A stretch of DNA of 43,085 nt from Spirochaetales bacterium (GTDB lineage: Bacteria > Spirochaetota > Spirochaetia > SZUA-6 > JAFGRV01): assembly GCA_016930085.1 (NCBI GenBank), contig JAFGHO010000015.1, forward strand, positions 1 through 43,085, in the 5' to 3' direction. The position numbers were made by a program, and so were the translations under genes. The notes under the pieces were generated by a model. The model searched no databases, had not been told where the DNA came from, and was given only the letters and a program-made list of their open reading frames with translations. Numbering within the stretch: the stretch's first letter is position 1; each line of letters opens with the position of its first letter. Below, in pieces: positions 1-43,085 of the stretch.

Positions 1-41
1 GGGTATGTTTCTATTATATAGATTCATAAAGGGGGGCACCC

Positions 42-584
42 ATGAAAACAAAGAGAATGGAGGGATCCCCTGCGGTACTTGTAGCGGCGGGTTTTATCAT
101 CGGGTATGCGTTTCTTCACCCGGCCTCTCTGGTTGTCGTCTGCCTTTTTGAAAAAGACGTTTTCGATTTTTTCGCGATTGTGATTGAATCCTTTTCCGTT
201 TCACATCTCGCCATGGGGGCGTATTTCGCCGTTATCGGGGCGCTTCTCGGCGGGATCGTCGCCGTCTACCTTGTAAGTCTGAGAAAGACGAATGTGAAGT
301 TGTTTGATATCAACAACGGCCTCAAACGCCAGAACGAGAAGTTGCGGCAAAAAGTATCGGCGTCAAAAACGGGTAATGAAGTGCTTCTGAAAAAAATCCG
401 GCCGGTACTGAACAGGATTGAAAACGGCGTGGATATAATCAGCAATAAAAGCGCGGGCGGACTGAATCTCCGCCAGACGGCGCTGCTAAAGATTACAAAG
501 GACAATATCGATCGTTTATACGAGGTTATCGAATCGCTTGTTCTGGGCTCCCCCGGCCGCTGCGACAATGCCGGCGGGGCATAG
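42..584 (+). CDS. Small two-helix membrane protein with coiled coil, unknown function
   Basis: The gene encodes 180 residues and starts just after a strong GGGGGG-rich ribosome binding site. Two hydrophobic stretches, about residues 12-36 and 55-82, should cross the inner membrane. A charged, probably coiled-coil cytoplasmic segment follows (about 84-115), then a helical tail of about 60 residues. The layout resembles the membrane and linker portion of a sensor histidine kinase, but no H-box or ATPase domain follows, so this is not a complete kinase. The gene ends with TAG. I do not recognise the family. The reading frame looks real from its codon pattern and ribosome binding site. Confidence 0.7.
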   Translation: MKTKRMEGSPAVLVAAGFIIGYAFLHPASLVVVCLFEKDVFDFFAIVIESFSVSHLAMGAYFAVIGALLGGIVAVYLVSLRKTNVKLFDINNGLKRQNEKLRQKVSASKTGNEVLLKKIRPVLNRIENGVDIISNKSAGGLNLRQTALLKITKDNIDRLYEVIESLVLGSPGRCDNAGGA

Positions 585-765
585 CTGCTGACCCTCGCTT
601 ACACCGCATAGTCCGTTTTTTATCTTCACGTCTATGGATACATGACGGCAGGGGCTGTCTTGTATTCTCATACAATAAATAATGCGGATAACAGTCAATG
701 ATAACGTGAATGAAAGTATATAAAAAAGGAACGGCTAAAGGTAATAATGAAAGGAGTGTGAATAG

Positions 766-789
766 ATGAGAGAAAAAGAAAGGATTTGA
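766..789 (+). other. Possible 7-codon leader ORF before copB
   Basis: A seven-codon frame (MREKERI, then TGA) has its own AAAGGAG at 750-756, nine bases upstream of its ATG. Its stop lies one base before the copB start at 791. The AAAGGA inside the mini-ORF would serve as the copB ribosome binding site. This geometry fits translational coupling, but such a short frame could arise by chance. Confidence 0.25.
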
Positions 790-790
790 A

Positions 791-2848
791 ATGAATACAC
801 ATGACATGAATGACCATACCGGGCATGATGGAAATAACAACCATGGTCACCACGAAATGGACATTAACGGGTCTCGCCATTCAGGGCACGGCGGCGGCCA
901 CGTCGCGCATCACCGGATGATGATCATGGATTTCCGCAGGCGTTTTTACGTATCCCTGTTCGCCACCATTCCGGTATTGATTTTATCGGACTTTATACAG
1001 AATTTGCTGCACTATTCTCTCATTATTCCCGGTTCAAGGTATATCGTTTTCACCCTCTCCACGTTTATCTATTTTTACGGGGGCTGGCCTTTTCTGAAAG
1101 GCTTCAAGGATGAACTCTCCAAAAAGCTTCCGGGAATGATGACGCTTATTGCGGTTGCGATAAGTGTCGCGTATGCGTACAGCGGAGTCGTCACATTCGG
1201 GTTCGAAGGAACTCCCTTTTACTGGGAGCTCGCGACCCTTATCGATATCATGCTCGCGGGTCACTGGATAGAAATGCGGTCGGTGGTAAGCGCTTCGGCA
1301 GCTTTGGAAAAGCTCGCCGGTCTCATGCCGGATATCGCCCACCGTAAAACGGGAGACGCGATAAACGACGTTCCCCTCAAGGAAATAAAAAAGGATGACG
1401 TGATTGTGGTAAAGCCGGGAGAAAAGATTCCGTCGGACGGTATCGTCGTCGCCGGAACCGGGTATGTGAACGAATCGATGCTTACCGGTGAGGCACGCCC
1501 CGTTAAAAAGGGAGAAGGGGACAGACTCGTCGGCGGTTCATTGAATGACGACGCTTCGTTCGAAATGCGCGTTTCGGGAACCGGAGAAGATTCATATCTT
1601 GCGAAGGTCGTCGCCATGGTACGGGATGCGCAGGCCGAAAAATCTCGGACACAGGCGTTATCCGACAAGGCGGCGATGTGGCTGACGATTATCGCAATCG
1701 CAGTCGGAATAACGACGTTGATCGCGTGGCTTCTTTCGGGCCGCGGACTCCAGTTTTCAATCGCGAGGATGGCTACGGTGATGGTGATTACCTGTCCCCA
1801 CGCGCTCGGGCTTGCAATCCCCCTGGTAGCGGCGCGGTCGACCGCCCTGTCCGCGCGAAACGGCCTCCTGATTCGAAACCGGACGGCCTTCGAGAACTCC
1901 AGAAAAATAACGACCGTTCTTTTCGACAAGACGGGAACACTCACGAAAGGCAGTTTCGAGGTCTCGGATGTCGCCGTATATGACGGGGCGTTCGATGAGC
2001 GGTCGGTAATCGGGCTTGCTGCCGCCCTCGAAACACAATCGGGACATCCGATCGCAAAAGGCATCGTCGAAAAGGCGAAAGCGATGGGGGTGCGTATCGA
2101 GCCTGTGTCGCAATTCAGGGAAATCAAGGGCAGGGGGGTGGAAGGATCGGTTGACGGCAGAAGGGTCATCGTCGCCGGTCCGGGGTATTTGAAGGAGACG
2201 GGATTACAGGAACCGGGCGGGGGAGAAAAGAGTACGGGGGAAACGCGCGTTTTTTTGATTGCAGACGATAAACCGGTCGGTTCTATCGCCCTTTCGGATG
2301 CGATACGTCCCGAATCCCGTAAAGCGATTAAAAAACTCAAGGACAGGGGAATCGAATGCCTGATGATGACGGGTGACAATCGTTGGGCGGCGGAAAAAGT
2401 AAGCGGGGAACTCGGCATGGACGGTTTCTTCGCCGAAGTGCTGCCGGATCAGAAACTTGAGAAGGTCAGGGAATTACAGGAGCGGGGCGAGTATGTGGCG
2501 GTGACCGGTGACGGGGTGAATGACGCGCCGGCCCTCGCGCAGGCACAGGTCGGGATCGCCGTCGGGAGCGGAACGGATGTCGCGGCGGAAACCGCCGATA
2601 TCGTTCTCGTCAACAATAATCCCCTCGATGTCGCTGAGCTTATTCTCTTCGGCAGGGCGACCTACCGTAAAATGGTACAGAATCTTGTCTGGGCGACCGG
2701 TTATAATGTCGTGGCCATTCCCCTCGCGGCCGGCGTGTTATACGGGGCCGGGTTTGTTCTCTCTCCGGAGATCGGCGCGCTTCTCATGTCGCTGAGTACC
2801 GTGGTCGTCGCGGTCAACGCCGGGTTTATCAAAATCAGAAAGGATTGA
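791..2848 (+). CDS. copB: CopB-type copper-transporting P1B ATPase
   Basis: This 685-residue inner-membrane pump uses ATP to export copper (or silver) from the cytoplasm. The first 40 residues are His/Met/Asp-rich, a typical CopB metal-binding tail replacing the CxxC domains of CopA. The actuator TGE is at residues 232-234. The membrane metal site is C-P-H at 335-337, which defines the CPH (P1B-3, CopB) subgroup rather than CPC. The phosphorylated aspartate D379 lies in DKTGT, the HP motif is H419-P420, and GDGVNDAP begins at G573. All catalytic motifs are intact and the length is normal. The gene converges on a YHS/SHOCT pair (2915-3681) that also looks metal-related. Substrate among Cu(I), Cu(II) and Ag(I) cannot be settled from sequence. 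Confidence 0.93.
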   Translation: MNTHDMNDHTGHDGNNNHGHHEMDINGSRHSGHGGGHVAHHRMMIMDFRRRFYVSLFATIPVLILSDFIQNLLHYSLIIPGSRYIVFTLSTFIYFYGGWPFLKGFKDELSKKLPGMMTLIAVAISVAYAYSGVVTFGFEGTPFYWELATLIDIMLAGHWIEMRSVVSASAALEKLAGLMPDIAHRKTGDAINDVPLKEIKKDDVIVVKPGEKIPSDGIVVAGTGYVNESMLTGEARPVKKGEGDRLVGGSLNDDASFEMRVSGTGEDSYLAKVVAMVRDAQAEKSRTQALSDKAAMWLTIIAIAVGITTLIAWLLSGRGLQFSIARMATVMVITCPHALGLAIPLVAARSTALSARNGLLIRNRTAFENSRKITTVLFDKTGTLTKGSFEVSDVAVYDGAFDERSVIGLAAALETQSGHPIAKGIVEKAKAMGVRIEPVSQFREIKGRGVEGSVDGRRVIVAGPGYLKETGLQEPGGGEKSTGETRVFLIADDKPVGSIALSDAIRPESRKAIKKLKDRGIECLMMTGDNRWAAEKVSGELGMDGFFAEVLPDQKLEKVRELQERGEYVAVTGDGVNDAPALAQAQVGIAVGSGTDVAAETADIVLVNNNPLDVAELILFGRATYRKMVQNLVWATGYNVVAIPLAAGVLYGAGFVLSPEIGALLMSLSTVVVAVNAGFIKIRKD

Positions 2849-2881
2849 CGGGGCGATTCGTTTCGGCGGCCCGTCAATCCT
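2841..2881. terminator. Bidirectional hairpin between copB and the YHS gene
   Basis: A perfect 12-bp inverted repeat (AGGATTGACGGG at 2841-2852, CCCGTCAATCCT at 2870-2881) overlaps the copB stop codon and sits between convergent genes. It has no clear T-tract on either strand, so termination is inferred from its stem and position. Confidence 0.55.
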
Positions 2882-2914
2882 CAAAGTGAAGCGAGATTCC
2901 GGCTGCTCCGCCCC

Positions 2915-3061
2915 TCAGGGGGCGACGTATTTGTCCGGTTCCTTTTCAAAAGCGGCTTTGCATCCCGGTGAGCAGAAGTAATACGTCTTGTTTTTATACG
3001 TCGCTTTTATTCCTGTTTTTTTCGGATCGACATCCATTCCGCATATGATATCTTTTTCCAT
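2915..3061 (-). CDS. YHS-domain metal-binding miniprotein
   Basis: This 48-residue protein is nearly all one YHS domain: D-x-x-C-G-M near the N-terminus, then Y-Y-F-C-S-P-G-C. These cysteines are the usual heavy-metal ligands of the TRASH/YHS superfamily. I chose the ATG at 3061 because AGGAGG lies at 3069-3077; a longer reading to 3442 in this frame would overlap the real upstream gene. Only 17 bases separate it from the SHOCT protein gene, so the two are probably one operon. A stand-alone YHS protein near a copper ATPase suggests a copper chaperone or buffer, but this is inferred from context. Confidence 0.82.
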   Translation of the reverse strand: MEKDIICGMDVDPKKTGIKATYKNKTYYFCSPGCKAAFEKEPDKYVAP

Positions 3062-3078
3062 AATGTAATTCCTCCTTT

Positions 3079-3681
3079 CTAAAGGATATCCTGTTTCAAT
3101 GCATCGAATTCTTCCTTCGTTATTTCGCCTTTCGCCAGTCTGGCCTTCAGAATTTCGAGGGGAGCGGGCCCTGCATGTTTTCCGCGGCGAAAGACGGCCA
3201 CGATGACGGTGACTACTCCGGCAAGAATGAGAACGATAAGAGGCCACCACCACCATTGAAAGAGGAACGGATGCATTCCTCCGCCGTAGTACCCGTATCC
3301 GCCCATCATCGGCATTCCCCCCATCATCCCGCGGTACTCCCTGCCGCGGAAGCCTCCGCCCGTAAGGTACCGGTATCCCATCATTCTGTGCATCGCCTCG
3401 AGGCTTTCGGAATCCTCTCCTCCCATCATTCTGTCCATCCACTCGTGCTGCCTTTCATCCGGTACCATCAGGTTCATGTATGCTTCTCCGAGTTTTTCCA
3501 GAAGCGGGTCGCTTACCTCCTCCGGGTCGATCTCCCTGTTCAGATTCACCCCCTGTTCGGCTCTGATCTCCCCGAGTACGTCGTCGACACTGAGATCGTG
3601 CGAGCCTTCGTCCGCGGAGAGGAAGAACGGCGTCATAACGATCAATATCATAGGAATAAAAACACTTTTATAAAACGTCAT
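3079..3681 (-). CDS. Exported Met-rich membrane protein with C-terminal SHOCT domain
   Basis: This 200-residue protein begins with a signal sequence or helix (about 1-23). An acidic periplasmic segment follows, then a stretch dense in Met, Gly and Tyr (about 80-135, with MMGG and GMMGG motifs), a Trp-rich transmembrane helix (about 142-165), and a short SHOCT motif (about 173-200, ending ITKEEFDALKQDIL). SHOCT segments are short oligomerisation or anchoring motifs. Methionine-rich periplasmic segments often bind Cu(I). A strong AAGGAGGTG ribosome binding site precedes the start. With the downstream YHS gene and the convergent copB it probably forms a copper-response group. The function is inferred. 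Confidence 0.8.
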   Translation of the reverse strand: MTFYKSVFIPMILIVMTPFFLSADEGSHDLSVDDVLGEIRAEQGVNLNREIDPEEVSDPLLEKLGEAYMNLMVPDERQHEWMDRMMGGEDSESLEAMHRMMGYRYLTGGGFRGREYRGMMGGMPMMGGYGYYGGGMHPFLFQWWWWPLIVLILAGVVTVIVAVFRRGKHAGPAPLEILKARLAKGEITKEEFDALKQDIL

Positions 3682-3942
3682 GATACACCTCCTTGTGTGA
3701 AGATCATTAATAGCAATGTACTATACCCCGGTAGAGTAGTCAAGCCGACCCTGGCGCCGCACTACATAAAAAATCATCACAATTCTTGAGGAAAATCCAC
3801 TGGAAGGATTACATAGAGAAGGTTCCGTTACCGTAAGAAAACGGCATCTTGACGATGCAGTCCTGTTTTCCGGTATATTTTCATATATTTGCCGCCGCGC
3901 TTCGAGAACTGACTGTGCAGGCATTAATTTTGAGTTTTTTTT

Positions 3943-5316
3943 CTAAAAATCATCGTCATCGAAGAAATCGCCGTCATCAAAAAAGTCATCGTCGTCTGTA
4001 AAATCATCCGAAACGCTTCCGATAGGGACGGAGCCGTTGTTGCGTAAAGCATACAATTTATAAATATACCTGATATCGGCGAGTTTTTTTTCGATATTTT
4101 GTTTAAGAAGATTATTGAAAAAGGTATCGGTGGATAAGCCTTCACGTATATTCCCCTTTCCGAAACCGAGATCGTGGAACCGCTTGAGTTCGATGAGTCT
4201 GAAATAAATCCGCTGAAACCAGAAAAGACTTTTCTGTATCGCGTAGAGGTGCCCGATGATCGTCTTTTTTTCCTTCATCACCTCCATATTCGTACCCGTT
4301 GCACCTTTTTTATCTTCTTGTATCCATTTGTCGATAATATCCGATTCGGCAAAAAGCGCCCGGTAGGCTTCCGTGAACTGTGAAAGCCGCTTCTCGTATT
4401 CGGCGGCAAGCTTTTTGATCTGCAAAAGCGCGTTTCCTTTTAACAGCGTTACCTTTTTCGTGTACCAATCGTCCCTGTACGTCTCGACATCGGCAACCGG
4501 AACGTTCACCTCTTGTACGGCGGCTTCACTTCCCGCTTCGACGACCTTTCCCGGTTGGGCGTAAAGCCGTTTTCCCGAGGTATCCTTACACTCGACTCGT
4601 CCCTGCTTGCAGGTAACCAGCACCTCCCCGGTCGGAAGTGTGGTCACGGTAAATGCCGTCCCCCTGACCCCCATGGCGGTCTCGCCCGTATTCACGAGAA
4701 GATCCTGGCTTTTCGCGAGGGCGTCGACTTTCAACGCGATAGAACCCGCAAACATATCGAGCTGTGTCGTTTCCGTTCCATCGATCCTGTTGATATCGAA
4801 TGTGAATGCCGTGTTTTCCTCGACGGTGATAATTGTCGCGGGACATCGCGCCGAGATCACTTCTATTTCCACCATACTATTTTCTTTTGTCGAAACGAGA
4901 TCGTAATTCATTATTCTCGTTCCCGTATCGATCCGGGAAGCATCGAGTGAAACGGCGTTTCTTGTAATACCGACGTTTCCTTCGAGATAGGTGATTTCAC
5001 CTTCTTCTCCTTCTCCCGGTTCTTTTCTTGTGATTGTTTCCTTCGAGGAATCATCCTGTACCGAAGAGGCCTTTTTGGAAATACCGTTACTCGTTGTCGC
5101 GCGGTCGGATGTCGAGGATTTTTCCGCTGTTATCTCACTTTCATCTTCTCCTGCCGCAGGTATCGCTTTTTCTTCATCACCTGGTGTCGTTGTATCGGGG
5201 AGTTCCTCTTTCCGGTCCCCGCCGGCAAGTGGTGCCGTCGTATCTTGCTTGCCCCGGCAGGATGACCATGGCAGAACAAGCGCTGTTATTATAAACAAAT
5301 ATATGTAGATTCTCAT
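3943..5316 (-). CDS. FecR-domain lipoprotein with acidic Phe-Asp tail
   Basis: This 457-residue protein has a signal peptide ending in a lipobox-like P-W-S-S-C, so Cys20 is probably lipidated. Residues about 22-100 are a Ser/Thr/Glu-rich linker. A FecR domain occupies about 105-250, with the usual beta-rich pattern including MGVRGTAF and QGRVECKD. A helical region follows (about 280-430). The last 20 or so residues are almost only Asp and Phe. FecR domains in iron signalling sit in sigma regulators, but FecR lipoproteins of this type are common surface or periplasmic proteins without a sigma partner, and no sigma factor gene is adjacent. The stop codon is TAG. Confidence 0.85.
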   Translation of the reverse strand: MRIYIYLFIITALVLPWSSCRGKQDTTAPLAGGDRKEELPDTTTPGDEEKAIPAAGEDESEITAEKSSTSDRATTSNGISKKASSVQDDSSKETITRKEPGEGEEGEITYLEGNVGITRNAVSLDASRIDTGTRIMNYDLVSTKENSMVEIEVISARCPATIITVEENTAFTFDINRIDGTETTQLDMFAGSIALKVDALAKSQDLLVNTGETAMGVRGTAFTVTTLPTGEVLVTCKQGRVECKDTSGKRLYAQPGKVVEAGSEAAVQEVNVPVADVETYRDDWYTKKVTLLKGNALLQIKKLAAEYEKRLSQFTEAYRALFAESDIIDKWIQEDKKGATGTNMEVMKEKKTIIGHLYAIQKSLFWFQRIYFRLIELKRFHDLGFGKGNIREGLSTDTFFNNLLKQNIEKKLADIRYIYKLYALRNNGSVPIGSVSDDFTDDDDFFDDGDFFDDDDF

Positions 5317-5396
5317 AATCTGCTCCTTATATGAGGCGATACATGCGTAATTAAATTCTAATGGATTGAATTATCGAAGTCAATAACGTGAAGGCC

Positions 5397-5428
5397 TTGA
5401 TACAACAATAATTTATTTGTAATATAAT
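5397..5428 (+). promoter_or_regulatory. Candidate promoter of the DUF2156 gene
   Basis: A perfect TATAAT lies at 5423-5428 with a TTGATA at 5397-5402; the 20-base spacing is longer than ideal. A start point about seven bases past the -10 box would fall on or beside the ATG at 5435. No Shine-Dalgarno sequence is present, so the mRNA may be leaderless. Confidence 0.35.
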
Positions 5429-5434
5429 ATCGCT

Positions 5435-6298
5435 ATGATTTCACACTATCCGGAGTTTTCGGAAATCGATATTTCAATGCGCGATGAATTACACCCCTGT
5501 TTCAGCGGGCTTTCCGATGGCATTTCCGAGTTTACGTTCGCCAATATATATCTTTTCAGGAAAAAGAATTCATTTCAAATAGCGGAATTGGAACAAGGGA
5601 AATATATTATAACGGGAAAAAGGAATAACGAATCATTTTTCCTGCTCCCTTTCGGAATTCCCGAAAAATCGATGCTCGAAGAAATGTTCGATCGCTATTC
5701 GTTATTGAAACTTGTTTCAGAGCCCCAGACCCGGATGCTCCGGGAGTATGGATATCATGTGAAGGAAGACAGAGATAATTTCGATTATATCTATCTGAGG
5801 GAACATCTGGCGGAACTGGAGGGAAGAAAATATCATAAAAAAAGAAATCTTATCAACGCATTCCTCAACAATTATAATTATACGGGAAAACGGATCAAGG
5901 CGGATAATGTGGGTGATGCGCTGCGGGTGCTCGATCTGTGGAGAGAATCGAGAGAGGAGGACGGAGACTATGCGGGGGCAAAAGAAGCCCTTTACCATAT
6001 CGAGGATCTCAAGCTTTGCGGTTCCATCGTCTATGTTGACGGCAATCCGGCGGCATACACACTCGGTGAGGAACTCCAGGGGGGAACGTGTTTCGCGATC
6101 CATTTCGAAAAGGCAATCGGCGAATATAAAGGGCTTTATCAGTTCATTAACAAGTGTTTCGCGTCGTTTTTACCGGAAAAATACAAGACGATAAACCGCG
6201 AACAGGATATGGGAGACGAGGGCTTAAGGCAGGCAAAAATGAGTTACCGTCCTGTGGGTTTTATCAAGAAATACAGGGTGACACGGACCGTTCAATAG
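5435..6298 (+). CDS. DUF2156 (GNAT-fold, phosphatidylglycerol lysyltransferase C-terminal-like) protein
   Basis: The 287-residue product matches the DUF2156 pattern: an N-terminal half with ISEFTFANIYLFR, a central K-H-K-K-R-N-L-I-N-x-F motif (about 133-144), and a C-terminal half with VYVDGNPAAYTLGE and NREQDMGDEGLRQAKMSYRP. This is the tandem GNAT fold of the lysyl-PG synthetase catalytic domain. Stand-alone members are soluble and their acceptors are mostly unknown. There is no membrane domain here, but an LPG-synthase-type membrane protein is encoded at 38674-39759. The start was kept at 5435 because the first 20 residues fit the family N-terminus, although no ribosome binding site precedes it. 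Confidence 0.82.
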   Translation: MISHYPEFSEIDISMRDELHPCFSGLSDGISEFTFANIYLFRKKNSFQIAELEQGKYIITGKRNNESFFLLPFGIPEKSMLEEMFDRYSLLKLVSEPQTRMLREYGYHVKEDRDNFDYIYLREHLAELEGRKYHKKRNLINAFLNNYNYTGKRIKADNVGDALRVLDLWRESREEDGDYAGAKEALYHIEDLKLCGSIVYVDGNPAAYTLGEELQGGTCFAIHFEKAIGEYKGLYQFINKCFASFLPEKYKTINREQDMGDEGLRQAKMSYRPVGFIKKYRVTRTVQ

Positions 6299-6471
6299 TA
6301 AGGGTCGATCGCGGGGCGGCCTGCGGGCAATTAAGAGAAATCGGTCTTGACAGGGACCATGTTCATATATTAAGATTGCGTGATTCGGTGTGATATGAAG
6401 TGGAATCAGGGAGTATCTTTTTGAAACGATGCGGTAGGTTTACATAATTATCCAAAGGAGGAAATGAGACG

Positions 6472-6714
6472 ATGCCTATTTATCTCAAACTTATGAAAGG
6501 AAAAGGTTCAAAGGGGGAGATACTCGAGCTGGGTTTCTGTATGGATAATGATGAAGATATTTCAATCGATATCGAAACCGCCTTGAAAGAGGGGTTTACC
6601 ACAACCCAGGAGACGTTCGACAGGCTGAAACGACTTTCGGAACTCGGACAAATGTACGAGGAAGTGGACAAATCACATAAACTGGAATTCCGGGATCTGG
6701 AAGAAAAAAAATAA
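6472..6714 (+). CDS. Conserved-looking 80-residue protein, unknown function
   Basis: A small soluble, acidic protein is preceded by an excellent ribosome binding site (AAAGGAGG about 10 bases upstream). The N-terminal half looks like beta strands (MPIYLKLMKG, EILELGFCM) and the C-terminal half is helical and charged. It lies 48 bases before hisA and may be cotranscribed with it. I do not recognise the family. Confidence 0.65.
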   Translation: MPIYLKLMKGKGSKGEILELGFCMDNDEDISIDIETALKEGFTTTQETFDRLKRLSELGQMYEEVDKSHKLEFRDLEEKK

Positions 6715-6762
6715 AAATAATACTTTCCTTAAAATACTTATTCGTCAATAAGGATAATTTAA

Positions 6763-7485
6763 ATGATTATTATACCTTCAATCGATATATTGAATGGTTC
6801 CTGCGTCCGCCTTTACCAGGGCAAATATAACCAGGCGACGGTATATTCGAAAGATCCTGTGGAGATTGCCCACAGTTTCGAAGATGCGGGTGCGCGGAGA
6901 ATTCATATTATCGATCTGGATGCCGCCCGTGGTGAAGGACGGAATAACCGTAAAAAAATCGGACTCATAAGAAAGGCAGTCGGTGCGACCATTGAGGTCG
7001 GGGGGGGTATCCGAACACCGATCGATGTCGAAGAATTGCTTTCGATCGGTATTGATAAACTTATTCTGGGCACCGTTTTAGCGCAGCAGCCGACGGCGGT
7101 CGCTTCCTGGGTAAAAGAATATGGGGATGTTTTTATCGCGGGTATCGATGCTGTGAACGGGAATGTGAAGATATCCGGGTGGGAAGACAATGCCGGGGTC
7201 GACGATGTCGGTCTGGCGTGTGAGGCTAGAGACATCGGTTTTACCGGAATTATCTATACGAATATCGCCCATGACGGGGCATTGGACGGGCCGGATATTG
7301 ACCGGACAGCCCTGATCGCGGAACAATCGAAATTACCCGTTATTCTTTCGGGTGGAATCGGTTCGGAGGCGGATGTGGAAGCGGTAGTACGGAAGGCCCA
7401 TCCGGGTATTATCGGTATTATTATCGGTAAAGCGATATATGAGGGAAAGGTTTCGCTGCCCGGTCTTCTCGAATCCTATCATTGA
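6763..7485 (+). CDS. hisA: HisA, ProFAR isomerase of histidine biosynthesis
   Basis: The 240-residue TIM-barrel enzyme isomerises ProFAR to PRFAR, the fourth step of histidine synthesis. The N-terminus (IPSIDILNG) carries catalytic Asp8. VEVGGGIR-like IEVGGGIRT binds phosphate at about 78-85, and the second catalytic Asp is D129 in GIDAVNG. ILSGGIGS supplies the second phosphate site. TNIAHDGALDGPD matches the loop seen in HisA (usually T-D-I-x-x-D-G) rather than HisF. Length is normal. No other his genes are nearby, so it is detached from the canonical operon. Confidence 0.93.
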   Translation: MIIIPSIDILNGSCVRLYQGKYNQATVYSKDPVEIAHSFEDAGARRIHIIDLDAARGEGRNNRKKIGLIRKAVGATIEVGGGIRTPIDVEELLSIGIDKLILGTVLAQQPTAVASWVKEYGDVFIAGIDAVNGNVKISGWEDNAGVDDVGLACEARDIGFTGIIYTNIAHDGALDGPDIDRTALIAEQSKLPVILSGGIGSEADVEAVVRKAHPGIIGIIIGKAIYEGKVSLPGLLESYH

Positions 7486-7586
7486 CGCAACGCACCGGCA
7501 TCATCACGAAATTTCCCGGCAGGTGAACGAATACTTTCGGACGATGCCACTTGACTCTTTTTTCAATGCCCTTTATTGTTGCAGAC

Positions 7587-7616
7587 AACGGGGGGGTGAT
7601 TTCATGCATCCCCGTT
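7587..7616 (+). terminator. Weak hairpin after hisA
   Basis: AACGGGG (7587-7593) pairs with CCCCGTT (7610-7616) across a 16-base loop. It lies about 100 bases past the hisA stop and lacks a T-tract, so it could be a weak terminator or part of the leader of the next gene. Confidence 0.25.
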
Positions 7617-7710
7617 CAAATCCTGATAAATATGGTATTGTTTCATTTTCTATTGATTCCGGAAGGTGGGACACACCAATATCGATACTAAAAAAAAGGA
7701 GTGTTTGATT

Positions 7711-9054
7711 ATGATCGGTTGCCATCTGGGACGGATTTTTCAGGTAACTGTCGGGGGCGGGTCTTATCAGGAAGGACTGACCGCGGTTTTGCAGGGCGTT
7801 CCTGCGGGCATGAGTATTACGGAACCGGAGATCTACGCGGATCTTCTTTTGAGGAAGCCGGGAGCGGATGAACTGTCTTCACCGAGAAAGGAGCCGGATC
7901 TTCCGGTCATCTATTGCGGCGTGAACGCCGCCGATACGGTCGAGAACGCGGGAAATAAACATCTGACCAATGGCACGCCGCTCTGTATTCTCATCCCCAA
8001 TCTCGACAGGCATTTCATTCATATAAAACAATATCAGGATACAAACCGGACCCCGCGGCCGGGACATGCCTCATTCGCATCGTTCAACAAGTACGGACTC
8101 GCGGATGATGCGATTGGCGCGGGAATTTTCTCCGGGAGATACTCGAGTACCATCGTCGCCGCGGGTGCCGTGGCCAAGAAAATCCTTGCTGCCTGCGGCA
8201 TCAGGATTTGTTCGTATGTTAAAGAAGCGGCGGGCGTCAACTGCGGTGATATCGTCCATGATGTCGCCTTCAGATACACCGAATCCTATAAAAAAATGCG
8301 GCGGGATTACGATCCCTTTTATCAGGAGATTTATGAAAAAGGACGGATTCATGCCGATATGCGTTTTCTCGAAAAAATGAGTGTATTTGCAGAGATCGAG
8401 AAGGAAATCGATCAGGTCAGGGAAAAGGCACCGGCAATAAAGGAAGAGGAAATTCTTGAAAAGTACAGGGTACATCATATTGTCAATTGCCCGGATATTT
8501 CGGCCGCAAAGGAAATGGTCGAAGCGGTAAACAGGATAACGGCGACGGGTGATTCGAGCGGCGGTATTGTCGAGATTATCGTCGATGGTGTTCCCGTCGG
8601 ACTGGGAGAACCGGTCTTTTATAAACTCGATGCGGAACTCGGAAGAATGCTCGGCATCGGAGCGGTCAAGGCAGTCGAGATAGGGGCCGGAATAAAGGTC
8701 AAAGATATGACCGGCTACGAATGCAATGATCAGATGCGTTCGGAAAAGGGGAAGGTAATATTCGATTCAAATAACGCCGGCGGAATCACGGGGGGGCTTG
8801 CCACCGGACAACCCCTCGTCATTCGTTGTACCGTCAAACCGACACCGACAATCAATAAAAAACAGCATACAATCGACAAATATACCCTCGAAAACAGGGA
8901 TCTCGGTGCTATTACACGACGTGACCCGACTATCGTTGCCAGAATCTGGCCCGTTGCCGAAAATTATACGGCCCTTGTCGTCCTTGACAATCTCATTGCG
9001 CATTTCGGGTACCAACGATTGCAGGAGATTATGCGGCAGGAATCAAAACAGTAA
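7711..9054 (+). CDS. Divergent chorismate-synthase homologue lacking hallmark active-site residues
   Basis: This 447-residue protein clearly belongs to the chorismate synthase fold: L-G-R-I-F-Q-V-T at the N-terminus, RPGHA (116-120), VAAGAVAKKIL, DSSGGIVEIIVDGVPVGLGEPVF, and SNNAGGITGG with QPLVIRCTVKPTPTI. Residues normally near invariant are changed. The GESHG histidine becomes Tyr19 (GGGSYQ), RPGHAD becomes RPGHAS, the GGRSSARET substrate/FMN segment becomes GIFSGRYSST (about 138-147), and RHDPC becomes RRDPT. It is also longer than usual (about 360-390) through a charged insertion at about 200-270. Start 7711 was chosen for AAAGGAG at 7696-7702; a start at 7666 is possible but poor. It probably does not make chorismate by the normal mechanism; its real reaction is unknown. 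Confidence 0.85.
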   Translation: MIGCHLGRIFQVTVGGGSYQEGLTAVLQGVPAGMSITEPEIYADLLLRKPGADELSSPRKEPDLPVIYCGVNAADTVENAGNKHLTNGTPLCILIPNLDRHFIHIKQYQDTNRTPRPGHASFASFNKYGLADDAIGAGIFSGRYSSTIVAAGAVAKKILAACGIRICSYVKEAAGVNCGDIVHDVAFRYTESYKKMRRDYDPFYQEIYEKGRIHADMRFLEKMSVFAEIEKEIDQVREKAPAIKEEEILEKYRVHHIVNCPDISAAKEMVEAVNRITATGDSSGGIVEIIVDGVPVGLGEPVFYKLDAELGRMLGIGAVKAVEIGAGIKVKDMTGYECNDQMRSEKGKVIFDSNNAGGITGGLATGQPLVIRCTVKPTPTINKKQHTIDKYTLENRDLGAITRRDPTIVARIWPVAENYTALVVLDNLIAHFGYQRLQEIMRQESKQ

Positions 9055-9124
9055 CATGGCGTTCACATAAATGCACCAAATACCGGTATATTGATAGAGG
9101 AACCGCCTTTATACTTATGGAACG

Positions 9125-10150
9125 ATGAAGAGCTTACCGGATTTTGTAAAAAACACGCTGTCACCGCGATTCGGTGCCGATCCCCCGTCCATTATCTTTT
9201 TGGGTGGGGGTCAGGACTGGTCGGACGGGATAGTGTTTCGGTTCGAACATAGTGAGGGTGAACGTGTTATAAAGTTTGTCGATTTTGCACAAACGGATGA
9301 TAAAGCGTTGTTCCGCATGGAAGAAAAGATTTTGTATATAAAACGGATGTCGGAAAGCGGAACGAGCGTCATTGAACCCGAATTGTCGGTCAACGGGAAT
9401 CATTTTGAGATATGTTCTTTTGAAGGAAAAAACTGGCTCGCTTATTCTTATCCGTATGTCCCCGGAAGACCGGTGAATGCGGGCGATACTGTTGTCAGGA
9501 ACGGCATGTTTCACAGACATATCGGCACGATCCTCGGGAAATTACATACCGTTGCATCGGAATTACCGGAAGAAGGGTTTACCGCTAATAAAAAGAAGCA
9601 GAGTCTGCTGTCTGACTGGACGGAGGAATGGGAGTTCTTCCGCTCGTGGTGCCGGGATGATGAAGTGGGTTCGGCCTGGGAAAGGTTGAAGCATGCCGTT
9701 CTGCGTCTTGATGTCGAGCGAAAAGTCTACGGATTCATACACAATGATGCCCATGCCGCGAATTTTATCTTCAATCCGGCTTCGGCAACAGGACAGGAGC
9801 GTAATAAATTCGATCTCACCCTGATTGATTTTGATGTGGCACGATTCCATTTTTTTACCTGCGAAGTCGCGGCGGCCCTGTATTCATTCGTCAGCCTCGA
9901 AACCGGCGGGCTGGAAACCATACGGACACTCGATAAAGATCGGAAGCGGTTTTTATATTCATCTTTTATGAAGGGGTACGAACAATTCAGGAGTCCCTTG
10001 CCGGAGTGGCTGGATCATCTGAGGTTGTTCATTCAATACAGGCGTTGTCTTCTCTTCATGCCGTTCCAGGAACAGACCGCAAAATATCCTGCCTGGCGAA
10101 AACGCTGGAAGAAGCGGATCATGGAGAATGATAAAAAGCTGTTTGGCTGA
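9125..10150 (+). CDS. APH/choline-kinase-fold phosphotransferase
   Basis: This 341-residue protein has the aminoglycoside phosphotransferase kinase-like fold. An N-lobe with IVFRFEHSEGERVIKFVDF supplies the ATP-binding lysine. The Brenner motif HNDAHAAN carries catalytic D208 (H206 to N213), and LIDFDVAR supplies the metal-binding D235. Members phosphorylate small alcohols (choline, homoserine, sugars, antibiotics) or proteins. It follows the chorismate-synthase homologue by 70 bases on the same strand and may be cotranscribed; a shared small-molecule pathway is possible. Nothing points to drug resistance. The substrate is unknown. Confidence 0.82.
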   Translation: MKSLPDFVKNTLSPRFGADPPSIIFLGGGQDWSDGIVFRFEHSEGERVIKFVDFAQTDDKALFRMEEKILYIKRMSESGTSVIEPELSVNGNHFEICSFEGKNWLAYSYPYVPGRPVNAGDTVVRNGMFHRHIGTILGKLHTVASELPEEGFTANKKKQSLLSDWTEEWEFFRSWCRDDEVGSAWERLKHAVLRLDVERKVYGFIHNDAHAANFIFNPASATGQERNKFDLTLIDFDVARFHFFTCEVAAALYSFVSLETGGLETIRTLDKDRKRFLYSSFMKGYEQFRSPLPEWLDHLRLFIQYRRCLLFMPFQEQTAKYPAWRKRWKKRIMENDKKLFG

Positions 10151-10181
10151 TGATGCCGTTTGTCGTCGGTTTTTTCGAGAA

Positions 10182-10217
10182 AAAACACCCAACCTCGATA
10201 AGGAGATTGGGTGTTTT
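10182..10217. terminator. Bidirectional intrinsic terminator
   Basis: AAAACACCCAA (10182-10192) pairs perfectly with TTGGGTGTTTT (10207-10217). Each strand ends in a T-run after the GC core. It lies between the convergent phosphotransferase gene and the 1479-residue protein gene and can serve both. Confidence 0.85.
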
Positions 10218-10236
10218 CCCGTCGTTGCATATCCTG

Positions 10237-13200
10237 TTAGCCGGCCGGATGCATACACCCGGTTTTTCCGTTACATGCTTTGTTGATAACAAGTTTTTCA
10301 TTTATTTTATCAACGAAACTTTTTTGTATTCCCTGTGCCGTGAGTTCGAGCGCGATATATCGTTTGTTATTTTTTTGTATCATTTTAAAATAATACAAGA
10401 ACATGAGAAGACATATCATCGTAAACGATAATAAAAGCACATTGATTTTTCCGTTCGTTATTTTTCCGACAATATCGCACAACGGCATTCCGGCGGACAT
10501 TATTATCGCCCCGCCTAAATTTCCTTTGGGCGCGGCACCAAGCCTGTACGCCATTTCATGCGACCAGGGTTTTGCGAAGAAATTGACGATATGAGTGAAT
10601 GTTCCGGATTTCTTCATCAAAGAAACAATGGGACGCGCCAGCACATAGTAGCCCGTCATGACATCGGGCCGTGTTTTATGCAGCAATGCGCCGAATTCAG
10701 TATCCGCTCTGAAAACCCATTCCTCCATCAATCCCTGCCTGTATAATTCCGTGCATATAATCGTCGCATCACCGATATCGCTGAAGAAATCGCCGATATT
10801 TTCGGCGACATCGATACCGAAGTCGCCGAGGCCGTCGACGAAATCGCTGCCCGCTTCCCACACGGCGCGGCCGGCGGCCTCAAAGGCCTCAACCGAATCG
10901 ACGAATCCTTCGGCGATTGCCGTCGAGGCGTCGATAAATCCGCCGAGGGCGGCTTCTCCGATTGAGATAAAACCTTCCCTGACGGCATCCGCCCCGGAAA
11001 TAAAACCGTCGACAAGGGCAGTGGTGACGTCCATGAATCCATTGGCCACGGCTTCGACACCCGTGATGAACCCATTGGTCAACGCGGTCGTGACATCCAT
11101 GAAACCGTTGGCGACCGCCTCGACCCCGGTAATAAATCCGTTCGCGATCGCGGAGGTGACATCGATCAATCCGTTGGCGACCGCCTCGACCCCGGTGATG
11201 AATCCCTCTCCGATGGCCTCCGCTACCGTAATGAAGCCCTGTGCGACCGCTTCGACCCCGGTGATGAATCCTTCACCGATCGCCTCGGCGACGGTAATGA
11301 ATCCCTCCCCGATCGCTTCGGCGACATCGATAACTCCTTCACCGATAAGTTCGGCCGTATCGGCTATTTCGTTGAAATCTATCTGGAAACTCAGGTCGAT
11401 CTCCACTCCCAGTATCAACTGGATCTCCCCGGAAATCCCGACAGTGAGTGTTCCGTCGCTGAAGCCGAATTCCCCGCCCACTCCGAATTCCACCGCGGCA
11501 CCTGCGCTGACGCCGCCGCCGCCGTTCATCCCGATTCCGGCAACCTGGCCTTCGGCGTAATACGCCGCGTTCGCGGATACGCCGGCGCCGAGATTCATAT
11601 CCCCCTCGGCACCGTAATCACCGTCGCCGTAATGAACGCCGCCTTGTCCGTCGACATAGGCATAAGCCGATGCACCGACGGCGCCTCCGGCACCCGCCGA
11701 AGTTCCGGGAATGGCCGCCAGTCTGACTTCCCCGTCAGCCGAAAGCGAGACATTCGCCTGTACCCCCGCATACGCCTCAACGGTAAAGTCTTCATCGGTC
11801 GCCTGGAAATGGGCTTCAAGTTCCGCCGAGACATATGCTTCCGCCGTTACCGTGCCCGTCGCCGTTACGGCATTCCCCAGGGTAACCGATCCGCCCGCCG
11901 TCGCCACGGCTCCGGCTTCAATATATGCCCGTGCGCCCATGCGTACTCCATCGGGGCCGACCGTTAAAGCGGCATCGAATCCCGCGTCTGCGTATAACCG
12001 GGCATTGGCGTAACCGCTGATACGGGCCGCCCCGTTCAATGCTTCCATCTGGGCGTCTGTTGCGACATATGCACTGATATGCATGCCGCCGCTGACGCTG
12101 AAACATGTCGTTGAATGGTCAAGACTGATTATGTTGTTCTGAATGTCCCGAACCGGAATCGCATAGACGCCTTTGTCCACGGGAATGGAATTATTGGGGA
12201 TAACACCGGCAGGCAGGTCCGAGACGAGTATTAAGGTGTTCGGATCCAGAGGCTGGTTCAGGAAAGACGAAAGATCGATGTCCGTCGTATAATCGCGGCT
12301 CGATACGAAACCGTCGTCGAATCGGAGGTGATCGACAACGATCATGTTTACCCTTGTGATCATGCCCGGGTCGTCAATGGAGGAGATTTCCAGTACATTG
12401 CCGATACGTTTGACGGTGAAGTCGCTTCGTCTGCCGTCGAACCGAATAACGGTATCGCCGTTGTTCGCCACATACATATCATTTGACACCGGGACGAAGA
12501 TTGTCCGGACGGCCCTTACGCCCCTGCAATCGGATGAGCCTTCGAGCGTCACATTGATTTGAAATGATTCGTATTGCCCGTTGATGTCCAGAGAAAGACC
12601 CGTCAGGTCCTCTTTGGCCAGAACGGCGCACCCATCGGTATAAAGGATTTCGCTTCCATCCGGCCGTATCAATGAGACCCCGGAAGGGAGACCGGATAGA
12701 GTGATTCGGACATTTCTTTTCAACAGGGGATTGACGACAATATCGAGAGGGATACGGCCCTGTACGGCTTCACCGTTCACAACATCGATGCCGAAGTCGC
12801 CCGACTGTGCAAAAAGAAGGGTATCATTCGTCGGGGTTATATACAGATGGAGCGGTGTACTCCATTTATGCAGTTTACGATGTGTTTTATAAAATGCTGT
12901 CACCTTGAGATTGAGTTTTCCGAAAAAACCGGGACGCACGTCAAGGCATATCGTGTTGTCGAGCAGCGTTTTTGCGTCAAGCAGCTGGAAATATTCTCCA
13001 TTCTTGTCGAGTTGCGGCATACTGCCTTCTTTGACAATAACCGATTGAGGTAATCCGCTGATAACCACCGTCTGGATATCGAGATGCCGGTTCATGCGGG
13101 GGAGAGCGACTGGAATTGAACGGCCGGATTCCATGACGGGATAATTAACAAGAATATCCTCAACATCGAAGAACCGGAGGGTTTCTCCTTTCGGTGTTGT

Positions 13201-14676
13201 TATTACCCCGCTGATCGTGTCGGATGTCGACCTGAACATTAAGTATGAATAAAGCGGCTGCCGGGAACCGCCGTCGGGCGTGATTTTCCACCCTTTGATG
13301 GTGAGCACACGGTCCAGGCCGATGATATCCGCTCCCGGTCCTCCGTCGAAACGGTCGTTGCCGTCGCCGGGGGCATACACATAGGTATCGTCACCCTGAC
13401 CACCGCTTGCAAGGTCATCGCCCCCGCCGCCGCAGATCCAGTCGGCGTCGATTCCTCCGGAAATATTGTCGTTACCGTTCCCGCCGTTTATAATATTCCG
13501 GCCCGATGATACAATCAGCGTATCATCGCCGTCACCGCCCGATACGACATCATCGCCATTGCCCCCGTCGATATAATCCTCCCCGGCTCCTCCAGTCATT
13601 CTGTCCGAACCATAACCGCCGAAGAGGGTGTCGTTTCCCTCACCGCCGCGTATTACATCATTACCGTCAAAACCGTCGATTGTATCCGCACCATCACCGC
13701 CGTCAAAATAATCGTCTCCGGCGGTGCCCGCCAAATCGTCGATACCTTCATTGGCGGAACCAAAGGGTTCGATGTCTTCCGCAACCACAAAGAGATCAAA
13801 AGGTCCGGTGTTTCCGGGCACGGCCTCCATGGTGCCGAACAAACCCGTGTCTGTGCTTCCGGCCCGGCAGCCGGAAGAAATCGTTATGCTTCGCGCACCC
13901 ACATTCCCTTCCACGATTACCCCCGGCATGATCGATACTTCACCAAAGGGTGTGATAAGCGAACCCGGAAATTCCTGGTTCGGAAAGAGTGATATATCAT
14001 CAAGTCCGTAGAGAACAATCATGCCCGATCCGTTTATATGATAGTGAATCCGGCTGCCGAGTAAAACCTTGCCCGCTACGTTGATACGTACCGGACCGTT
14101 GCCGGTATCGAAATTTATTGTTACATCAGGTCCGATATTCAAGGATTTAAAATTATACGTTCCGCTGCGCAGCCAAATCGATGAACGGGAATGCACACTG
14201 GTGTCGCCGAAAGCCCCCGGGGCAAGATATTCGTTCATTCCGTTTTTGATAACTACCATTCGATTAATTACGGGAAACGCCTCGGCCGGAATTACCGGAA
14301 TATATATATCTTCTTCTCCGGACACGGGTGTTTCGTGAAAACGACCGAAGCAGATTCTTTTACCTGACCTATAAAAAGGCATTTTGAAGCGCCGGTGGTT
14401 CCATGAGACATCCCTTCCGTTAAACTCCAAATTCCCGTCTACCGTCGCATCAGGATGAATAAAAGCGGTTCCGGCAATGACATCTCCGAGAAGGGTTGCC
14501 CCGGATTGAACGGTCAGCCGCTCCGTCGCGATAATGGATGCATCGCAACAGGGAGTACCGAATGCGGCACCGGGAATCAGGGTAACGATGAAAAGCAGTA
14601 TGACCATTGGAATGGTCCCCTTTATTCTTCCATAGTCCCACGGATGAGATCGATAATGTAATGTCAGACTTTTCAT
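10237..14676 (-). CDS. Giant exported RTX protein with 11-residue repeat array
   Basis: The 1479-residue product starts with a signal peptide (about 20-42, ending AAFG). Residues about 45-310 look like a beta-helix, with bactofilin-like repeats such as VQSGATLLGDVIAGTAFIHP. RTX calcium-binding nonapeptides (GGxGxDxxx) fill about 315-455. A beta-rich region (455-830) includes a second RTX-tail motif (DFTVKRIGNVLEI, HLRFDDGF). A Gly/Ala-rich segment spans about 835-1090, then 14 tandem 11-residue repeats occupy 1112-1265. The C-terminus has a conserved-looking helical domain (about 1300-1400), a transmembrane helix (about 1410-1430, NVLLLSFTMICLLMFLYYF) and a basic tail. It is probably a surface or secreted adhesin or structural protein. 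The C-terminal helix suggests membrane anchoring, unusual for type I-secreted RTX proteins. No secretion genes are adjacent. Confidence 0.85.
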   Translation of the reverse strand: MKSLTLHYRSHPWDYGRIKGTIPMVILLFIVTLIPGAAFGTPCCDASIIATERLTVQSGATLLGDVIAGTAFIHPDATVDGNLEFNGRDVSWNHRRFKMPFYRSGKRICFGRFHETPVSGEEDIYIPVIPAEAFPVINRMVVIKNGMNEYLAPGAFGDTSVHSRSSIWLRSGTYNFKSLNIGPDVTINFDTGNGPVRINVAGKVLLGSRIHYHINGSGMIVLYGLDDISLFPNQEFPGSLITPFGEVSIMPGVIVEGNVGARSITISSGCRAGSTDTGLFGTMEAVPGNTGPFDLFVVAEDIEPFGSANEGIDDLAGTAGDDYFDGGDGADTIDGFDGNDVIRGGEGNDTLFGGYGSDRMTGGAGEDYIDGGNGDDVVSGGDGDDTLIVSSGRNIINGGNGNDNISGGIDADWICGGGGDDLASGGQGDDTYVYAPGDGNDRFDGGPGADIIGLDRVLTIKGWKITPDGGSRQPLYSYLMFRSTSDTISGVITTPKGETLRFFDVEDILVNYPVMESGRSIPVALPRMNRHLDIQTVVISGLPQSVIVKEGSMPQLDKNGEYFQLLDAKTLLDNTICLDVRPGFFGKLNLKVTAFYKTHRKLHKWSTPLHLYITPTNDTLLFAQSGDFGIDVVNGEAVQGRIPLDIVVNPLLKRNVRITLSGLPSGVSLIRPDGSEILYTDGCAVLAKEDLTGLSLDINGQYESFQINVTLEGSSDCRGVRAVRTIFVPVSNDMYVANNGDTVIRFDGRRSDFTVKRIGNVLEISSIDDPGMITRVNMIVVDHLRFDDGFVSSRDYTTDIDLSSFLNQPLDPNTLILVSDLPAGVIPNNSIPVDKGVYAIPVRDIQNNIISLDHSTTCFSVSGGMHISAYVATDAQMEALNGAARISGYANARLYADAGFDAALTVGPDGVRMGARAYIEAGAVATAGGSVTLGNAVTATGTVTAEAYVSAELEAHFQATDEDFTVEAYAGVQANVSLSADGEVRLAAIPGTSAGAGGAVGASAYAYVDGQGGVHYGDGDYGAEGDMNLGAGVSANAAYYAEGQVAGIGMNGGGGVSAGAAVEFGVGGEFGFSDGTLTVGISGEIQLILGVEIDLSFQIDFNEIADTAELIGEGVIDVAEAIGEGFITVAEAIGEGFITGVEAVAQGFITVAEAIGEGFITGVEAVANGLIDVTSAIANGFITGVEAVANGFMDVTTALTNGFITGVEAVANGFMDVTTALVDGFISGADAVREGFISIGEAALGGFIDASTAIAEGFVDSVEAFEAAGRAVWEAGSDFVDGLGDFGIDVAENIGDFFSDIGDATIICTELYRQGLMEEWVFRADTEFGALLHKTRPDVMTGYYVLARPIVSLMKKSGTFTHIVNFFAKPWSHEMAYRLGAAPKGNLGGAIIMSAGMPLCDIVGKITNGKINVLLLSFTMICLLMFLYYFKMIQKNNKRYIALELTAQGIQKSFVDKINEKLVINKACNGKTGCMHPAG
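10882..11343 (-). repeat. 14 tandem 33-bp repeats encoding 11-residue units
   Basis: Fourteen in-frame units of exactly 33 bp follow the consensus (A/G)(N/E)GFI(T/D)(G/V)(V/A)(E/T)A(V/I), for example GEGFITVAEAI and ANGFITGVEAV. The central units alternate between a GVEAV-type and a DVTTA/VAEAI-type, giving a 66-bp super-period. The outer copies (AEGFVDSVEAF, GEGVIDVAEAI) are more divergent. An 11-residue period with no proline is the signature of a long hendecad helix. Confidence 0.92.
13320..13725 (-). repeat. RTX calcium-binding nonapeptide array
   Basis: About a dozen G-G-x-G-x-D-x-x-x units are encoded here, such as GGDGADTID, GGEGNDTLF and GGNGDDVVS. They form a parallel beta-roll that folds on binding calcium, typically after export. 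Confidence 0.9.
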
Positions 14677-15334
14677 AATTCCTCCAGTTTTACTATTGAT
14701 ATTACTTTATTGTCAGTCCGATACCATTCGGTATCTTGTTTTACCATTATATATGAGAATATTCAGGTCGGGCAGGATTTGATACATTCACCGTCGCGTG
14801 AACTGAAAGTCCATTCCTGCCGGACATTTTCCCGCTTTGAGTACAGCACCATCTTATCTTTCTATCTAAATATAATCGTGTCTACAAATAAATAGCACGT
14901 TTTTTCACTACAGCTTTTTTTTATATCATAATTTATCAATAAAGTAAAGAGTTATCTTTTTTACCGACGGCCGGTTGATATAAGCTTTCCCTTTTCCTGT
15001 TTACCGGCCAGCGCTCGAGCTTGATGTTTTGTTATCCTGTTCCTATAAAAAATTTGTTCCTGTAAAGCAATCGTAATAATATCAACCAATCCGGGATAAC
15101 ATTCTTTTTCTGCATTCAGTATTGCAGAGATAAGTAAAAGTTAGCAAGGAAATCCGTTATTGTCGTCCGTGCAGGTAGAAGCGGACGTTTTTCATGACAG
15201 GAGAGAATAAAAATTATTCAACAAAGACTGTATGTACGACCTCTGTTTCAGGAAATTCGACCTCCGTCCCCATTCCGTGTATAAATTTCATCCCAAATAC
15301 TTATCTTTCATCATTATCCGTGTTAAGATAACTG
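14677..15334. other. 658-bp intergenic region without a supported gene
   Basis: The region is AT-rich, with stops in all frames and no frame longer than about 60 codons that looks coding. It lies between two divergent genes and must hold both promoters. The only clear structure is a terminator-like hairpin at 15164-15192. Confidence 0.6.
15164..15192 (+). terminator. Orphan terminator-like hairpin
   Basis: CGTCCG (15164-15169) pairs with CGGACG (15182-15187) and is followed directly by TTTTT. No plus-strand gene precedes it; the neighbour upstream runs the other way. It could end a small RNA or attenuate the leader of the HAD gene at 15335. Confidence 0.4.
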
Positions 15335-15952
15335 ATGGGAGTGAGACATATTCATATAACAACGCTGCTTTTCGACCTCGGTAATGTCGTGTTTCGATGG
15401 TCGTTCGAGCCCATGTTCGAATATTGGGCTGAAACATGCGGGAAATCCGTCGAATTCCTGAGAAGTACATTCAGGGTCGATCATATGTATGAGAAGTATG
15501 AAACGGGCGCGGTGACAACGGACGAATACGCGCATCATATCGAACGGATGCTCGGCGTCAGGTTTCTTCCTGACGATTTCAAGAAAGGCTGGAATTCAAT
15601 TTATGTTGAAGAAACGGCCGGGATCGACGGTTTGCTGGCAAATCTCGAAAAAAACTATCGCCTCGCGGCTTTCAGCAATACAAACGAAGTGCATTACGCG
15701 TGTATGGAAGAAAAATACGGCCATTTGTTCAGACGCTTCGAACGGGTATTTTATTCGCATATTATCGGACTCAGGAAGCCGGAGAAGGACGCCTTCGAGT
15801 ATGTGCTTGCGGAAATCGGGATTAAAAAGAGTGACGTCGTTTTTTTCGACGATCTTGCCGAGAATGTGAGGGGAGCGCAACGGATCGGGATCAAAGCCGT
15901 ACAGGTGAAAGGACTCGAAAGCATCACGGAGGGGCTCAGGTCTTTTGAATGA
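15335..15952 (+). CDS. YihX-like HAD-superfamily phosphatase
   Basis: This 205-residue protein matches the YihX branch of HAD subclass IA. Motif I is LLFDLGNVV with nucleophile Asp14; the second position is Gly rather than Asp, as in YihX. Motif II is FSNTN, motif III is the Lys in RKPEKDAF, and motif IV is VFFDDLAENV. The E. coli relative dephosphorylates alpha-glucose-1-phosphate, so a sugar phosphate is a reasonable substrate here. The ribosome binding site is weak; an internal GTG at 15341 is an alternative start. It converges on the AraC-type gene, with 32 bases between them. Confidence 0.85.
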   Translation: MGVRHIHITTLLFDLGNVVFRWSFEPMFEYWAETCGKSVEFLRSTFRVDHMYEKYETGAVTTDEYAHHIERMLGVRFLPDDFKKGWNSIYVEETAGIDGLLANLEKNYRLAAFSNTNEVHYACMEEKYGHLFRRFERVFYSHIIGLRKPEKDAFEYVLAEIGIKKSDVVFFDDLAENVRGAQRIGIKAVQVKGLESITEGLRSFE

Positions 15953-15984
15953 CCTCAAGGCTTATCGCCGTGTCGCGAAGGGGA

Positions 15985-17118
15985 CTATGCCGGGCGGTTT
16001 TTTTTCCTGTATTCGGAGGGGGACAGGTGATATGCGGATTTGAATACCTGAAAAAAATAGGAAGAACTCGAAAATCCGAGTGCCGACGCTATCTCCGTGA
16101 TATTTCTGTCGGTTTCCGAAAGGAGTCTTGCGGCTTCTCGAAGGCGTATCCTTGAAACAAGCTGTTTGACGGTGAGGCCGTGCTTCTTCCTGATCAGGCC
16201 GGCGATCCGGCGCCGGGCGATTCCCGTGTGCCTGTGCAACATGCCGGCGGTCATGTCCGGGTCCGTGTAATGTTCCATGATATAAGCTTCGAGCCGCCTG
16301 GTGTCCTCCTCCGCGTGACTCGCGATATCGACGGGATTGTAGTCGAAATGGAACTGGGCGCCGCTTTCCGCCTTCTTCCCGCCCGCCCGGACGCGAAATG
16401 CGATCAGAATGCCAAAGGACAGGAGAAATCCGGTACCGGAAAGGATATAAAGGAGGGTGAACGACCTGTGAAAAGAGAATTCACCGACAATCAATCCGCC
16501 GGGTTCTTCCGTTTTCTGCGTGATTTTTTTCGTCTGCTGGATATTGACCGACGCGACTATGCGGAGCAGTTTATTGGGAGAATAATCCTTGCGGGATAAG
16601 TGCTGCCGGTCGAACCACCAGTCGAGAAATTCGAATTCGGACAAAGGGATGCGGTATTCCTTCATGAAGTTTTCCAGAACGATCGCCTTTTCCAGCGGAC
16701 ACCTCGTGTTTGAATCGTTTTCGACCGTATGTCCCTCGAGATGGGTTTTTATTTTGATCTGATAAACATCCCTTACCGCTGCGGCGGCCGTCATCTTCAC
16801 ATAATCAAAATCGGAGACATCGATGCCTTTGTCATTGACATCCGTCGAAAAGTAGAAACCAGCATACGGAAAGGTGACCCCGTCGCGGAGGGTATATTCC
16901 AGGGTGACCGCATTGACATCGGTCTTGAAAAGATCGATTGAAGAGGCCGTGTTTCGGGAAGGATCCCCTTCGTCCGAATATGCGTCGACCCGGTAAACAC
17001 GCTGTTTCCACGGGAAGAGGTGCAGGGGGTGCTGCATGACGGCATAGATTATGGGGATAAGGAAAAGCAGGGGGAAAAGAAAGGCTGCGTAACGCAGAAT
17101 GTCCTTTGGTTTCACCAT
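15985..17118 (-). CDS. Membrane-spanning AraC-family transcriptional regulator
   Basis: The 377-residue protein has a first transmembrane helix (about 10-29), a periplasmic domain of about 190 residues, a second transmembrane helix (about 224-246), and a cytoplasmic AraC DNA-binding domain (about 275-377). The AraC part has both helix-turn-helix units, the second ending ITEIASALGFSSSSYFFQVFKS and SPSEYRKKN. The periplasmic part has a beta-sandwich pattern with EYRIPLSEFEFLDWWF, like galactose-binding or CBM11/CIA30-type domains, so it may sense a carbohydrate directly. It is divergent from a secreted dockerin protein 193 bases away, a likely target. The sensing ligand is inference. Confidence 0.85.
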   Translation of the reverse strand: MVKPKDILRYAAFLFPLLFLIPIIYAVMQHPLHLFPWKQRVYRVDAYSDEGDPSRNTASSIDLFKTDVNAVTLEYTLRDGVTFPYAGFYFSTDVNDKGIDVSDFDYVKMTAAAAVRDVYQIKIKTHLEGHTVENDSNTRCPLEKAIVLENFMKEYRIPLSEFEFLDWWFDRQHLSRKDYSPNKLLRIVASVNIQQTKKITQKTEEPGGLIVGEFSFHRSFTLLYILSGTGFLLSFGILIAFRVRAGGKKAESGAQFHFDYNPVDIASHAEEDTRRLEAYIMEHYTDPDMTAGMLHRHTGIARRRIAGLIRKKHGLTVKQLVSRIRLREAARLLSETDRNITEIASALGFSSSSYFFQVFKSAYHLSPSEYRKKNRPA

Positions 17119-17311
17119 GGACTATCGTATACCGATTTACGACAATTGTCAAACCGGCGAATCGCCGGTTTGACCTGCCGCATCGAATGAATGCGCGGGG
17201 GCGGCATAAAACCACATTAATTGGCCCGAAAATCTCATTAATCGGAGTTAAAATTGAATGCGAAAATGCCCCGGAAGGTGTCATAATGAAAGAAAAAGCA
17301 AGGAGGAACCA

Positions 17312-18427
17312 ATGAAAGGAATTGTGAAACGAATATGGTTCATATTAATGGTGCTTGCAGGCATTGTCGTGTATCCGTACGCCCAGTCCCCGGGCGATGT
17401 CAATAATGACGGGACCGTCACTATTGTCGACGCGTTGCTTGTTGCCCAGTATTATGTCGGGCTTAATCCGGCTGTGTTTTCTCTTGATGCGGCGGATGTG
17501 AACTGCGATTCTGCGATAAATATCGTGGACGCCCTGCTTGTCGCGCAGTATTACGTTGGGCTGGTTGACGAATTCCCCTGTTCCGCCACGCCTGTGCCCA
17601 CATTGCCCCCCGGGGGGACGGAGGTCGATGTGTTCGGTATCACGATGTTCTATCCGACCCTCACCTCGTCCCTCGGCTGGGATTCCCGTCACTGGGACAA
17701 TGGTATCGAGAGAACGCTTTCCAACGATATCATGAGCGGGAACGATCCTGAAGACCCGACATTCTGGTCCGAATACCGCGGAAGCGGGGTGCTTACCATC
17801 GATGGCAGGGGCATGCTGACCATGGGCGGCAGCCAGCCGCGGATCTATATTAATCCGTATCCGGGGACGGAGGAAACGAATCCGGAGATGTTTTTCAAGA
17901 ACGTGGAAGTGACCGTTTACTACATGAGAATAGGAACCGACGGCGCGAACTGGGGAGGGTGTGTTATCGGTGTGAGAAGCGGGCCGAACGGCCATTCGAG
18001 CTGGGGTGACTACTGCGACGCGACCACCTATTACGCGCGCCTCAGACATGACGGGAATGTCGATTTTTACAAGGAACTGAAGCATCCGGACGGCGATTAC
18101 GTGATGCACCATGAGTACTGGGGCGGGGATCCCCTTCCATCCAGCCGGTGGATCGGGGTCAAGGTCTGCGCGTACAATATATCGGGCGATTCCGAGGTAA
18201 AGCTGGAAATGTACATCGACAAAACAAGCGGGGGAGCGAACGGGGGGGTATGGGAAAAGGCGATCGAGTATATCGACGACGGATCGTGGACGGTTCCTGC
18301 GTCCGGTTGTCCCTACCCCGAAAACATGCCGATTACCGAAGGCGGCGGGGTGGTCATGATCAGGAACACCGACGCGGCGGAGGCCCGGTACAAGATGTTT
18401 TCCGTTCGGGAGATCAATGTGCGGTAG
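17312..18427 (+). CDS. Secreted dockerin-bearing protein, probably polysaccharide-active
   Basis: The 371-residue product has a signal peptide (about 1-24, cleaved near YAQS). A type I dockerin follows, made of two calcium-binding loop-helix repeats ([20 protein letters not shown] and [20 protein letters not shown], about 28-85), then a Pro/Thr linker (about 90-102). The C-terminal domain of about 265 residues is rich in Trp, Tyr and Gly and looks like a jelly-roll beta-sandwich as in polysaccharide lyases or LamG-type domains; I cannot name its family. Start 17312 was chosen for AAGGAGG at 17300-17306. It is divergent from the membrane AraC regulator and convergent with a pectate lyase carrying the same dockerin. 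Confidence 0.82.
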   Translation: MKGIVKRIWFILMVLAGIVVYPYAQSPGDVNNDGTVTIVDALLVAQYYVGLNPAVFSLDAADVNCDSAINIVDALLVAQYYVGLVDEFPCSATPVPTLPPGGTEVDVFGITMFYPTLTSSLGWDSRHWDNGIERTLSNDIMSGNDPEDPTFWSEYRGSGVLTIDGRGMLTMGGSQPRIYINPYPGTEETNPEMFFKNVEVTVYYMRIGTDGANWGGCVIGVRSGPNGHSSWGDYCDATTYYARLRHDGNVDFYKELKHPDGDYVMHHEYWGGDPLPSSRWIGVKVCAYNISGDSEVKLEMYIDKTSGGANGGVWEKAIEYIDDGSWTVPASGCPYPENMPITEGGGVVMIRNTDAAEARYKMFSVREINVR

Positions 18428-18504
18428 GGCTGAAGACATTTACTGTCGCGTGCATTATAAAAGCGGCCTGCACAAGGAGATCGGCCGGCGTTGTTCAAAC
18501 TGAA

Positions 18505-18565
18505 GGGTCCAACCGGCATTCCCGGCAAGCGTGATCGATGGCGATACGCTTTGCCGGACGGACCC
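18505..18565. terminator. Long bidirectional hairpin between convergent dockerin genes
   Basis: A compound stem has GGGTCC (18505-18510) pairing with GGACCC (18560-18565), and inside it CCGGCAAGCG (18522-18531) pairing with CGCTTTGCCGG (18547-18557, one bulge). It sits between two convergent genes and probably terminates both, though it lacks a T-tract. Confidence 0.5.
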
Positions 18566-18581
18566 CGAAATGATTTTCCCC

Positions 18582-19775
18582 CTATATTTTCCCGACACCC
18601 GCATTCCCGGTCACGATCGATGTTACCTGATCCGTCGAATGCAGCTGGTAGCTGTACGGCGGATTGAAGGTGCATGTCGATGAGGTCGGCCGGCTGCCGG
18701 TGCAGTTGATGAACCGGTTGTCCCTTACATCCCAATACCCCGTCGAGTCGCTGTCCCAGTATCCGATGGGATCGTCTGCGGACTCGAAAACGTTGTTTTC
18801 GATTCTGAGCTGCGCACCCTGCCTGCAGTTGATCCCCGTCGTCGCGATATTGATGTAATAGTTGTTGTAAATGTGCCCCGTTCCGAAACGGTAGGACGGC
18901 AGGCGTGAATTGCAGTCCGCGAAATAGTTGTGGTGGTAGGTGATCTTTCTGTCATAGTCGTCGCTGTCCGACGAGCCGACGAGCGACGTCTTGTATGAAT
19001 GGTGGCAGTAATTCCAGGAAAAGGTGATGTATTCGCTTTCCGCCTTGGCGTCGAAAAGACCGTCATAGTAGTCCTTGTCGTGGTCGAGATCGTTGTACAA
19101 CTCGCAGTGATCGATCCAGACATGATCGGAGGGTCCCTCGATCCCGATACAGTCCTTGTCGCCGATGTCGACATGGTGGATGCGGAGGTTTCTGATAATG
19201 ATATTGCCGGCGCGCCATACCTTTATCCCGATCCCGTTGAGTTCCCCGCTTGTTCCGACACCGATGATTGAAATGTCTCTGACATCCTTGATGTCGATTT
19301 TCGAAAGGCCGCTTGAATTGGATTCGGTAATGGTCCCGTTGACATAGATGACACGGGGGCCGCCCGCTTTGATCGCGTTCTGGAGGTCCGTCCCTGTGTT
19401 GACCGTCACCGAGGGGCCGCCCGCGCCGCCTGTCGTTCCCCCGTTCAGTGTCGCGAAACCGACGAGGCTCGAATCGATCTGGCCCGGAGGAGAGGTGGGT
19501 GTCGGACTTTCGCAGGGAAAGGACGAAATAAGCCCCACGTAATATTGGGCGACGAGCAACGCATCGACAATATTGATGCCGCCCTCACAATTGACGTCGG
19601 CGCTGCCCGCATTGAATCCACCCGGATTGAGGCCCACGTAATGTTGAGCGATGAGAAGGGCATCGACGATGTCGATACTCGAATTCCCGTTGACATCGCC
19701 CATGGTCTGGGCCGGAAGTGAAAGTACTCCCGTGATTATAAAAACAAAGACAATTAAAAAAAGCCGTTTATTCAT
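18582..19775 (-). CDS. Secreted PL1-family pectate lyase with N-terminal dockerin
   Basis: This 397-residue enzyme cleaves polygalacturonate by beta-elimination outside the cell. A signal peptide (1-22) is followed by a two-repeat dockerin ([40 protein letters not shown]; about 26-85), a Pro/Ser/Thr linker, and a PL1 right-handed beta-helix (about 105-397). PL1 landmarks are [10 protein letters not shown], the calcium-binding [18 protein letters not shown], and the catalytic-arginine segment [17 protein letters not shown] (R-x-P-x-x-R-x-G). AAGGAG precedes the start. The dockerin implies tethering to a cohesin partner or another calcium-dependent interaction; no cohesin gene is in the window. 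Confidence 0.93.
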
Positions 19776-20064
19776 AACATTCTCCTTATGTCATCCTGCC
19801 CGAACAGGATGGATGTGAACCGGATCGAGAAAAATATTGAAAAGATCGGTAAAAGTAAACCGGTTTATCGATCCGTAGCGGATAGTGTAGCATGCGGGAT
19901 TTCAGCAGGCAAGGAACAATATTTTAGATAAGAATACAATTCATTGGAATAGTGAACCTCCGTCCCCGGTTTTCAAACGTTGGCTATATGGAGATTACGT
20001 GAATAATGTAAACGGGAATGACGGCAGTCATACAAATGAAATTGTGCAGGCCGGGTTCTTGTTT

Positions 20065-20691
20065 TTATCGTTTAAAGGCAGTGACACAATAATGTTTTTG
20101 TGTATCCATATGGATGTCTGAAATATAAAAACCGTACAGCAATATATGCAGTTCATCGGGAGTAAAATAATGGTGAGGCAATCCTTTCTCCTCTCCGTCA
20201 AGGGGTATAAATGTACGTGGTTCAATCATTTTGAATTTGGCCGCTTGGTTTTTATATTTTGGAACTGTTATAAATAACAATCCATCCCTTCGCAAAACGC
20301 GTTTTATTTCCCTGATAATGCTTTTTATTGTTGTAATACCGGCGTGATGGATGACCTGTATGGAAATGACGGCATCTAGGAAATTGTTTTCAAAAGGCAG
20401 GGGATCTTTCATGTCACCTGATGTGAATACGGCCTCAACACCTTCATCTTTTACCCACCTGGAAGCAACGGAAAGTGCCTTTGGAGAATTATCCAGTCCA
20501 AAGACATTGAATCCTCTTTTTGCAAGGTAAATTATGTGCCTTCCGGTACCGCAGCCAAGATCCAGAATTCTTTTATGCGCTCTCTCTTTCAATATAGGTA
20601 CGATTTTGTGCATATCTTCGTGAGGGTTTATAAAGAATTTTCCGTATTTCTTGAAAATATCGTTCCAGATATTTGTTTTTGTTTGCTTCAT
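20065..20691 (-). CDS. Class I SAM-dependent methyltransferase
   Basis: The 208-residue protein has the Rossmann methyltransferase motif I ILDLGCGTGRHIIYLA (about 43-58), the acidic motif II VFGLDNS, and the post-motif segment GDMKDPLPFENNFLDAVISIQVIHH. A terminal CVTAFKR strand follows. It resembles Methyltransf_11/25 proteins of the tellurite-resistance or ubiquinone type. I placed the start at 20691 (MKQTKTNIW) because AGGA lies about eight bases upstream; a start at 20727 would add 12 residues. The substrate is unknown. It is flanked by long noncoding stretches and is probably monocistronic. Confidence 0.85.
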   Translation of the reverse strand: MKQTKTNIWNDIFKKYGKFFINPHEDMHKIVPILKERAHKRILDLGCGTGRHIIYLAKRGFNVFGLDNSPKALSVASRWVKDEGVEAVFTSGDMKDPLPFENNFLDAVISIQVIHHAGITTIKSIIREIKRVLRRDGLLFITVPKYKNQAAKFKMIEPRTFIPLDGEEKGLPHHYFTPDELHILLYGFYISDIHMDTQKHYCVTAFKR

Positions 20692-20727
20692 TGTTTTTCC
20701 TGCCATAAATGTTTTCGATAAAACCAA

Positions 20728-21244
20728 TCAATCCAATAGAAAAATTAAAATAGTATTTCTGTTATATGAGGGTGATATTTTCCCACATGAAAAAATGTAA
20801 TGGCGATGATTCTGTTGAGTGGAACCATAACAGAGAATTAATATAATACTATCAATAAAATAATATCGGCGCGTTCCCTCCATGATAAACTATAAGGTGT
20901 GTTTATGTTTTACTGCATAAACAGTCATTTATAATCAGGGAGGTCGAGGAGATGTACAGGTATTTGTTTGTCTTTTGTCTTAAAACGCTTGCATGGTTTC
21001 ATATAGTAAAGAAAATAATAGTAAACAAAATCAATTCCCGGACGATTTCATCAAATAATAATTATAATGCATTCAATACAACGGATACAAAATAAGGAAT
21101 AACTAATAACCTAAAATAAATGCATGCATTATATAGCGATAATCCATCCGTTTTCATAAAATCTTAATAGTTATTAAACATGGAGAAAATAATCCGTCTA
21201 TCATAATCGCTTCTATAAATATTATTATCAGGAGGCGAAATGTT
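20728..21244. other. AT-rich 517-bp region upstream of the TonB locus
   Basis: No convincing gene is present. An 8-bp inverted repeat TGTTTATG / CATAAACA (20900-20907, 20916-20923) could be an operator. A 47-codon frame at 20952-21095 has a good ribosome binding site but AT-rich, low-complexity content. The region probably contains the promoter for the genes from 21245 onward. Confidence 0.5.
20952..21095 (+). CDS. Possible 47-residue small protein
   Basis: The frame starts MYRYLFVFCLKTLAWFHIVK and ends at TAA 21093. A GGGAGG motif about eight bases upstream makes translation possible. The N-terminus is hydrophobic and basic, and the C-terminus is Asn-rich and looks like noncoding AT-rich DNA. 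It could be a leader peptide, or chance. Confidence 0.2.
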   Translation: MYRYLFVFCLKTLAWFHIVKKIIVNKINSRTISSNNNYNAFNTTDTK

Positions 21245-22618
21245 ATGAAAAAAAAACATTATGCAACAATTGTCCTGGTTGCGGCGGTTATGTTGTTTTG
21301 GGCCGCTTCGTGTACACCACCGGAAGAATCCAATAAAGGGCTTCAGGAGGGGGATCCGATCGGTAACGGATTTGTCGTTACCTATATCGACGACGGGGGC
21401 GGTTATGAGGCCGAAGGAACGATCGGCGGTGAAACACTCGTCAAGGTGATAGGAACCTTTACCTCGGACAGGGTCTGGACGGCGGACAAAATATGGTTTT
21501 TGGCGGGCTCGGTCTTTATCGGAAATGATTCAGCTTCATCGGCGGCAACACTTACCATCGAAGCGGGGACGGAGGTCAGGGGCATCAACGATATCACACC
21601 CGGACTCCTTGTCATTACAAGGCATTCCAGGATCGAAGCCGTCGGTACTGCGGATAATCCGATCATTTTCACGTCTGCTCAGGCACCGGGCTACCGTGCT
21701 TCGGGCGACTGGGGCGGGCTCGTCATCAACGGCAGGGCGCCGACCAATGAAGGGATGAACGTCGAGGGCGAAGGTGCCTCAGGATTATACGGCGGCGATG
21801 TCGAAGACGACGATTCCGGAACGCTCCGATATGTCCGGGTCGAGTTTGCAGGCCGGATCTTTACCACCGAAAACGAACTGAACGGTATCGCCTTTCAGGG
21901 AGTCGGTTCCGGAACCGAAGTCGACTATATCCAGGTCCACCAGAACAAGGACGACGGTGTCGAGTTCTTCGGCGGAACAGTCTCGGTCAGCCATGTCGTC
22001 ATTACCGGGGCGCAGGATGATTCACTCGACTGGACATCGGGCTGGAGGGGAACAGCACAGTATGTCATTCTTCAGCAATACCCGGGTGCGGGCGACAATG
22101 GGATCGAAGCAGACAACCTGAACGCGGAGTACACGAGAACCCCCGTTTCCGATCCGACACTTTCTAATTTTACCATTGTGGCCAACAGCGATACATCGGC
22201 GCGGGGAATACTTTTTAGAAGGGGAACAAAAGCGCGGGTCCTCAATTCGGTGATACAGGGGTATACCGGATCCATACGGCAGGACAACGCGGACGCGGAT
22301 GAGGTGATTTTCCGGGGTGTGTGCGCCGATACGGTTCCGTATGCCGACGGAGTGACGGCGGCCGATCTCTCAGCCGATGCCTCGAACGATGTACCGGGGA
22401 CGACCAATCTTCCCGCGGGTGCAGTTGCAAGCCTGGCCGGCGGCGAATATTCCTTTAACATGGTGCCCGATGACGATCCGAGTGCGGACGCGTACGATAT
22501 TACGACGATTACACCGCTATTCGGGGCGCTTGATTCTTCGGGCGCCGGTTTTGTCGGCGCGATCGACCCGGACGGGACCGACTGGTCCGCGGGCTGGATA
22601 ACCACCGCCGAAAGATAA
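21245..22618 (+). CDS. Surface lipoprotein with predicted beta-helix fold
   Basis: The 457-residue protein has a signal peptide with lipobox A-A-S-C (Cys23). The rest carries beta-helix rungs: LTIEAGTEVRG, LVITRHSRIEAVGTADNPIIFTSA, WGGLVINGRAP, LRYVRVEFAG, VDYIQVHQNKDDGVEFFGGTVSVSHVVITGAQDDSLDWTSGW. This family is often encoded beside TonB-dependent receptors in Bacteroidetes and Proteobacteria. It opens the TonB locus, with AGGAGG upstream. A strong hairpin (22654-22683) lies between it and the next gene, so it may be expressed at a different level. Likely role: outer-membrane-associated substrate capture or a receptor accessory; this is inference from context. Confidence 0.82.
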   Translation: MKKKHYATIVLVAAVMLFWAASCTPPEESNKGLQEGDPIGNGFVVTYIDDGGGYEAEGTIGGETLVKVIGTFTSDRVWTADKIWFLAGSVFIGNDSASSAATLTIEAGTEVRGINDITPGLLVITRHSRIEAVGTADNPIIFTSAQAPGYRASGDWGGLVINGRAPTNEGMNVEGEGASGLYGGDVEDDDSGTLRYVRVEFAGRIFTTENELNGIAFQGVGSGTEVDYIQVHQNKDDGVEFFGGTVSVSHVVITGAQDDSLDWTSGWRGTAQYVILQQYPGAGDNGIEADNLNAEYTRTPVSDPTLSNFTIVANSDTSARGILFRRGTKARVLNSVIQGYTGSIRQDNADADEVIFRGVCADTVPYADGVTAADLSADASNDVPGTTNLPAGAVASLAGGEYSFNMVPDDDPSADAYDITTITPLFGALDSSGAGFVGAIDPDGTDWSAGWITTAER

Positions 22619-22653
22619 TTTTCCGGATTAGGGATAAACGATCAGTATCAATG

Positions 22654-22683
22654 CCGCAGTGCCGGATCAATCCGGTACTGCGG
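22654..22683 (+). terminator. Strong hairpin between lipoprotein and DUF3450 genes
   Basis: CCGCAGTGCCGGAT (22654-22667) pairs with ATCCGGTACTGCGG (22670-22683); one pair is G-T and the loop is only CA. A weak ATTATTT follows. It may be a partial terminator or an mRNA-stabilising stem that makes the lipoprotein transcript more abundant than the downstream genes. Confidence 0.6.
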
Positions 22684-22705
22684 ATTATTTGTCAAGGAGA
22701 GGAAG

Positions 22706-23494
22706 ATGATTTCCATTGAAAACCGTAGCAACAACAAAAAAAAGACTTTTATACTCGTCATTATTATTTTCGGGGCCGTGTTTCTTTTAGGCCAGACAAC
22801 CGACAGCGCCCTTGAAAATCTTGCCGCCGAAATCGCTTCAAAACGGGCTGAAGTGGAAGCGCTTTCGGCGAAGCTTGAAAACAAAAAAGCGGATTATAAT
22901 GAACGACTCAGATCCCTCTCGATACAACACGCGGATATGGAAGCCAGGATAAAACGTGAAAATTTACGGCTTGCGCAATACGAACGGGAACTTAATGAAT
23001 ACAGAAAAAGCAATTCCGAAGCAGGCGGGTCGCAGGATTTTCTCAAACAGCTCGCCGGTCGTGTTCTTTTGAGAATACGGGCTTATATAAATGAAAGCCT
23101 CCCCTTTCAGAAGGAGGAAAGGATTTCCGAGATCGATACGTTTGAAAACCTGCTTGTAGGCGGAAATCTCGACGAGGCGGCAATTTTGGCCCGTCTGTGG
23201 AATTTCGTCGAATCCGAGTTTCGCCTTGCCACCGAAAGCGGGATTTACCGCCAGGTGATCGAACGGGGGGAGGAAACATTTCTTGCGGAAGTGATCAGAT
23301 TGGGATTCGTATTTCTTTACTACAGGACCCGGGATAATGAATACGGCTATGCGGTAAAGGAGGGCGGCGCTTGGAAGTTTACATCGGTACGGAATGAGGA
23401 AGAAAAAGACCAGATCGATCGATTGTATGACGCCCTCAGGAAAAACATACGCGAAGGCCGTTTTACTATCCCTTATCCGGGAAAGGATTTGTGA
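22706..23494 (+). CDS. DUF3450 periplasmic coiled-coil protein of TonB system
   Basis: This 262-residue protein has an N-terminal signal anchor (about 12-32). A long coiled coil follows (about 32-100, LAAEIASKRAEVEALSAKLENKK), then a globular helical part with SLPFQKEERISEIDTFENLL and VIRLGFVFLYYRTRDNEYGYAV. This is the DUF3450 pattern. DUF3450 genes typically sit directly upstream of the long MotA/TolQ/ExbB (TtpC-like) gene in TonB2-type clusters, exactly as here. The gap to the next gene is one base. It probably assembles with the motor in the periplasm; the exact role is unknown. Confidence 0.85.
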   Translation: MISIENRSNNKKKTFILVIIIFGAVFLLGQTTDSALENLAAEIASKRAEVEALSAKLENKKADYNERLRSLSIQHADMEARIKRENLRLAQYERELNEYRKSNSEAGGSQDFLKQLAGRVLLRIRAYINESLPFQKEERISEIDTFENLLVGGNLDEAAILARLWNFVESEFRLATESGIYRQVIERGEETFLAEVIRLGFVFLYYRTRDNEYGYAVKEGGAWKFTSVRNEEEKDQIDRLYDALRKNIREGRFTIPYPGKDL

Positions 23495-23495
23495 A

Positions 23496-25031
23496 ATGAA
23501 AGCGACGAGAAGATTATTTTGCCATTCAGGATGTGCGTCTTTACCCTGTAGAGAGGGAAAGCCGGTATACGACATGTTCTTATTATACATGAGTATCATA
23601 GTAATCCTTTCTATGATGGTGCCGTCTTTTAAGGTATTTGCCCAGGAAACCAATAGCGGTGTTGATCCTTTTTTTGCGGCGTACCAGAAAGAGTTTGTTT
23701 TTCTCGATAATGAAATTCGAATCCTCAACAAGAGAATTCGGGAAGTCGAGCGGGAAGGCGCGCAAAGGATCGCGGATGCGGAAGAACGGCTTCTGTCACT
23801 CGATGCGGAACTTCTCGATCTTACTTCCCGCATCGACAGACGAATCGAAGAAAGAAGGGTCGTTGAAGCGGCGATGGAAAAAGCCGATGATACCGCCGCG
23901 ATGACAGCATCGATTATCAATCAGGGAAATCAACGGTTATCGAAAAACGGGATTACGCCCTATCAAAAGAATTCCGCTATCACGGAATCCGAACAAATGG
24001 AGGCTGAACTCGACCATGTATTTGAAAAATCCATCGAAATTCTGGGATTATACGGGAAAATCGGTACGGTGCCCGGTGTTTTCTTCATGAAGGACGGAAA
24101 AGAAGCGAACGGCGAGATTGTCAATATCGGCCGTATCGCATGCTACGGAATAAGCGGAGAAACGGGCGGTACACTCGCCCCGATAGGAGGGGGAAATCTC
24201 AGCCTCATCGACGAAAAAACCGCTCCACTTGCTAAAAAACTTGCCGAAGGCGCTGTTCCGTCCTCGCTTCCTGTTTTTCTTTATGAATCGCTCGAAAAAC
24301 CGGCACAGTCGTTCGGGCAGCATAAAACGATACTCGACACGATAAAGGGAGGCGGTATTATCGGATTAACTATCATTGTTATCGGCTGCGCCGCTTTCTT
24401 TCTTATTATAGTCAGGACATTTCTTCTTTTTCAAACGGGAAGAAGTAATACGGCGATTCTCGGAAAACTCATGAATGATGTCGAGAATGGTTCCATGATA
24501 GGGGCGCTGGCGTATGCGGAAAAACTTCCCGGTGCAATCGGGAGGGTTCTCGCCGACACATTGGGGGGGATCATTGAAAAATGCGTCAATATCGAAGATA
24601 TCGTGTCCGAAAGCATACTCAATGAACAAAAACGGCTTACCGCTTTCAGATCGGCCATCACCGTGTTCGCGGCAGTGGCGCCCCTTCTGGGCCTTCTGGG
24701 TACGGTCACCGGAATGATTTCGACATTCGAAGTCATCACCCAATTCGGGACCGGAGATCCGAAACTGCTTTCGGGCGGGATTTCCGAAGCCCTTATAACG
24801 ACGGAATTCGGTCTCATGGTGGCGATACCGGTTCTTCTCTTCGGTAACCTTCTCACATCCCGGGCGGACAGGATCACGACGATACTCGAAGTCACCGCTT
24901 TACGGGTACTCAACATATCGGCGGGCCCGAACGACACCGGCGAATCCCGTGACGGTGAAACGTATTCGGACGGTGAATATAAACTCAGCGGCATCGATGA
25001 AGAGACCGATATGGTGCCCCAGGGGGTATGA
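23496..25031 (+). CDS. TtpC-like long MotA/TolQ/ExbB proton-channel protein
   Basis: The 511-residue protein has a signal or anchor segment (about 27-50) and a periplasmic coiled coil (about 65-135). A beta-rich domain follows (about 180-270, MKDGKEANGEIVNIGRIACYG), then three transmembrane helices at about 288-312, 386-410 and 432-455. The last two carry the MotA/TolQ/ExbB hallmarks APLLGLLGTVTGMI and ITTEFGLMVAIPVLL. The order matches Vibrio TtpC, an extra subunit required by TonB2 systems. Start 23496 was chosen for AAGGA upstream and its position next to the previous stop. A start at M27 is possible. The gene overlaps exbB by four bases. Confidence 0.88.
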   Translation: MKATRRLFCHSGCASLPCREGKPVYDMFLLYMSIIVILSMMVPSFKVFAQETNSGVDPFFAAYQKEFVFLDNEIRILNKRIREVEREGAQRIADAEERLLSLDAELLDLTSRIDRRIEERRVVEAAMEKADDTAAMTASIINQGNQRLSKNGITPYQKNSAITESEQMEAELDHVFEKSIEILGLYGKIGTVPGVFFMKDGKEANGEIVNIGRIACYGISGETGGTLAPIGGGNLSLIDEKTAPLAKKLAEGAVPSSLPVFLYESLEKPAQSFGQHKTILDTIKGGGIIGLTIIVIGCAAFFLIIVRTFLLFQTGRSNTAILGKLMNDVENGSMIGALAYAEKLPGAIGRVLADTLGGIIEKCVNIEDIVSESILNEQKRLTAFRSAITVFAAVAPLLGLLGTVTGMISTFEVITQFGTGDPKLLSGGISEALITTEFGLMVAIPVLLFGNLLTSRADRITTILEVTALRVLNISAGPNDTGESRDGETYSDGEYKLSGIDEETDMVPQGV

Positions 25032-25645
25032 TCGTGTTCGAGTTGTTAGATGAATGTGTGTCCTACATGGCGCAGGGAGGATTCGTGATGTGGCCGCTTC
25101 TCGTGTGTACTGTAATGTTGTGGTATTCACTCGGCTACCGTTTCGTTCATCTGAAGCGAGGCGCGAAAGAAGACGTGAGGACGCTTGCAGGACGGTTCTG
25201 TCCGGGGGAAAATGAGATTTCCGACGGATATATCCGGGAAGCCGTTGCCGCCGCGCACCGTGTTTGGGCGTCAAACCTCGGAAGCGTAAACATTCACGGC
25301 AGGCTTGACGATGCTTTTTCCCCGATTCTCGAATCAATGTCGCGTTACCGCGGTATCATCCACTCGGTTGTTATAATCGCACCCCTTCTCGGCCTGCTCG
25401 GTACCGTGACGGGGATGATCGAAATGTTCGATTCACTCGCCGAACAGACGTTTTATTCTCAAACGGGAGGAGTGGCGAACGGCATCGCCGAGGCGTTGTT
25501 TACGACACAGTTCGGGCTTCTTATCGCCATACCGGGATTGATCGCCGGACGAATTCTGGACCGGCGGGAAGACCGGATGAAGAAAGAACTCGTGCAGATA
25601 AAAGATATATTCGCGGCAGGAAAAATCAAAGGAGGCATGGCGTGA
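25028..25645 (+). CDS. exbB: ExbB proton-channel subunit
   Basis: This 205-residue inner-membrane protein is the short MotA/TolQ/ExbB partner. The first helix is about 15-35 (GGFVMWPLLVCTVMLWYSLGY). The paired helices carry IIAPLLGLLGTVTGMIEMF and FTTQFGLLIAIPGLIAG, with the conserved Thr/Pro channel residues. With ExbD it forms the proton channel that powers TonB. Its ATG overlaps the previous stop (ATGA), indicating translational coupling. The presence of both this and the TtpC-like protein is typical of TonB2-type systems. Confidence 0.9.
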   Translation: MIVFELLDECVSYMAQGGFVMWPLLVCTVMLWYSLGYRFVHLKRGAKEDVRTLAGRFCPGENEISDGYIREAVAAAHRVWASNLGSVNIHGRLDDAFSPILESMSRYRGIIHSVVIIAPLLGLLGTVTGMIEMFDSLAEQTFYSQTGGVANGIAEALFTTQFGLLIAIPGLIAGRILDRREDRMKKELVQIKDIFAAGKIKGGMA

Positions 25646-26040
25646 AATTTTTACCGAAAAAACATGAACCGCAGGACCTGAATATATCGCCGTTAATCGA
25701 CATGGTATTTCTGCTTATCATTTTCTTCGCGGTTTCATCGACGTTTGTCAAGGACATGAAAATCGATATCAACCGTCCGCAGGCAAAAAACTCCGTTTTG
25801 GCATCGACGAAATCGGTCAGGATATACCTGGACAGGGACGGTGTTCCGTACATGAACGATCAACCGGTAAAAATGTGGATGCTGCAATCGATGGTCCGTG
25901 AAGCCATGGATACCTCTACATCCAGATCGGTACTTGTCGTCGCCGACAGACTGACGGCAACGGAAAAGCTCGTCGAAGTCGTCGACCAGGCGAAACTCGG
26001 CGGAGCCGATGAAGTCGGTGTCGCGACCGAAGCCAGATAA
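25642..26040 (+). CDS. exbD: ExbD proton-channel subunit
   Basis: The 132-residue protein has a short cytoplasmic tail, one transmembrane helix (about 17-38, PLIDMVFLLIIFFAVSSTFV) with the proton-carrying Asp20, and a periplasmic domain (about 45-132). DRLTATEKLVEVVDQAKLGGADEVGVAT is typical of ExbD/TolR. It starts with GTG at 25642, overlapping the exbB stop by four bases (GTGA), with GGAGG at 25631-25635. It works with ExbB and TonB from this operon. Confidence 0.92.
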   Translation: MKFLPKKHEPQDLNISPLIDMVFLLIIFFAVSSTFVKDMKIDINRPQAKNSVLASTKSVRIYLDRDGVPYMNDQPVKMWMLQSMVREAMDTSTSRSVLVVADRLTATEKLVEVVDQAKLGGADEVGVATEAR

Positions 26041-26057
26041 CCGGGGAATATCGATTA

Positions 26058-26702
26058 ATGAAGACCACGATTACAGCTTCGATGAAAAGAAAGGCGGCTG
26101 TTCTATTGATAACGGCGGGCGGTTCAATCGCCGTATTCGGAAGCGTCTTCCTTCTGAACCGGATAATCGTATCACATGATGAATTGAATACGGAAAGGCA
26201 TGTCGTTTTTACCGTCGAACAACAGAAACAGAAGATCGAACCTCCGAGAAGAATGGAAAACAGACAAAAACGGGAGCCCCGGGAGGATATTTCACTCGCA
26301 CCGGTCCCGCGTTTTGAGGGAAACCTGTCGGATATTTCCGTCGAACTGCCAACATTTTCCACGCAAGCAATGCAGTCTCTCGCGGAATCACTACTCGGTG
26401 ATCTCGACGATGTTGTTATGACAGAGGAAACAGTCGACGAGAAACCTGTCCCGAAACAGAGGGCGATCGTATATCCCGAACGCGCGAAGCAGATGAAAAT
26501 AGAAGGGGAGGTTGTCGTAAGCGCTCTCATCGGTATCGACGGACGGATCAAGAAAATGAAGATTCTGGAATCCCGTCCCGCCGGGGTTTTCGACAATGTG
26601 GTTCGTGAAATGATACCGTCCTGGACATTCGAGCCTGCGAAATACAAGAATCGAAATGTTCAGCTGTGGGTTACCATCCCGATAAAATTCAATCTCAATT
26701 GA
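26058..26702 (+). CDS. tonB: TonB energy transducer
   Basis: This 214-residue protein has one transmembrane helix (about 11-33) and a short periplasmic spacer that lacks the long Pro-Lys/Pro-Glu repeats of classical TonB. The C-terminal TonB domain spans about 142-214: YPERAKQMKIEGEVVVSALI, IDGRIKKMKILES, MIPSWTFEPAKYKNRNVQLWVTIPIKF. The short, proline-poor spacer is characteristic of TonB2-type proteins, which are thought to need the extra TtpC-like subunit to span the periplasm. It transmits the proton motive force to an outer-membrane receptor, most simply the one encoded at 27938-31222. Confidence 0.92.
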   Translation: MKTTITASMKRKAAVLLITAGGSIAVFGSVFLLNRIIVSHDELNTERHVVFTVEQQKQKIEPPRRMENRQKREPREDISLAPVPRFEGNLSDISVELPTFSTQAMQSLAESLLGDLDDVVMTEETVDEKPVPKQRAIVYPERAKQMKIEGEVVVSALIGIDGRIKKMKILESRPAGVFDNVVREMIPSWTFEPAKYKNRNVQLWVTIPIKFNLN

Positions 26703-26717
26703 GTTACGCTCACGGAT

Positions 26718-27926
26718 ATGAAAGGAATGTATGTGGAAACACGGGTTAAAAATAGAATCATCATTTTTTTGTTGTTCATCATTCAGCAAGCGGCTTTTCC
26801 TCTTGGTACCGGAGAACAAGAAGAGGGAGATTTTTCCGATATCGAATCAATGAATAATGAAATAGATTATCTGAGTATCGCCGCTGTCATGATTCGCGAC
26901 GGAAGATACGCCAAGGCCGAATCACTTCTCGAAAAGGTGAATCCCGATACGCCCGGCATCGATATGGGGCTTTATTTCACGGTACGCGGTCTCGTTTTTC
27001 TCAATAAATCACTTTTTACAGAAGCGTTGAGTGATTTTAAAAGCGCATTCTCTCACGGTAGACAGCATCCCGTCATTAATGCCTACATGGCCCAGGCGTA
27101 TTACGGGCTCGAGGATTACCGGAACGCGCTTCTTTCAATCGAAAAAACAGGCAATATCAACATGTATCCGGACCTGGTTGGGATGAGAATTCAGTGTCAC
27201 TGGAACCTGAAAGAAAGGATTGCGGCATTCGAAACGCTCGGCCGGGCAATAACACTCTTCCCGTCCAACAACCGGTTTCACCTGCAACGTATATCGTTTC
27301 TTCTGGAACTCAATCTGACACGGGAGGCGGCATTCCAGGCAAAAAAATACCTTGTACAGTTCGGAGATAAAAGTGAAGCATATATGACGATCGGGGAAGC
27401 ACTGAGGCGCGGCGGTGAAACCGACTCCGCCATACGGGTCCTCGAAACGGCGAAACTCAAATTTGCGGAGGATTCCAGGATCGGACTGGCGTTAGCCGGT
27501 ATCTATTTAAGGGAAAACCGGTTTCAAACAGCGGCGAAACTCGTCGAAGAGGTTGCGATATACGATAGAGAATTTTATCCGGAAGCCGCCGAACTCTATC
27601 GCAGGGCGGGCGATTTTGACAGGGCGCTTTATCTCAACAGATACATCTCCGACCAGCGTCTAAAAGCGGAACAACGTTTTACGCTTTTTCTTGAAACCGG
27701 AAAATTCGAAGAGGCACTGGCACTCGAGGAAAGGCTTCAAAGACTCGGACTCCTCGACGATAATCGGATGCGTTACGCTGTCGCGTATGCTTTTTTTCAA
27801 ATACAGCTTTATGATAAGGCACTTTCCTGTCTTTCGGCAATCACGGATGAAGATTATTTCACGGAAGCGGTAAAACTTCGCAAGGCGATCGAAATCCTAA
27901 AATCAAAATCCGTTCAACTATTTTAA
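26718..27926 (+). CDS. TPR-repeat periplasmic protein of TonB locus
   Basis: The 402-residue protein starts with a signal sequence (about 10-32, ending FPLG) followed by an acidic segment GTGEQEEGDF. At least nine TPR-like helix pairs fill about 50-390, for example AEAYFTVRGLVFL-type LYFTVRGLVFLNKSLFTEALSDF and EAYMTIGEALRRGGETDSAIRVL. TPR proteins are the usual last member of DUF3450-ExbB-ExbB-ExbD-TonB clusters. It probably scaffolds the complex in the periplasm. Fifteen bases separate it from tonB and eleven from the receptor gene. The ribosome binding site is weak; translation may be coupled. Confidence 0.85.
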   Translation: MKGMYVETRVKNRIIIFLLFIIQQAAFPLGTGEQEEGDFSDIESMNNEIDYLSIAAVMIRDGRYAKAESLLEKVNPDTPGIDMGLYFTVRGLVFLNKSLFTEALSDFKSAFSHGRQHPVINAYMAQAYYGLEDYRNALLSIEKTGNINMYPDLVGMRIQCHWNLKERIAAFETLGRAITLFPSNNRFHLQRISFLLELNLTREAAFQAKKYLVQFGDKSEAYMTIGEALRRGGETDSAIRVLETAKLKFAEDSRIGLALAGIYLRENRFQTAAKLVEEVAIYDREFYPEAAELYRRAGDFDRALYLNRYISDQRLKAEQRFTLFLETGKFEEALALEERLQRLGLLDDNRMRYAVAYAFFQIQLYDKALSCLSAITDEDYFTEAVKLRKAIEILKSKSVQLF

Positions 27927-27937
27927 GGAAGCCGAAT

Positions 27938-30900
27938 ATGCTCAGGCAATCGAGATTTTTATTCATCATCTTGTTCTTCTGTTTAGGTTTCTCCGGCTGG
28001 AGCGGAGATATTTCGGGTGAAGTGCGGATGTATGTTTTTTCGGATGAAGGGCTTCCGATCGAGGGTGCCATTGCCGAAACCGGAAACATGATATATTCAT
28101 CGAATAAAGGCGGATACATCGGATTTTTCCATGAACCGGGAGTAATCGATATCAAAATGATATATAAGGAAAGCGGGATAACGGATTTGACCGTCGAGGT
28201 CCGGGAAAACCAGATTACCGAGATCATTGTGACTATATCAAAGAAGGATAAAGGTGGATATGTTGTAAATATCGGTTATAGTGAATCGGTAACAGTAGAT
28301 AAAATCGCGGCTTTAGATGACGATATCGATTCGCCGGACGGTGAAACAGGTGTTACGGATATGGGGTTTCTATCAGGAAAGGTGAGCCATATCGAGACGG
28401 GAAAGCCTGTTGTGGGGGCGACGATAATTTTTCGGGGGCTTGGAAGTGAATTCAAAACCGATGCATCCGGATCGTTCATCGCGGAATTGCCTTCAGGAAC
28501 CTATGCCCTTTCGGTCATTCATGCCGATTTTTCTACCCAGACCATTGTGGCGATTAATATCAGGCCCAATGAGGGAACGGAGGTCATTGTTGAATTGACA
28601 CCCTCGGCAATGGAACTCGATGAGGTACCGGTTTTCGCGACGGTCGAGGTACAATCGCAGGGCGGAATCGCGAGTCTTCTCGAAGAAACAAAAAACTCGG
28701 CGGTCCTTCTCAACCTTATCGGGGTGGAACAAATATCGAAGATGGGGGATTCCGATGCAGCCTCGGCACTGAGCCGCGTAACCGGACTTACGATTCTGGA
28801 TGGAAGATTCGTGTATGTCCGTGGAATGGGGGAACGTTATTCCTCATCTTATCTCAACGGCGGTTATCTTCCGAGTCCGGAAATAGACAAACGTGTGGTA
28901 CCGCTCGATCTTTTCCCTATGGTGATTATCGAGAGTATCGCGGTACAGAAGGCATATTCGCCCGATCTTTTGGGAGATTTCAGCGGCGGGGCCGTCATGG
29001 TCAGAACAAACGGCATTCCCGACGACAGGTACAGGAGGAGGCTGCGTTCGACGATCAAAATGTCGCTTGGCTTTGATCCGGAAAAAACCTTCATCGAAGC
29101 CATGAGTGAAGTGCCCGGCGGTCTGGACTGGCTAGGGATCGATGACGGGAAGAGAAAACTCCCCTATGAAGTCGCTGAAAAGGACAAGGTTATCCTTGGT
29201 TCTGAAGTAAGCGGCGGCCTGGGACCGGAGGAAATTGAAGCCCTCGGGGAAATCATGCCCAAGACGTGGATGGCGGAAAAAAGGCTTTTATTGCCGGATT
29301 ACGGTATTGCCGCGACGTTAAGTGATAAAATAGAAATCTCACGTGAATCGAATCTCGGTTACAATATGGCATTTATTTACAAGAATTCCTCGGATTTACA
29401 GACGGAGAGAAGCGAGAAACAAATCATCTATAATGAAAATACGGGAGAATACTTTATTAACTATGATTACACAGCCGACACGACTACCCTGGAAACGGAT
29501 ATCTGTGGAATGATCGATGTTATTGTCGATATAAACAACATCCTTGGTATTGAACTCTCGACACTGCTTGTCCGGCTTACCGATGCAACGACGGAACAGT
29601 ATGAGGGATATTATTCGGATGACGATGAGTATATCCGTGTGACAGATCAGTCATGGATCGAACAAACGCTTTTTTATCAACGGCTCGCGGGAAGCTGCAC
29701 GTTTTCATCGCTCAATGAATCGATGATCGCATGGCAGTATAACTACTCGTGCGCGAGCCGCTACGAACCGGATCACAGGACGACGAGATATGATTCCCAG
29801 GACGGAGACGTTTACCGGCTTTCCGACCGCCCTGAGGGTTCAAGAAGGGTATATGTCAATGTCGTCGATCATATTCATGACGGATCACTCTCATGGCTTC
29901 TTCCAGTCTCGATTTTTTCGAAAAGCCCTTCCGATTTTATCGAATTCGGCGCGCAGGGGCTGTATAGAAGCCGTACAAATGATTCGAGAAAGTTAATTTT
30001 CGCGTTCAGCGAGGCGAATGTGCCAGGGGATGTCCTCGAGCAGGATGTGGATGAAATATTTACCGATGAATATATCGGTGAATATTTCAATCTTCAGGAA
30101 ACGACACTCACGACAGACAACTATACATCATACGGTATTATTTTCGCCGGATATATCTCCCTCGATATGCTTCTTTTCAAACACCTCAGATGCAATGTCG
30201 GCTCGCGTTTCGAGTACGGCGAACAGGTTGTCGATACCTTTAATCTTTACACGAACAATCCGCAGCGGGTCGTTCTCCGGACGTTCGATATCCTGCCGTC
30301 GATAAATCTGACCCTCCCGTTTTTGTCAGTTTACCAGGCGCGTCTCTGCGCAAGCAAGACACTGAACAGACCCGATTTTCACGAGATGTCGAACGCGATA
30401 AAGGATTTGTATGCCGGTGAAGGTCAGATCATCGGGAATACCGAATTGGGAAAAGCAGATATTTATAACGTCGATTTCGCTGTCGAAGCATATCCCTCCG
30501 AGAAGGAAAGCCTTTCTCTTGGTGTTTTTTACAAGTATTTTGTGAATCCCATCGAGGAAGTCGCTCTGGTCAAGGCCGGGTCCACAAGGCTTTATTCCTG
30601 GATCAACACCCCTTCCGCCTATAATATCGGTGTCGAGTTCGAATGGAAATTGACCTTTGCCGCTGTTGCGGATTTGATTCGTATGTCCCTCGATGCACAT
30701 CATTATGAATCATTCGAGGAGGAAAGAAAAACCCGTGTTTTCTGGGGTTCCGTCGGCGGTTTTTTTCGCGATCTCTACACGGCGGGAAACGTATCCTTCA
30801 TCGCATCGGAAGTTTCTTATCCGGGAAATTATTTTACTGATCCTGAAAACGAGATCAGAAACACTTCGCAGAAACGTCCGCTTCAGGGACAGTCTCCCTA

Positions 30901-31222
30901 TGTGATCAATGTATCGTTGGGTTACGAAAACAGTGTCTCGTGGTCGAAATTCAGACCGATTAAAACCTCGATTTATCTTAACTACAACGTCTTCGGCCGG
31001 AGAATACTGAGTATAGGGACATGGGGGACGCCGGATCTCTATGAGGAACCATTCCACAGGCTCGATGTTGTCGCAAAACAGCAATGTAACGAGGTTGTTT
31101 CTGTGGAATTAAAGATGAAAAACCTGCTCGATCTTCCCGCCTACGAAGTCGTCGGCGACAGGGTGCAAAAAGAATACCGCAAGGGACGCCGGTTTGAGTT
31201 ATCCGTCACGATTTCGATGTAG
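27938..31222 (+). CDS. TonB-dependent outer-membrane receptor with two carboxypeptidase-regulatory-like domains
   Basis: This 1094-residue receptor has a signal peptide (1-23) and two Ig-like carboxypeptidase-regulatory folds at about 24-105 and 145-228 (GKVSHIETGKPVVGATIIFRG, FKTDASGSFIAELPSGTYALS). A TonB-box-like DEVPVFATVEV lies at about 228-240. The plug spans about 245-355 (SDAASALSRVTGLTILDGRFVYVRGMGERYSSSYLNG, FSGGAVMVRTNG). A beta-barrel of about 740 residues ends in RRFELSVTISM-type strand GRRFELSVTIS. The final residue is Met, not the usual Phe. It would import a substrate too large or scarce for porins. It is flanked by its own energising complex and a PstS-like binding protein. 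The substrate is not known. Confidence 0.92.
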   Translation: MLRQSRFLFIILFFCLGFSGWSGDISGEVRMYVFSDEGLPIEGAIAETGNMIYSSNKGGYIGFFHEPGVIDIKMIYKESGITDLTVEVRENQITEIIVTISKKDKGGYVVNIGYSESVTVDKIAALDDDIDSPDGETGVTDMGFLSGKVSHIETGKPVVGATIIFRGLGSEFKTDASGSFIAELPSGTYALSVIHADFSTQTIVAINIRPNEGTEVIVELTPSAMELDEVPVFATVEVQSQGGIASLLEETKNSAVLLNLIGVEQISKMGDSDAASALSRVTGLTILDGRFVYVRGMGERYSSSYLNGGYLPSPEIDKRVVPLDLFPMVIIESIAVQKAYSPDLLGDFSGGAVMVRTNGIPDDRYRRRLRSTIKMSLGFDPEKTFIEAMSEVPGGLDWLGIDDGKRKLPYEVAEKDKVILGSEVSGGLGPEEIEALGEIMPKTWMAEKRLLLPDYGIAATLSDKIEISRESNLGYNMAFIYKNSSDLQTERSEKQIIYNENTGEYFINYDYTADTTTLETDICGMIDVIVDINNILGIELSTLLVRLTDATTEQYEGYYSDDDEYIRVTDQSWIEQTLFYQRLAGSCTFSSLNESMIAWQYNYSCASRYEPDHRTTRYDSQDGDVYRLSDRPEGSRRVYVNVVDHIHDGSLSWLLPVSIFSKSPSDFIEFGAQGLYRSRTNDSRKLIFAFSEANVPGDVLEQDVDEIFTDEYIGEYFNLQETTLTTDNYTSYGIIFAGYISLDMLLFKHLRCNVGSRFEYGEQVVDTFNLYTNNPQRVVLRTFDILPSINLTLPFLSVYQARLCASKTLNRPDFHEMSNAIKDLYAGEGQIIGNTELGKADIYNVDFAVEAYPSEKESLSLGVFYKYFVNPIEEVALVKAGSTRLYSWINTPSAYNIGVEFEWKLTFAAVADLIRMSLDAHHYESFEEERKTRVFWGSVGGFFRDLYTAGNVSFIASEVSYPGNYFTDPENEIRNTSQKRPLQGQSPYVINVSLGYENSVSWSKFRPIKTSIYLNYNVFGRRILSIGTWGTPDLYEEPFHRLDVVAKQQCNEVVSVELKMKNLLDLPAYEVVGDRVQKEYRKGRRFELSVTISM

Positions 31223-31323
31223 ATTGAATGAATCCGGGGCGGCGTACTTGTATAAAAGGCTATTGATGATCGTTTGAGATCGATAAAAAATACTTGGAGG
31301 ATGATTCAGCAAAGGAGTGAAGC

Positions 31324-32166
31324 ATGAAACGGATAACTGCCATCGTCATGATGCTTTTCGTATGTATCGATGTATTTTGTTTCGGAACAAAAGAACAAGA
31401 TCCGTGCGGAGTGATGCGTTTATGCATCGGGGGATCCTCGACCATGAGATGGATTTTTGAGAGGGCTTTCGACGTATATAAGGAAATAGACGAACATGCG
31501 GAATTTCATTATGATTTTCCCGGTTCGGGGGCCGGTATACAGGGGGTGCTCTGCGGCACATATCACATCGCCGCCGTAAGCAGAGAACTTTACAAACAGG
31601 AAATACGCTACGGGCTCTGTGCGACAACAATCGCGATGGACGGAATCATGCTGATTGTGAAGGATTCCTTTCCGGTAGATGATATAACACTCGAGCAGGC
31701 GGCCGCCATTTTTACCGGAGAAATATCAAACTGGAGCAGGGTCGGCGGACCGGATCTGCCGATCGTACCGGTAAAAAACAAACCATGGAGCGATACGGAC
31801 CGTGCTTTTCTGGAACTTGTTCTTATGAGAGTATACGGCGACGACGCGCGTATTCGATGTGACGGTATACAGACGATGGGGAACCGTGGAATGATGAGGG
31901 CTGTTTCCAGGAACAGGAATTCCATCGGATACGCCCCCCTGTCCAAACTTCACAGCCTTCCCGACGAATGTTTGAAAGCGTTAAATATAAACGGCGTTGC
32001 TTTCACCCATGAGAATATTCTCAACAGAAAGTACCCGATCACGCGGCCGCTCAATATGGTGACGGTTGGAGAACCGTCAAGTGAAGCCGTGCTTTTTATC
32101 GATTTTCTTAGAAGCCCTGCAGGACAGCATATCGTCGATTTCTTCTGGTATTTACCGGTGCGTTAA
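31324..32166 (+). CDS. PstS-like phosphate-binding periplasmic protein
   Basis: The 280-residue protein has a signal peptide ending near FCFGTKEQ. A PstS/PBP-like domain follows: CIGGSSTMRWIFE (phosphate-loop Ser-Ser-Thr), DFPGSGAGIQGV, HIAAVSRELYKQE, LEQAAAIFTGEISNWSRVGG, SRNRNSIGYAPLS and a C-terminal LIDFLRSPAGQHIV. These are the normal PstS phosphate contacts and the substrate-binding-protein core. No Pst permease or ATPase genes follow; the gene closes the TonB locus, 101 bases after the receptor, with its own AAAGGAG. It may hand phosphate (or a related oxyanion) from the outer-membrane receptor to an inner-membrane transporter elsewhere. Confidence 0.87.
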   Translation: MKRITAIVMMLFVCIDVFCFGTKEQDPCGVMRLCIGGSSTMRWIFERAFDVYKEIDEHAEFHYDFPGSGAGIQGVLCGTYHIAAVSRELYKQEIRYGLCATTIAMDGIMLIVKDSFPVDDITLEQAAAIFTGEISNWSRVGGPDLPIVPVKNKPWSDTDRAFLELVLMRVYGDDARIRCDGIQTMGNRGMMRAVSRNRNSIGYAPLSKLHSLPDECLKALNINGVAFTHENILNRKYPITRPLNMVTVGEPSSEAVLFIDFLRSPAGQHIVDFFWYLPVR

Positions 32167-32207
32167 GAAAAAACACGGTGTTGTCGCTCTAAATAGCTGG
32201 TGCCCCG

Positions 32208-33044
32208 CTACATATACCTCGCCGGGATAAGGGTATCGCACAGTAAAAGGATATGCTTCAAATTCGAAGAAGCCTTTTCGGCTATGGTTACAGGAGTGCC
32301 TTTGAATTTTCCGATGTCCTGTATGCATTCGATGCCCCAGACCCCGTCGTATCCGCTTTCGTATATCGTTTTAATGTGGCGGCAAAAATCAATCTGCCCA
32401 TCGCCAAGTATGAGATGTTCATCGGTGATTCCGTGATTATCGTGGATATGAAGGGCGACAAGACGGGATAGAATATCCGTATAAAGAAAGACCGGCCACG
32501 ATCCGGAAATCTCGGCATGTCCCGTATCGAGGCATAATCCGATCTCGGAAAAGGCGTTGATCACATTGATTATTATATTGTTCATGTATGATTCAATGAG
32601 ATTTTCGAGGGCAAGATAAACGCCTGCTTTGTATGCCGCATCGAGCAGCAGTTCGACGGCATTTTTCAGCTGAAGCATTGACATATGAAGATTGTCGGGT
32701 ATCGCCGTAATAGTGTCGAAAGCATGAACGATGACCGAGCGGGCATTCAGCTTCCCGGCCAATGTGATTGTTTGAAGTATTTTGGCGATGGATTGTGTCC
32801 ATGTTTTCATATCTCTGGTATACAACCGGATGTTTCTGAACGGCGAATGAATCCAGTCGACAGAAAGGCGGTTTCGAATCAGCAGCCTTGAAAGCGCCGC
32901 GATTCTTTTTTCCCCGCAATGGATCAGATTTTCGGTAAGCCCGTCATCGATACTGATATGGGTAAATCCCGCGCCGGCGATCGCCTCGATCTTGTTCTCG
33001 AGTGATCCTTTGTTTGAGAATGCAGTGGTTATGGACAGCTTCAT
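32208..33044 (-). CDS. Xylose-isomerase-like TIM-barrel (sugar phosphate isomerase/epimerase family)
   Basis: This 278-residue protein has the AP-endonuclease-2/xylose-isomerase TIM-barrel pattern. Metal ligands are all visible: Glu in YLALENLIESY (about 147), Asp and His in LCLDTGHAE (about 171-175), His/Asp in ALHIHDNHG (about 198-204), and Glu in GVWGIECI (about 242). These usually bind one or two divalent metals. Family members isomerise or epimerise sugars and inositol compounds or cleave abasic DNA; the short length and context favour a sugar substrate. AGGAGG precedes the start. A second, more degenerate barrel is encoded at 36469-37230. Confidence 0.85.
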   Translation of the reverse strand: MKLSITTAFSNKGSLENKIEAIAGAGFTHISIDDGLTENLIHCGEKRIAALSRLLIRNRLSVDWIHSPFRNIRLYTRDMKTWTQSIAKILQTITLAGKLNARSVIVHAFDTITAIPDNLHMSMLQLKNAVELLLDAAYKAGVYLALENLIESYMNNIIINVINAFSEIGLCLDTGHAEISGSWPVFLYTDILSRLVALHIHDNHGITDEHLILGDGQIDFCRHIKTIYESGYDGVWGIECIQDIGKFKGTPVTIAEKASSNLKHILLLCDTLIPARYM

Positions 33045-33247
33045 TCGTTACCTCCTGTATGACTTTCATTTATATATTGACAATTCACTTATGATAATAA
33101 TTGCAAGTCAGTATTACGGATGAATTAACCGCGGATAAGGATTCCATGGAGTATTGATTATGATTCGATTATTTGTATCCGGATGAATATCTTTATACGA
33201 GTGCAGGCTGTACAGGAAACTGCGTACAACCCGATCTAAAAACTCGT

Positions 33248-33412
33248 TTATTGTGAAAAATGCGCCCGGTATTTCTTGTCTCTCTTTTTATCCAAAAGCA
33301 ATTTGTCAGTGATATTGTCCGCGAATTCCTCCGCATATCTCAGATATGCGGCTCCGACTATAGAGGTAAAACATAGACTTATAACACACGCGATAATGGT
33401 TACTGCTAACAT
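33248..33412 (-). CDS. Possible 54-residue single-helix membrane protein
   Basis: A short frame encodes one strong hydrophobic helix (residues 1-22, MLAVTIIACVISLCFTSIVG) followed by a highly charged tail (DKLLLDKKRDKKYRAHFSQ). This is the classic layout of small bitopic membrane proteins. It lies in an otherwise empty 630-bp region. No clear ribosome binding site is seen upstream of 33412. No homologue is recognised. Confidence 0.4.
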   Translation of the reverse strand: MLAVTIIACVISLCFTSIVGAAYLRYAEEFADNITDKLLLDKKRDKKYRAHFSQ

Positions 33413-33674
33413 GCTATAATGTTCACTGTATTGTTTTTAAAACAGGTTAGTTGTTCGTTAGGAAATGGTTATTTTTTCAAACATTTCTTAAAGCAATCCG
33501 AAATTCCTTATAATAATTATATTCGGATTGCTTTAGAAGCTTGCTTAAAAACAGACAAAGCTTTCTAATAATAAACTAACACTTAACACATATACATTCC
33601 AACTTAATATTTCATTTTTTTCCTAATCGTTACGTTTTGTTTAAGAAATTTCTGTAATTAAAAGAGGGGGAATA
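33413..33674. repeat. AT-rich intergenic stretch with 14-bp inverted repeat
   Basis: TAAAGCAATCCGAA (33489-33502) is perfectly repeated in inverse as TTCGGATTGCTTTA (33522-33535) around a 19-base AT-rich loop. There is no T-tract. It could be an operator, a weak terminator for the minus strand or a relic of a small mobile repeat. The rest holds no gene. Confidence 0.5.
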
Positions 33675-34293
33675 ATGGGACAATGTGAATGTATATTACT
33701 TGGCATTTTGATAATAGCAGTACTTCTGTTTTTGTTACCGGGATGCCATGTACAGTTATCGGAAGAAGAAATTCTGGTAATTCAAACGGAATCGATTTCC
33801 ATCGATACACCCGCGACAGTTTATTACGGCATGCTGCATAATCATTCCAATTATTCGGACGGGAAAGGAAGCCCGGATGATGCTTACCGTTATGCCAGGG
33901 ACACGGTGGGGCTTGATTTTTTTGGCCTTTCCGATCATGCAGAAAGGTTGACTGATAAGGAATGGAAATCCTTGATAAACACTGCCGGCCGTTACAATCA
34001 GGACGGTGTATTCGTCGCTTTTTCGGGATTCGAATGGTCGCACAATACTTATGGCCATGTTACAGTGACAAATACTGAAGATATCTGCAGGGCTAACGAG
34101 TCTGGTACCGATACGTTTTATGGTCTTGTCGGCTGGCTTGAAGAGAGAGGGCATAGCTTTTTTTAATCACCCCTGAGGCCGGAATTCAACAGGTGTCGAA
34201 TTCAACCACTTTATTTCACGTCCTTCAGAAAAGTTTGTCGGAATGGAGTTGTGGAATAAGAACAAAGGATTTGAGATATATTATTATAATAAT
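33675..34293 (+). pseudogene. PHP-domain lipoprotein, 5-prime part (frameshifted, split by IS)
   Basis: The frame opens with a lipoprotein signal (L-P-G-C, Cys24) and PHP metal motifs MLHNHSNYSDGKG and FGLSDHAE, then SGFEWSHNTYGH. It stops at 34164-34166 because of one extra T in a run of seven at 34158-34164. Shifted by one base it continues FNHP, meets an in-frame TGA (34174-34176), and goes on GRNSTGVEFNHFISRPSEKFVGMELW to YYYNN at 34293, where the insertion element begins. PHP-domain proteins are metal-dependent phosphoesterases or nucleases. An intact PHP gene is at 41159-41899. This copy is clearly dead. Confidence 0.88.
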
Positions 34294-34311
34294 CAGGCTG
34301 TCGATTTATCT
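34294..34311 (+). repeat. Left terminal inverted repeat of the IS
   Basis: CAGGCTGTCGATTTATCT pairs at 16 of 18 positions with the reverse complement of 35873-35890. It begins directly after the AAT target copy. Confidence 0.88.
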
Positions 34312-34336
34312 TCAATAATGTGATAGGATACTTGTC

Positions 34337-35764
34337 ATGAGACAATTCATCATACCTAACCGCGAACAGCAGTTGCTGTTTGCGACTATAGATCTTGAAA
34401 GCATCGCTCCGATAGGAAGTCCTCTTCGAACGATTGATGCGCTTGTGGAATCACTCGACACAAGTTCAATTGAGGTTGAATATGACCTCGATTCGCCGAA
34501 TGGCCGCGAACCGATACATCCGAAGACACTCATAAAGGTTGCGCTTTACGCCATACACAATTGCCGTTTTTCACTCAGGAAAATCGAGCATGATACGACA
34601 GCATATTTAGGGTACCGCTAGCTGACGGGAGATGAAGGGATAGATCATTCAACGATGGGTAAATTTCTTTCGAGACACAAAGAAAGGATCGTGGAGCTGT
34701 TTTCACAGATAGTCGAAATTGGTATCGAAAAGGATCTGATTAATTTTGATGTGTTGGCGATCGACACCGTGAAGATACGCGCGAACGCATCATATAAACG
34801 ATTCAAGACACTCTCCGGAATGAAAGAAGAGCGAAGGAAAATAAGGGAAAGGATCAAGGAATTGATCGAGAAGACGGATGAAGAGAGTACGATTGAACAG
34901 GAAATGCTTGAAAAGCGTAAAGCAACGCTGGAAGCCGGTGTAAAAGCCCTCAAGAAACGTATTGAAGAAGAAGGAGCCGGGAGGACGGAAACGGAGAAGA
35001 ATAAGTTGGAAGAGAAGATGAAAATCAATATGATCGATTCTGATTGTTCTCTTCTGCAATAGGCAAACAAGGAAATCAATCCGGCATACAGCGTGACAAC
35101 AACGGCAGACAGCGGAAGCGATTTCATTATCCACTTTCAGGTGAACGACAGATGCAATGACGCTGAAGCGTTAATGGAAGCGGCAACCGGGAGTGAAGAG
35201 AAAGCCGGGGGACGACACAGGATAATAGTTGCGGATGCCGGATTTGCATCGATGGATAATTACGAGAAGCTGGATGAAGCCGAACAGGAAGCGCTGATAC
35301 CTGACAAACTGCTGGACGTCGAGATTCATAATAAAACCACAAAAGGAGAATATGACAGATCACGATTTCTATATGAGAAGAAGCAGGATCGCTATAAATG
35401 TCCGTGCGGGAAGCTGCTTGACAGGAAAGGCGATGTGAAGCAATCCGGTCGCTATTACGCTCGTTATGCGAATCTCGAAGCATGCAGGAAATGCCCTCAA
35501 CGGGCACTATGTACGAAGTCGTCTCACAGGGTTATATTACGTGATAAAAATGAAGAGGTGCGCGAGCGAATGAGAAAGAGGATGAAAAAGAAGCAAAACA
35601 AGAAAAGATATAAGCAGCGTTCGCATACCGTTGAATCACCATATGGTCAAATAAAACATAATCTGAAATACAGAATATTCATGAGAAGGGGAAAAGCAAA
35701 GGTGATGATGGAAGCGGCGCTCTTGTTCATGCTTCATAACATTATCAAAATCGGATCGAATTAA
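34337..35764 (+). pseudogene. IS1182-type DDE transposase with two in-frame amber stops
   Basis: A single frame of 476 codons runs without any frameshift but has TAG at 34619-34621 and at 35060-35062. The first lies in YR-stop-LTGDEGIDHSTMGKFLSRH, where Trp (TGG) is usual. The catalytic triad is present: D in VLAIDTVKIRANAS, D in IIVADAGFASM, and E in TVESPYGQIKHN. The N-terminal DUF772-type region and C-terminal LHNIIKIGS are also complete. Between the first two Asp residues lies a long charged helical insert. TAG is a genuine stop in many genes here, so this is best read as a recently inactivated transposase. Confidence 0.9.
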
Positions 35765-35872
35765 AGCAACGCTGTATATATGGCATAACACCTGAAGAAT
35801 AAACAAAGATAACGGCGTAACATAACATAATCAGGCAGGCTCTATCAGTCCGGCTTTTGTCTTTATGAAAAG

Positions 35873-35890
35873 AGTTAAATCGACATCCTG
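35873..35890 (-). repeat. Right terminal inverted repeat of the IS
   Basis: AGTTAAATCGACATCCTG is the inverted partner of the left end. It is followed directly by the second AAT target copy at 35891-35893. Confidence 0.88.
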
Positions 35891-36374
35891 AATGGTTATT
35901 TTAGCAATGACGGCAAAAAAGGTTATTTTGATGAAGCATTACTTCGGGACTGGGAGATAGGCGCAGCCGGGTCCGACGACAACCATGTGGGTACCTTTGG
36001 CACACGAAATGATTATCGACTCGCCGTTATCGCACAGGCATTAACGAAGGCAGCAATCTATAATGCACTAAAAAACGCTGTTTTTATTCGACCGCCGATA
36101 AAAACTTGTGTTATCGTTTTGTATGAATGGAAGCAGGATGGGCGGAAAAGTAGTGGCCGGAAATTGCAATATTGTTATTAATGCTTTCGATAATGAAAAT
36201 TTTGATCGGCTTGAACTACTTGAAAATGGCGAGGTTATTCGCGGGTGGAGTGGTAACAGTTCAAGCTTTGTAATAACAGAATCATTGACAGTAGATGCGG
36301 GAGATTATTATTATGTACGGATTCATCAGGTTGATGGTGATGAGGCAATTTCTTCACCGATTCATATCTATTGA
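35891..36374 (+). pseudogene. PHP-domain lipoprotein, 3-prime part
   Basis: The reading resumes exactly at the IS border as NGYFSNDGKKGYFDEALLRDWEIGAAGSDDNHVGTFGTRNDYR, containing the PHP motif GSDDNH. Two further frame changes, near 36088-36097 and near 36107, are needed to read DKNL and then LSFCMNGSRMGGKVVAGN. The C-terminus is a beta-sandwich-like region (LELLENGEVIRGW, DYYYVRIHQVDGDEAISSPIHIY). With the 5-prime part it makes one gene of normal length carrying at least four lesions besides the insertion. Confidence 0.85.
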
Positions 36375-36468
36375 AAGCCGTGTTCACCGGCCGCATCAGA
36401 TATGAAGGTCTATGTCGAAATTATGTATGACTGTTATATAAATAGATAGTGGTACTTTATATCGCTTT

Positions 36469-37230
36469 TCAGTGTGATAAAACGGAGTGGGAATCCCATG
36501 TTTTATGATGATTATTCAAATGAAAATTGCCTGATTGAAGTCTGTCCTTGAAAACAACATAACCGTCGTAGTAATATGACAGCGTCTCCAATACCGCGTT
36601 CTCCGGCATACATCCGGCCTCACGCGTGAAACCGGCATATAGATGAATGTAATGTATCCGGCCAAATGGTACACTGTCGAACATGTCCTCCAGTGTAGGC
36701 ATAGACGGGCAATCAAGTGCGTACTTAATCCTGTTCCATGCGTTATCCATGACAAATGACAATCCTTCATAATCTCCGCTGTTACGGTTTCTCTCCGGTT
36801 TTATTCCTTCAAGTGCTATCCATATATCGTGAGCAGCCGCCAGCGTATCGAGATAAAAAAGCAACTCAAATAGCCTTTTCATATCATCGTCATGGCCGGT
36901 TACGGGAAAATCGAGTTTGCCGGGATTGATCACCACGGTATCCGCTTTGACTATCGATGCAAATTCGAAGATGCGGGCGATCTGTGTATATGATATATCG
37001 ATGAGGTGATTTTCTGAATACGGGGGTGTATTCTTAAAAGGGGAACAGTGTAAAGAAAGTCGTAATCCGAGTTCAAGACCGGTAATCCCGATATTATGTC
37101 CGGATACACCGGATTCAATCAGCCGCCCGTACGGTAATTCAGCGGCCGTGAATCCCGACTGTTTTATTTCCTTCATTGCTTCTGTTACCGGGAGATGTGA
37201 GAAAGCAAGACATGGCACTCCGTAAATCAT
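36469..37230 (-). CDS. Atypical xylose-isomerase-like TIM barrel with altered metal site
   Basis: This 253-residue protein follows the sugar phosphate isomerase/epimerase pattern: an N-terminal IKQSGFTAAELPYG strand-helix, LGLRLSLHCSPF, ADTVVINPGKLDF, IWIALEGIKPERN with the first metal Glu, and YIHLYAG. The usual D-T-G-H becomes M-D-N-A-W, and the last-strand Glu is replaced in YVVFKDRL. Metal binding is therefore probably partial or lost. It is 25 residues shorter than the barrel at 32208-33044. The function may be non-catalytic or on an unusual substrate. No adjacent gene clarifies it. Confidence 0.75.
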   Translation of the reverse strand: MIYGVPCLAFSHLPVTEAMKEIKQSGFTAAELPYGRLIESGVSGHNIGITGLELGLRLSLHCSPFKNTPPYSENHLIDISYTQIARIFEFASIVKADTVVINPGKLDFPVTGHDDDMKRLFELLFYLDTLAAAHDIWIALEGIKPERNRNSGDYEGLSFVMDNAWNRIKYALDCPSMPTLEDMFDSVPFGRIHYIHLYAGFTREAGCMPENAVLETLSYYYDGYVVFKDRLQSGNFHLNNHHKTWDSHSVLSH

Positions 37231-37426
37231 ATAATCGATAATTACATTGAAATATTAGCAAATGATCATTAAATTTTGAGAATTATGCTAGTTTGTATAA
37301 TGTATCTTTCCATTAATGTCCGAGGTTCGACAGAGAGGAATGGGATATAGTAAAAAATTCATGCATGATTAATCGGATACTAACAATAACGATGACAATG
37401 TGTCATTCACAAAGGAGTACTGCGAT

Positions 37427-38653
37427 ATGATTATAAAAAAAAAGATTGAGTATGATGATAAAAGCGAATCCGGAAATAACCGGAAACATTTAATAAAGGT
37501 TTTAAAACGATACGTACCAGAAAGAGATCCCGCGGGAAGGAAAATTTCGAGAATCGCCACACAATTTTATTATGTTCGTCACGATGAAAGAATCGAAGAT
37601 CTTGCGGACGATATAAAGGAAAACGATACAATAAGAGCGATTTGTATCGTTGATAAAGCAAACAAACCGATTGGTGCCATTATTGTGAATGATCTCCTCA
37701 ATCTTTTAAGCAGGCCGTATGGAAGGGACGTCCTGCGGAATCATCCTGTAACGGAAGTAAAACAACAGGTACAAATTTTTCTGTATGACCGTAATATTCT
37801 CAGCGTGGCGGAATTGATATATCGGGCGATGAAAGCGGTAAAAACCACCTATTATTGTCTTGTCAAACACGACGGGACCTTTGCCGGAATATTTTCAACC
37901 CGTAATATGCTCGTCTATCTTTCGGAAATGACGCGAAAGGATATCATTCTGGCCAAAACCGTTCAGGGAAATATCGTAAAGGATCATGAGTGTATCGAAA
38001 CGTCAGGTTTCAAGTTCCTTGGTTTCGTTTGCATGGCAAAAGAAGTAGGAGGTGATTTTTACTATATAAAAGAGTATGAGAAAAAAAAATGGATTATCGC
38101 GATCTGTGATGTTTCGGGGAAAGGGGTTGCCGCCGCGCTTGTCACATCGGTGATAGGCGGAATGATGAATATATTCGATTATTCAAAAGGCCTCGATTTT
38201 TTTATATCAAAGCTGAATGATTATATCTATCATACATTCGGACTGGACCGGTTTGTCACCGGCATTTTCTTGCACTTTGACGAGGATAAAGGAAACATCA
38301 CCTTCTACGATTTCGGTCATTCATACATGTACATTCTCAAGGATAATTCGTTGACGACTATAAAAAACAAGGAAGTCAATCTACCACTCGGGATTTTAGC
38401 GAATACGGCATTCCGTGAAAATCAAATTTCACTTAAAAAGGGGGAATGCCTTCTTCTCCTGACGGACGGATTTTTCGATCAAACCAATGACAGTAAAAAG
38501 GCATATTCTTTAAGAAGAATCGCGGCACTTGTTAAAAAAATGAAAGATGAACCCCTTTTGAAACTAAAAACTTCGATTATGAATGATTTCCATCGATATC
38601 GGGAAAGCCAGCCGCAAATTGATGATGTTACTTTTGTGATGTTGAAATTTTGA
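37427..38653 (+). CDS. CBS-domain SpoIIE/RsbU-type serine phosphatase
   Basis: The 408-residue protein has two CBS motifs at about 40-165 (DTIRAICIVDKANKPIGAIIVNDLL and KTTYYCLVKHDGTFAGIFSTRNMLVYL). A PP2C-type SpoIIE phosphatase domain follows at about 195-408 (KEVGGDFYYIKEYEKKKWIIAICDVSGKG, FGHSYMYIL, LTDGFFDQTN, QIDDVTFVML), with the metal aspartates in place. Such enzymes dephosphorylate STAS anti-sigma antagonists in partner-switching circuits. CBS domains usually bind adenine nucleotides, so energy or nucleotide sensing is likely. Start 37427 was chosen for AAAGGAG at 37411-37417. A STAS protein is encoded 3.3 kb away. Confidence 0.87.
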   Translation: MIIKKKIEYDDKSESGNNRKHLIKVLKRYVPERDPAGRKISRIATQFYYVRHDERIEDLADDIKENDTIRAICIVDKANKPIGAIIVNDLLNLLSRPYGRDVLRNHPVTEVKQQVQIFLYDRNILSVAELIYRAMKAVKTTYYCLVKHDGTFAGIFSTRNMLVYLSEMTRKDIILAKTVQGNIVKDHECIETSGFKFLGFVCMAKEVGGDFYYIKEYEKKKWIIAICDVSGKGVAAALVTSVIGGMMNIFDYSKGLDFFISKLNDYIYHTFGLDRFVTGIFLHFDEDKGNITFYDFGHSYMYILKDNSLTTIKNKEVNLPLGILANTAFRENQISLKKGECLLLLTDGFFDQTNDSKKAYSLRRIAALVKKMKDEPLLKLKTSIMNDFHRYRESQPQIDDVTFVMLKF

Positions 38654-38673
38654 TATCGTCGGAGGATTCGCGA

Positions 38674-39759
38674 TCAAAGGCGACCGGCCGACTTTACCTT
38701 GTTTTGCGGTTTTGCTTTTCCGAATATATAACCGGAGATATCATTGATCGAAAAGCATCCCCCGATGACTGCTCCTATATACTGATAGAACAATCTCCAC
38801 AAAAGAAGAACGACGCCGAGCAAGTGAAGAGGAATATTGCGGGCGGCCAGAAATGTGAATAATGCTTCTCCCAATCCTGCGCTTCCGGGCGTGGGGATGA
38901 ACGAGATGAGGAACAGAAGCAAAGCGCTCAATACGCAGCCGTCGATAAAATCGACATTGATACCGATAGCTTGAAATAAAAGCCAGAGCATAACGAGTCT
39001 ACCGAAATAAAGGAATAAAATAAACACTGAACCGGTAAGGAGATTGAAAAGGTTTTTATTGAAAAAATGGAAGACTGCGCTTCGTGCTGAGATTATTTCC
39101 TTTGTTATCCTTTTTTTCAGTTGATAATCTTTTTTCAAAAGGCCGGTTTTTTTAAGCGATTTTTCGATAAACCCGGCCATACGAACAACCAAAAACGGGT
39201 AAATAAATCCGAGTATGAAAATGCCGGCCATAATTATAGTGAGAATGCCGGATAATAGGAACAGAATACTCAAACCCGAATATTCATTAATCTGTTCGCG
39301 GTAAGCGAAAAATGATATAATCCCTCCCGCGGTATTCAAACAAGAATAGATAAACAGTTTGCCGAACACGATGGAATACGCGTTACCGTAGGTGATATTG
39401 TATTGGGTCAATGCCTTTACTGCGGCGGGCTGCCCCCCGAAATTAAACGGGGTAATAACATTATAGAATATCCGTTTTGTCACGGCTTTGAAGGCGCCGG
39501 CAATGGTGACTTCAAAGCTGAAACCTTTTGCAAAAAAATAGAGGGAACATGTGTCGAAAATTCCGAGTCCCACCCACATCATGAAAAGGAATATCATGTA
39601 GTATATACTGATTTGACGAAAGACCATAATCGTTTTGGCGTTGAACGTCAATAAACTGATAAGGAAGATAACGATCATGCTGAGACCAAGCGTCAATAAT
39701 AATCGCGGCAGGGGATAACCGGGTTTTTTTTGCTTTTTCATTCGAATATCGCGCTGCAT
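38674..39759 (-). CDS. Lysylphosphatidylglycerol-synthase-type flippase-like membrane protein
   Basis: This 361-residue polytopic protein has about eight transmembrane helices. Family landmarks are TPFNFGGQPAAVKALTQYNITYGNAYSIVFGKLF and, near the C-terminus, FIPTPGSAGLGEALFTFLA. It is the UPF0104/LPG_synthase_TM family: the membrane half of MprF without its transferase domain, proposed to flip lipids. I chose the start at 39759 (MQRDIRMKK), where the ATG overlaps the glycosyltransferase stop by one base (TAATG) with AAGGA upstream. The two genes are therefore translationally coupled, suggesting that the glycosyltransferase modifies a lipid that this protein moves. It converges with the SpoIIE gene, 20 bases away. 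Confidence 0.87.
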   Translation of the reverse strand: MQRDIRMKKQKKPGYPLPRLLLTLGLSMIVIFLISLLTFNAKTIMVFRQISIYYMIFLFMMWVGLGIFDTCSLYFFAKGFSFEVTIAGAFKAVTKRIFYNVITPFNFGGQPAAVKALTQYNITYGNAYSIVFGKLFIYSCLNTAGGIISFFAYREQINEYSGLSILFLLSGILTIIMAGIFILGFIYPFLVVRMAGFIEKSLKKTGLLKKDYQLKKRITKEIISARSAVFHFFNKNLFNLLTGSVFILFLYFGRLVMLWLLFQAIGINVDFIDGCVLSALLLFLISFIPTPGSAGLGEALFTFLAARNIPLHLLGVVLLLWRLFYQYIGAVIGGCFSINDISGYIFGKAKPQNKVKSAGRL

Positions 39760-40931
39760 TACGAAGGTTCCTTCACATATTTCGATTTTACAAAGGAACC
39801 GATTCCCTGCTGTTTCCAAATAAAATTGCTTAAAACGCCGGATATTCCTATATAAACGATATAAAACGGATGCAGCAGTTCGAGCAGTACAAATCCTTTT
39901 TTAAGCCGAAGTCGATTGAGTTTTTTCAGCCGGGGCAGCACGAGCAGTCCGTCTACGGTTAGTTTTCCGATAAAAAGGGATATAAAAAGAAAAGCGGCGT
40001 TTCCAAAAAACGGAATGAATAAAGGAGCCAGGCAGAGAATGAGGTTGAACAGAAAGATTCCCAGCATAATAATCGTGTATGACAGGCGTTTGTATACAAA
40101 TACCTTGGAAGCCCAGCGCGAACGTTGATTCAATAGCGCTTTTGTAGTCGGGGCCGGAGCGGTCTCGACGATGGAGTCCGGATCAGAACAGTACACTATT
40201 TTTTTATCCGTTAATGTCGCGAATTTTTCAAGAAGCAAGTCGTCGTCGCCGGAAGCCACATGCTCGATCCCGTCGAATCCTCCGACCTCGAGGAAAAGGC
40301 TTTTTCGATATGAAAAATTATTTCCGTTATTGCAGGCGGGGTATCCAAGTCCGAAGTACCCGGCGCACAACAGACTCAAGGCGATATAATCGAGTTCCTG
40401 AAAACGCATAACGGGTGTATCTTTGCTTTTATGCGGGAGGCAGACAAACGAACAGACGCCCCCGATTGTTCCTTCCGGATCGTAACACCCGGCAATGGTT
40501 TTAATCCACCGATCCGACATGGTACTGTCTGCGTCGGTAAAAAGTAGTATTTCACCTCTGGCCTGTTCTATGCCTTTTTTGAGGGCGTATTTTTTTCTCG
40601 AACCGTACGGGCATTTTTCGGGCTGGTTGACGATGCGAAGGTTTCCGTATTTTTGCATATAGGCGCCGGCTATATCGGTAGTCCCGTCGATCGATGCATC
40701 ATTGACAAGTACCACCTCGTATTTATCTCCCGGATATTGTTGATTCAACACACATTCGAGTGTCTCACCGATATGTTTTTCTTCATTCCTTGCGGCAATA
40801 ATAATCGAAACAAACGGTTCATAGTGTCTGTATCGCTTCTGTTTCAATTTCAGCAACCCGATGTTGCCGAGCAGCATATTACCGAAATAAATGACGCAGG
40901 GGAAAATCAGGATGAGGATAAAAATTATCAT
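39759..40931 (-). CDS. Membrane-bound family 2 glycosyltransferase
   Basis: The 390-residue enzyme has an N-terminal helix (about 1-20). A GT-A catalytic domain follows: FVSIIIAARNEEKHIGETLE, VVLVNDASIDGT, the DxD motif TDADS, GGFDGIEHVASGDDDLL, and the QRSRW motif. Two or three C-terminal transmembrane helices lie at about 285-340. This layout is that of processive or lipid-linked GT2 enzymes such as ceramide or diacylglycerol glycosyltransferases. Overlap with the flippase-like gene implies a joint role in making or exporting a glycolipid. The acceptor and sugar donor cannot be told from sequence. Confidence 0.9.
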   Translation of the reverse strand: MIIFILILIFPCVIYFGNMLLGNIGLLKLKQKRYRHYEPFVSIIIAARNEEKHIGETLECVLNQQYPGDKYEVVLVNDASIDGTTDIAGAYMQKYGNLRIVNQPEKCPYGSRKKYALKKGIEQARGEILLFTDADSTMSDRWIKTIAGCYDPEGTIGGVCSFVCLPHKSKDTPVMRFQELDYIALSLLCAGYFGLGYPACNNGNNFSYRKSLFLEVGGFDGIEHVASGDDDLLLEKFATLTDKKIVYCSDPDSIVETAPAPTTKALLNQRSRWASKVFVYKRLSYTIIMLGIFLFNLILCLAPLFIPFFGNAAFLFISLFIGKLTVDGLLVLPRLKKLNRLRLKKGFVLLELLHPFYIVYIGISGVLSNFIWKQQGIGSFVKSKYVKEPS

Positions 40932-41158
40932 GCAATACCTCCCGGTTGTATCGTTGTCGAACTATGTATTTTTTTTTTTAGGTTTATATTAATAAATGAA
41001 TAGGTAAATAATAGCGGGCGTTTCTTTTTACAATATATGCCGTGTATATACTCCTCCATTCGTTCCTTTGCCTCATGAATAGAATAAGGAAAATATAACC
41101 TGTTATTAATACAATCATAACGCTATAAGTAGATGTTTTGAATGAAAAGGAGGGGATG

Positions 41159-41899
41159 ATGTTATTGACGGATTTGCATATTCATTCTAATTTCAGCGAC
41201 GGCCGGCATTCGATTCACGATATTGTCGACATTTACGGCAATGCCGGATTCGATGCCATAGCGATAACGGACCATCTCGCTGAAACGAATACATTGATAG
41301 GAAAAATAACGGAAAGGCTCGATGTCACATTGACGAAAAAGAACTTCGACAGTTATATCGAAACAATTGAAGAGGAGCGTGAACGTGCATGGAGACAATA
41401 CGGTATGATTGTGGTAACCGGTTTTGAGATTACAAAAAACAATATTTCACCGCTGAAATCTTCACATATCGTTGCTCTTGATGTGAAAGAATTTCTATCC
41501 GCAGAGGATGATTCGGCCGTTATTCTGAAAAAAATACGTTCGATCGGCGGGCTCGGTATTGCGGCGCATCCGCTTTTTACCAGAAGACTCGAACCGCAGA
41601 CATTTCATTTATGGCTGCGTAGGAAGGAATTACGGCACTATGTGGATGCCTGGGAAATAGGAAACGGATGGTTTTTTTCAAAGCATTTGAGTAAAACGGG
41701 ACTACCGGTCATCGCGAACAGCGATTTTCATTATTTTTCGCAATTGACATCATGGAAAACCCTCGTCGATGCGAAGAAAAACAAGGATGATATACTCGAC
41801 GGGATAAGAAGACAAAAGGTGCAATTTATTTTTTACAAGGCGGAGGATAAAATGTTACAGCCGGTTGTTTCCGGTTGCGCGGCATATTATTCCTCCTGA
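41159..41899 (+). CDS. PHP-domain metal-dependent phosphoesterase
   Basis: This 246-residue protein carries the complete PHP metal-binding set: DLHIHSNFSDG, AIAITDHLAE, VVTGFEIT, GIAAHPLF and IANSDFHYF. It is shorter than DNA polymerase PHP domains and resembles stand-alone PHP phosphoesterases or the YciV/RNase AM group. Start 41159 fits AAAGGAGG (41146-41153) best; ATGs at 41138 and 41156 are in frame but poorly spaced. It may functionally back up the dead PHP lipoprotein gene at 33675-36374, though this copy has no signal peptide and should be cytoplasmic. Confidence 0.85.
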   Translation: MLLTDLHIHSNFSDGRHSIHDIVDIYGNAGFDAIAITDHLAETNTLIGKITERLDVTLTKKNFDSYIETIEEERERAWRQYGMIVVTGFEITKNNISPLKSSHIVALDVKEFLSAEDDSAVILKKIRSIGGLGIAAHPLFTRRLEPQTFHLWLRRKELRHYVDAWEIGNGWFFSKHLSKTGLPVIANSDFHYFSQLTSWKTLVDAKKNKDDILDGIRRQKVQFIFYKAEDKMLQPVVSGCAAYYSS

Positions 41900-41934
41900 T
41901 TACGATAACGTGTAAGGATGAAAAAATTGTGTGT

Positions 41935-41956
41935 CCGTGTTACGGTGATTTTTTTT
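41935..41956 (+). terminator. Weak hairpin plus T-run after PHP gene
   Basis: CCGT (41935-41938) pairs with ACGG (41942-41945) around a three-base loop; TGA and eight T residues follow. The stem is short, so this is only a candidate terminator. Confidence 0.35.
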
Positions 41957-41983
41957 AAGAGTGACGCTTTGTTGCGGGATTGT

Positions 41984-42322
41984 TTATATACCGGCAACGG
42001 AGGAATTTTCGTCTTTATAATAGTCGATTAAAAATAAAATATTCGAAAGTTCGAATACTCTTTTTACCTGGGGCTGCATCTGAATTACTTTGAGATTTCT
42101 TCCGTTATTTTTCATGTCCCGGATCGCCCTGACGATAACACCGACCCCCGTACTGTCGATATAGGAGACATTTTTCATATTCACAAGGAGGTTGATATTA
42201 TCCTTTTTGCTCAATGAATCAAATACTTTCTTCAAATCGGCGGATGTATAAAGATCCAATTCACCTTCAAGGTCCAGTATAATAATATGTCCGTTGTCTC
42301 TTTTTCTCATTTTAATATACAT
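41984..42322 (-). CDS. STAS-domain anti-sigma-factor antagonist
   Basis: The 112-residue protein is a single STAS domain of the SpoIIAA/RsbV type: IIILDLEGELDLYTSADLKKVF, NLLVNMKNVSYIDSTGVGVIV and KVIQMQPQVKRVFELSNI. Ser57 in YIDSTGVG is the residue phosphorylated by anti-sigma kinases and dephosphorylated by SpoIIE-type enzymes such as the one at 37427-38653. No anti-sigma kinase or sigma factor gene is in the window. Start 42322 or the internal Met5 (42310) are both possible; neither has a clear ribosome binding site. Confidence 0.9.
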   Translation of the reverse strand: MYIKMRKRDNGHIIILDLEGELDLYTSADLKKVFDSLSKKDNINLLVNMKNVSYIDSTGVGVIVRAIRDMKNNGRNLKVIQMQPQVKRVFELSNILFLIDYYKDENSSVAGI

Positions 42323-42374
42323 ACGTTATTATCAAAGGTGATTATATGTCTTTCATTAACATGATGTTAATATA

Positions 42375-42971
42375 TTATTTTTTCAGCCGGTATTTATTTT
42401 TATGTACTATTCCGGCCGTCACGATGGTTTTAAACGCTTCTTCAATCGTCATATTGAGTCTCTTCAGTTTTTCCCGGCTTGTTAAAATCAGAAATCCCGA
42501 TGTCGGATTGGGGGCGGTCGGAACGAAGACATGATACACTTTGTTTTTTTCAGAACCCACTCTAACAGATTTTTTCCCTGTAACAAAACCGATACTGTAG
42601 CAATGGCGATTGAAAATCTCAACCAACACCGGATATTTAAAGGATTTTTTATCGTTATCGAAGATTCCGTGACTAAGTTGTTTGAGAGTTCTGAAAATAC
42701 TGTTTAAAAAAGGGATTTTTAAAAAAAGAAATTCCTGAAAATCCATTATTTTTTTTCCGACATAACTGGAAGTAATAATGCCGATCAGCCAGATGACAAT
42801 CATCGTTAGAATGAGACCGGTGACCCCCACTCCAATAAAATAGATACCGAAATATTCCGTTAACAGATGACCGAACATCTGTTCCGAAAGGTTGAATATC
42901 AGGTAAAAAATGAATATCGTACCGCTGACCGGAATAGTTGCGATCAAACCGGAGATAAACTGTTGACGCAT
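42375..42971 (-). CDS. DUF502 inner-membrane protein
   Basis: This 198-residue protein has two N-terminal transmembrane helices (about 5-30 and 45-70). A conserved DUF502 segment follows: IPFLNSIFRTLKQLSHGIFDNDKKSFKYPVLVEIF, VTGKKSVRVGSEKNKVYHVFVPTAPNPTSGFLILTSREKLKRLNMTIEEAFK with the diagnostic PTAPNPTSGF. Family members are widespread in diderms and have no agreed function. The gene runs away from the probable IS21-type end at 43001, whose tip (TGGACA on this strand) might serve as a -35 box; this is speculative. Confidence 0.87.
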   Translation of the reverse strand: MRQQFISGLIATIPVSGTIFIFYLIFNLSEQMFGHLLTEYFGIYFIGVGVTGLILTMIVIWLIGIITSSYVGKKIMDFQEFLFLKIPFLNSIFRTLKQLSHGIFDNDKKSFKYPVLVEIFNRHCYSIGFVTGKKSVRVGSEKNKVYHVFVPTAPNPTSGFLILTSREKLKRLNMTIEEAFKTIVTAGIVHKNKYRLKK

Positions 42972-43000
42972 CTTGTGTATAATGGTCCCGGTGGTTTTAT

Positions 43001-43085
43001 TGTCCAGGGTAAACTCAATTCCCCATTTTTTACCCGATCAGGGTAAACAAGATTCCCCACTTTTTTTAAAAAAGGGTAATTAAGA
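43001..43085. mobile_element. Probable end of an IS21-type element, cut by the window edge
   Basis: From TGTCC at 43001 two near-identical units follow: GGGTAAACTCAATTCCCCAT (from 43008) and GGGTAAACAAGATTCCCCAC (from 43040), with T-runs after each and a further TTTACCC/GGGTAA between and after. Multiple GGGTAA/TTCCCC terminal repeats starting with TG are typical of IS21-family ends. No transposase is visible because the window stops. Confidence 0.5.

What the first reader, a model, noticed from the sequence alone, without database searches (positions are those of the whole stretch)
7711..9054. Chorismate-synthase homologue without the canonical active site
The fold signatures are unmistakable, yet the GESHG histidine is Tyr, RPGHAD is RPGHAS, the GGRSSARET segment is GIFSGRYSST, and RHDPC is RRDPT; the protein is also 60 or more residues longer. 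Chorismate synthase is otherwise extremely conserved. Loss of several residues together suggests a new reaction or a regulatory role, not simple decay, since the rest is intact.
Basis: partly seen in the sequence, partly recalled or inferred. Interest (0 to 1): 0.74.

Follow-up and report, generated by a model that had tools for sequence, protein, structure and literature searches.

The report
Chorismate synthase lacking its invariant histidine
The gene almost certainly encodes the cell's only chorismate synthase, the last enzyme of the pathway to the aromatic amino acids; it belongs to a separate conserved group, found in several bacterial phyla, in which a histidine reported from all known versions of the enzyme is always a tyrosine.

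Summary
The motif observations are correct, but the proposed new reaction or regulatory role is not supported. The protein (7711-9054, 447 aa) is a full-length PF01264 protein with the chorismate synthase fold and is the only PF01264 protein in its 96%-complete Spirochaetota genome. The variant forms a strongly supported clade spread over Spirochaetota, Planctomycetota, Fibrobacterota, Lentisphaerota, Omnitrophota and others. 47 of 50 such genomes, including three single-contig chromosomes, lack a full canonical aroC. The gene lies directly behind aroA in 29 of 77 loci. Every arginine reported to hold EPSP, the flavin-protonating His and the N5-priming Asp are kept. The real change is the leaving-phosphate His (N. 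crassa His17): Tyr in all 97 variant sequences, His in all 67 canonical ones, together with GRH->TRR, a new invariant His104 and a helical insertion. Most likely it is an ordinary chorismate synthase with an altered leaving-group acid that spread by replacing canonical aroC. Activity and the identity of the acid are untested.

The parts
7711..9054 (+). Divergent chorismate synthase gene (called AroC-Y here), 447 aa, stop included
   Evidence: PF01264 305 bits over positions 1-326 of 327; TIGR00033 307 bits; fold matches only chorismate synthases
7696..7701 (+). Probable ribosome-binding site AAGGAG, 9 bases before the ATG
   Evidence: read directly from the sequence
7765..7767 (+). Tyr19 codon (TAT) at the position of the invariant His (N. 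crassa His17, E. coli His19)
   Evidence: Tyr in 97/97 variants and in L274; His in 67/67 canonical sequences
8011..8022 (+). His101 to His104, in a loop longer than in canonical AroC; both His invariant in the variants, His104 also in L274; candidate substitute acid
8056..8073 (+). RPGHAS: Arg116 (EPSP) and His119 (flavin N1) kept; Asp->Ser121 changed
8122..8151 (+). GIFSGRYSST: Ser141 and Arg143 kept; Arg125->Ile, Glu130->Tyr, Arg134->Ile changed (E. coli numbers)
8275..8481 (+). Insertion of about 70 residues relative to canonical AroC, predicted as confident helices
   Evidence: alignment; models
8914..8931 (+). TRRDPT: Arg403 (EPSP) and Asp405 (flavin N5) kept; Gly->Thr402, His->Arg404, Cys->Thr407 changed
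6763..7485 (+). hisA directly upstream; linkage seen only in the window's own family
   Evidence: TIGR00007 232 bits, over its cut-off; neighbourhoods

Best explanation
The gene encodes the organism's chorismate synthase (EPSP -> chorismate + phosphate, using reduced FMN), of a divergent type. Shown: family, fold, sole copy, pathway context, conservation, and retention of the EPSP-holding arginines, the flavin-protonating His (His119) and the N5-priming Asp (Asp405). Inferred: it binds reduced FMN and EPSP as usual, the C3-O bond breaks first, and flavin N5 takes the C6 hydrogen. Also inferred: the departing phosphate is protonated or held by Tyr19, or by His104 from the lengthened loop, instead of the usual His17. 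The type probably spread between phyla by replacing canonical aroC (inferred from the tree and the near mutual exclusion).
For: Only PF01264 gene in G000 beside aroA, two chorismate-binding enzymes, prephenate dehydratase and aroB. No full canonical aroC in 47 of 50 genomes with the variant, including three single-contig chromosomes; near mutual exclusion in Spirochaetota, Fisher p about 1e-10, including variant-only genomes 98-99% complete (G420, G442). aroA directly upstream in 29 of 77 loci, gaps mostly under 100 bp; the adjacent AroA is over its curated cut-off. All five EPSP arginines (R46, R103, R129, R354, R362 in P. brasiliensis), His106 and Asp367 equivalents kept. dN/dS very low. Fold Z 27.2 over 341 residues to 1QXO.
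Against: No activity has been measured. The leaving-phosphate His, described as present across all known species (PMC2386126), is absent, as are Arg125, Arg134, Glu130 and Asp108 (E. coli numbers), each fixed in the canonical set. The NF003793 chorismate synthase model is just missed (307 of 321 bits). The active-site loops are not confidently modelled. Six genomes carry both types, so a division of labour there is possible. No aroB match in G077 and G080.
Confidence: 0.87

Rival explanations
1. A paralogue with a new reaction: it binds FMN and an EPSP-like substrate but makes a different product.
For: Several residues fixed in canonical enzymes are changed together and fixed in the variant; six genomes carry both types.
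Against: In variant-only genomes with anthranilate-synthase-type enzymes and prephenate dehydratase nothing else of the family could make chorismate. Linkage to a normal aroA. Neighbourhoods in genomes with both types share no pathway theme. Substrate arginines kept.
Confidence: 0.06
2. A regulatory or catalytically dead homologue, as the first reader suggested as an alternative.
For: Loss of one catalytic His.
Against: Asp405, whose mutation costs 300-600-fold in N. crassa (PMC3509576), His119 and all EPSP arginines are invariant. No other chorismate synthase in most genomes.
Confidence: 0.03
3. The canonical aroC is merely missing from the incomplete assembly, and the variant is an accessory copy.
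For: The own genome is 95.95% complete in 135 contigs; a relative of the same family, G003, has both genes.
Against: Three other genomes of the family (G001, G002, G004) also lack canonical aroC; G442 (99% complete), G420 (98%) and three single-contig chromosomes likewise hold only the variant.
Confidence: 0.04

Closest known systems
Canonical chorismate synthase AroC (PF01264 / TIGR00033; E. coli, S. pneumoniae 1QXO, N. crassa, M. tuberculosis)
   Same: Fold, FMN-site glycine and KPT segments, EPSP arginines, flavin-protonating His, N5-priming Asp, both active-site serines; pathway position and linkage to aroA
   Different: His17->Tyr, GRH->TRR, Cys->Thr, several second-shell changes, new invariant His101 and His104, about 10- and 70-residue insertions; separate clade
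Intermediate AroC of G413 (L274:533-1723)
   Same: Tyr in place of His17 (GESYGGG), TRRDPS, His104; groups with the variants in the tree (99 SH-aLRT)
   Different: Lacks the large insertion, keeps SGRET and has RPGHAE; at most 50% identical to any row

Membership tests
Chorismate synthase superfamily (PF01264 / TIGR00033) | Profile score over curated cut-off along the whole model | tested here: met
   PF01264 305.3 (cut-off 27), positions 1-326 of 327; TIGR00033 307.2 (cut-off 212.2)
Chorismate synthase superfamily (PF01264 / TIGR00033) | Chorismate synthase beta-alpha-beta fold | tested here: met
   All 28 PDB matches at E <= 0.001 are chorismate synthases; Z 27.2 over 341 residues to 1QXO
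Chorismate synthase superfamily (PF01264 / TIGR00033) | Residues that hold EPSP, protonate flavin N1 and prime flavin N5 | tested here: met
   Arg48, Arg116, Arg143, Arg403, Arg411, His119 and Asp405 invariant
Chorismate synthase, as an enzyme | Converts EPSP to chorismate with reduced FMN | not testable with these tools
   Only genomic inference: sole copy plus pathway genes
Canonical chorismate synthase | Invariant leaving-phosphate His in GESHG | tested here: not met
   Tyr19; Tyr in 97/97 variants, His in 67/67 canonical rows
Canonical chorismate synthase | RHDP signature with GRH | tested here: not met
   TRRDPT; Arg and Asp kept, Gly and His not
Canonical chorismate synthase | NCBIfam NF003793 curated cut-off of 321 bits | tested here: not met
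   307.2 bits
Canonical chorismate synthase | Groups with canonical sequences in a tree | tested here: not met
   Canonical rows on one side of a branch (99 SH-aLRT), variants on the other (100)

The most novel reading that the evidence does not exclude
A second catalytic design for chorismate synthase exists. The proton for the leaving phosphate comes from Tyr19 or from a relocated histidine (His104) instead of the 'universal' His17, and this design has repeatedly displaced the canonical enzyme in Planctomycetota, Spirochaetota, Fibrobacterota and other phyla.
Probability: 0.6. Interest if true: 0.6.

Novelty: new variant of a known kind. Interest (0 to 1): 0.48.

Why it matters
The His at this position has been described as present in chorismate synthases across all known species and as the proton donor to the leaving phosphate (PMC2386126). 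A widespread group of sole-copy enzymes of this central pathway without it is a natural test of that mechanism. It also means that signature searches and inhibitor designs built around the GESHG histidine would miss a large group of bacteria. No paper naming this type was found in the library, but that library lacks most subscription journals.

Tried and rejected
A second, normal aroC in the genome: none found. Viral carriage: no variant in viral contigs. Decay: rejected by strong purifying selection and intact reading frames. A specialised pathway in genomes with both types: the neighbourhoods looked at share no theme. One alignment attempt failed on a stop codon and was redone. The key mutagenesis paper on both histidines (PubMed 14668332) is not held. 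The first AlphaFold model had weak active-site loops; adding three canonical sequences found in viral contigs raised pTM from 0.80 to 0.84 but not the confidence of residues 102-140, so pocket geometry was not interpreted. The second match in G494 and the short extra PF01264 fragments in G064 and G109 were not resolved. A weak CyaB match (E 0.007), largely within the insertion, was taken as chance.

Full report
Observation. The ORF at 7711-9054 encodes 447 aa, is preceded by AAGGAG, and matches the whole of PF01264 (305 bits) and TIGR00033 (307 bits). They are not errors: seven close relatives (71-81% identical) and 97 variant sequences in all share them.

What is kept and what is lost. In an alignment with 64 canonical sequences the variant keeps Arg48, Arg116, Arg143, Arg403 and Arg411. 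These correspond to the five arginines that hold EPSP in the P. brasiliensis enzyme (R46, R103, R129, R354, R362; PMC11633415; mapped by alignment, using the yeast alignment for numbering). It keeps His119 (canonical His106, protonates flavin N1) and Asp405 (N. crassa Asp367, primes flavin N5; PMC3509576), and both active-site serines (Ser18, Ser141). It lacks the His proposed to protonate the leaving phosphate (N. crassa His17; PMC2386126): Tyr19 stands there in 97 of 97 variants, against His in 67 of 67 canonical rows. Linked changes fixed in the variants are GRH->TRR (Thr402, Arg404), Cys->Thr407, Glu130->Tyr144, Asp108->Ser121, new invariant His101 and His104 in a longer loop, and a helical insertion of about 70 residues.

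A separate clade with an intermediate. A scan of GTDB representative genomes found 176 relatives, of which the best 80 were kept. By record title they come from MAGs of Spirochaetota, Planctomycetota (many Phycisphaerae and Sedimentisphaerales), Fibrobacterota and Chitinivibrionales, Lentisphaerota, Omnitrophota, Auribacterota, Ratteibacteria and Raymondbacteria. Scores in Spirochaetota are bimodal: variants 667-926 bits over the full length, all others at most 208 bits in separate pieces. In the tree, canonical rows lie on one side of a branch with 99 SH-aLRT support; the variants form a group with 100 support, joined by L274 at 99. L274 (G413) is an intermediate with GESYGGG, TRRDPS and His104 but no large insertion, so the His->Tyr and GRH->TRR changes probably came before the insertion. 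Within the clade, phyla are mixed on short branches, which suggests horizontal transfer (inference).

Function by context. The window's genome has no other PF01264 gene (95.95% complete) but has aroA (393 bits, cut-off 287), two chorismate-binding enzymes, a prephenate dehydratase and aroB. Not every step of the shikimate pathway was searched. Among 50 genomes with the variant, three also have a full canonical aroC (G089, G099, G105), two have two variants (G073, G081), and 45 have one variant and no full canonical gene, two of these (G064, G109) with a short extra PF01264 fragment. They include three single-contig chromosomes (G077, G080, G106). In G077 and G080 no DHQ synthase match was found, and G077's aroA reads only as a partial frame. 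In the Spirochaetota sample, 18 or 19 of 20 variant genomes lack canonical aroC whereas most others have it (Fisher p about 1e-10), including variant-only genomes of 98-99% completeness (G420, G442). aroA is directly upstream on the same strand in 29 of 77 loci and somewhere in the fetched flank in 42; the adjacent AroA scores 357-421 bits, over its curated cut-off, in all but the partial G077 case. In the window's own lineage the upstream neighbour is hisA instead. Purifying selection is strong: dN 0.12 with saturated dS, and dN/dS 0.034 for the one pair where the ratio could be computed.

Structure. Two AlphaFold models (pTM 0.80 and 0.84). For the first, all 28 significant PDB matches are chorismate synthases, with Z 27.2 over 341 residues to 1QXO, the FMN-EPSP complex. 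The insertion is predicted as confident helices. The loops around the active site (102-140, 399-403) are not confident, so the geometry around Tyr19 and His104 cannot be judged.

Mechanism. Shown: family, fold, retained substrate and flavin residues, sole copy, pathway genes, linkage to aroA. Inferred: the normal reaction takes place with reduced FMN, and the departing phosphate is protonated or held by Tyr19 or His104. Histidines in this active site are not all-or-nothing: the flavin-His mutant of N. crassa loses only about 20-fold (PMC3509576); the original paper, which treats both histidines, is not held.

Verdict. Not a new reaction, but a variant of a textbook enzyme that I found no report of, and that appears to have replaced the canonical one in many lineages. 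'No report' rests on an open-access full-text library only.

Noticed in passing
L274:533-1723 (G413, Spirochaetota): An intermediate chorismate synthase: GESYGGG and TRRDPS like the variants, but no large insertion and SGRET like canonical enzymes.
   Followed up: partly
L259-L273 (Spirochaetota families f56, f72, f74, f77): A second subgroup of the variant with LLQRKPG and HFEHIEQY, at 667-711 bits to the first subgroup's profile.
   Followed up: partly
G565, G073 and G081: Genomes with two full-length copies of the variant.
   Followed up: no
G077 and G080 (single-contig Planctomycetota chromosomes): No PF01761 (DHQ synthase) match although aroA, the variant aroC, chorismate-binding enzymes and prephenate dehydratase are present; possibly another route to dehydroquinate.
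   Followed up: no
window 6472-7485 (+): A small unannotated 80-aa ORF and hisA sit directly upstream; both are kept in the window's family (G001, G004) but not elsewhere.
   Followed up: partly
window 9125-10150 (+): Phosphotransferase of the APH type downstream of the gene; not conserved as a neighbour.
   Followed up: no
window 10237-14676 (-): 1479-aa secreted-looking protein with GGxGxD-type calcium-binding repeats and long repeats of the form A(V/I)(A/G)(E/N)GFI.
   Followed up: no
window 17258-18427 (+) and 18582-19775 (-): Two secreted proteins with dockerin-like N-terminal repeats facing each other; the second looks like a pectate lyase (by eye, no search).
   Followed up: no

Follow-up and report, generated by a model that had tools for sequence, protein, structure and literature searches.

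How would a nine-gene cluster of a spirochaete bring its substrate across the outer membrane, and is that substrate phosphate, which is usually thought to cross this membrane by diffusion through porins? The original prediction described the cluster as a dedicated outer-membrane pump for phosphate, a phosphorylated polymer or an organophosphate. Our analysis supports an energized outer-membrane uptake system, probably one connected with phosphate, and does not support the part of the argument built on the PstS-like protein. Our preferred reading, to which we assign a probability of roughly 65%, is that the cluster encodes an outer-membrane importer for phosphate starvation, similar in kind to ElpS-CC0171 and served by a predicted, dedicated TonB2-type motor. 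We regard the phosphate reading as likely, and it does not derive mainly from the PstS-like gene.

Gene content and layout of the cluster

The window, i.e., the whole stretch of 43,085 nucleotides that was analyzed, contains the cluster at positions 21245–32166, and an ORF check found all nine same-strand (+) ORFs at the predicted places (Table 1). The named products were borne out by Pfam, which matched DUF3450, MotA_ExbB (twice), ExbD, TonB_C, TPR, CarbopepD_reg_2 with Plug and TonB_dep_Rec, and PBP_like_2; the lipoprotein was matched only below the threshold. The receptor scored 152.8 bits against TIGR01782, under the cut-off of 310. The start of the TtpC-like gene at 23574 was picked by eye, and the ORF list has a start at 23394. 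It had been stated that several genes overlap or lie 1–17 bases apart, which applies to five of the eight junctions: the coordinates give 4-base overlaps at TtpC/ExbB and ExbB/ExbD, and gaps of 17, 15, and 11 bases at ExbD–TonB, TonB–TPR, and TPR–receptor, respectively. The other three junctions are wider (lipoprotein–DUF3450, 87 bases; DUF3450–TtpC, about 79 bases with the start set by eye; receptor–PstS, 101 bases). Other genomes repeat the cluster in gene order and content, so the arrangement is more than chance. Among the window proteins scanned, we found no type II secretion gene and, as originally predicted, no Pst permease.

Table 1. Features of the cluster, with window positions
Feature	Position	Strand	Basis
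ElpS-like beta-helix lipoprotein, 457 aa, putative surface location	21245..22618	+	lipobox, AlphaFold model, sub-threshold Pfam Beta_helix
Candidate stem-loop in the lipoprotein–DUF3450 gap, 13 pairs	22654..22683	+	consensus scan only
DUF3450 protein, TtpB-like	22706..23494	+	PF11932 E 2e-23
TtpC-like long MotA/TolQ/ExbB protein	23574..25031	+	PF01618 E 3e-29
ExbB	25028..25645	+	PF01618 E 9e-24
ExbD	25642..26040	+	PF02472 E 1e-25
TonB	26058..26702	+	PF03544 E 1e-19 (TonB_C)
TPR protein, TtpD-like	26718..27926	+	several TPR families
TonB-dependent receptor, CarboxypepD_reg-like N-terminal domain, 1094 aa	27938..31222	+	PF13715, PF07715, PF00593
PstS-like periplasmic binding protein, altered anion loop	31324..32166	+	PF12849 (PBP_like_2) E 9e-26

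A TonB2-type motor within the cluster

The motor genes ttpB-ttpC-exbB-exbD-tonB-ttpD are encoded together in the window, and their order is kept in a sibling genome (G004). The same six genes are grouped in the TonB2 system of Vibrio vulnificus, in which ttpB2 encodes a DUF3450 protein and TtpD is a TPR protein, according to the passages on this system in PMC6957404. The assembly, which is 95.95% complete, contains three TonB_C genes and two receptors with a Plug domain; a TonB gene lies about 4 kb from the second of these receptors, in agreement with the description of the locus as self-contained. A single PstB passed E ≤ 1e-70 in the genome; it lies on contig C34 and is followed by phoU, phoB, and phoR (three identities read by eye); a second PstS-type gene lies about 14 kb away on this contig.

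The motor alone would also fit a metal or siderophore uptake system, as in Vibrio, where the operon (ttpB2 to ttpD2) is iron-regulated and serves iron-siderophore uptake (PMC6957404, passages on TonB2). The Vibrio operon, as described there, has no lipoprotein partner. We consider this explanation quite improbable, since the clade of the window receptor travels with the lipoprotein. Furthermore, in the parts of PMC8115612 that treat Flavobacterium, receptors are induced under Pi depletion only, and the unknown P-responsive loci are tightly repressed under N and Fe limitation.

The lipoprotein and the receptor as a conserved pair

The lipoprotein has the lipobox AASC (read by eye), and Cys23 is invariant in all 39 aligned sequences. 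Its AlphaFold model consists of stacked strands, with pLDDT ≥ 90 at 253 of the 457 residues. The best matches among solved structures were the epimerase AlgG (E 3e-3) and the pectate lyase Pel9A, and none was found at E 0.001 or below. A lipoprotein gene occurred near the receptor in 70 of the 80 named loci of receptor relatives, DUF3450 in 23. Within the phylum, the lipoprotein gene was near the receptor in 17 of 20 loci and near none of 20 control receptors (Fisher P 3e-8). The control receptors were hand-picked from part of a receptor listing; they come from ten genomes of this phylum, each with a receptor match, and none is similar to the window receptor along more than 95 residues. The lipoprotein and receptor genes are separated by the motor genes in the window; in many relatives, these two genes are adjacent. 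As judged from these neighborhoods, receptor and lipoprotein form a conserved pair. A role as surface capture factor had been proposed for the lipoprotein: its partnership with the receptor is confirmed, and we infer its location at the cell surface.

Some searches gave no pair. Across 61 genomes, the lipoprotein was matched only in its own genome (1/61). The sibling genome, which is 87% complete, showed no lipoprotein match anywhere, and the contig with its cluster breaks off at the place expected for the gene. In Marinobacter, a relative of the lipoprotein occurs without an adjoining receptor, and a receptor search in viral contigs gave no match. The lipoprotein was matched in 21 plasmid records, eight of which were inspected.

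The structural matches bear on a different substrate. The cluster could import a complex anionic polysaccharide or glycan as a carbon source, in which case its link to phosphate genes would reflect stress regulation or enzymes releasing phosphate from polymers of the cell wall. Polysaccharide lyases and epimerases are the lipoprotein's best solved matches, a dockerin-bearing pectate lyase is encoded nearby at 18582–19775, and the related FI and FII lipoproteins of Flavobacterium are suggested, in the passages concerned, to bind or hydrolyze plant cell-wall molecules (PMC8115612). However, Pfam detected no glycan-degrading enzyme inside the cluster itself, and the recurrent neighbor families that were identified, a subset of all, included no sugar enzyme. 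We therefore judge this explanation unlikely.

Linkage of the receptor to phosphate genes in some relatives

Confident phoB, phoU or pstB genes were found near the receptor in 10 of 98 neighborhoods (phoU in seven), and in the remaining 88 there was none. A call was considered confident for PhoU, or for PhoB with ≥ 74% or PstB with ≥ 60% identity to confirmed ones; representatives passed the NCBIfam cut-offs for PstB, PhoU, PhoB, PstC, and PstS, and weaker PhoB-like, PhoR-like, and PstB-like matches in further loci were left uncounted. The 98 neighborhoods exclude the locus of the sibling (L073) and one on the same contig as another (L147, with L041). On the 101-row receptor tree, the Pho label requires at least five changes. 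The comparison with the controls (0 of 20) gave P 0.21, the control set being too small to show enrichment alone, and within the phylum phoU occurred in 1 of 20 loci vs 0 of 20 controls. Partial PhoB-like matches were present in three of the 20 control loci, and weak PstB-like matches (≤ 29%) in four.

The arrangement on plasmid pBGP9 of Alteromonas macleodii (NZ_OX359244.1) is phoB-phoR-pstS-oxygenase-lipoprotein-receptor-DUF3450-TtpC-ExbB-ExbD-TonB-TPR. This is the gene set of the cluster plus phoB-phoR, but the gene order differs, the lipoprotein ORF has 1356 residues, and PstS has an S-G-T loop. Four Pseudoalteromonas copies carry the module, with no pho genes in the region examined.

The PstS-like protein

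The PstS-like protein scored 139.1 bits against TIGR02136, under the cut-off of 206.6. Its anion loop reads S-D-T without the Arg, where R-x3-S-G-T/S is expected; the Gly is kept in 20 of 20 compared proteins and the Arg in 19, a comparison that leaves out L065 (wrong frame). In the sibling genome, no PstS gene stands behind the receptor, which is directly followed by a TIM-barrel gene. Because of this absence and the altered loop, the PstS-like protein deserves little weight as evidence for phosphate, contrary to the original prediction, and it is the weak part of the phosphate argument. In the preferred reading, it is a recruited periplasmic partner that has probably lost the usual phosphate binding.

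PstS-like genes were found within about 10 kb of the receptor in 5 of 20 same-phylum loci and 0 of 20 controls (P 0.047). Neighbor conservation, which had been proposed as a check, thus holds for the lipoprotein, and for PstS only now and then. The gene might even be an unrelated passenger, with the remainder as the functional unit, which would be compatible with the preferred reading. The TIM-barrel gene in its place in the sibling and the altered loop speak for this. Against it stand L038, L039, L046, L055, and pBGP9, where a PstS-like gene lies near the receptor and has no permease next to it; we give the passenger explanation somewhat less than even odds.

Published relatives and predicted function

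An active outer-membrane route for phosphate had been called notable, but an active route under phosphate starvation has published precedents. In the passages of PMC2996285 on Caulobacter crescentus, cells starved of phosphate produce the surface lipoprotein ElpS (CC0170), and elpS-cc0171 precede type II secretion genes. There, cc0171 was not phosphate-induced, its expression being similar in rich and in poor medium, deletion of elpS left phosphatase activity unchanged while overexpression raised it, and phosphate uptake was not demonstrated. As in the window, a surface lipoprotein gene accompanies a TonB-dependent receptor gene. The likeness is one of gene layout: in two alphaproteobacteria, Indioceanicola and Sphingomonas, relatives of the window pair are arranged as lipoprotein-receptor-gspN-gspD, matching the published order for elpS-cc0171. 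Unlike Caulobacter, the window has no type II secretion gene among the proteins scanned, a feature that we do not take as defining, and adds the TonB2-type motor and the PstS-like protein.

In Flavobacterium johnsoniae, PUSIII and PUSIV combine the FI/FII lipoproteins with the receptors Fjoh_3857 and Fjoh_0545, are strongly induced by Pi depletion, and in the case of PUSIV include phoBR (PMC8115612). They resemble the window, by description, in a pectate-lyase-like lipoprotein and a PF13715 receptor; in contrast, the passages on PUSIII/PUSIV mention no DUF3450/TtpC motor genes. The PusCD systems described there are also Pi-depletion-induced; PusCD/SusCD systems differ by their SusD-family lipoprotein, as Pfam found no SusD domain among the cluster proteins. 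Importers of this type are thus partly described already, and a bundled motor of their own is not among the described features. Our searches of the open-licence literature listed no paper recognizably linking DUF3450/TtpC motors to phosphate, and PMC2536512 and PMC12872454 proved not relevant to this question.

The best reading of the putative substrate is phosphate or an organophosphate; we infer this ligand, and phosphate control in this organism, from the comparisons above. The surface lipoprotein would bind an anionic phosphorus compound or polymer, perhaps via a divalent cation coordinated by invariant Asp/Glu residues of the lipoprotein, and the receptor would move the bound ligand across the outer membrane. 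TtpC, ExbB, and ExbD would harness the proton motive force so that TonB can pull, and, by analogy with Vibrio vulnificus, DUF3450/TtpB and TPR/TtpD would be required accessory proteins. Phosphate in the periplasm would then pass to the genome's own Pst system. A more tentative reading, which we hold to be less probable than not, is that the cluster belongs to a class of phosphate-regulated outer-membrane pumps that spans phyla. Here, an ElpS-like beta-helix lipoprotein and a receptor would work with a TtpB-TtpC-ExbB-ExbD-TonB-TtpD motor of their own as a single unit for the active import of phosphate or organophosphate, and the spirochaete PstS would have been repurposed for another ligand or for cargo hand-over. 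If so, many diderm bacteria would spend energy on phosphorus at the cell surface, and the Alteromonas and Caulobacter copies make energized uptake testable in culture.

Candidate regulatory signals

An E. coli-like TGTCA pattern, taken as a Pho box, gave 21 matches vs a chance mean of 25.7. A motif was then derived from the promoters of 13 PstS genes of related genomes. In its first form, it located the best match upstream of 21245 at position −93 (10.1 bits, vs < 8.7 bits for 95% of plain shuffles). A 12-site matrix, which drops the L063 site (9.4 bits), placed it at −408 (9.3 bits, P 0.042), and the two forms thus disagree; the pst sites used for the matrix score 13 to 22 bits when tested on themselves. 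We conclude that there is no clear Pho box upstream of 21245, only a weak candidate. The stem-loop between the lipoprotein and DUF3450 genes is a possible attenuator; the scan found 20 such sites in the region and 15.2 in shuffles.

Cluster Layout and Genome Setting

As originally predicted, the nine genes form a same-strand cluster (Table), and five of the eight junctions between them either overlap or are spaced ≤ 17 bases apart. A 13-pair stem-loop separates the lipoprotein gene from the remaining genes; that it could permit surplus production of the lipoprotein over the rest of the cluster is only an idea, because comparable sites are about equally frequent in shuffled sequences. The window is one of the 135 contigs of an assembly of 5.36 Mb. 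A second Plug-domain receptor and a third TonB_C gene lie on other contigs, and two dockerin proteins and an RTX-repeat protein are also encoded in the window.

Table. Coordinates of the cluster and of other features noted
Feature	Sequence	Positions	Strand	Remark
Nine-gene cluster	window	21245-32166	+	ORFs confirmed; assignment by Pfam and NCBIfam
TIM-barrel gene	window	32208-33044	-	AP_endonuc_2; CbiR model below cut-off
Top motif match	window	33564		14.3 bits, P = 0.003
Short DUF3604 gene	window	33675-34166		seemingly truncated
DDE_Tnp_1_6 transposase gene	window	35093-35764
Dockerin type I proteins	window	17258-18427, 18582-19775		one is a pectate lyase
RTX calcium-binding repeats	window	10237-14676	-	1479 residues
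Second Plug-domain receptor	contig C66	28583-33176		TonB_C gene ~4 kb off
Third TonB_C gene	contig C131	17700-17906
Small protein	locus L038	6275-6766
Small protein	locus L039	12808-13311
Small protein	locus L047	12798-13334
Small protein	locus L101	14530-15081

The Lipoprotein Is a Partner of the Receptor

The phylum sample comprised 20 receptor neighbourhoods, taken from 27 other genomes with a receptor match, and the named loci were the best 80 of at least 580 confirmed receptor matches, including Pseudomonadota, Myxococcota, Planctomycetota, Poribacteria and Acidobacteriota. The lipoprotein gene was present in 17 of the 20 phylum neighbourhoods, the three misses all touching contig ends, and in 70 of these best 80 named loci. 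Eight of the ten misses among the latter were truncated by the end of the contig on at least one side; L095 and L130 were flanked at length on both sides, and their lipoprotein genes are either truly absent or undetected. No lipoprotein gene lay beside any of 20 control receptors from ten genomes of the same phylum (17/20 vs. 0/20, P = 3e-8). The lipoprotein is thus a partner of the receptor. The motor set does not universally accompany the receptor: DUF3450 occurred in 23 of the best 80 of at least 580 matches.

The AlphaFold model of the lipoprotein has a mean pLDDT of 78.6, with residues 60-340 mostly near or above 90. Among solved structures, the best matches were to AlgG epimerase and pectate lyase; no match had an E-value as low as 0.001. 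In pectate lyases, cation sites have acidic side chains in a stack along a single face. Residues invariant among 39 lipoprotein sequences include D236, D237, E240, D258, D262 and E288; lying about one coil apart, they may present a similar stack of acidic side chains along one face. In 21 of the 96 neighbourhoods clustered, the pair was also accompanied by a small protein, about 160-200 residues long, which resembles a lipoprotein on visual inspection.

Distribution in the Lineage and the PstS-Like Gene

The receptor was present in two of 61 genomes (the own genome and 60 relatives) and matched in 28 of 296 sampled genomes of the phylum, own included, mostly near 30% identity; the distribution of the cluster in the lineage is therefore patchy. 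The closest receptor relative among the matches listed came from a Spirochaetales MAG. The second of the two genomes, the sibling G004 from the same family, keeps the order DUF3450-TtpC-ExbB-ExbD-TonB-TPR-receptor at about 50-70% identity. Its cluster contig stops at DUF3450; a search of the rest of this assembly (87% complete) did not recover the lipoprotein.

The original prediction grouped both the lipoprotein and the PstS-like gene with the receptor. The former association held, but the PstS-like gene is not a fixed part of the cluster, because in G004 the TIM-barrel gene that comes after PstS in the window (55% identity) directly follows the receptor. G004 carries PstS at another place in its genome. 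PstS-like genes occurred near the pair in five of the 20 phylum loci (L038, L039, L046, L048 and L055) vs. none of 20 controls (P = 0.047), and among the named loci in L109, L120 and L124.

The closest solved relatives of the PstS-like protein are phosphate-binding proteins, and in known PstS structures the loop S-G-T/S binds phosphate. All 20 sequences compared carry S-G-T or S-G-S in this loop, and the window protein carries S-D-T. It also lacks the Arg, kept in 19 of 20, four residues ahead of the loop Ser; it retains Ser38, Thr40, Ser86, Arg87 and Asp106, which are invariant in a ten-sequence alignment. With the altered loop set beside these retained residues, ordinary phosphate binding by this protein is doubtful. 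The second PstS of the same genome has the usual loop.

Phosphate Genes and Related Systems

When the genes of the receptor neighbourhoods were clustered, the recurrent families included response regulators, histidine kinases, PhoU and ABC ATPases. NCBIfam scores were above the cut-off for PstB (L089), PhoU (L142 and L048), PhoB (L138), and PstS and PstC (L048), and below it for PhoB and PhoR of L048. Further pho/pst genes were called by similarity to the confirmed representatives in 98 neighbourhoods (1.68 Mb in total). A confident phoB, phoU or pstB was found in 10 of the 98 (L048, L089, L094, L109, L113, L118, L120, L128, L138 and L142) vs. 0 of 20 control loci (P = 0.21, the control set being too small to reveal a difference). 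Seven of the 98 had phoU, with about 0.4 expected at an assumed rate of one per 4 Mb and the loci not being independent; within the phylum, the counts were 1/20 vs. 0/20 controls. On a 101-row receptor tree, the Pho label requires at least five changes by a quick method, so the linkage was gained or lost several times.

The best plasmid match was A. macleodii pBGP9, with the order phoB, phoR, phosphate-binding protein, 2OG-Fe(II) oxygenase, lipoprotein (annotated as hypothetical), receptor, DUF3450, two MotA/TolQ/ExbB proteins, ExbD, TonB and TPR; the correspondence to the window is backed by BLAST, except for DUF3450 and TPR (annotation only). Four Pseudoalteromonas megaplasmids have the module with no pho genes within the region viewed, and one of them has no DUF3450 gene listed. 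A Marinobacter match to the lipoprotein had no adjoining receptor. In Indioceanicola profundi and Sphingomonas parapaucimobilis, the lipoprotein, receptor and type II secretion genes are consecutive, as in the Caulobacter cc0170 (elpS)-cc0171 arrangement described in the part of PMC2996285 consulted.

According to the same part of that paper, ElpS is a surface lipoprotein produced on phosphate starvation, elpS and cc0171 homologues occur together, and cc0171 is expressed equally in rich vs. poor medium; phosphatase activity is the same without elpS and raised on its overexpression, and ElpS itself is probably not the phosphatase. Excerpts of PMC8115612 report lipoproteins FI and FII, induced by Pi depletion and clustered with receptors (FII with phoBR), which share 31-36% identity with the lipoprotein of Caulobacter over 50-54%. 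The Caulobacter PhoB regulon includes TonB receptors (PMC11208175, in part), and in Vibrio vulnificus all six TonB2 proteins are essential, TtpB2 being a DUF3450 protein (PMC6957404, in part). The single elements are therefore already known, and the consulted parts of these four papers describe no motor dedicated to an ElpS-type pair. Because of the neighbours of some relatives and the published ElpS and Pus systems, and not because of the PstS-like gene, the cluster is likely a powered importer tied to phosphate, as originally predicted.

Regulation

A motif derived from 13 PstS-gene promoters of related genomes consists of CTAACA direct repeats with 11-base spacing. Its best candidate site upstream of 21245 scored 9.3 bits (P = 0.042 by shuffling), and the top match in the window was stronger (Table). 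The latter lies ~95 bases upstream of the short DUF3604 gene, which is then followed by a transposase gene.
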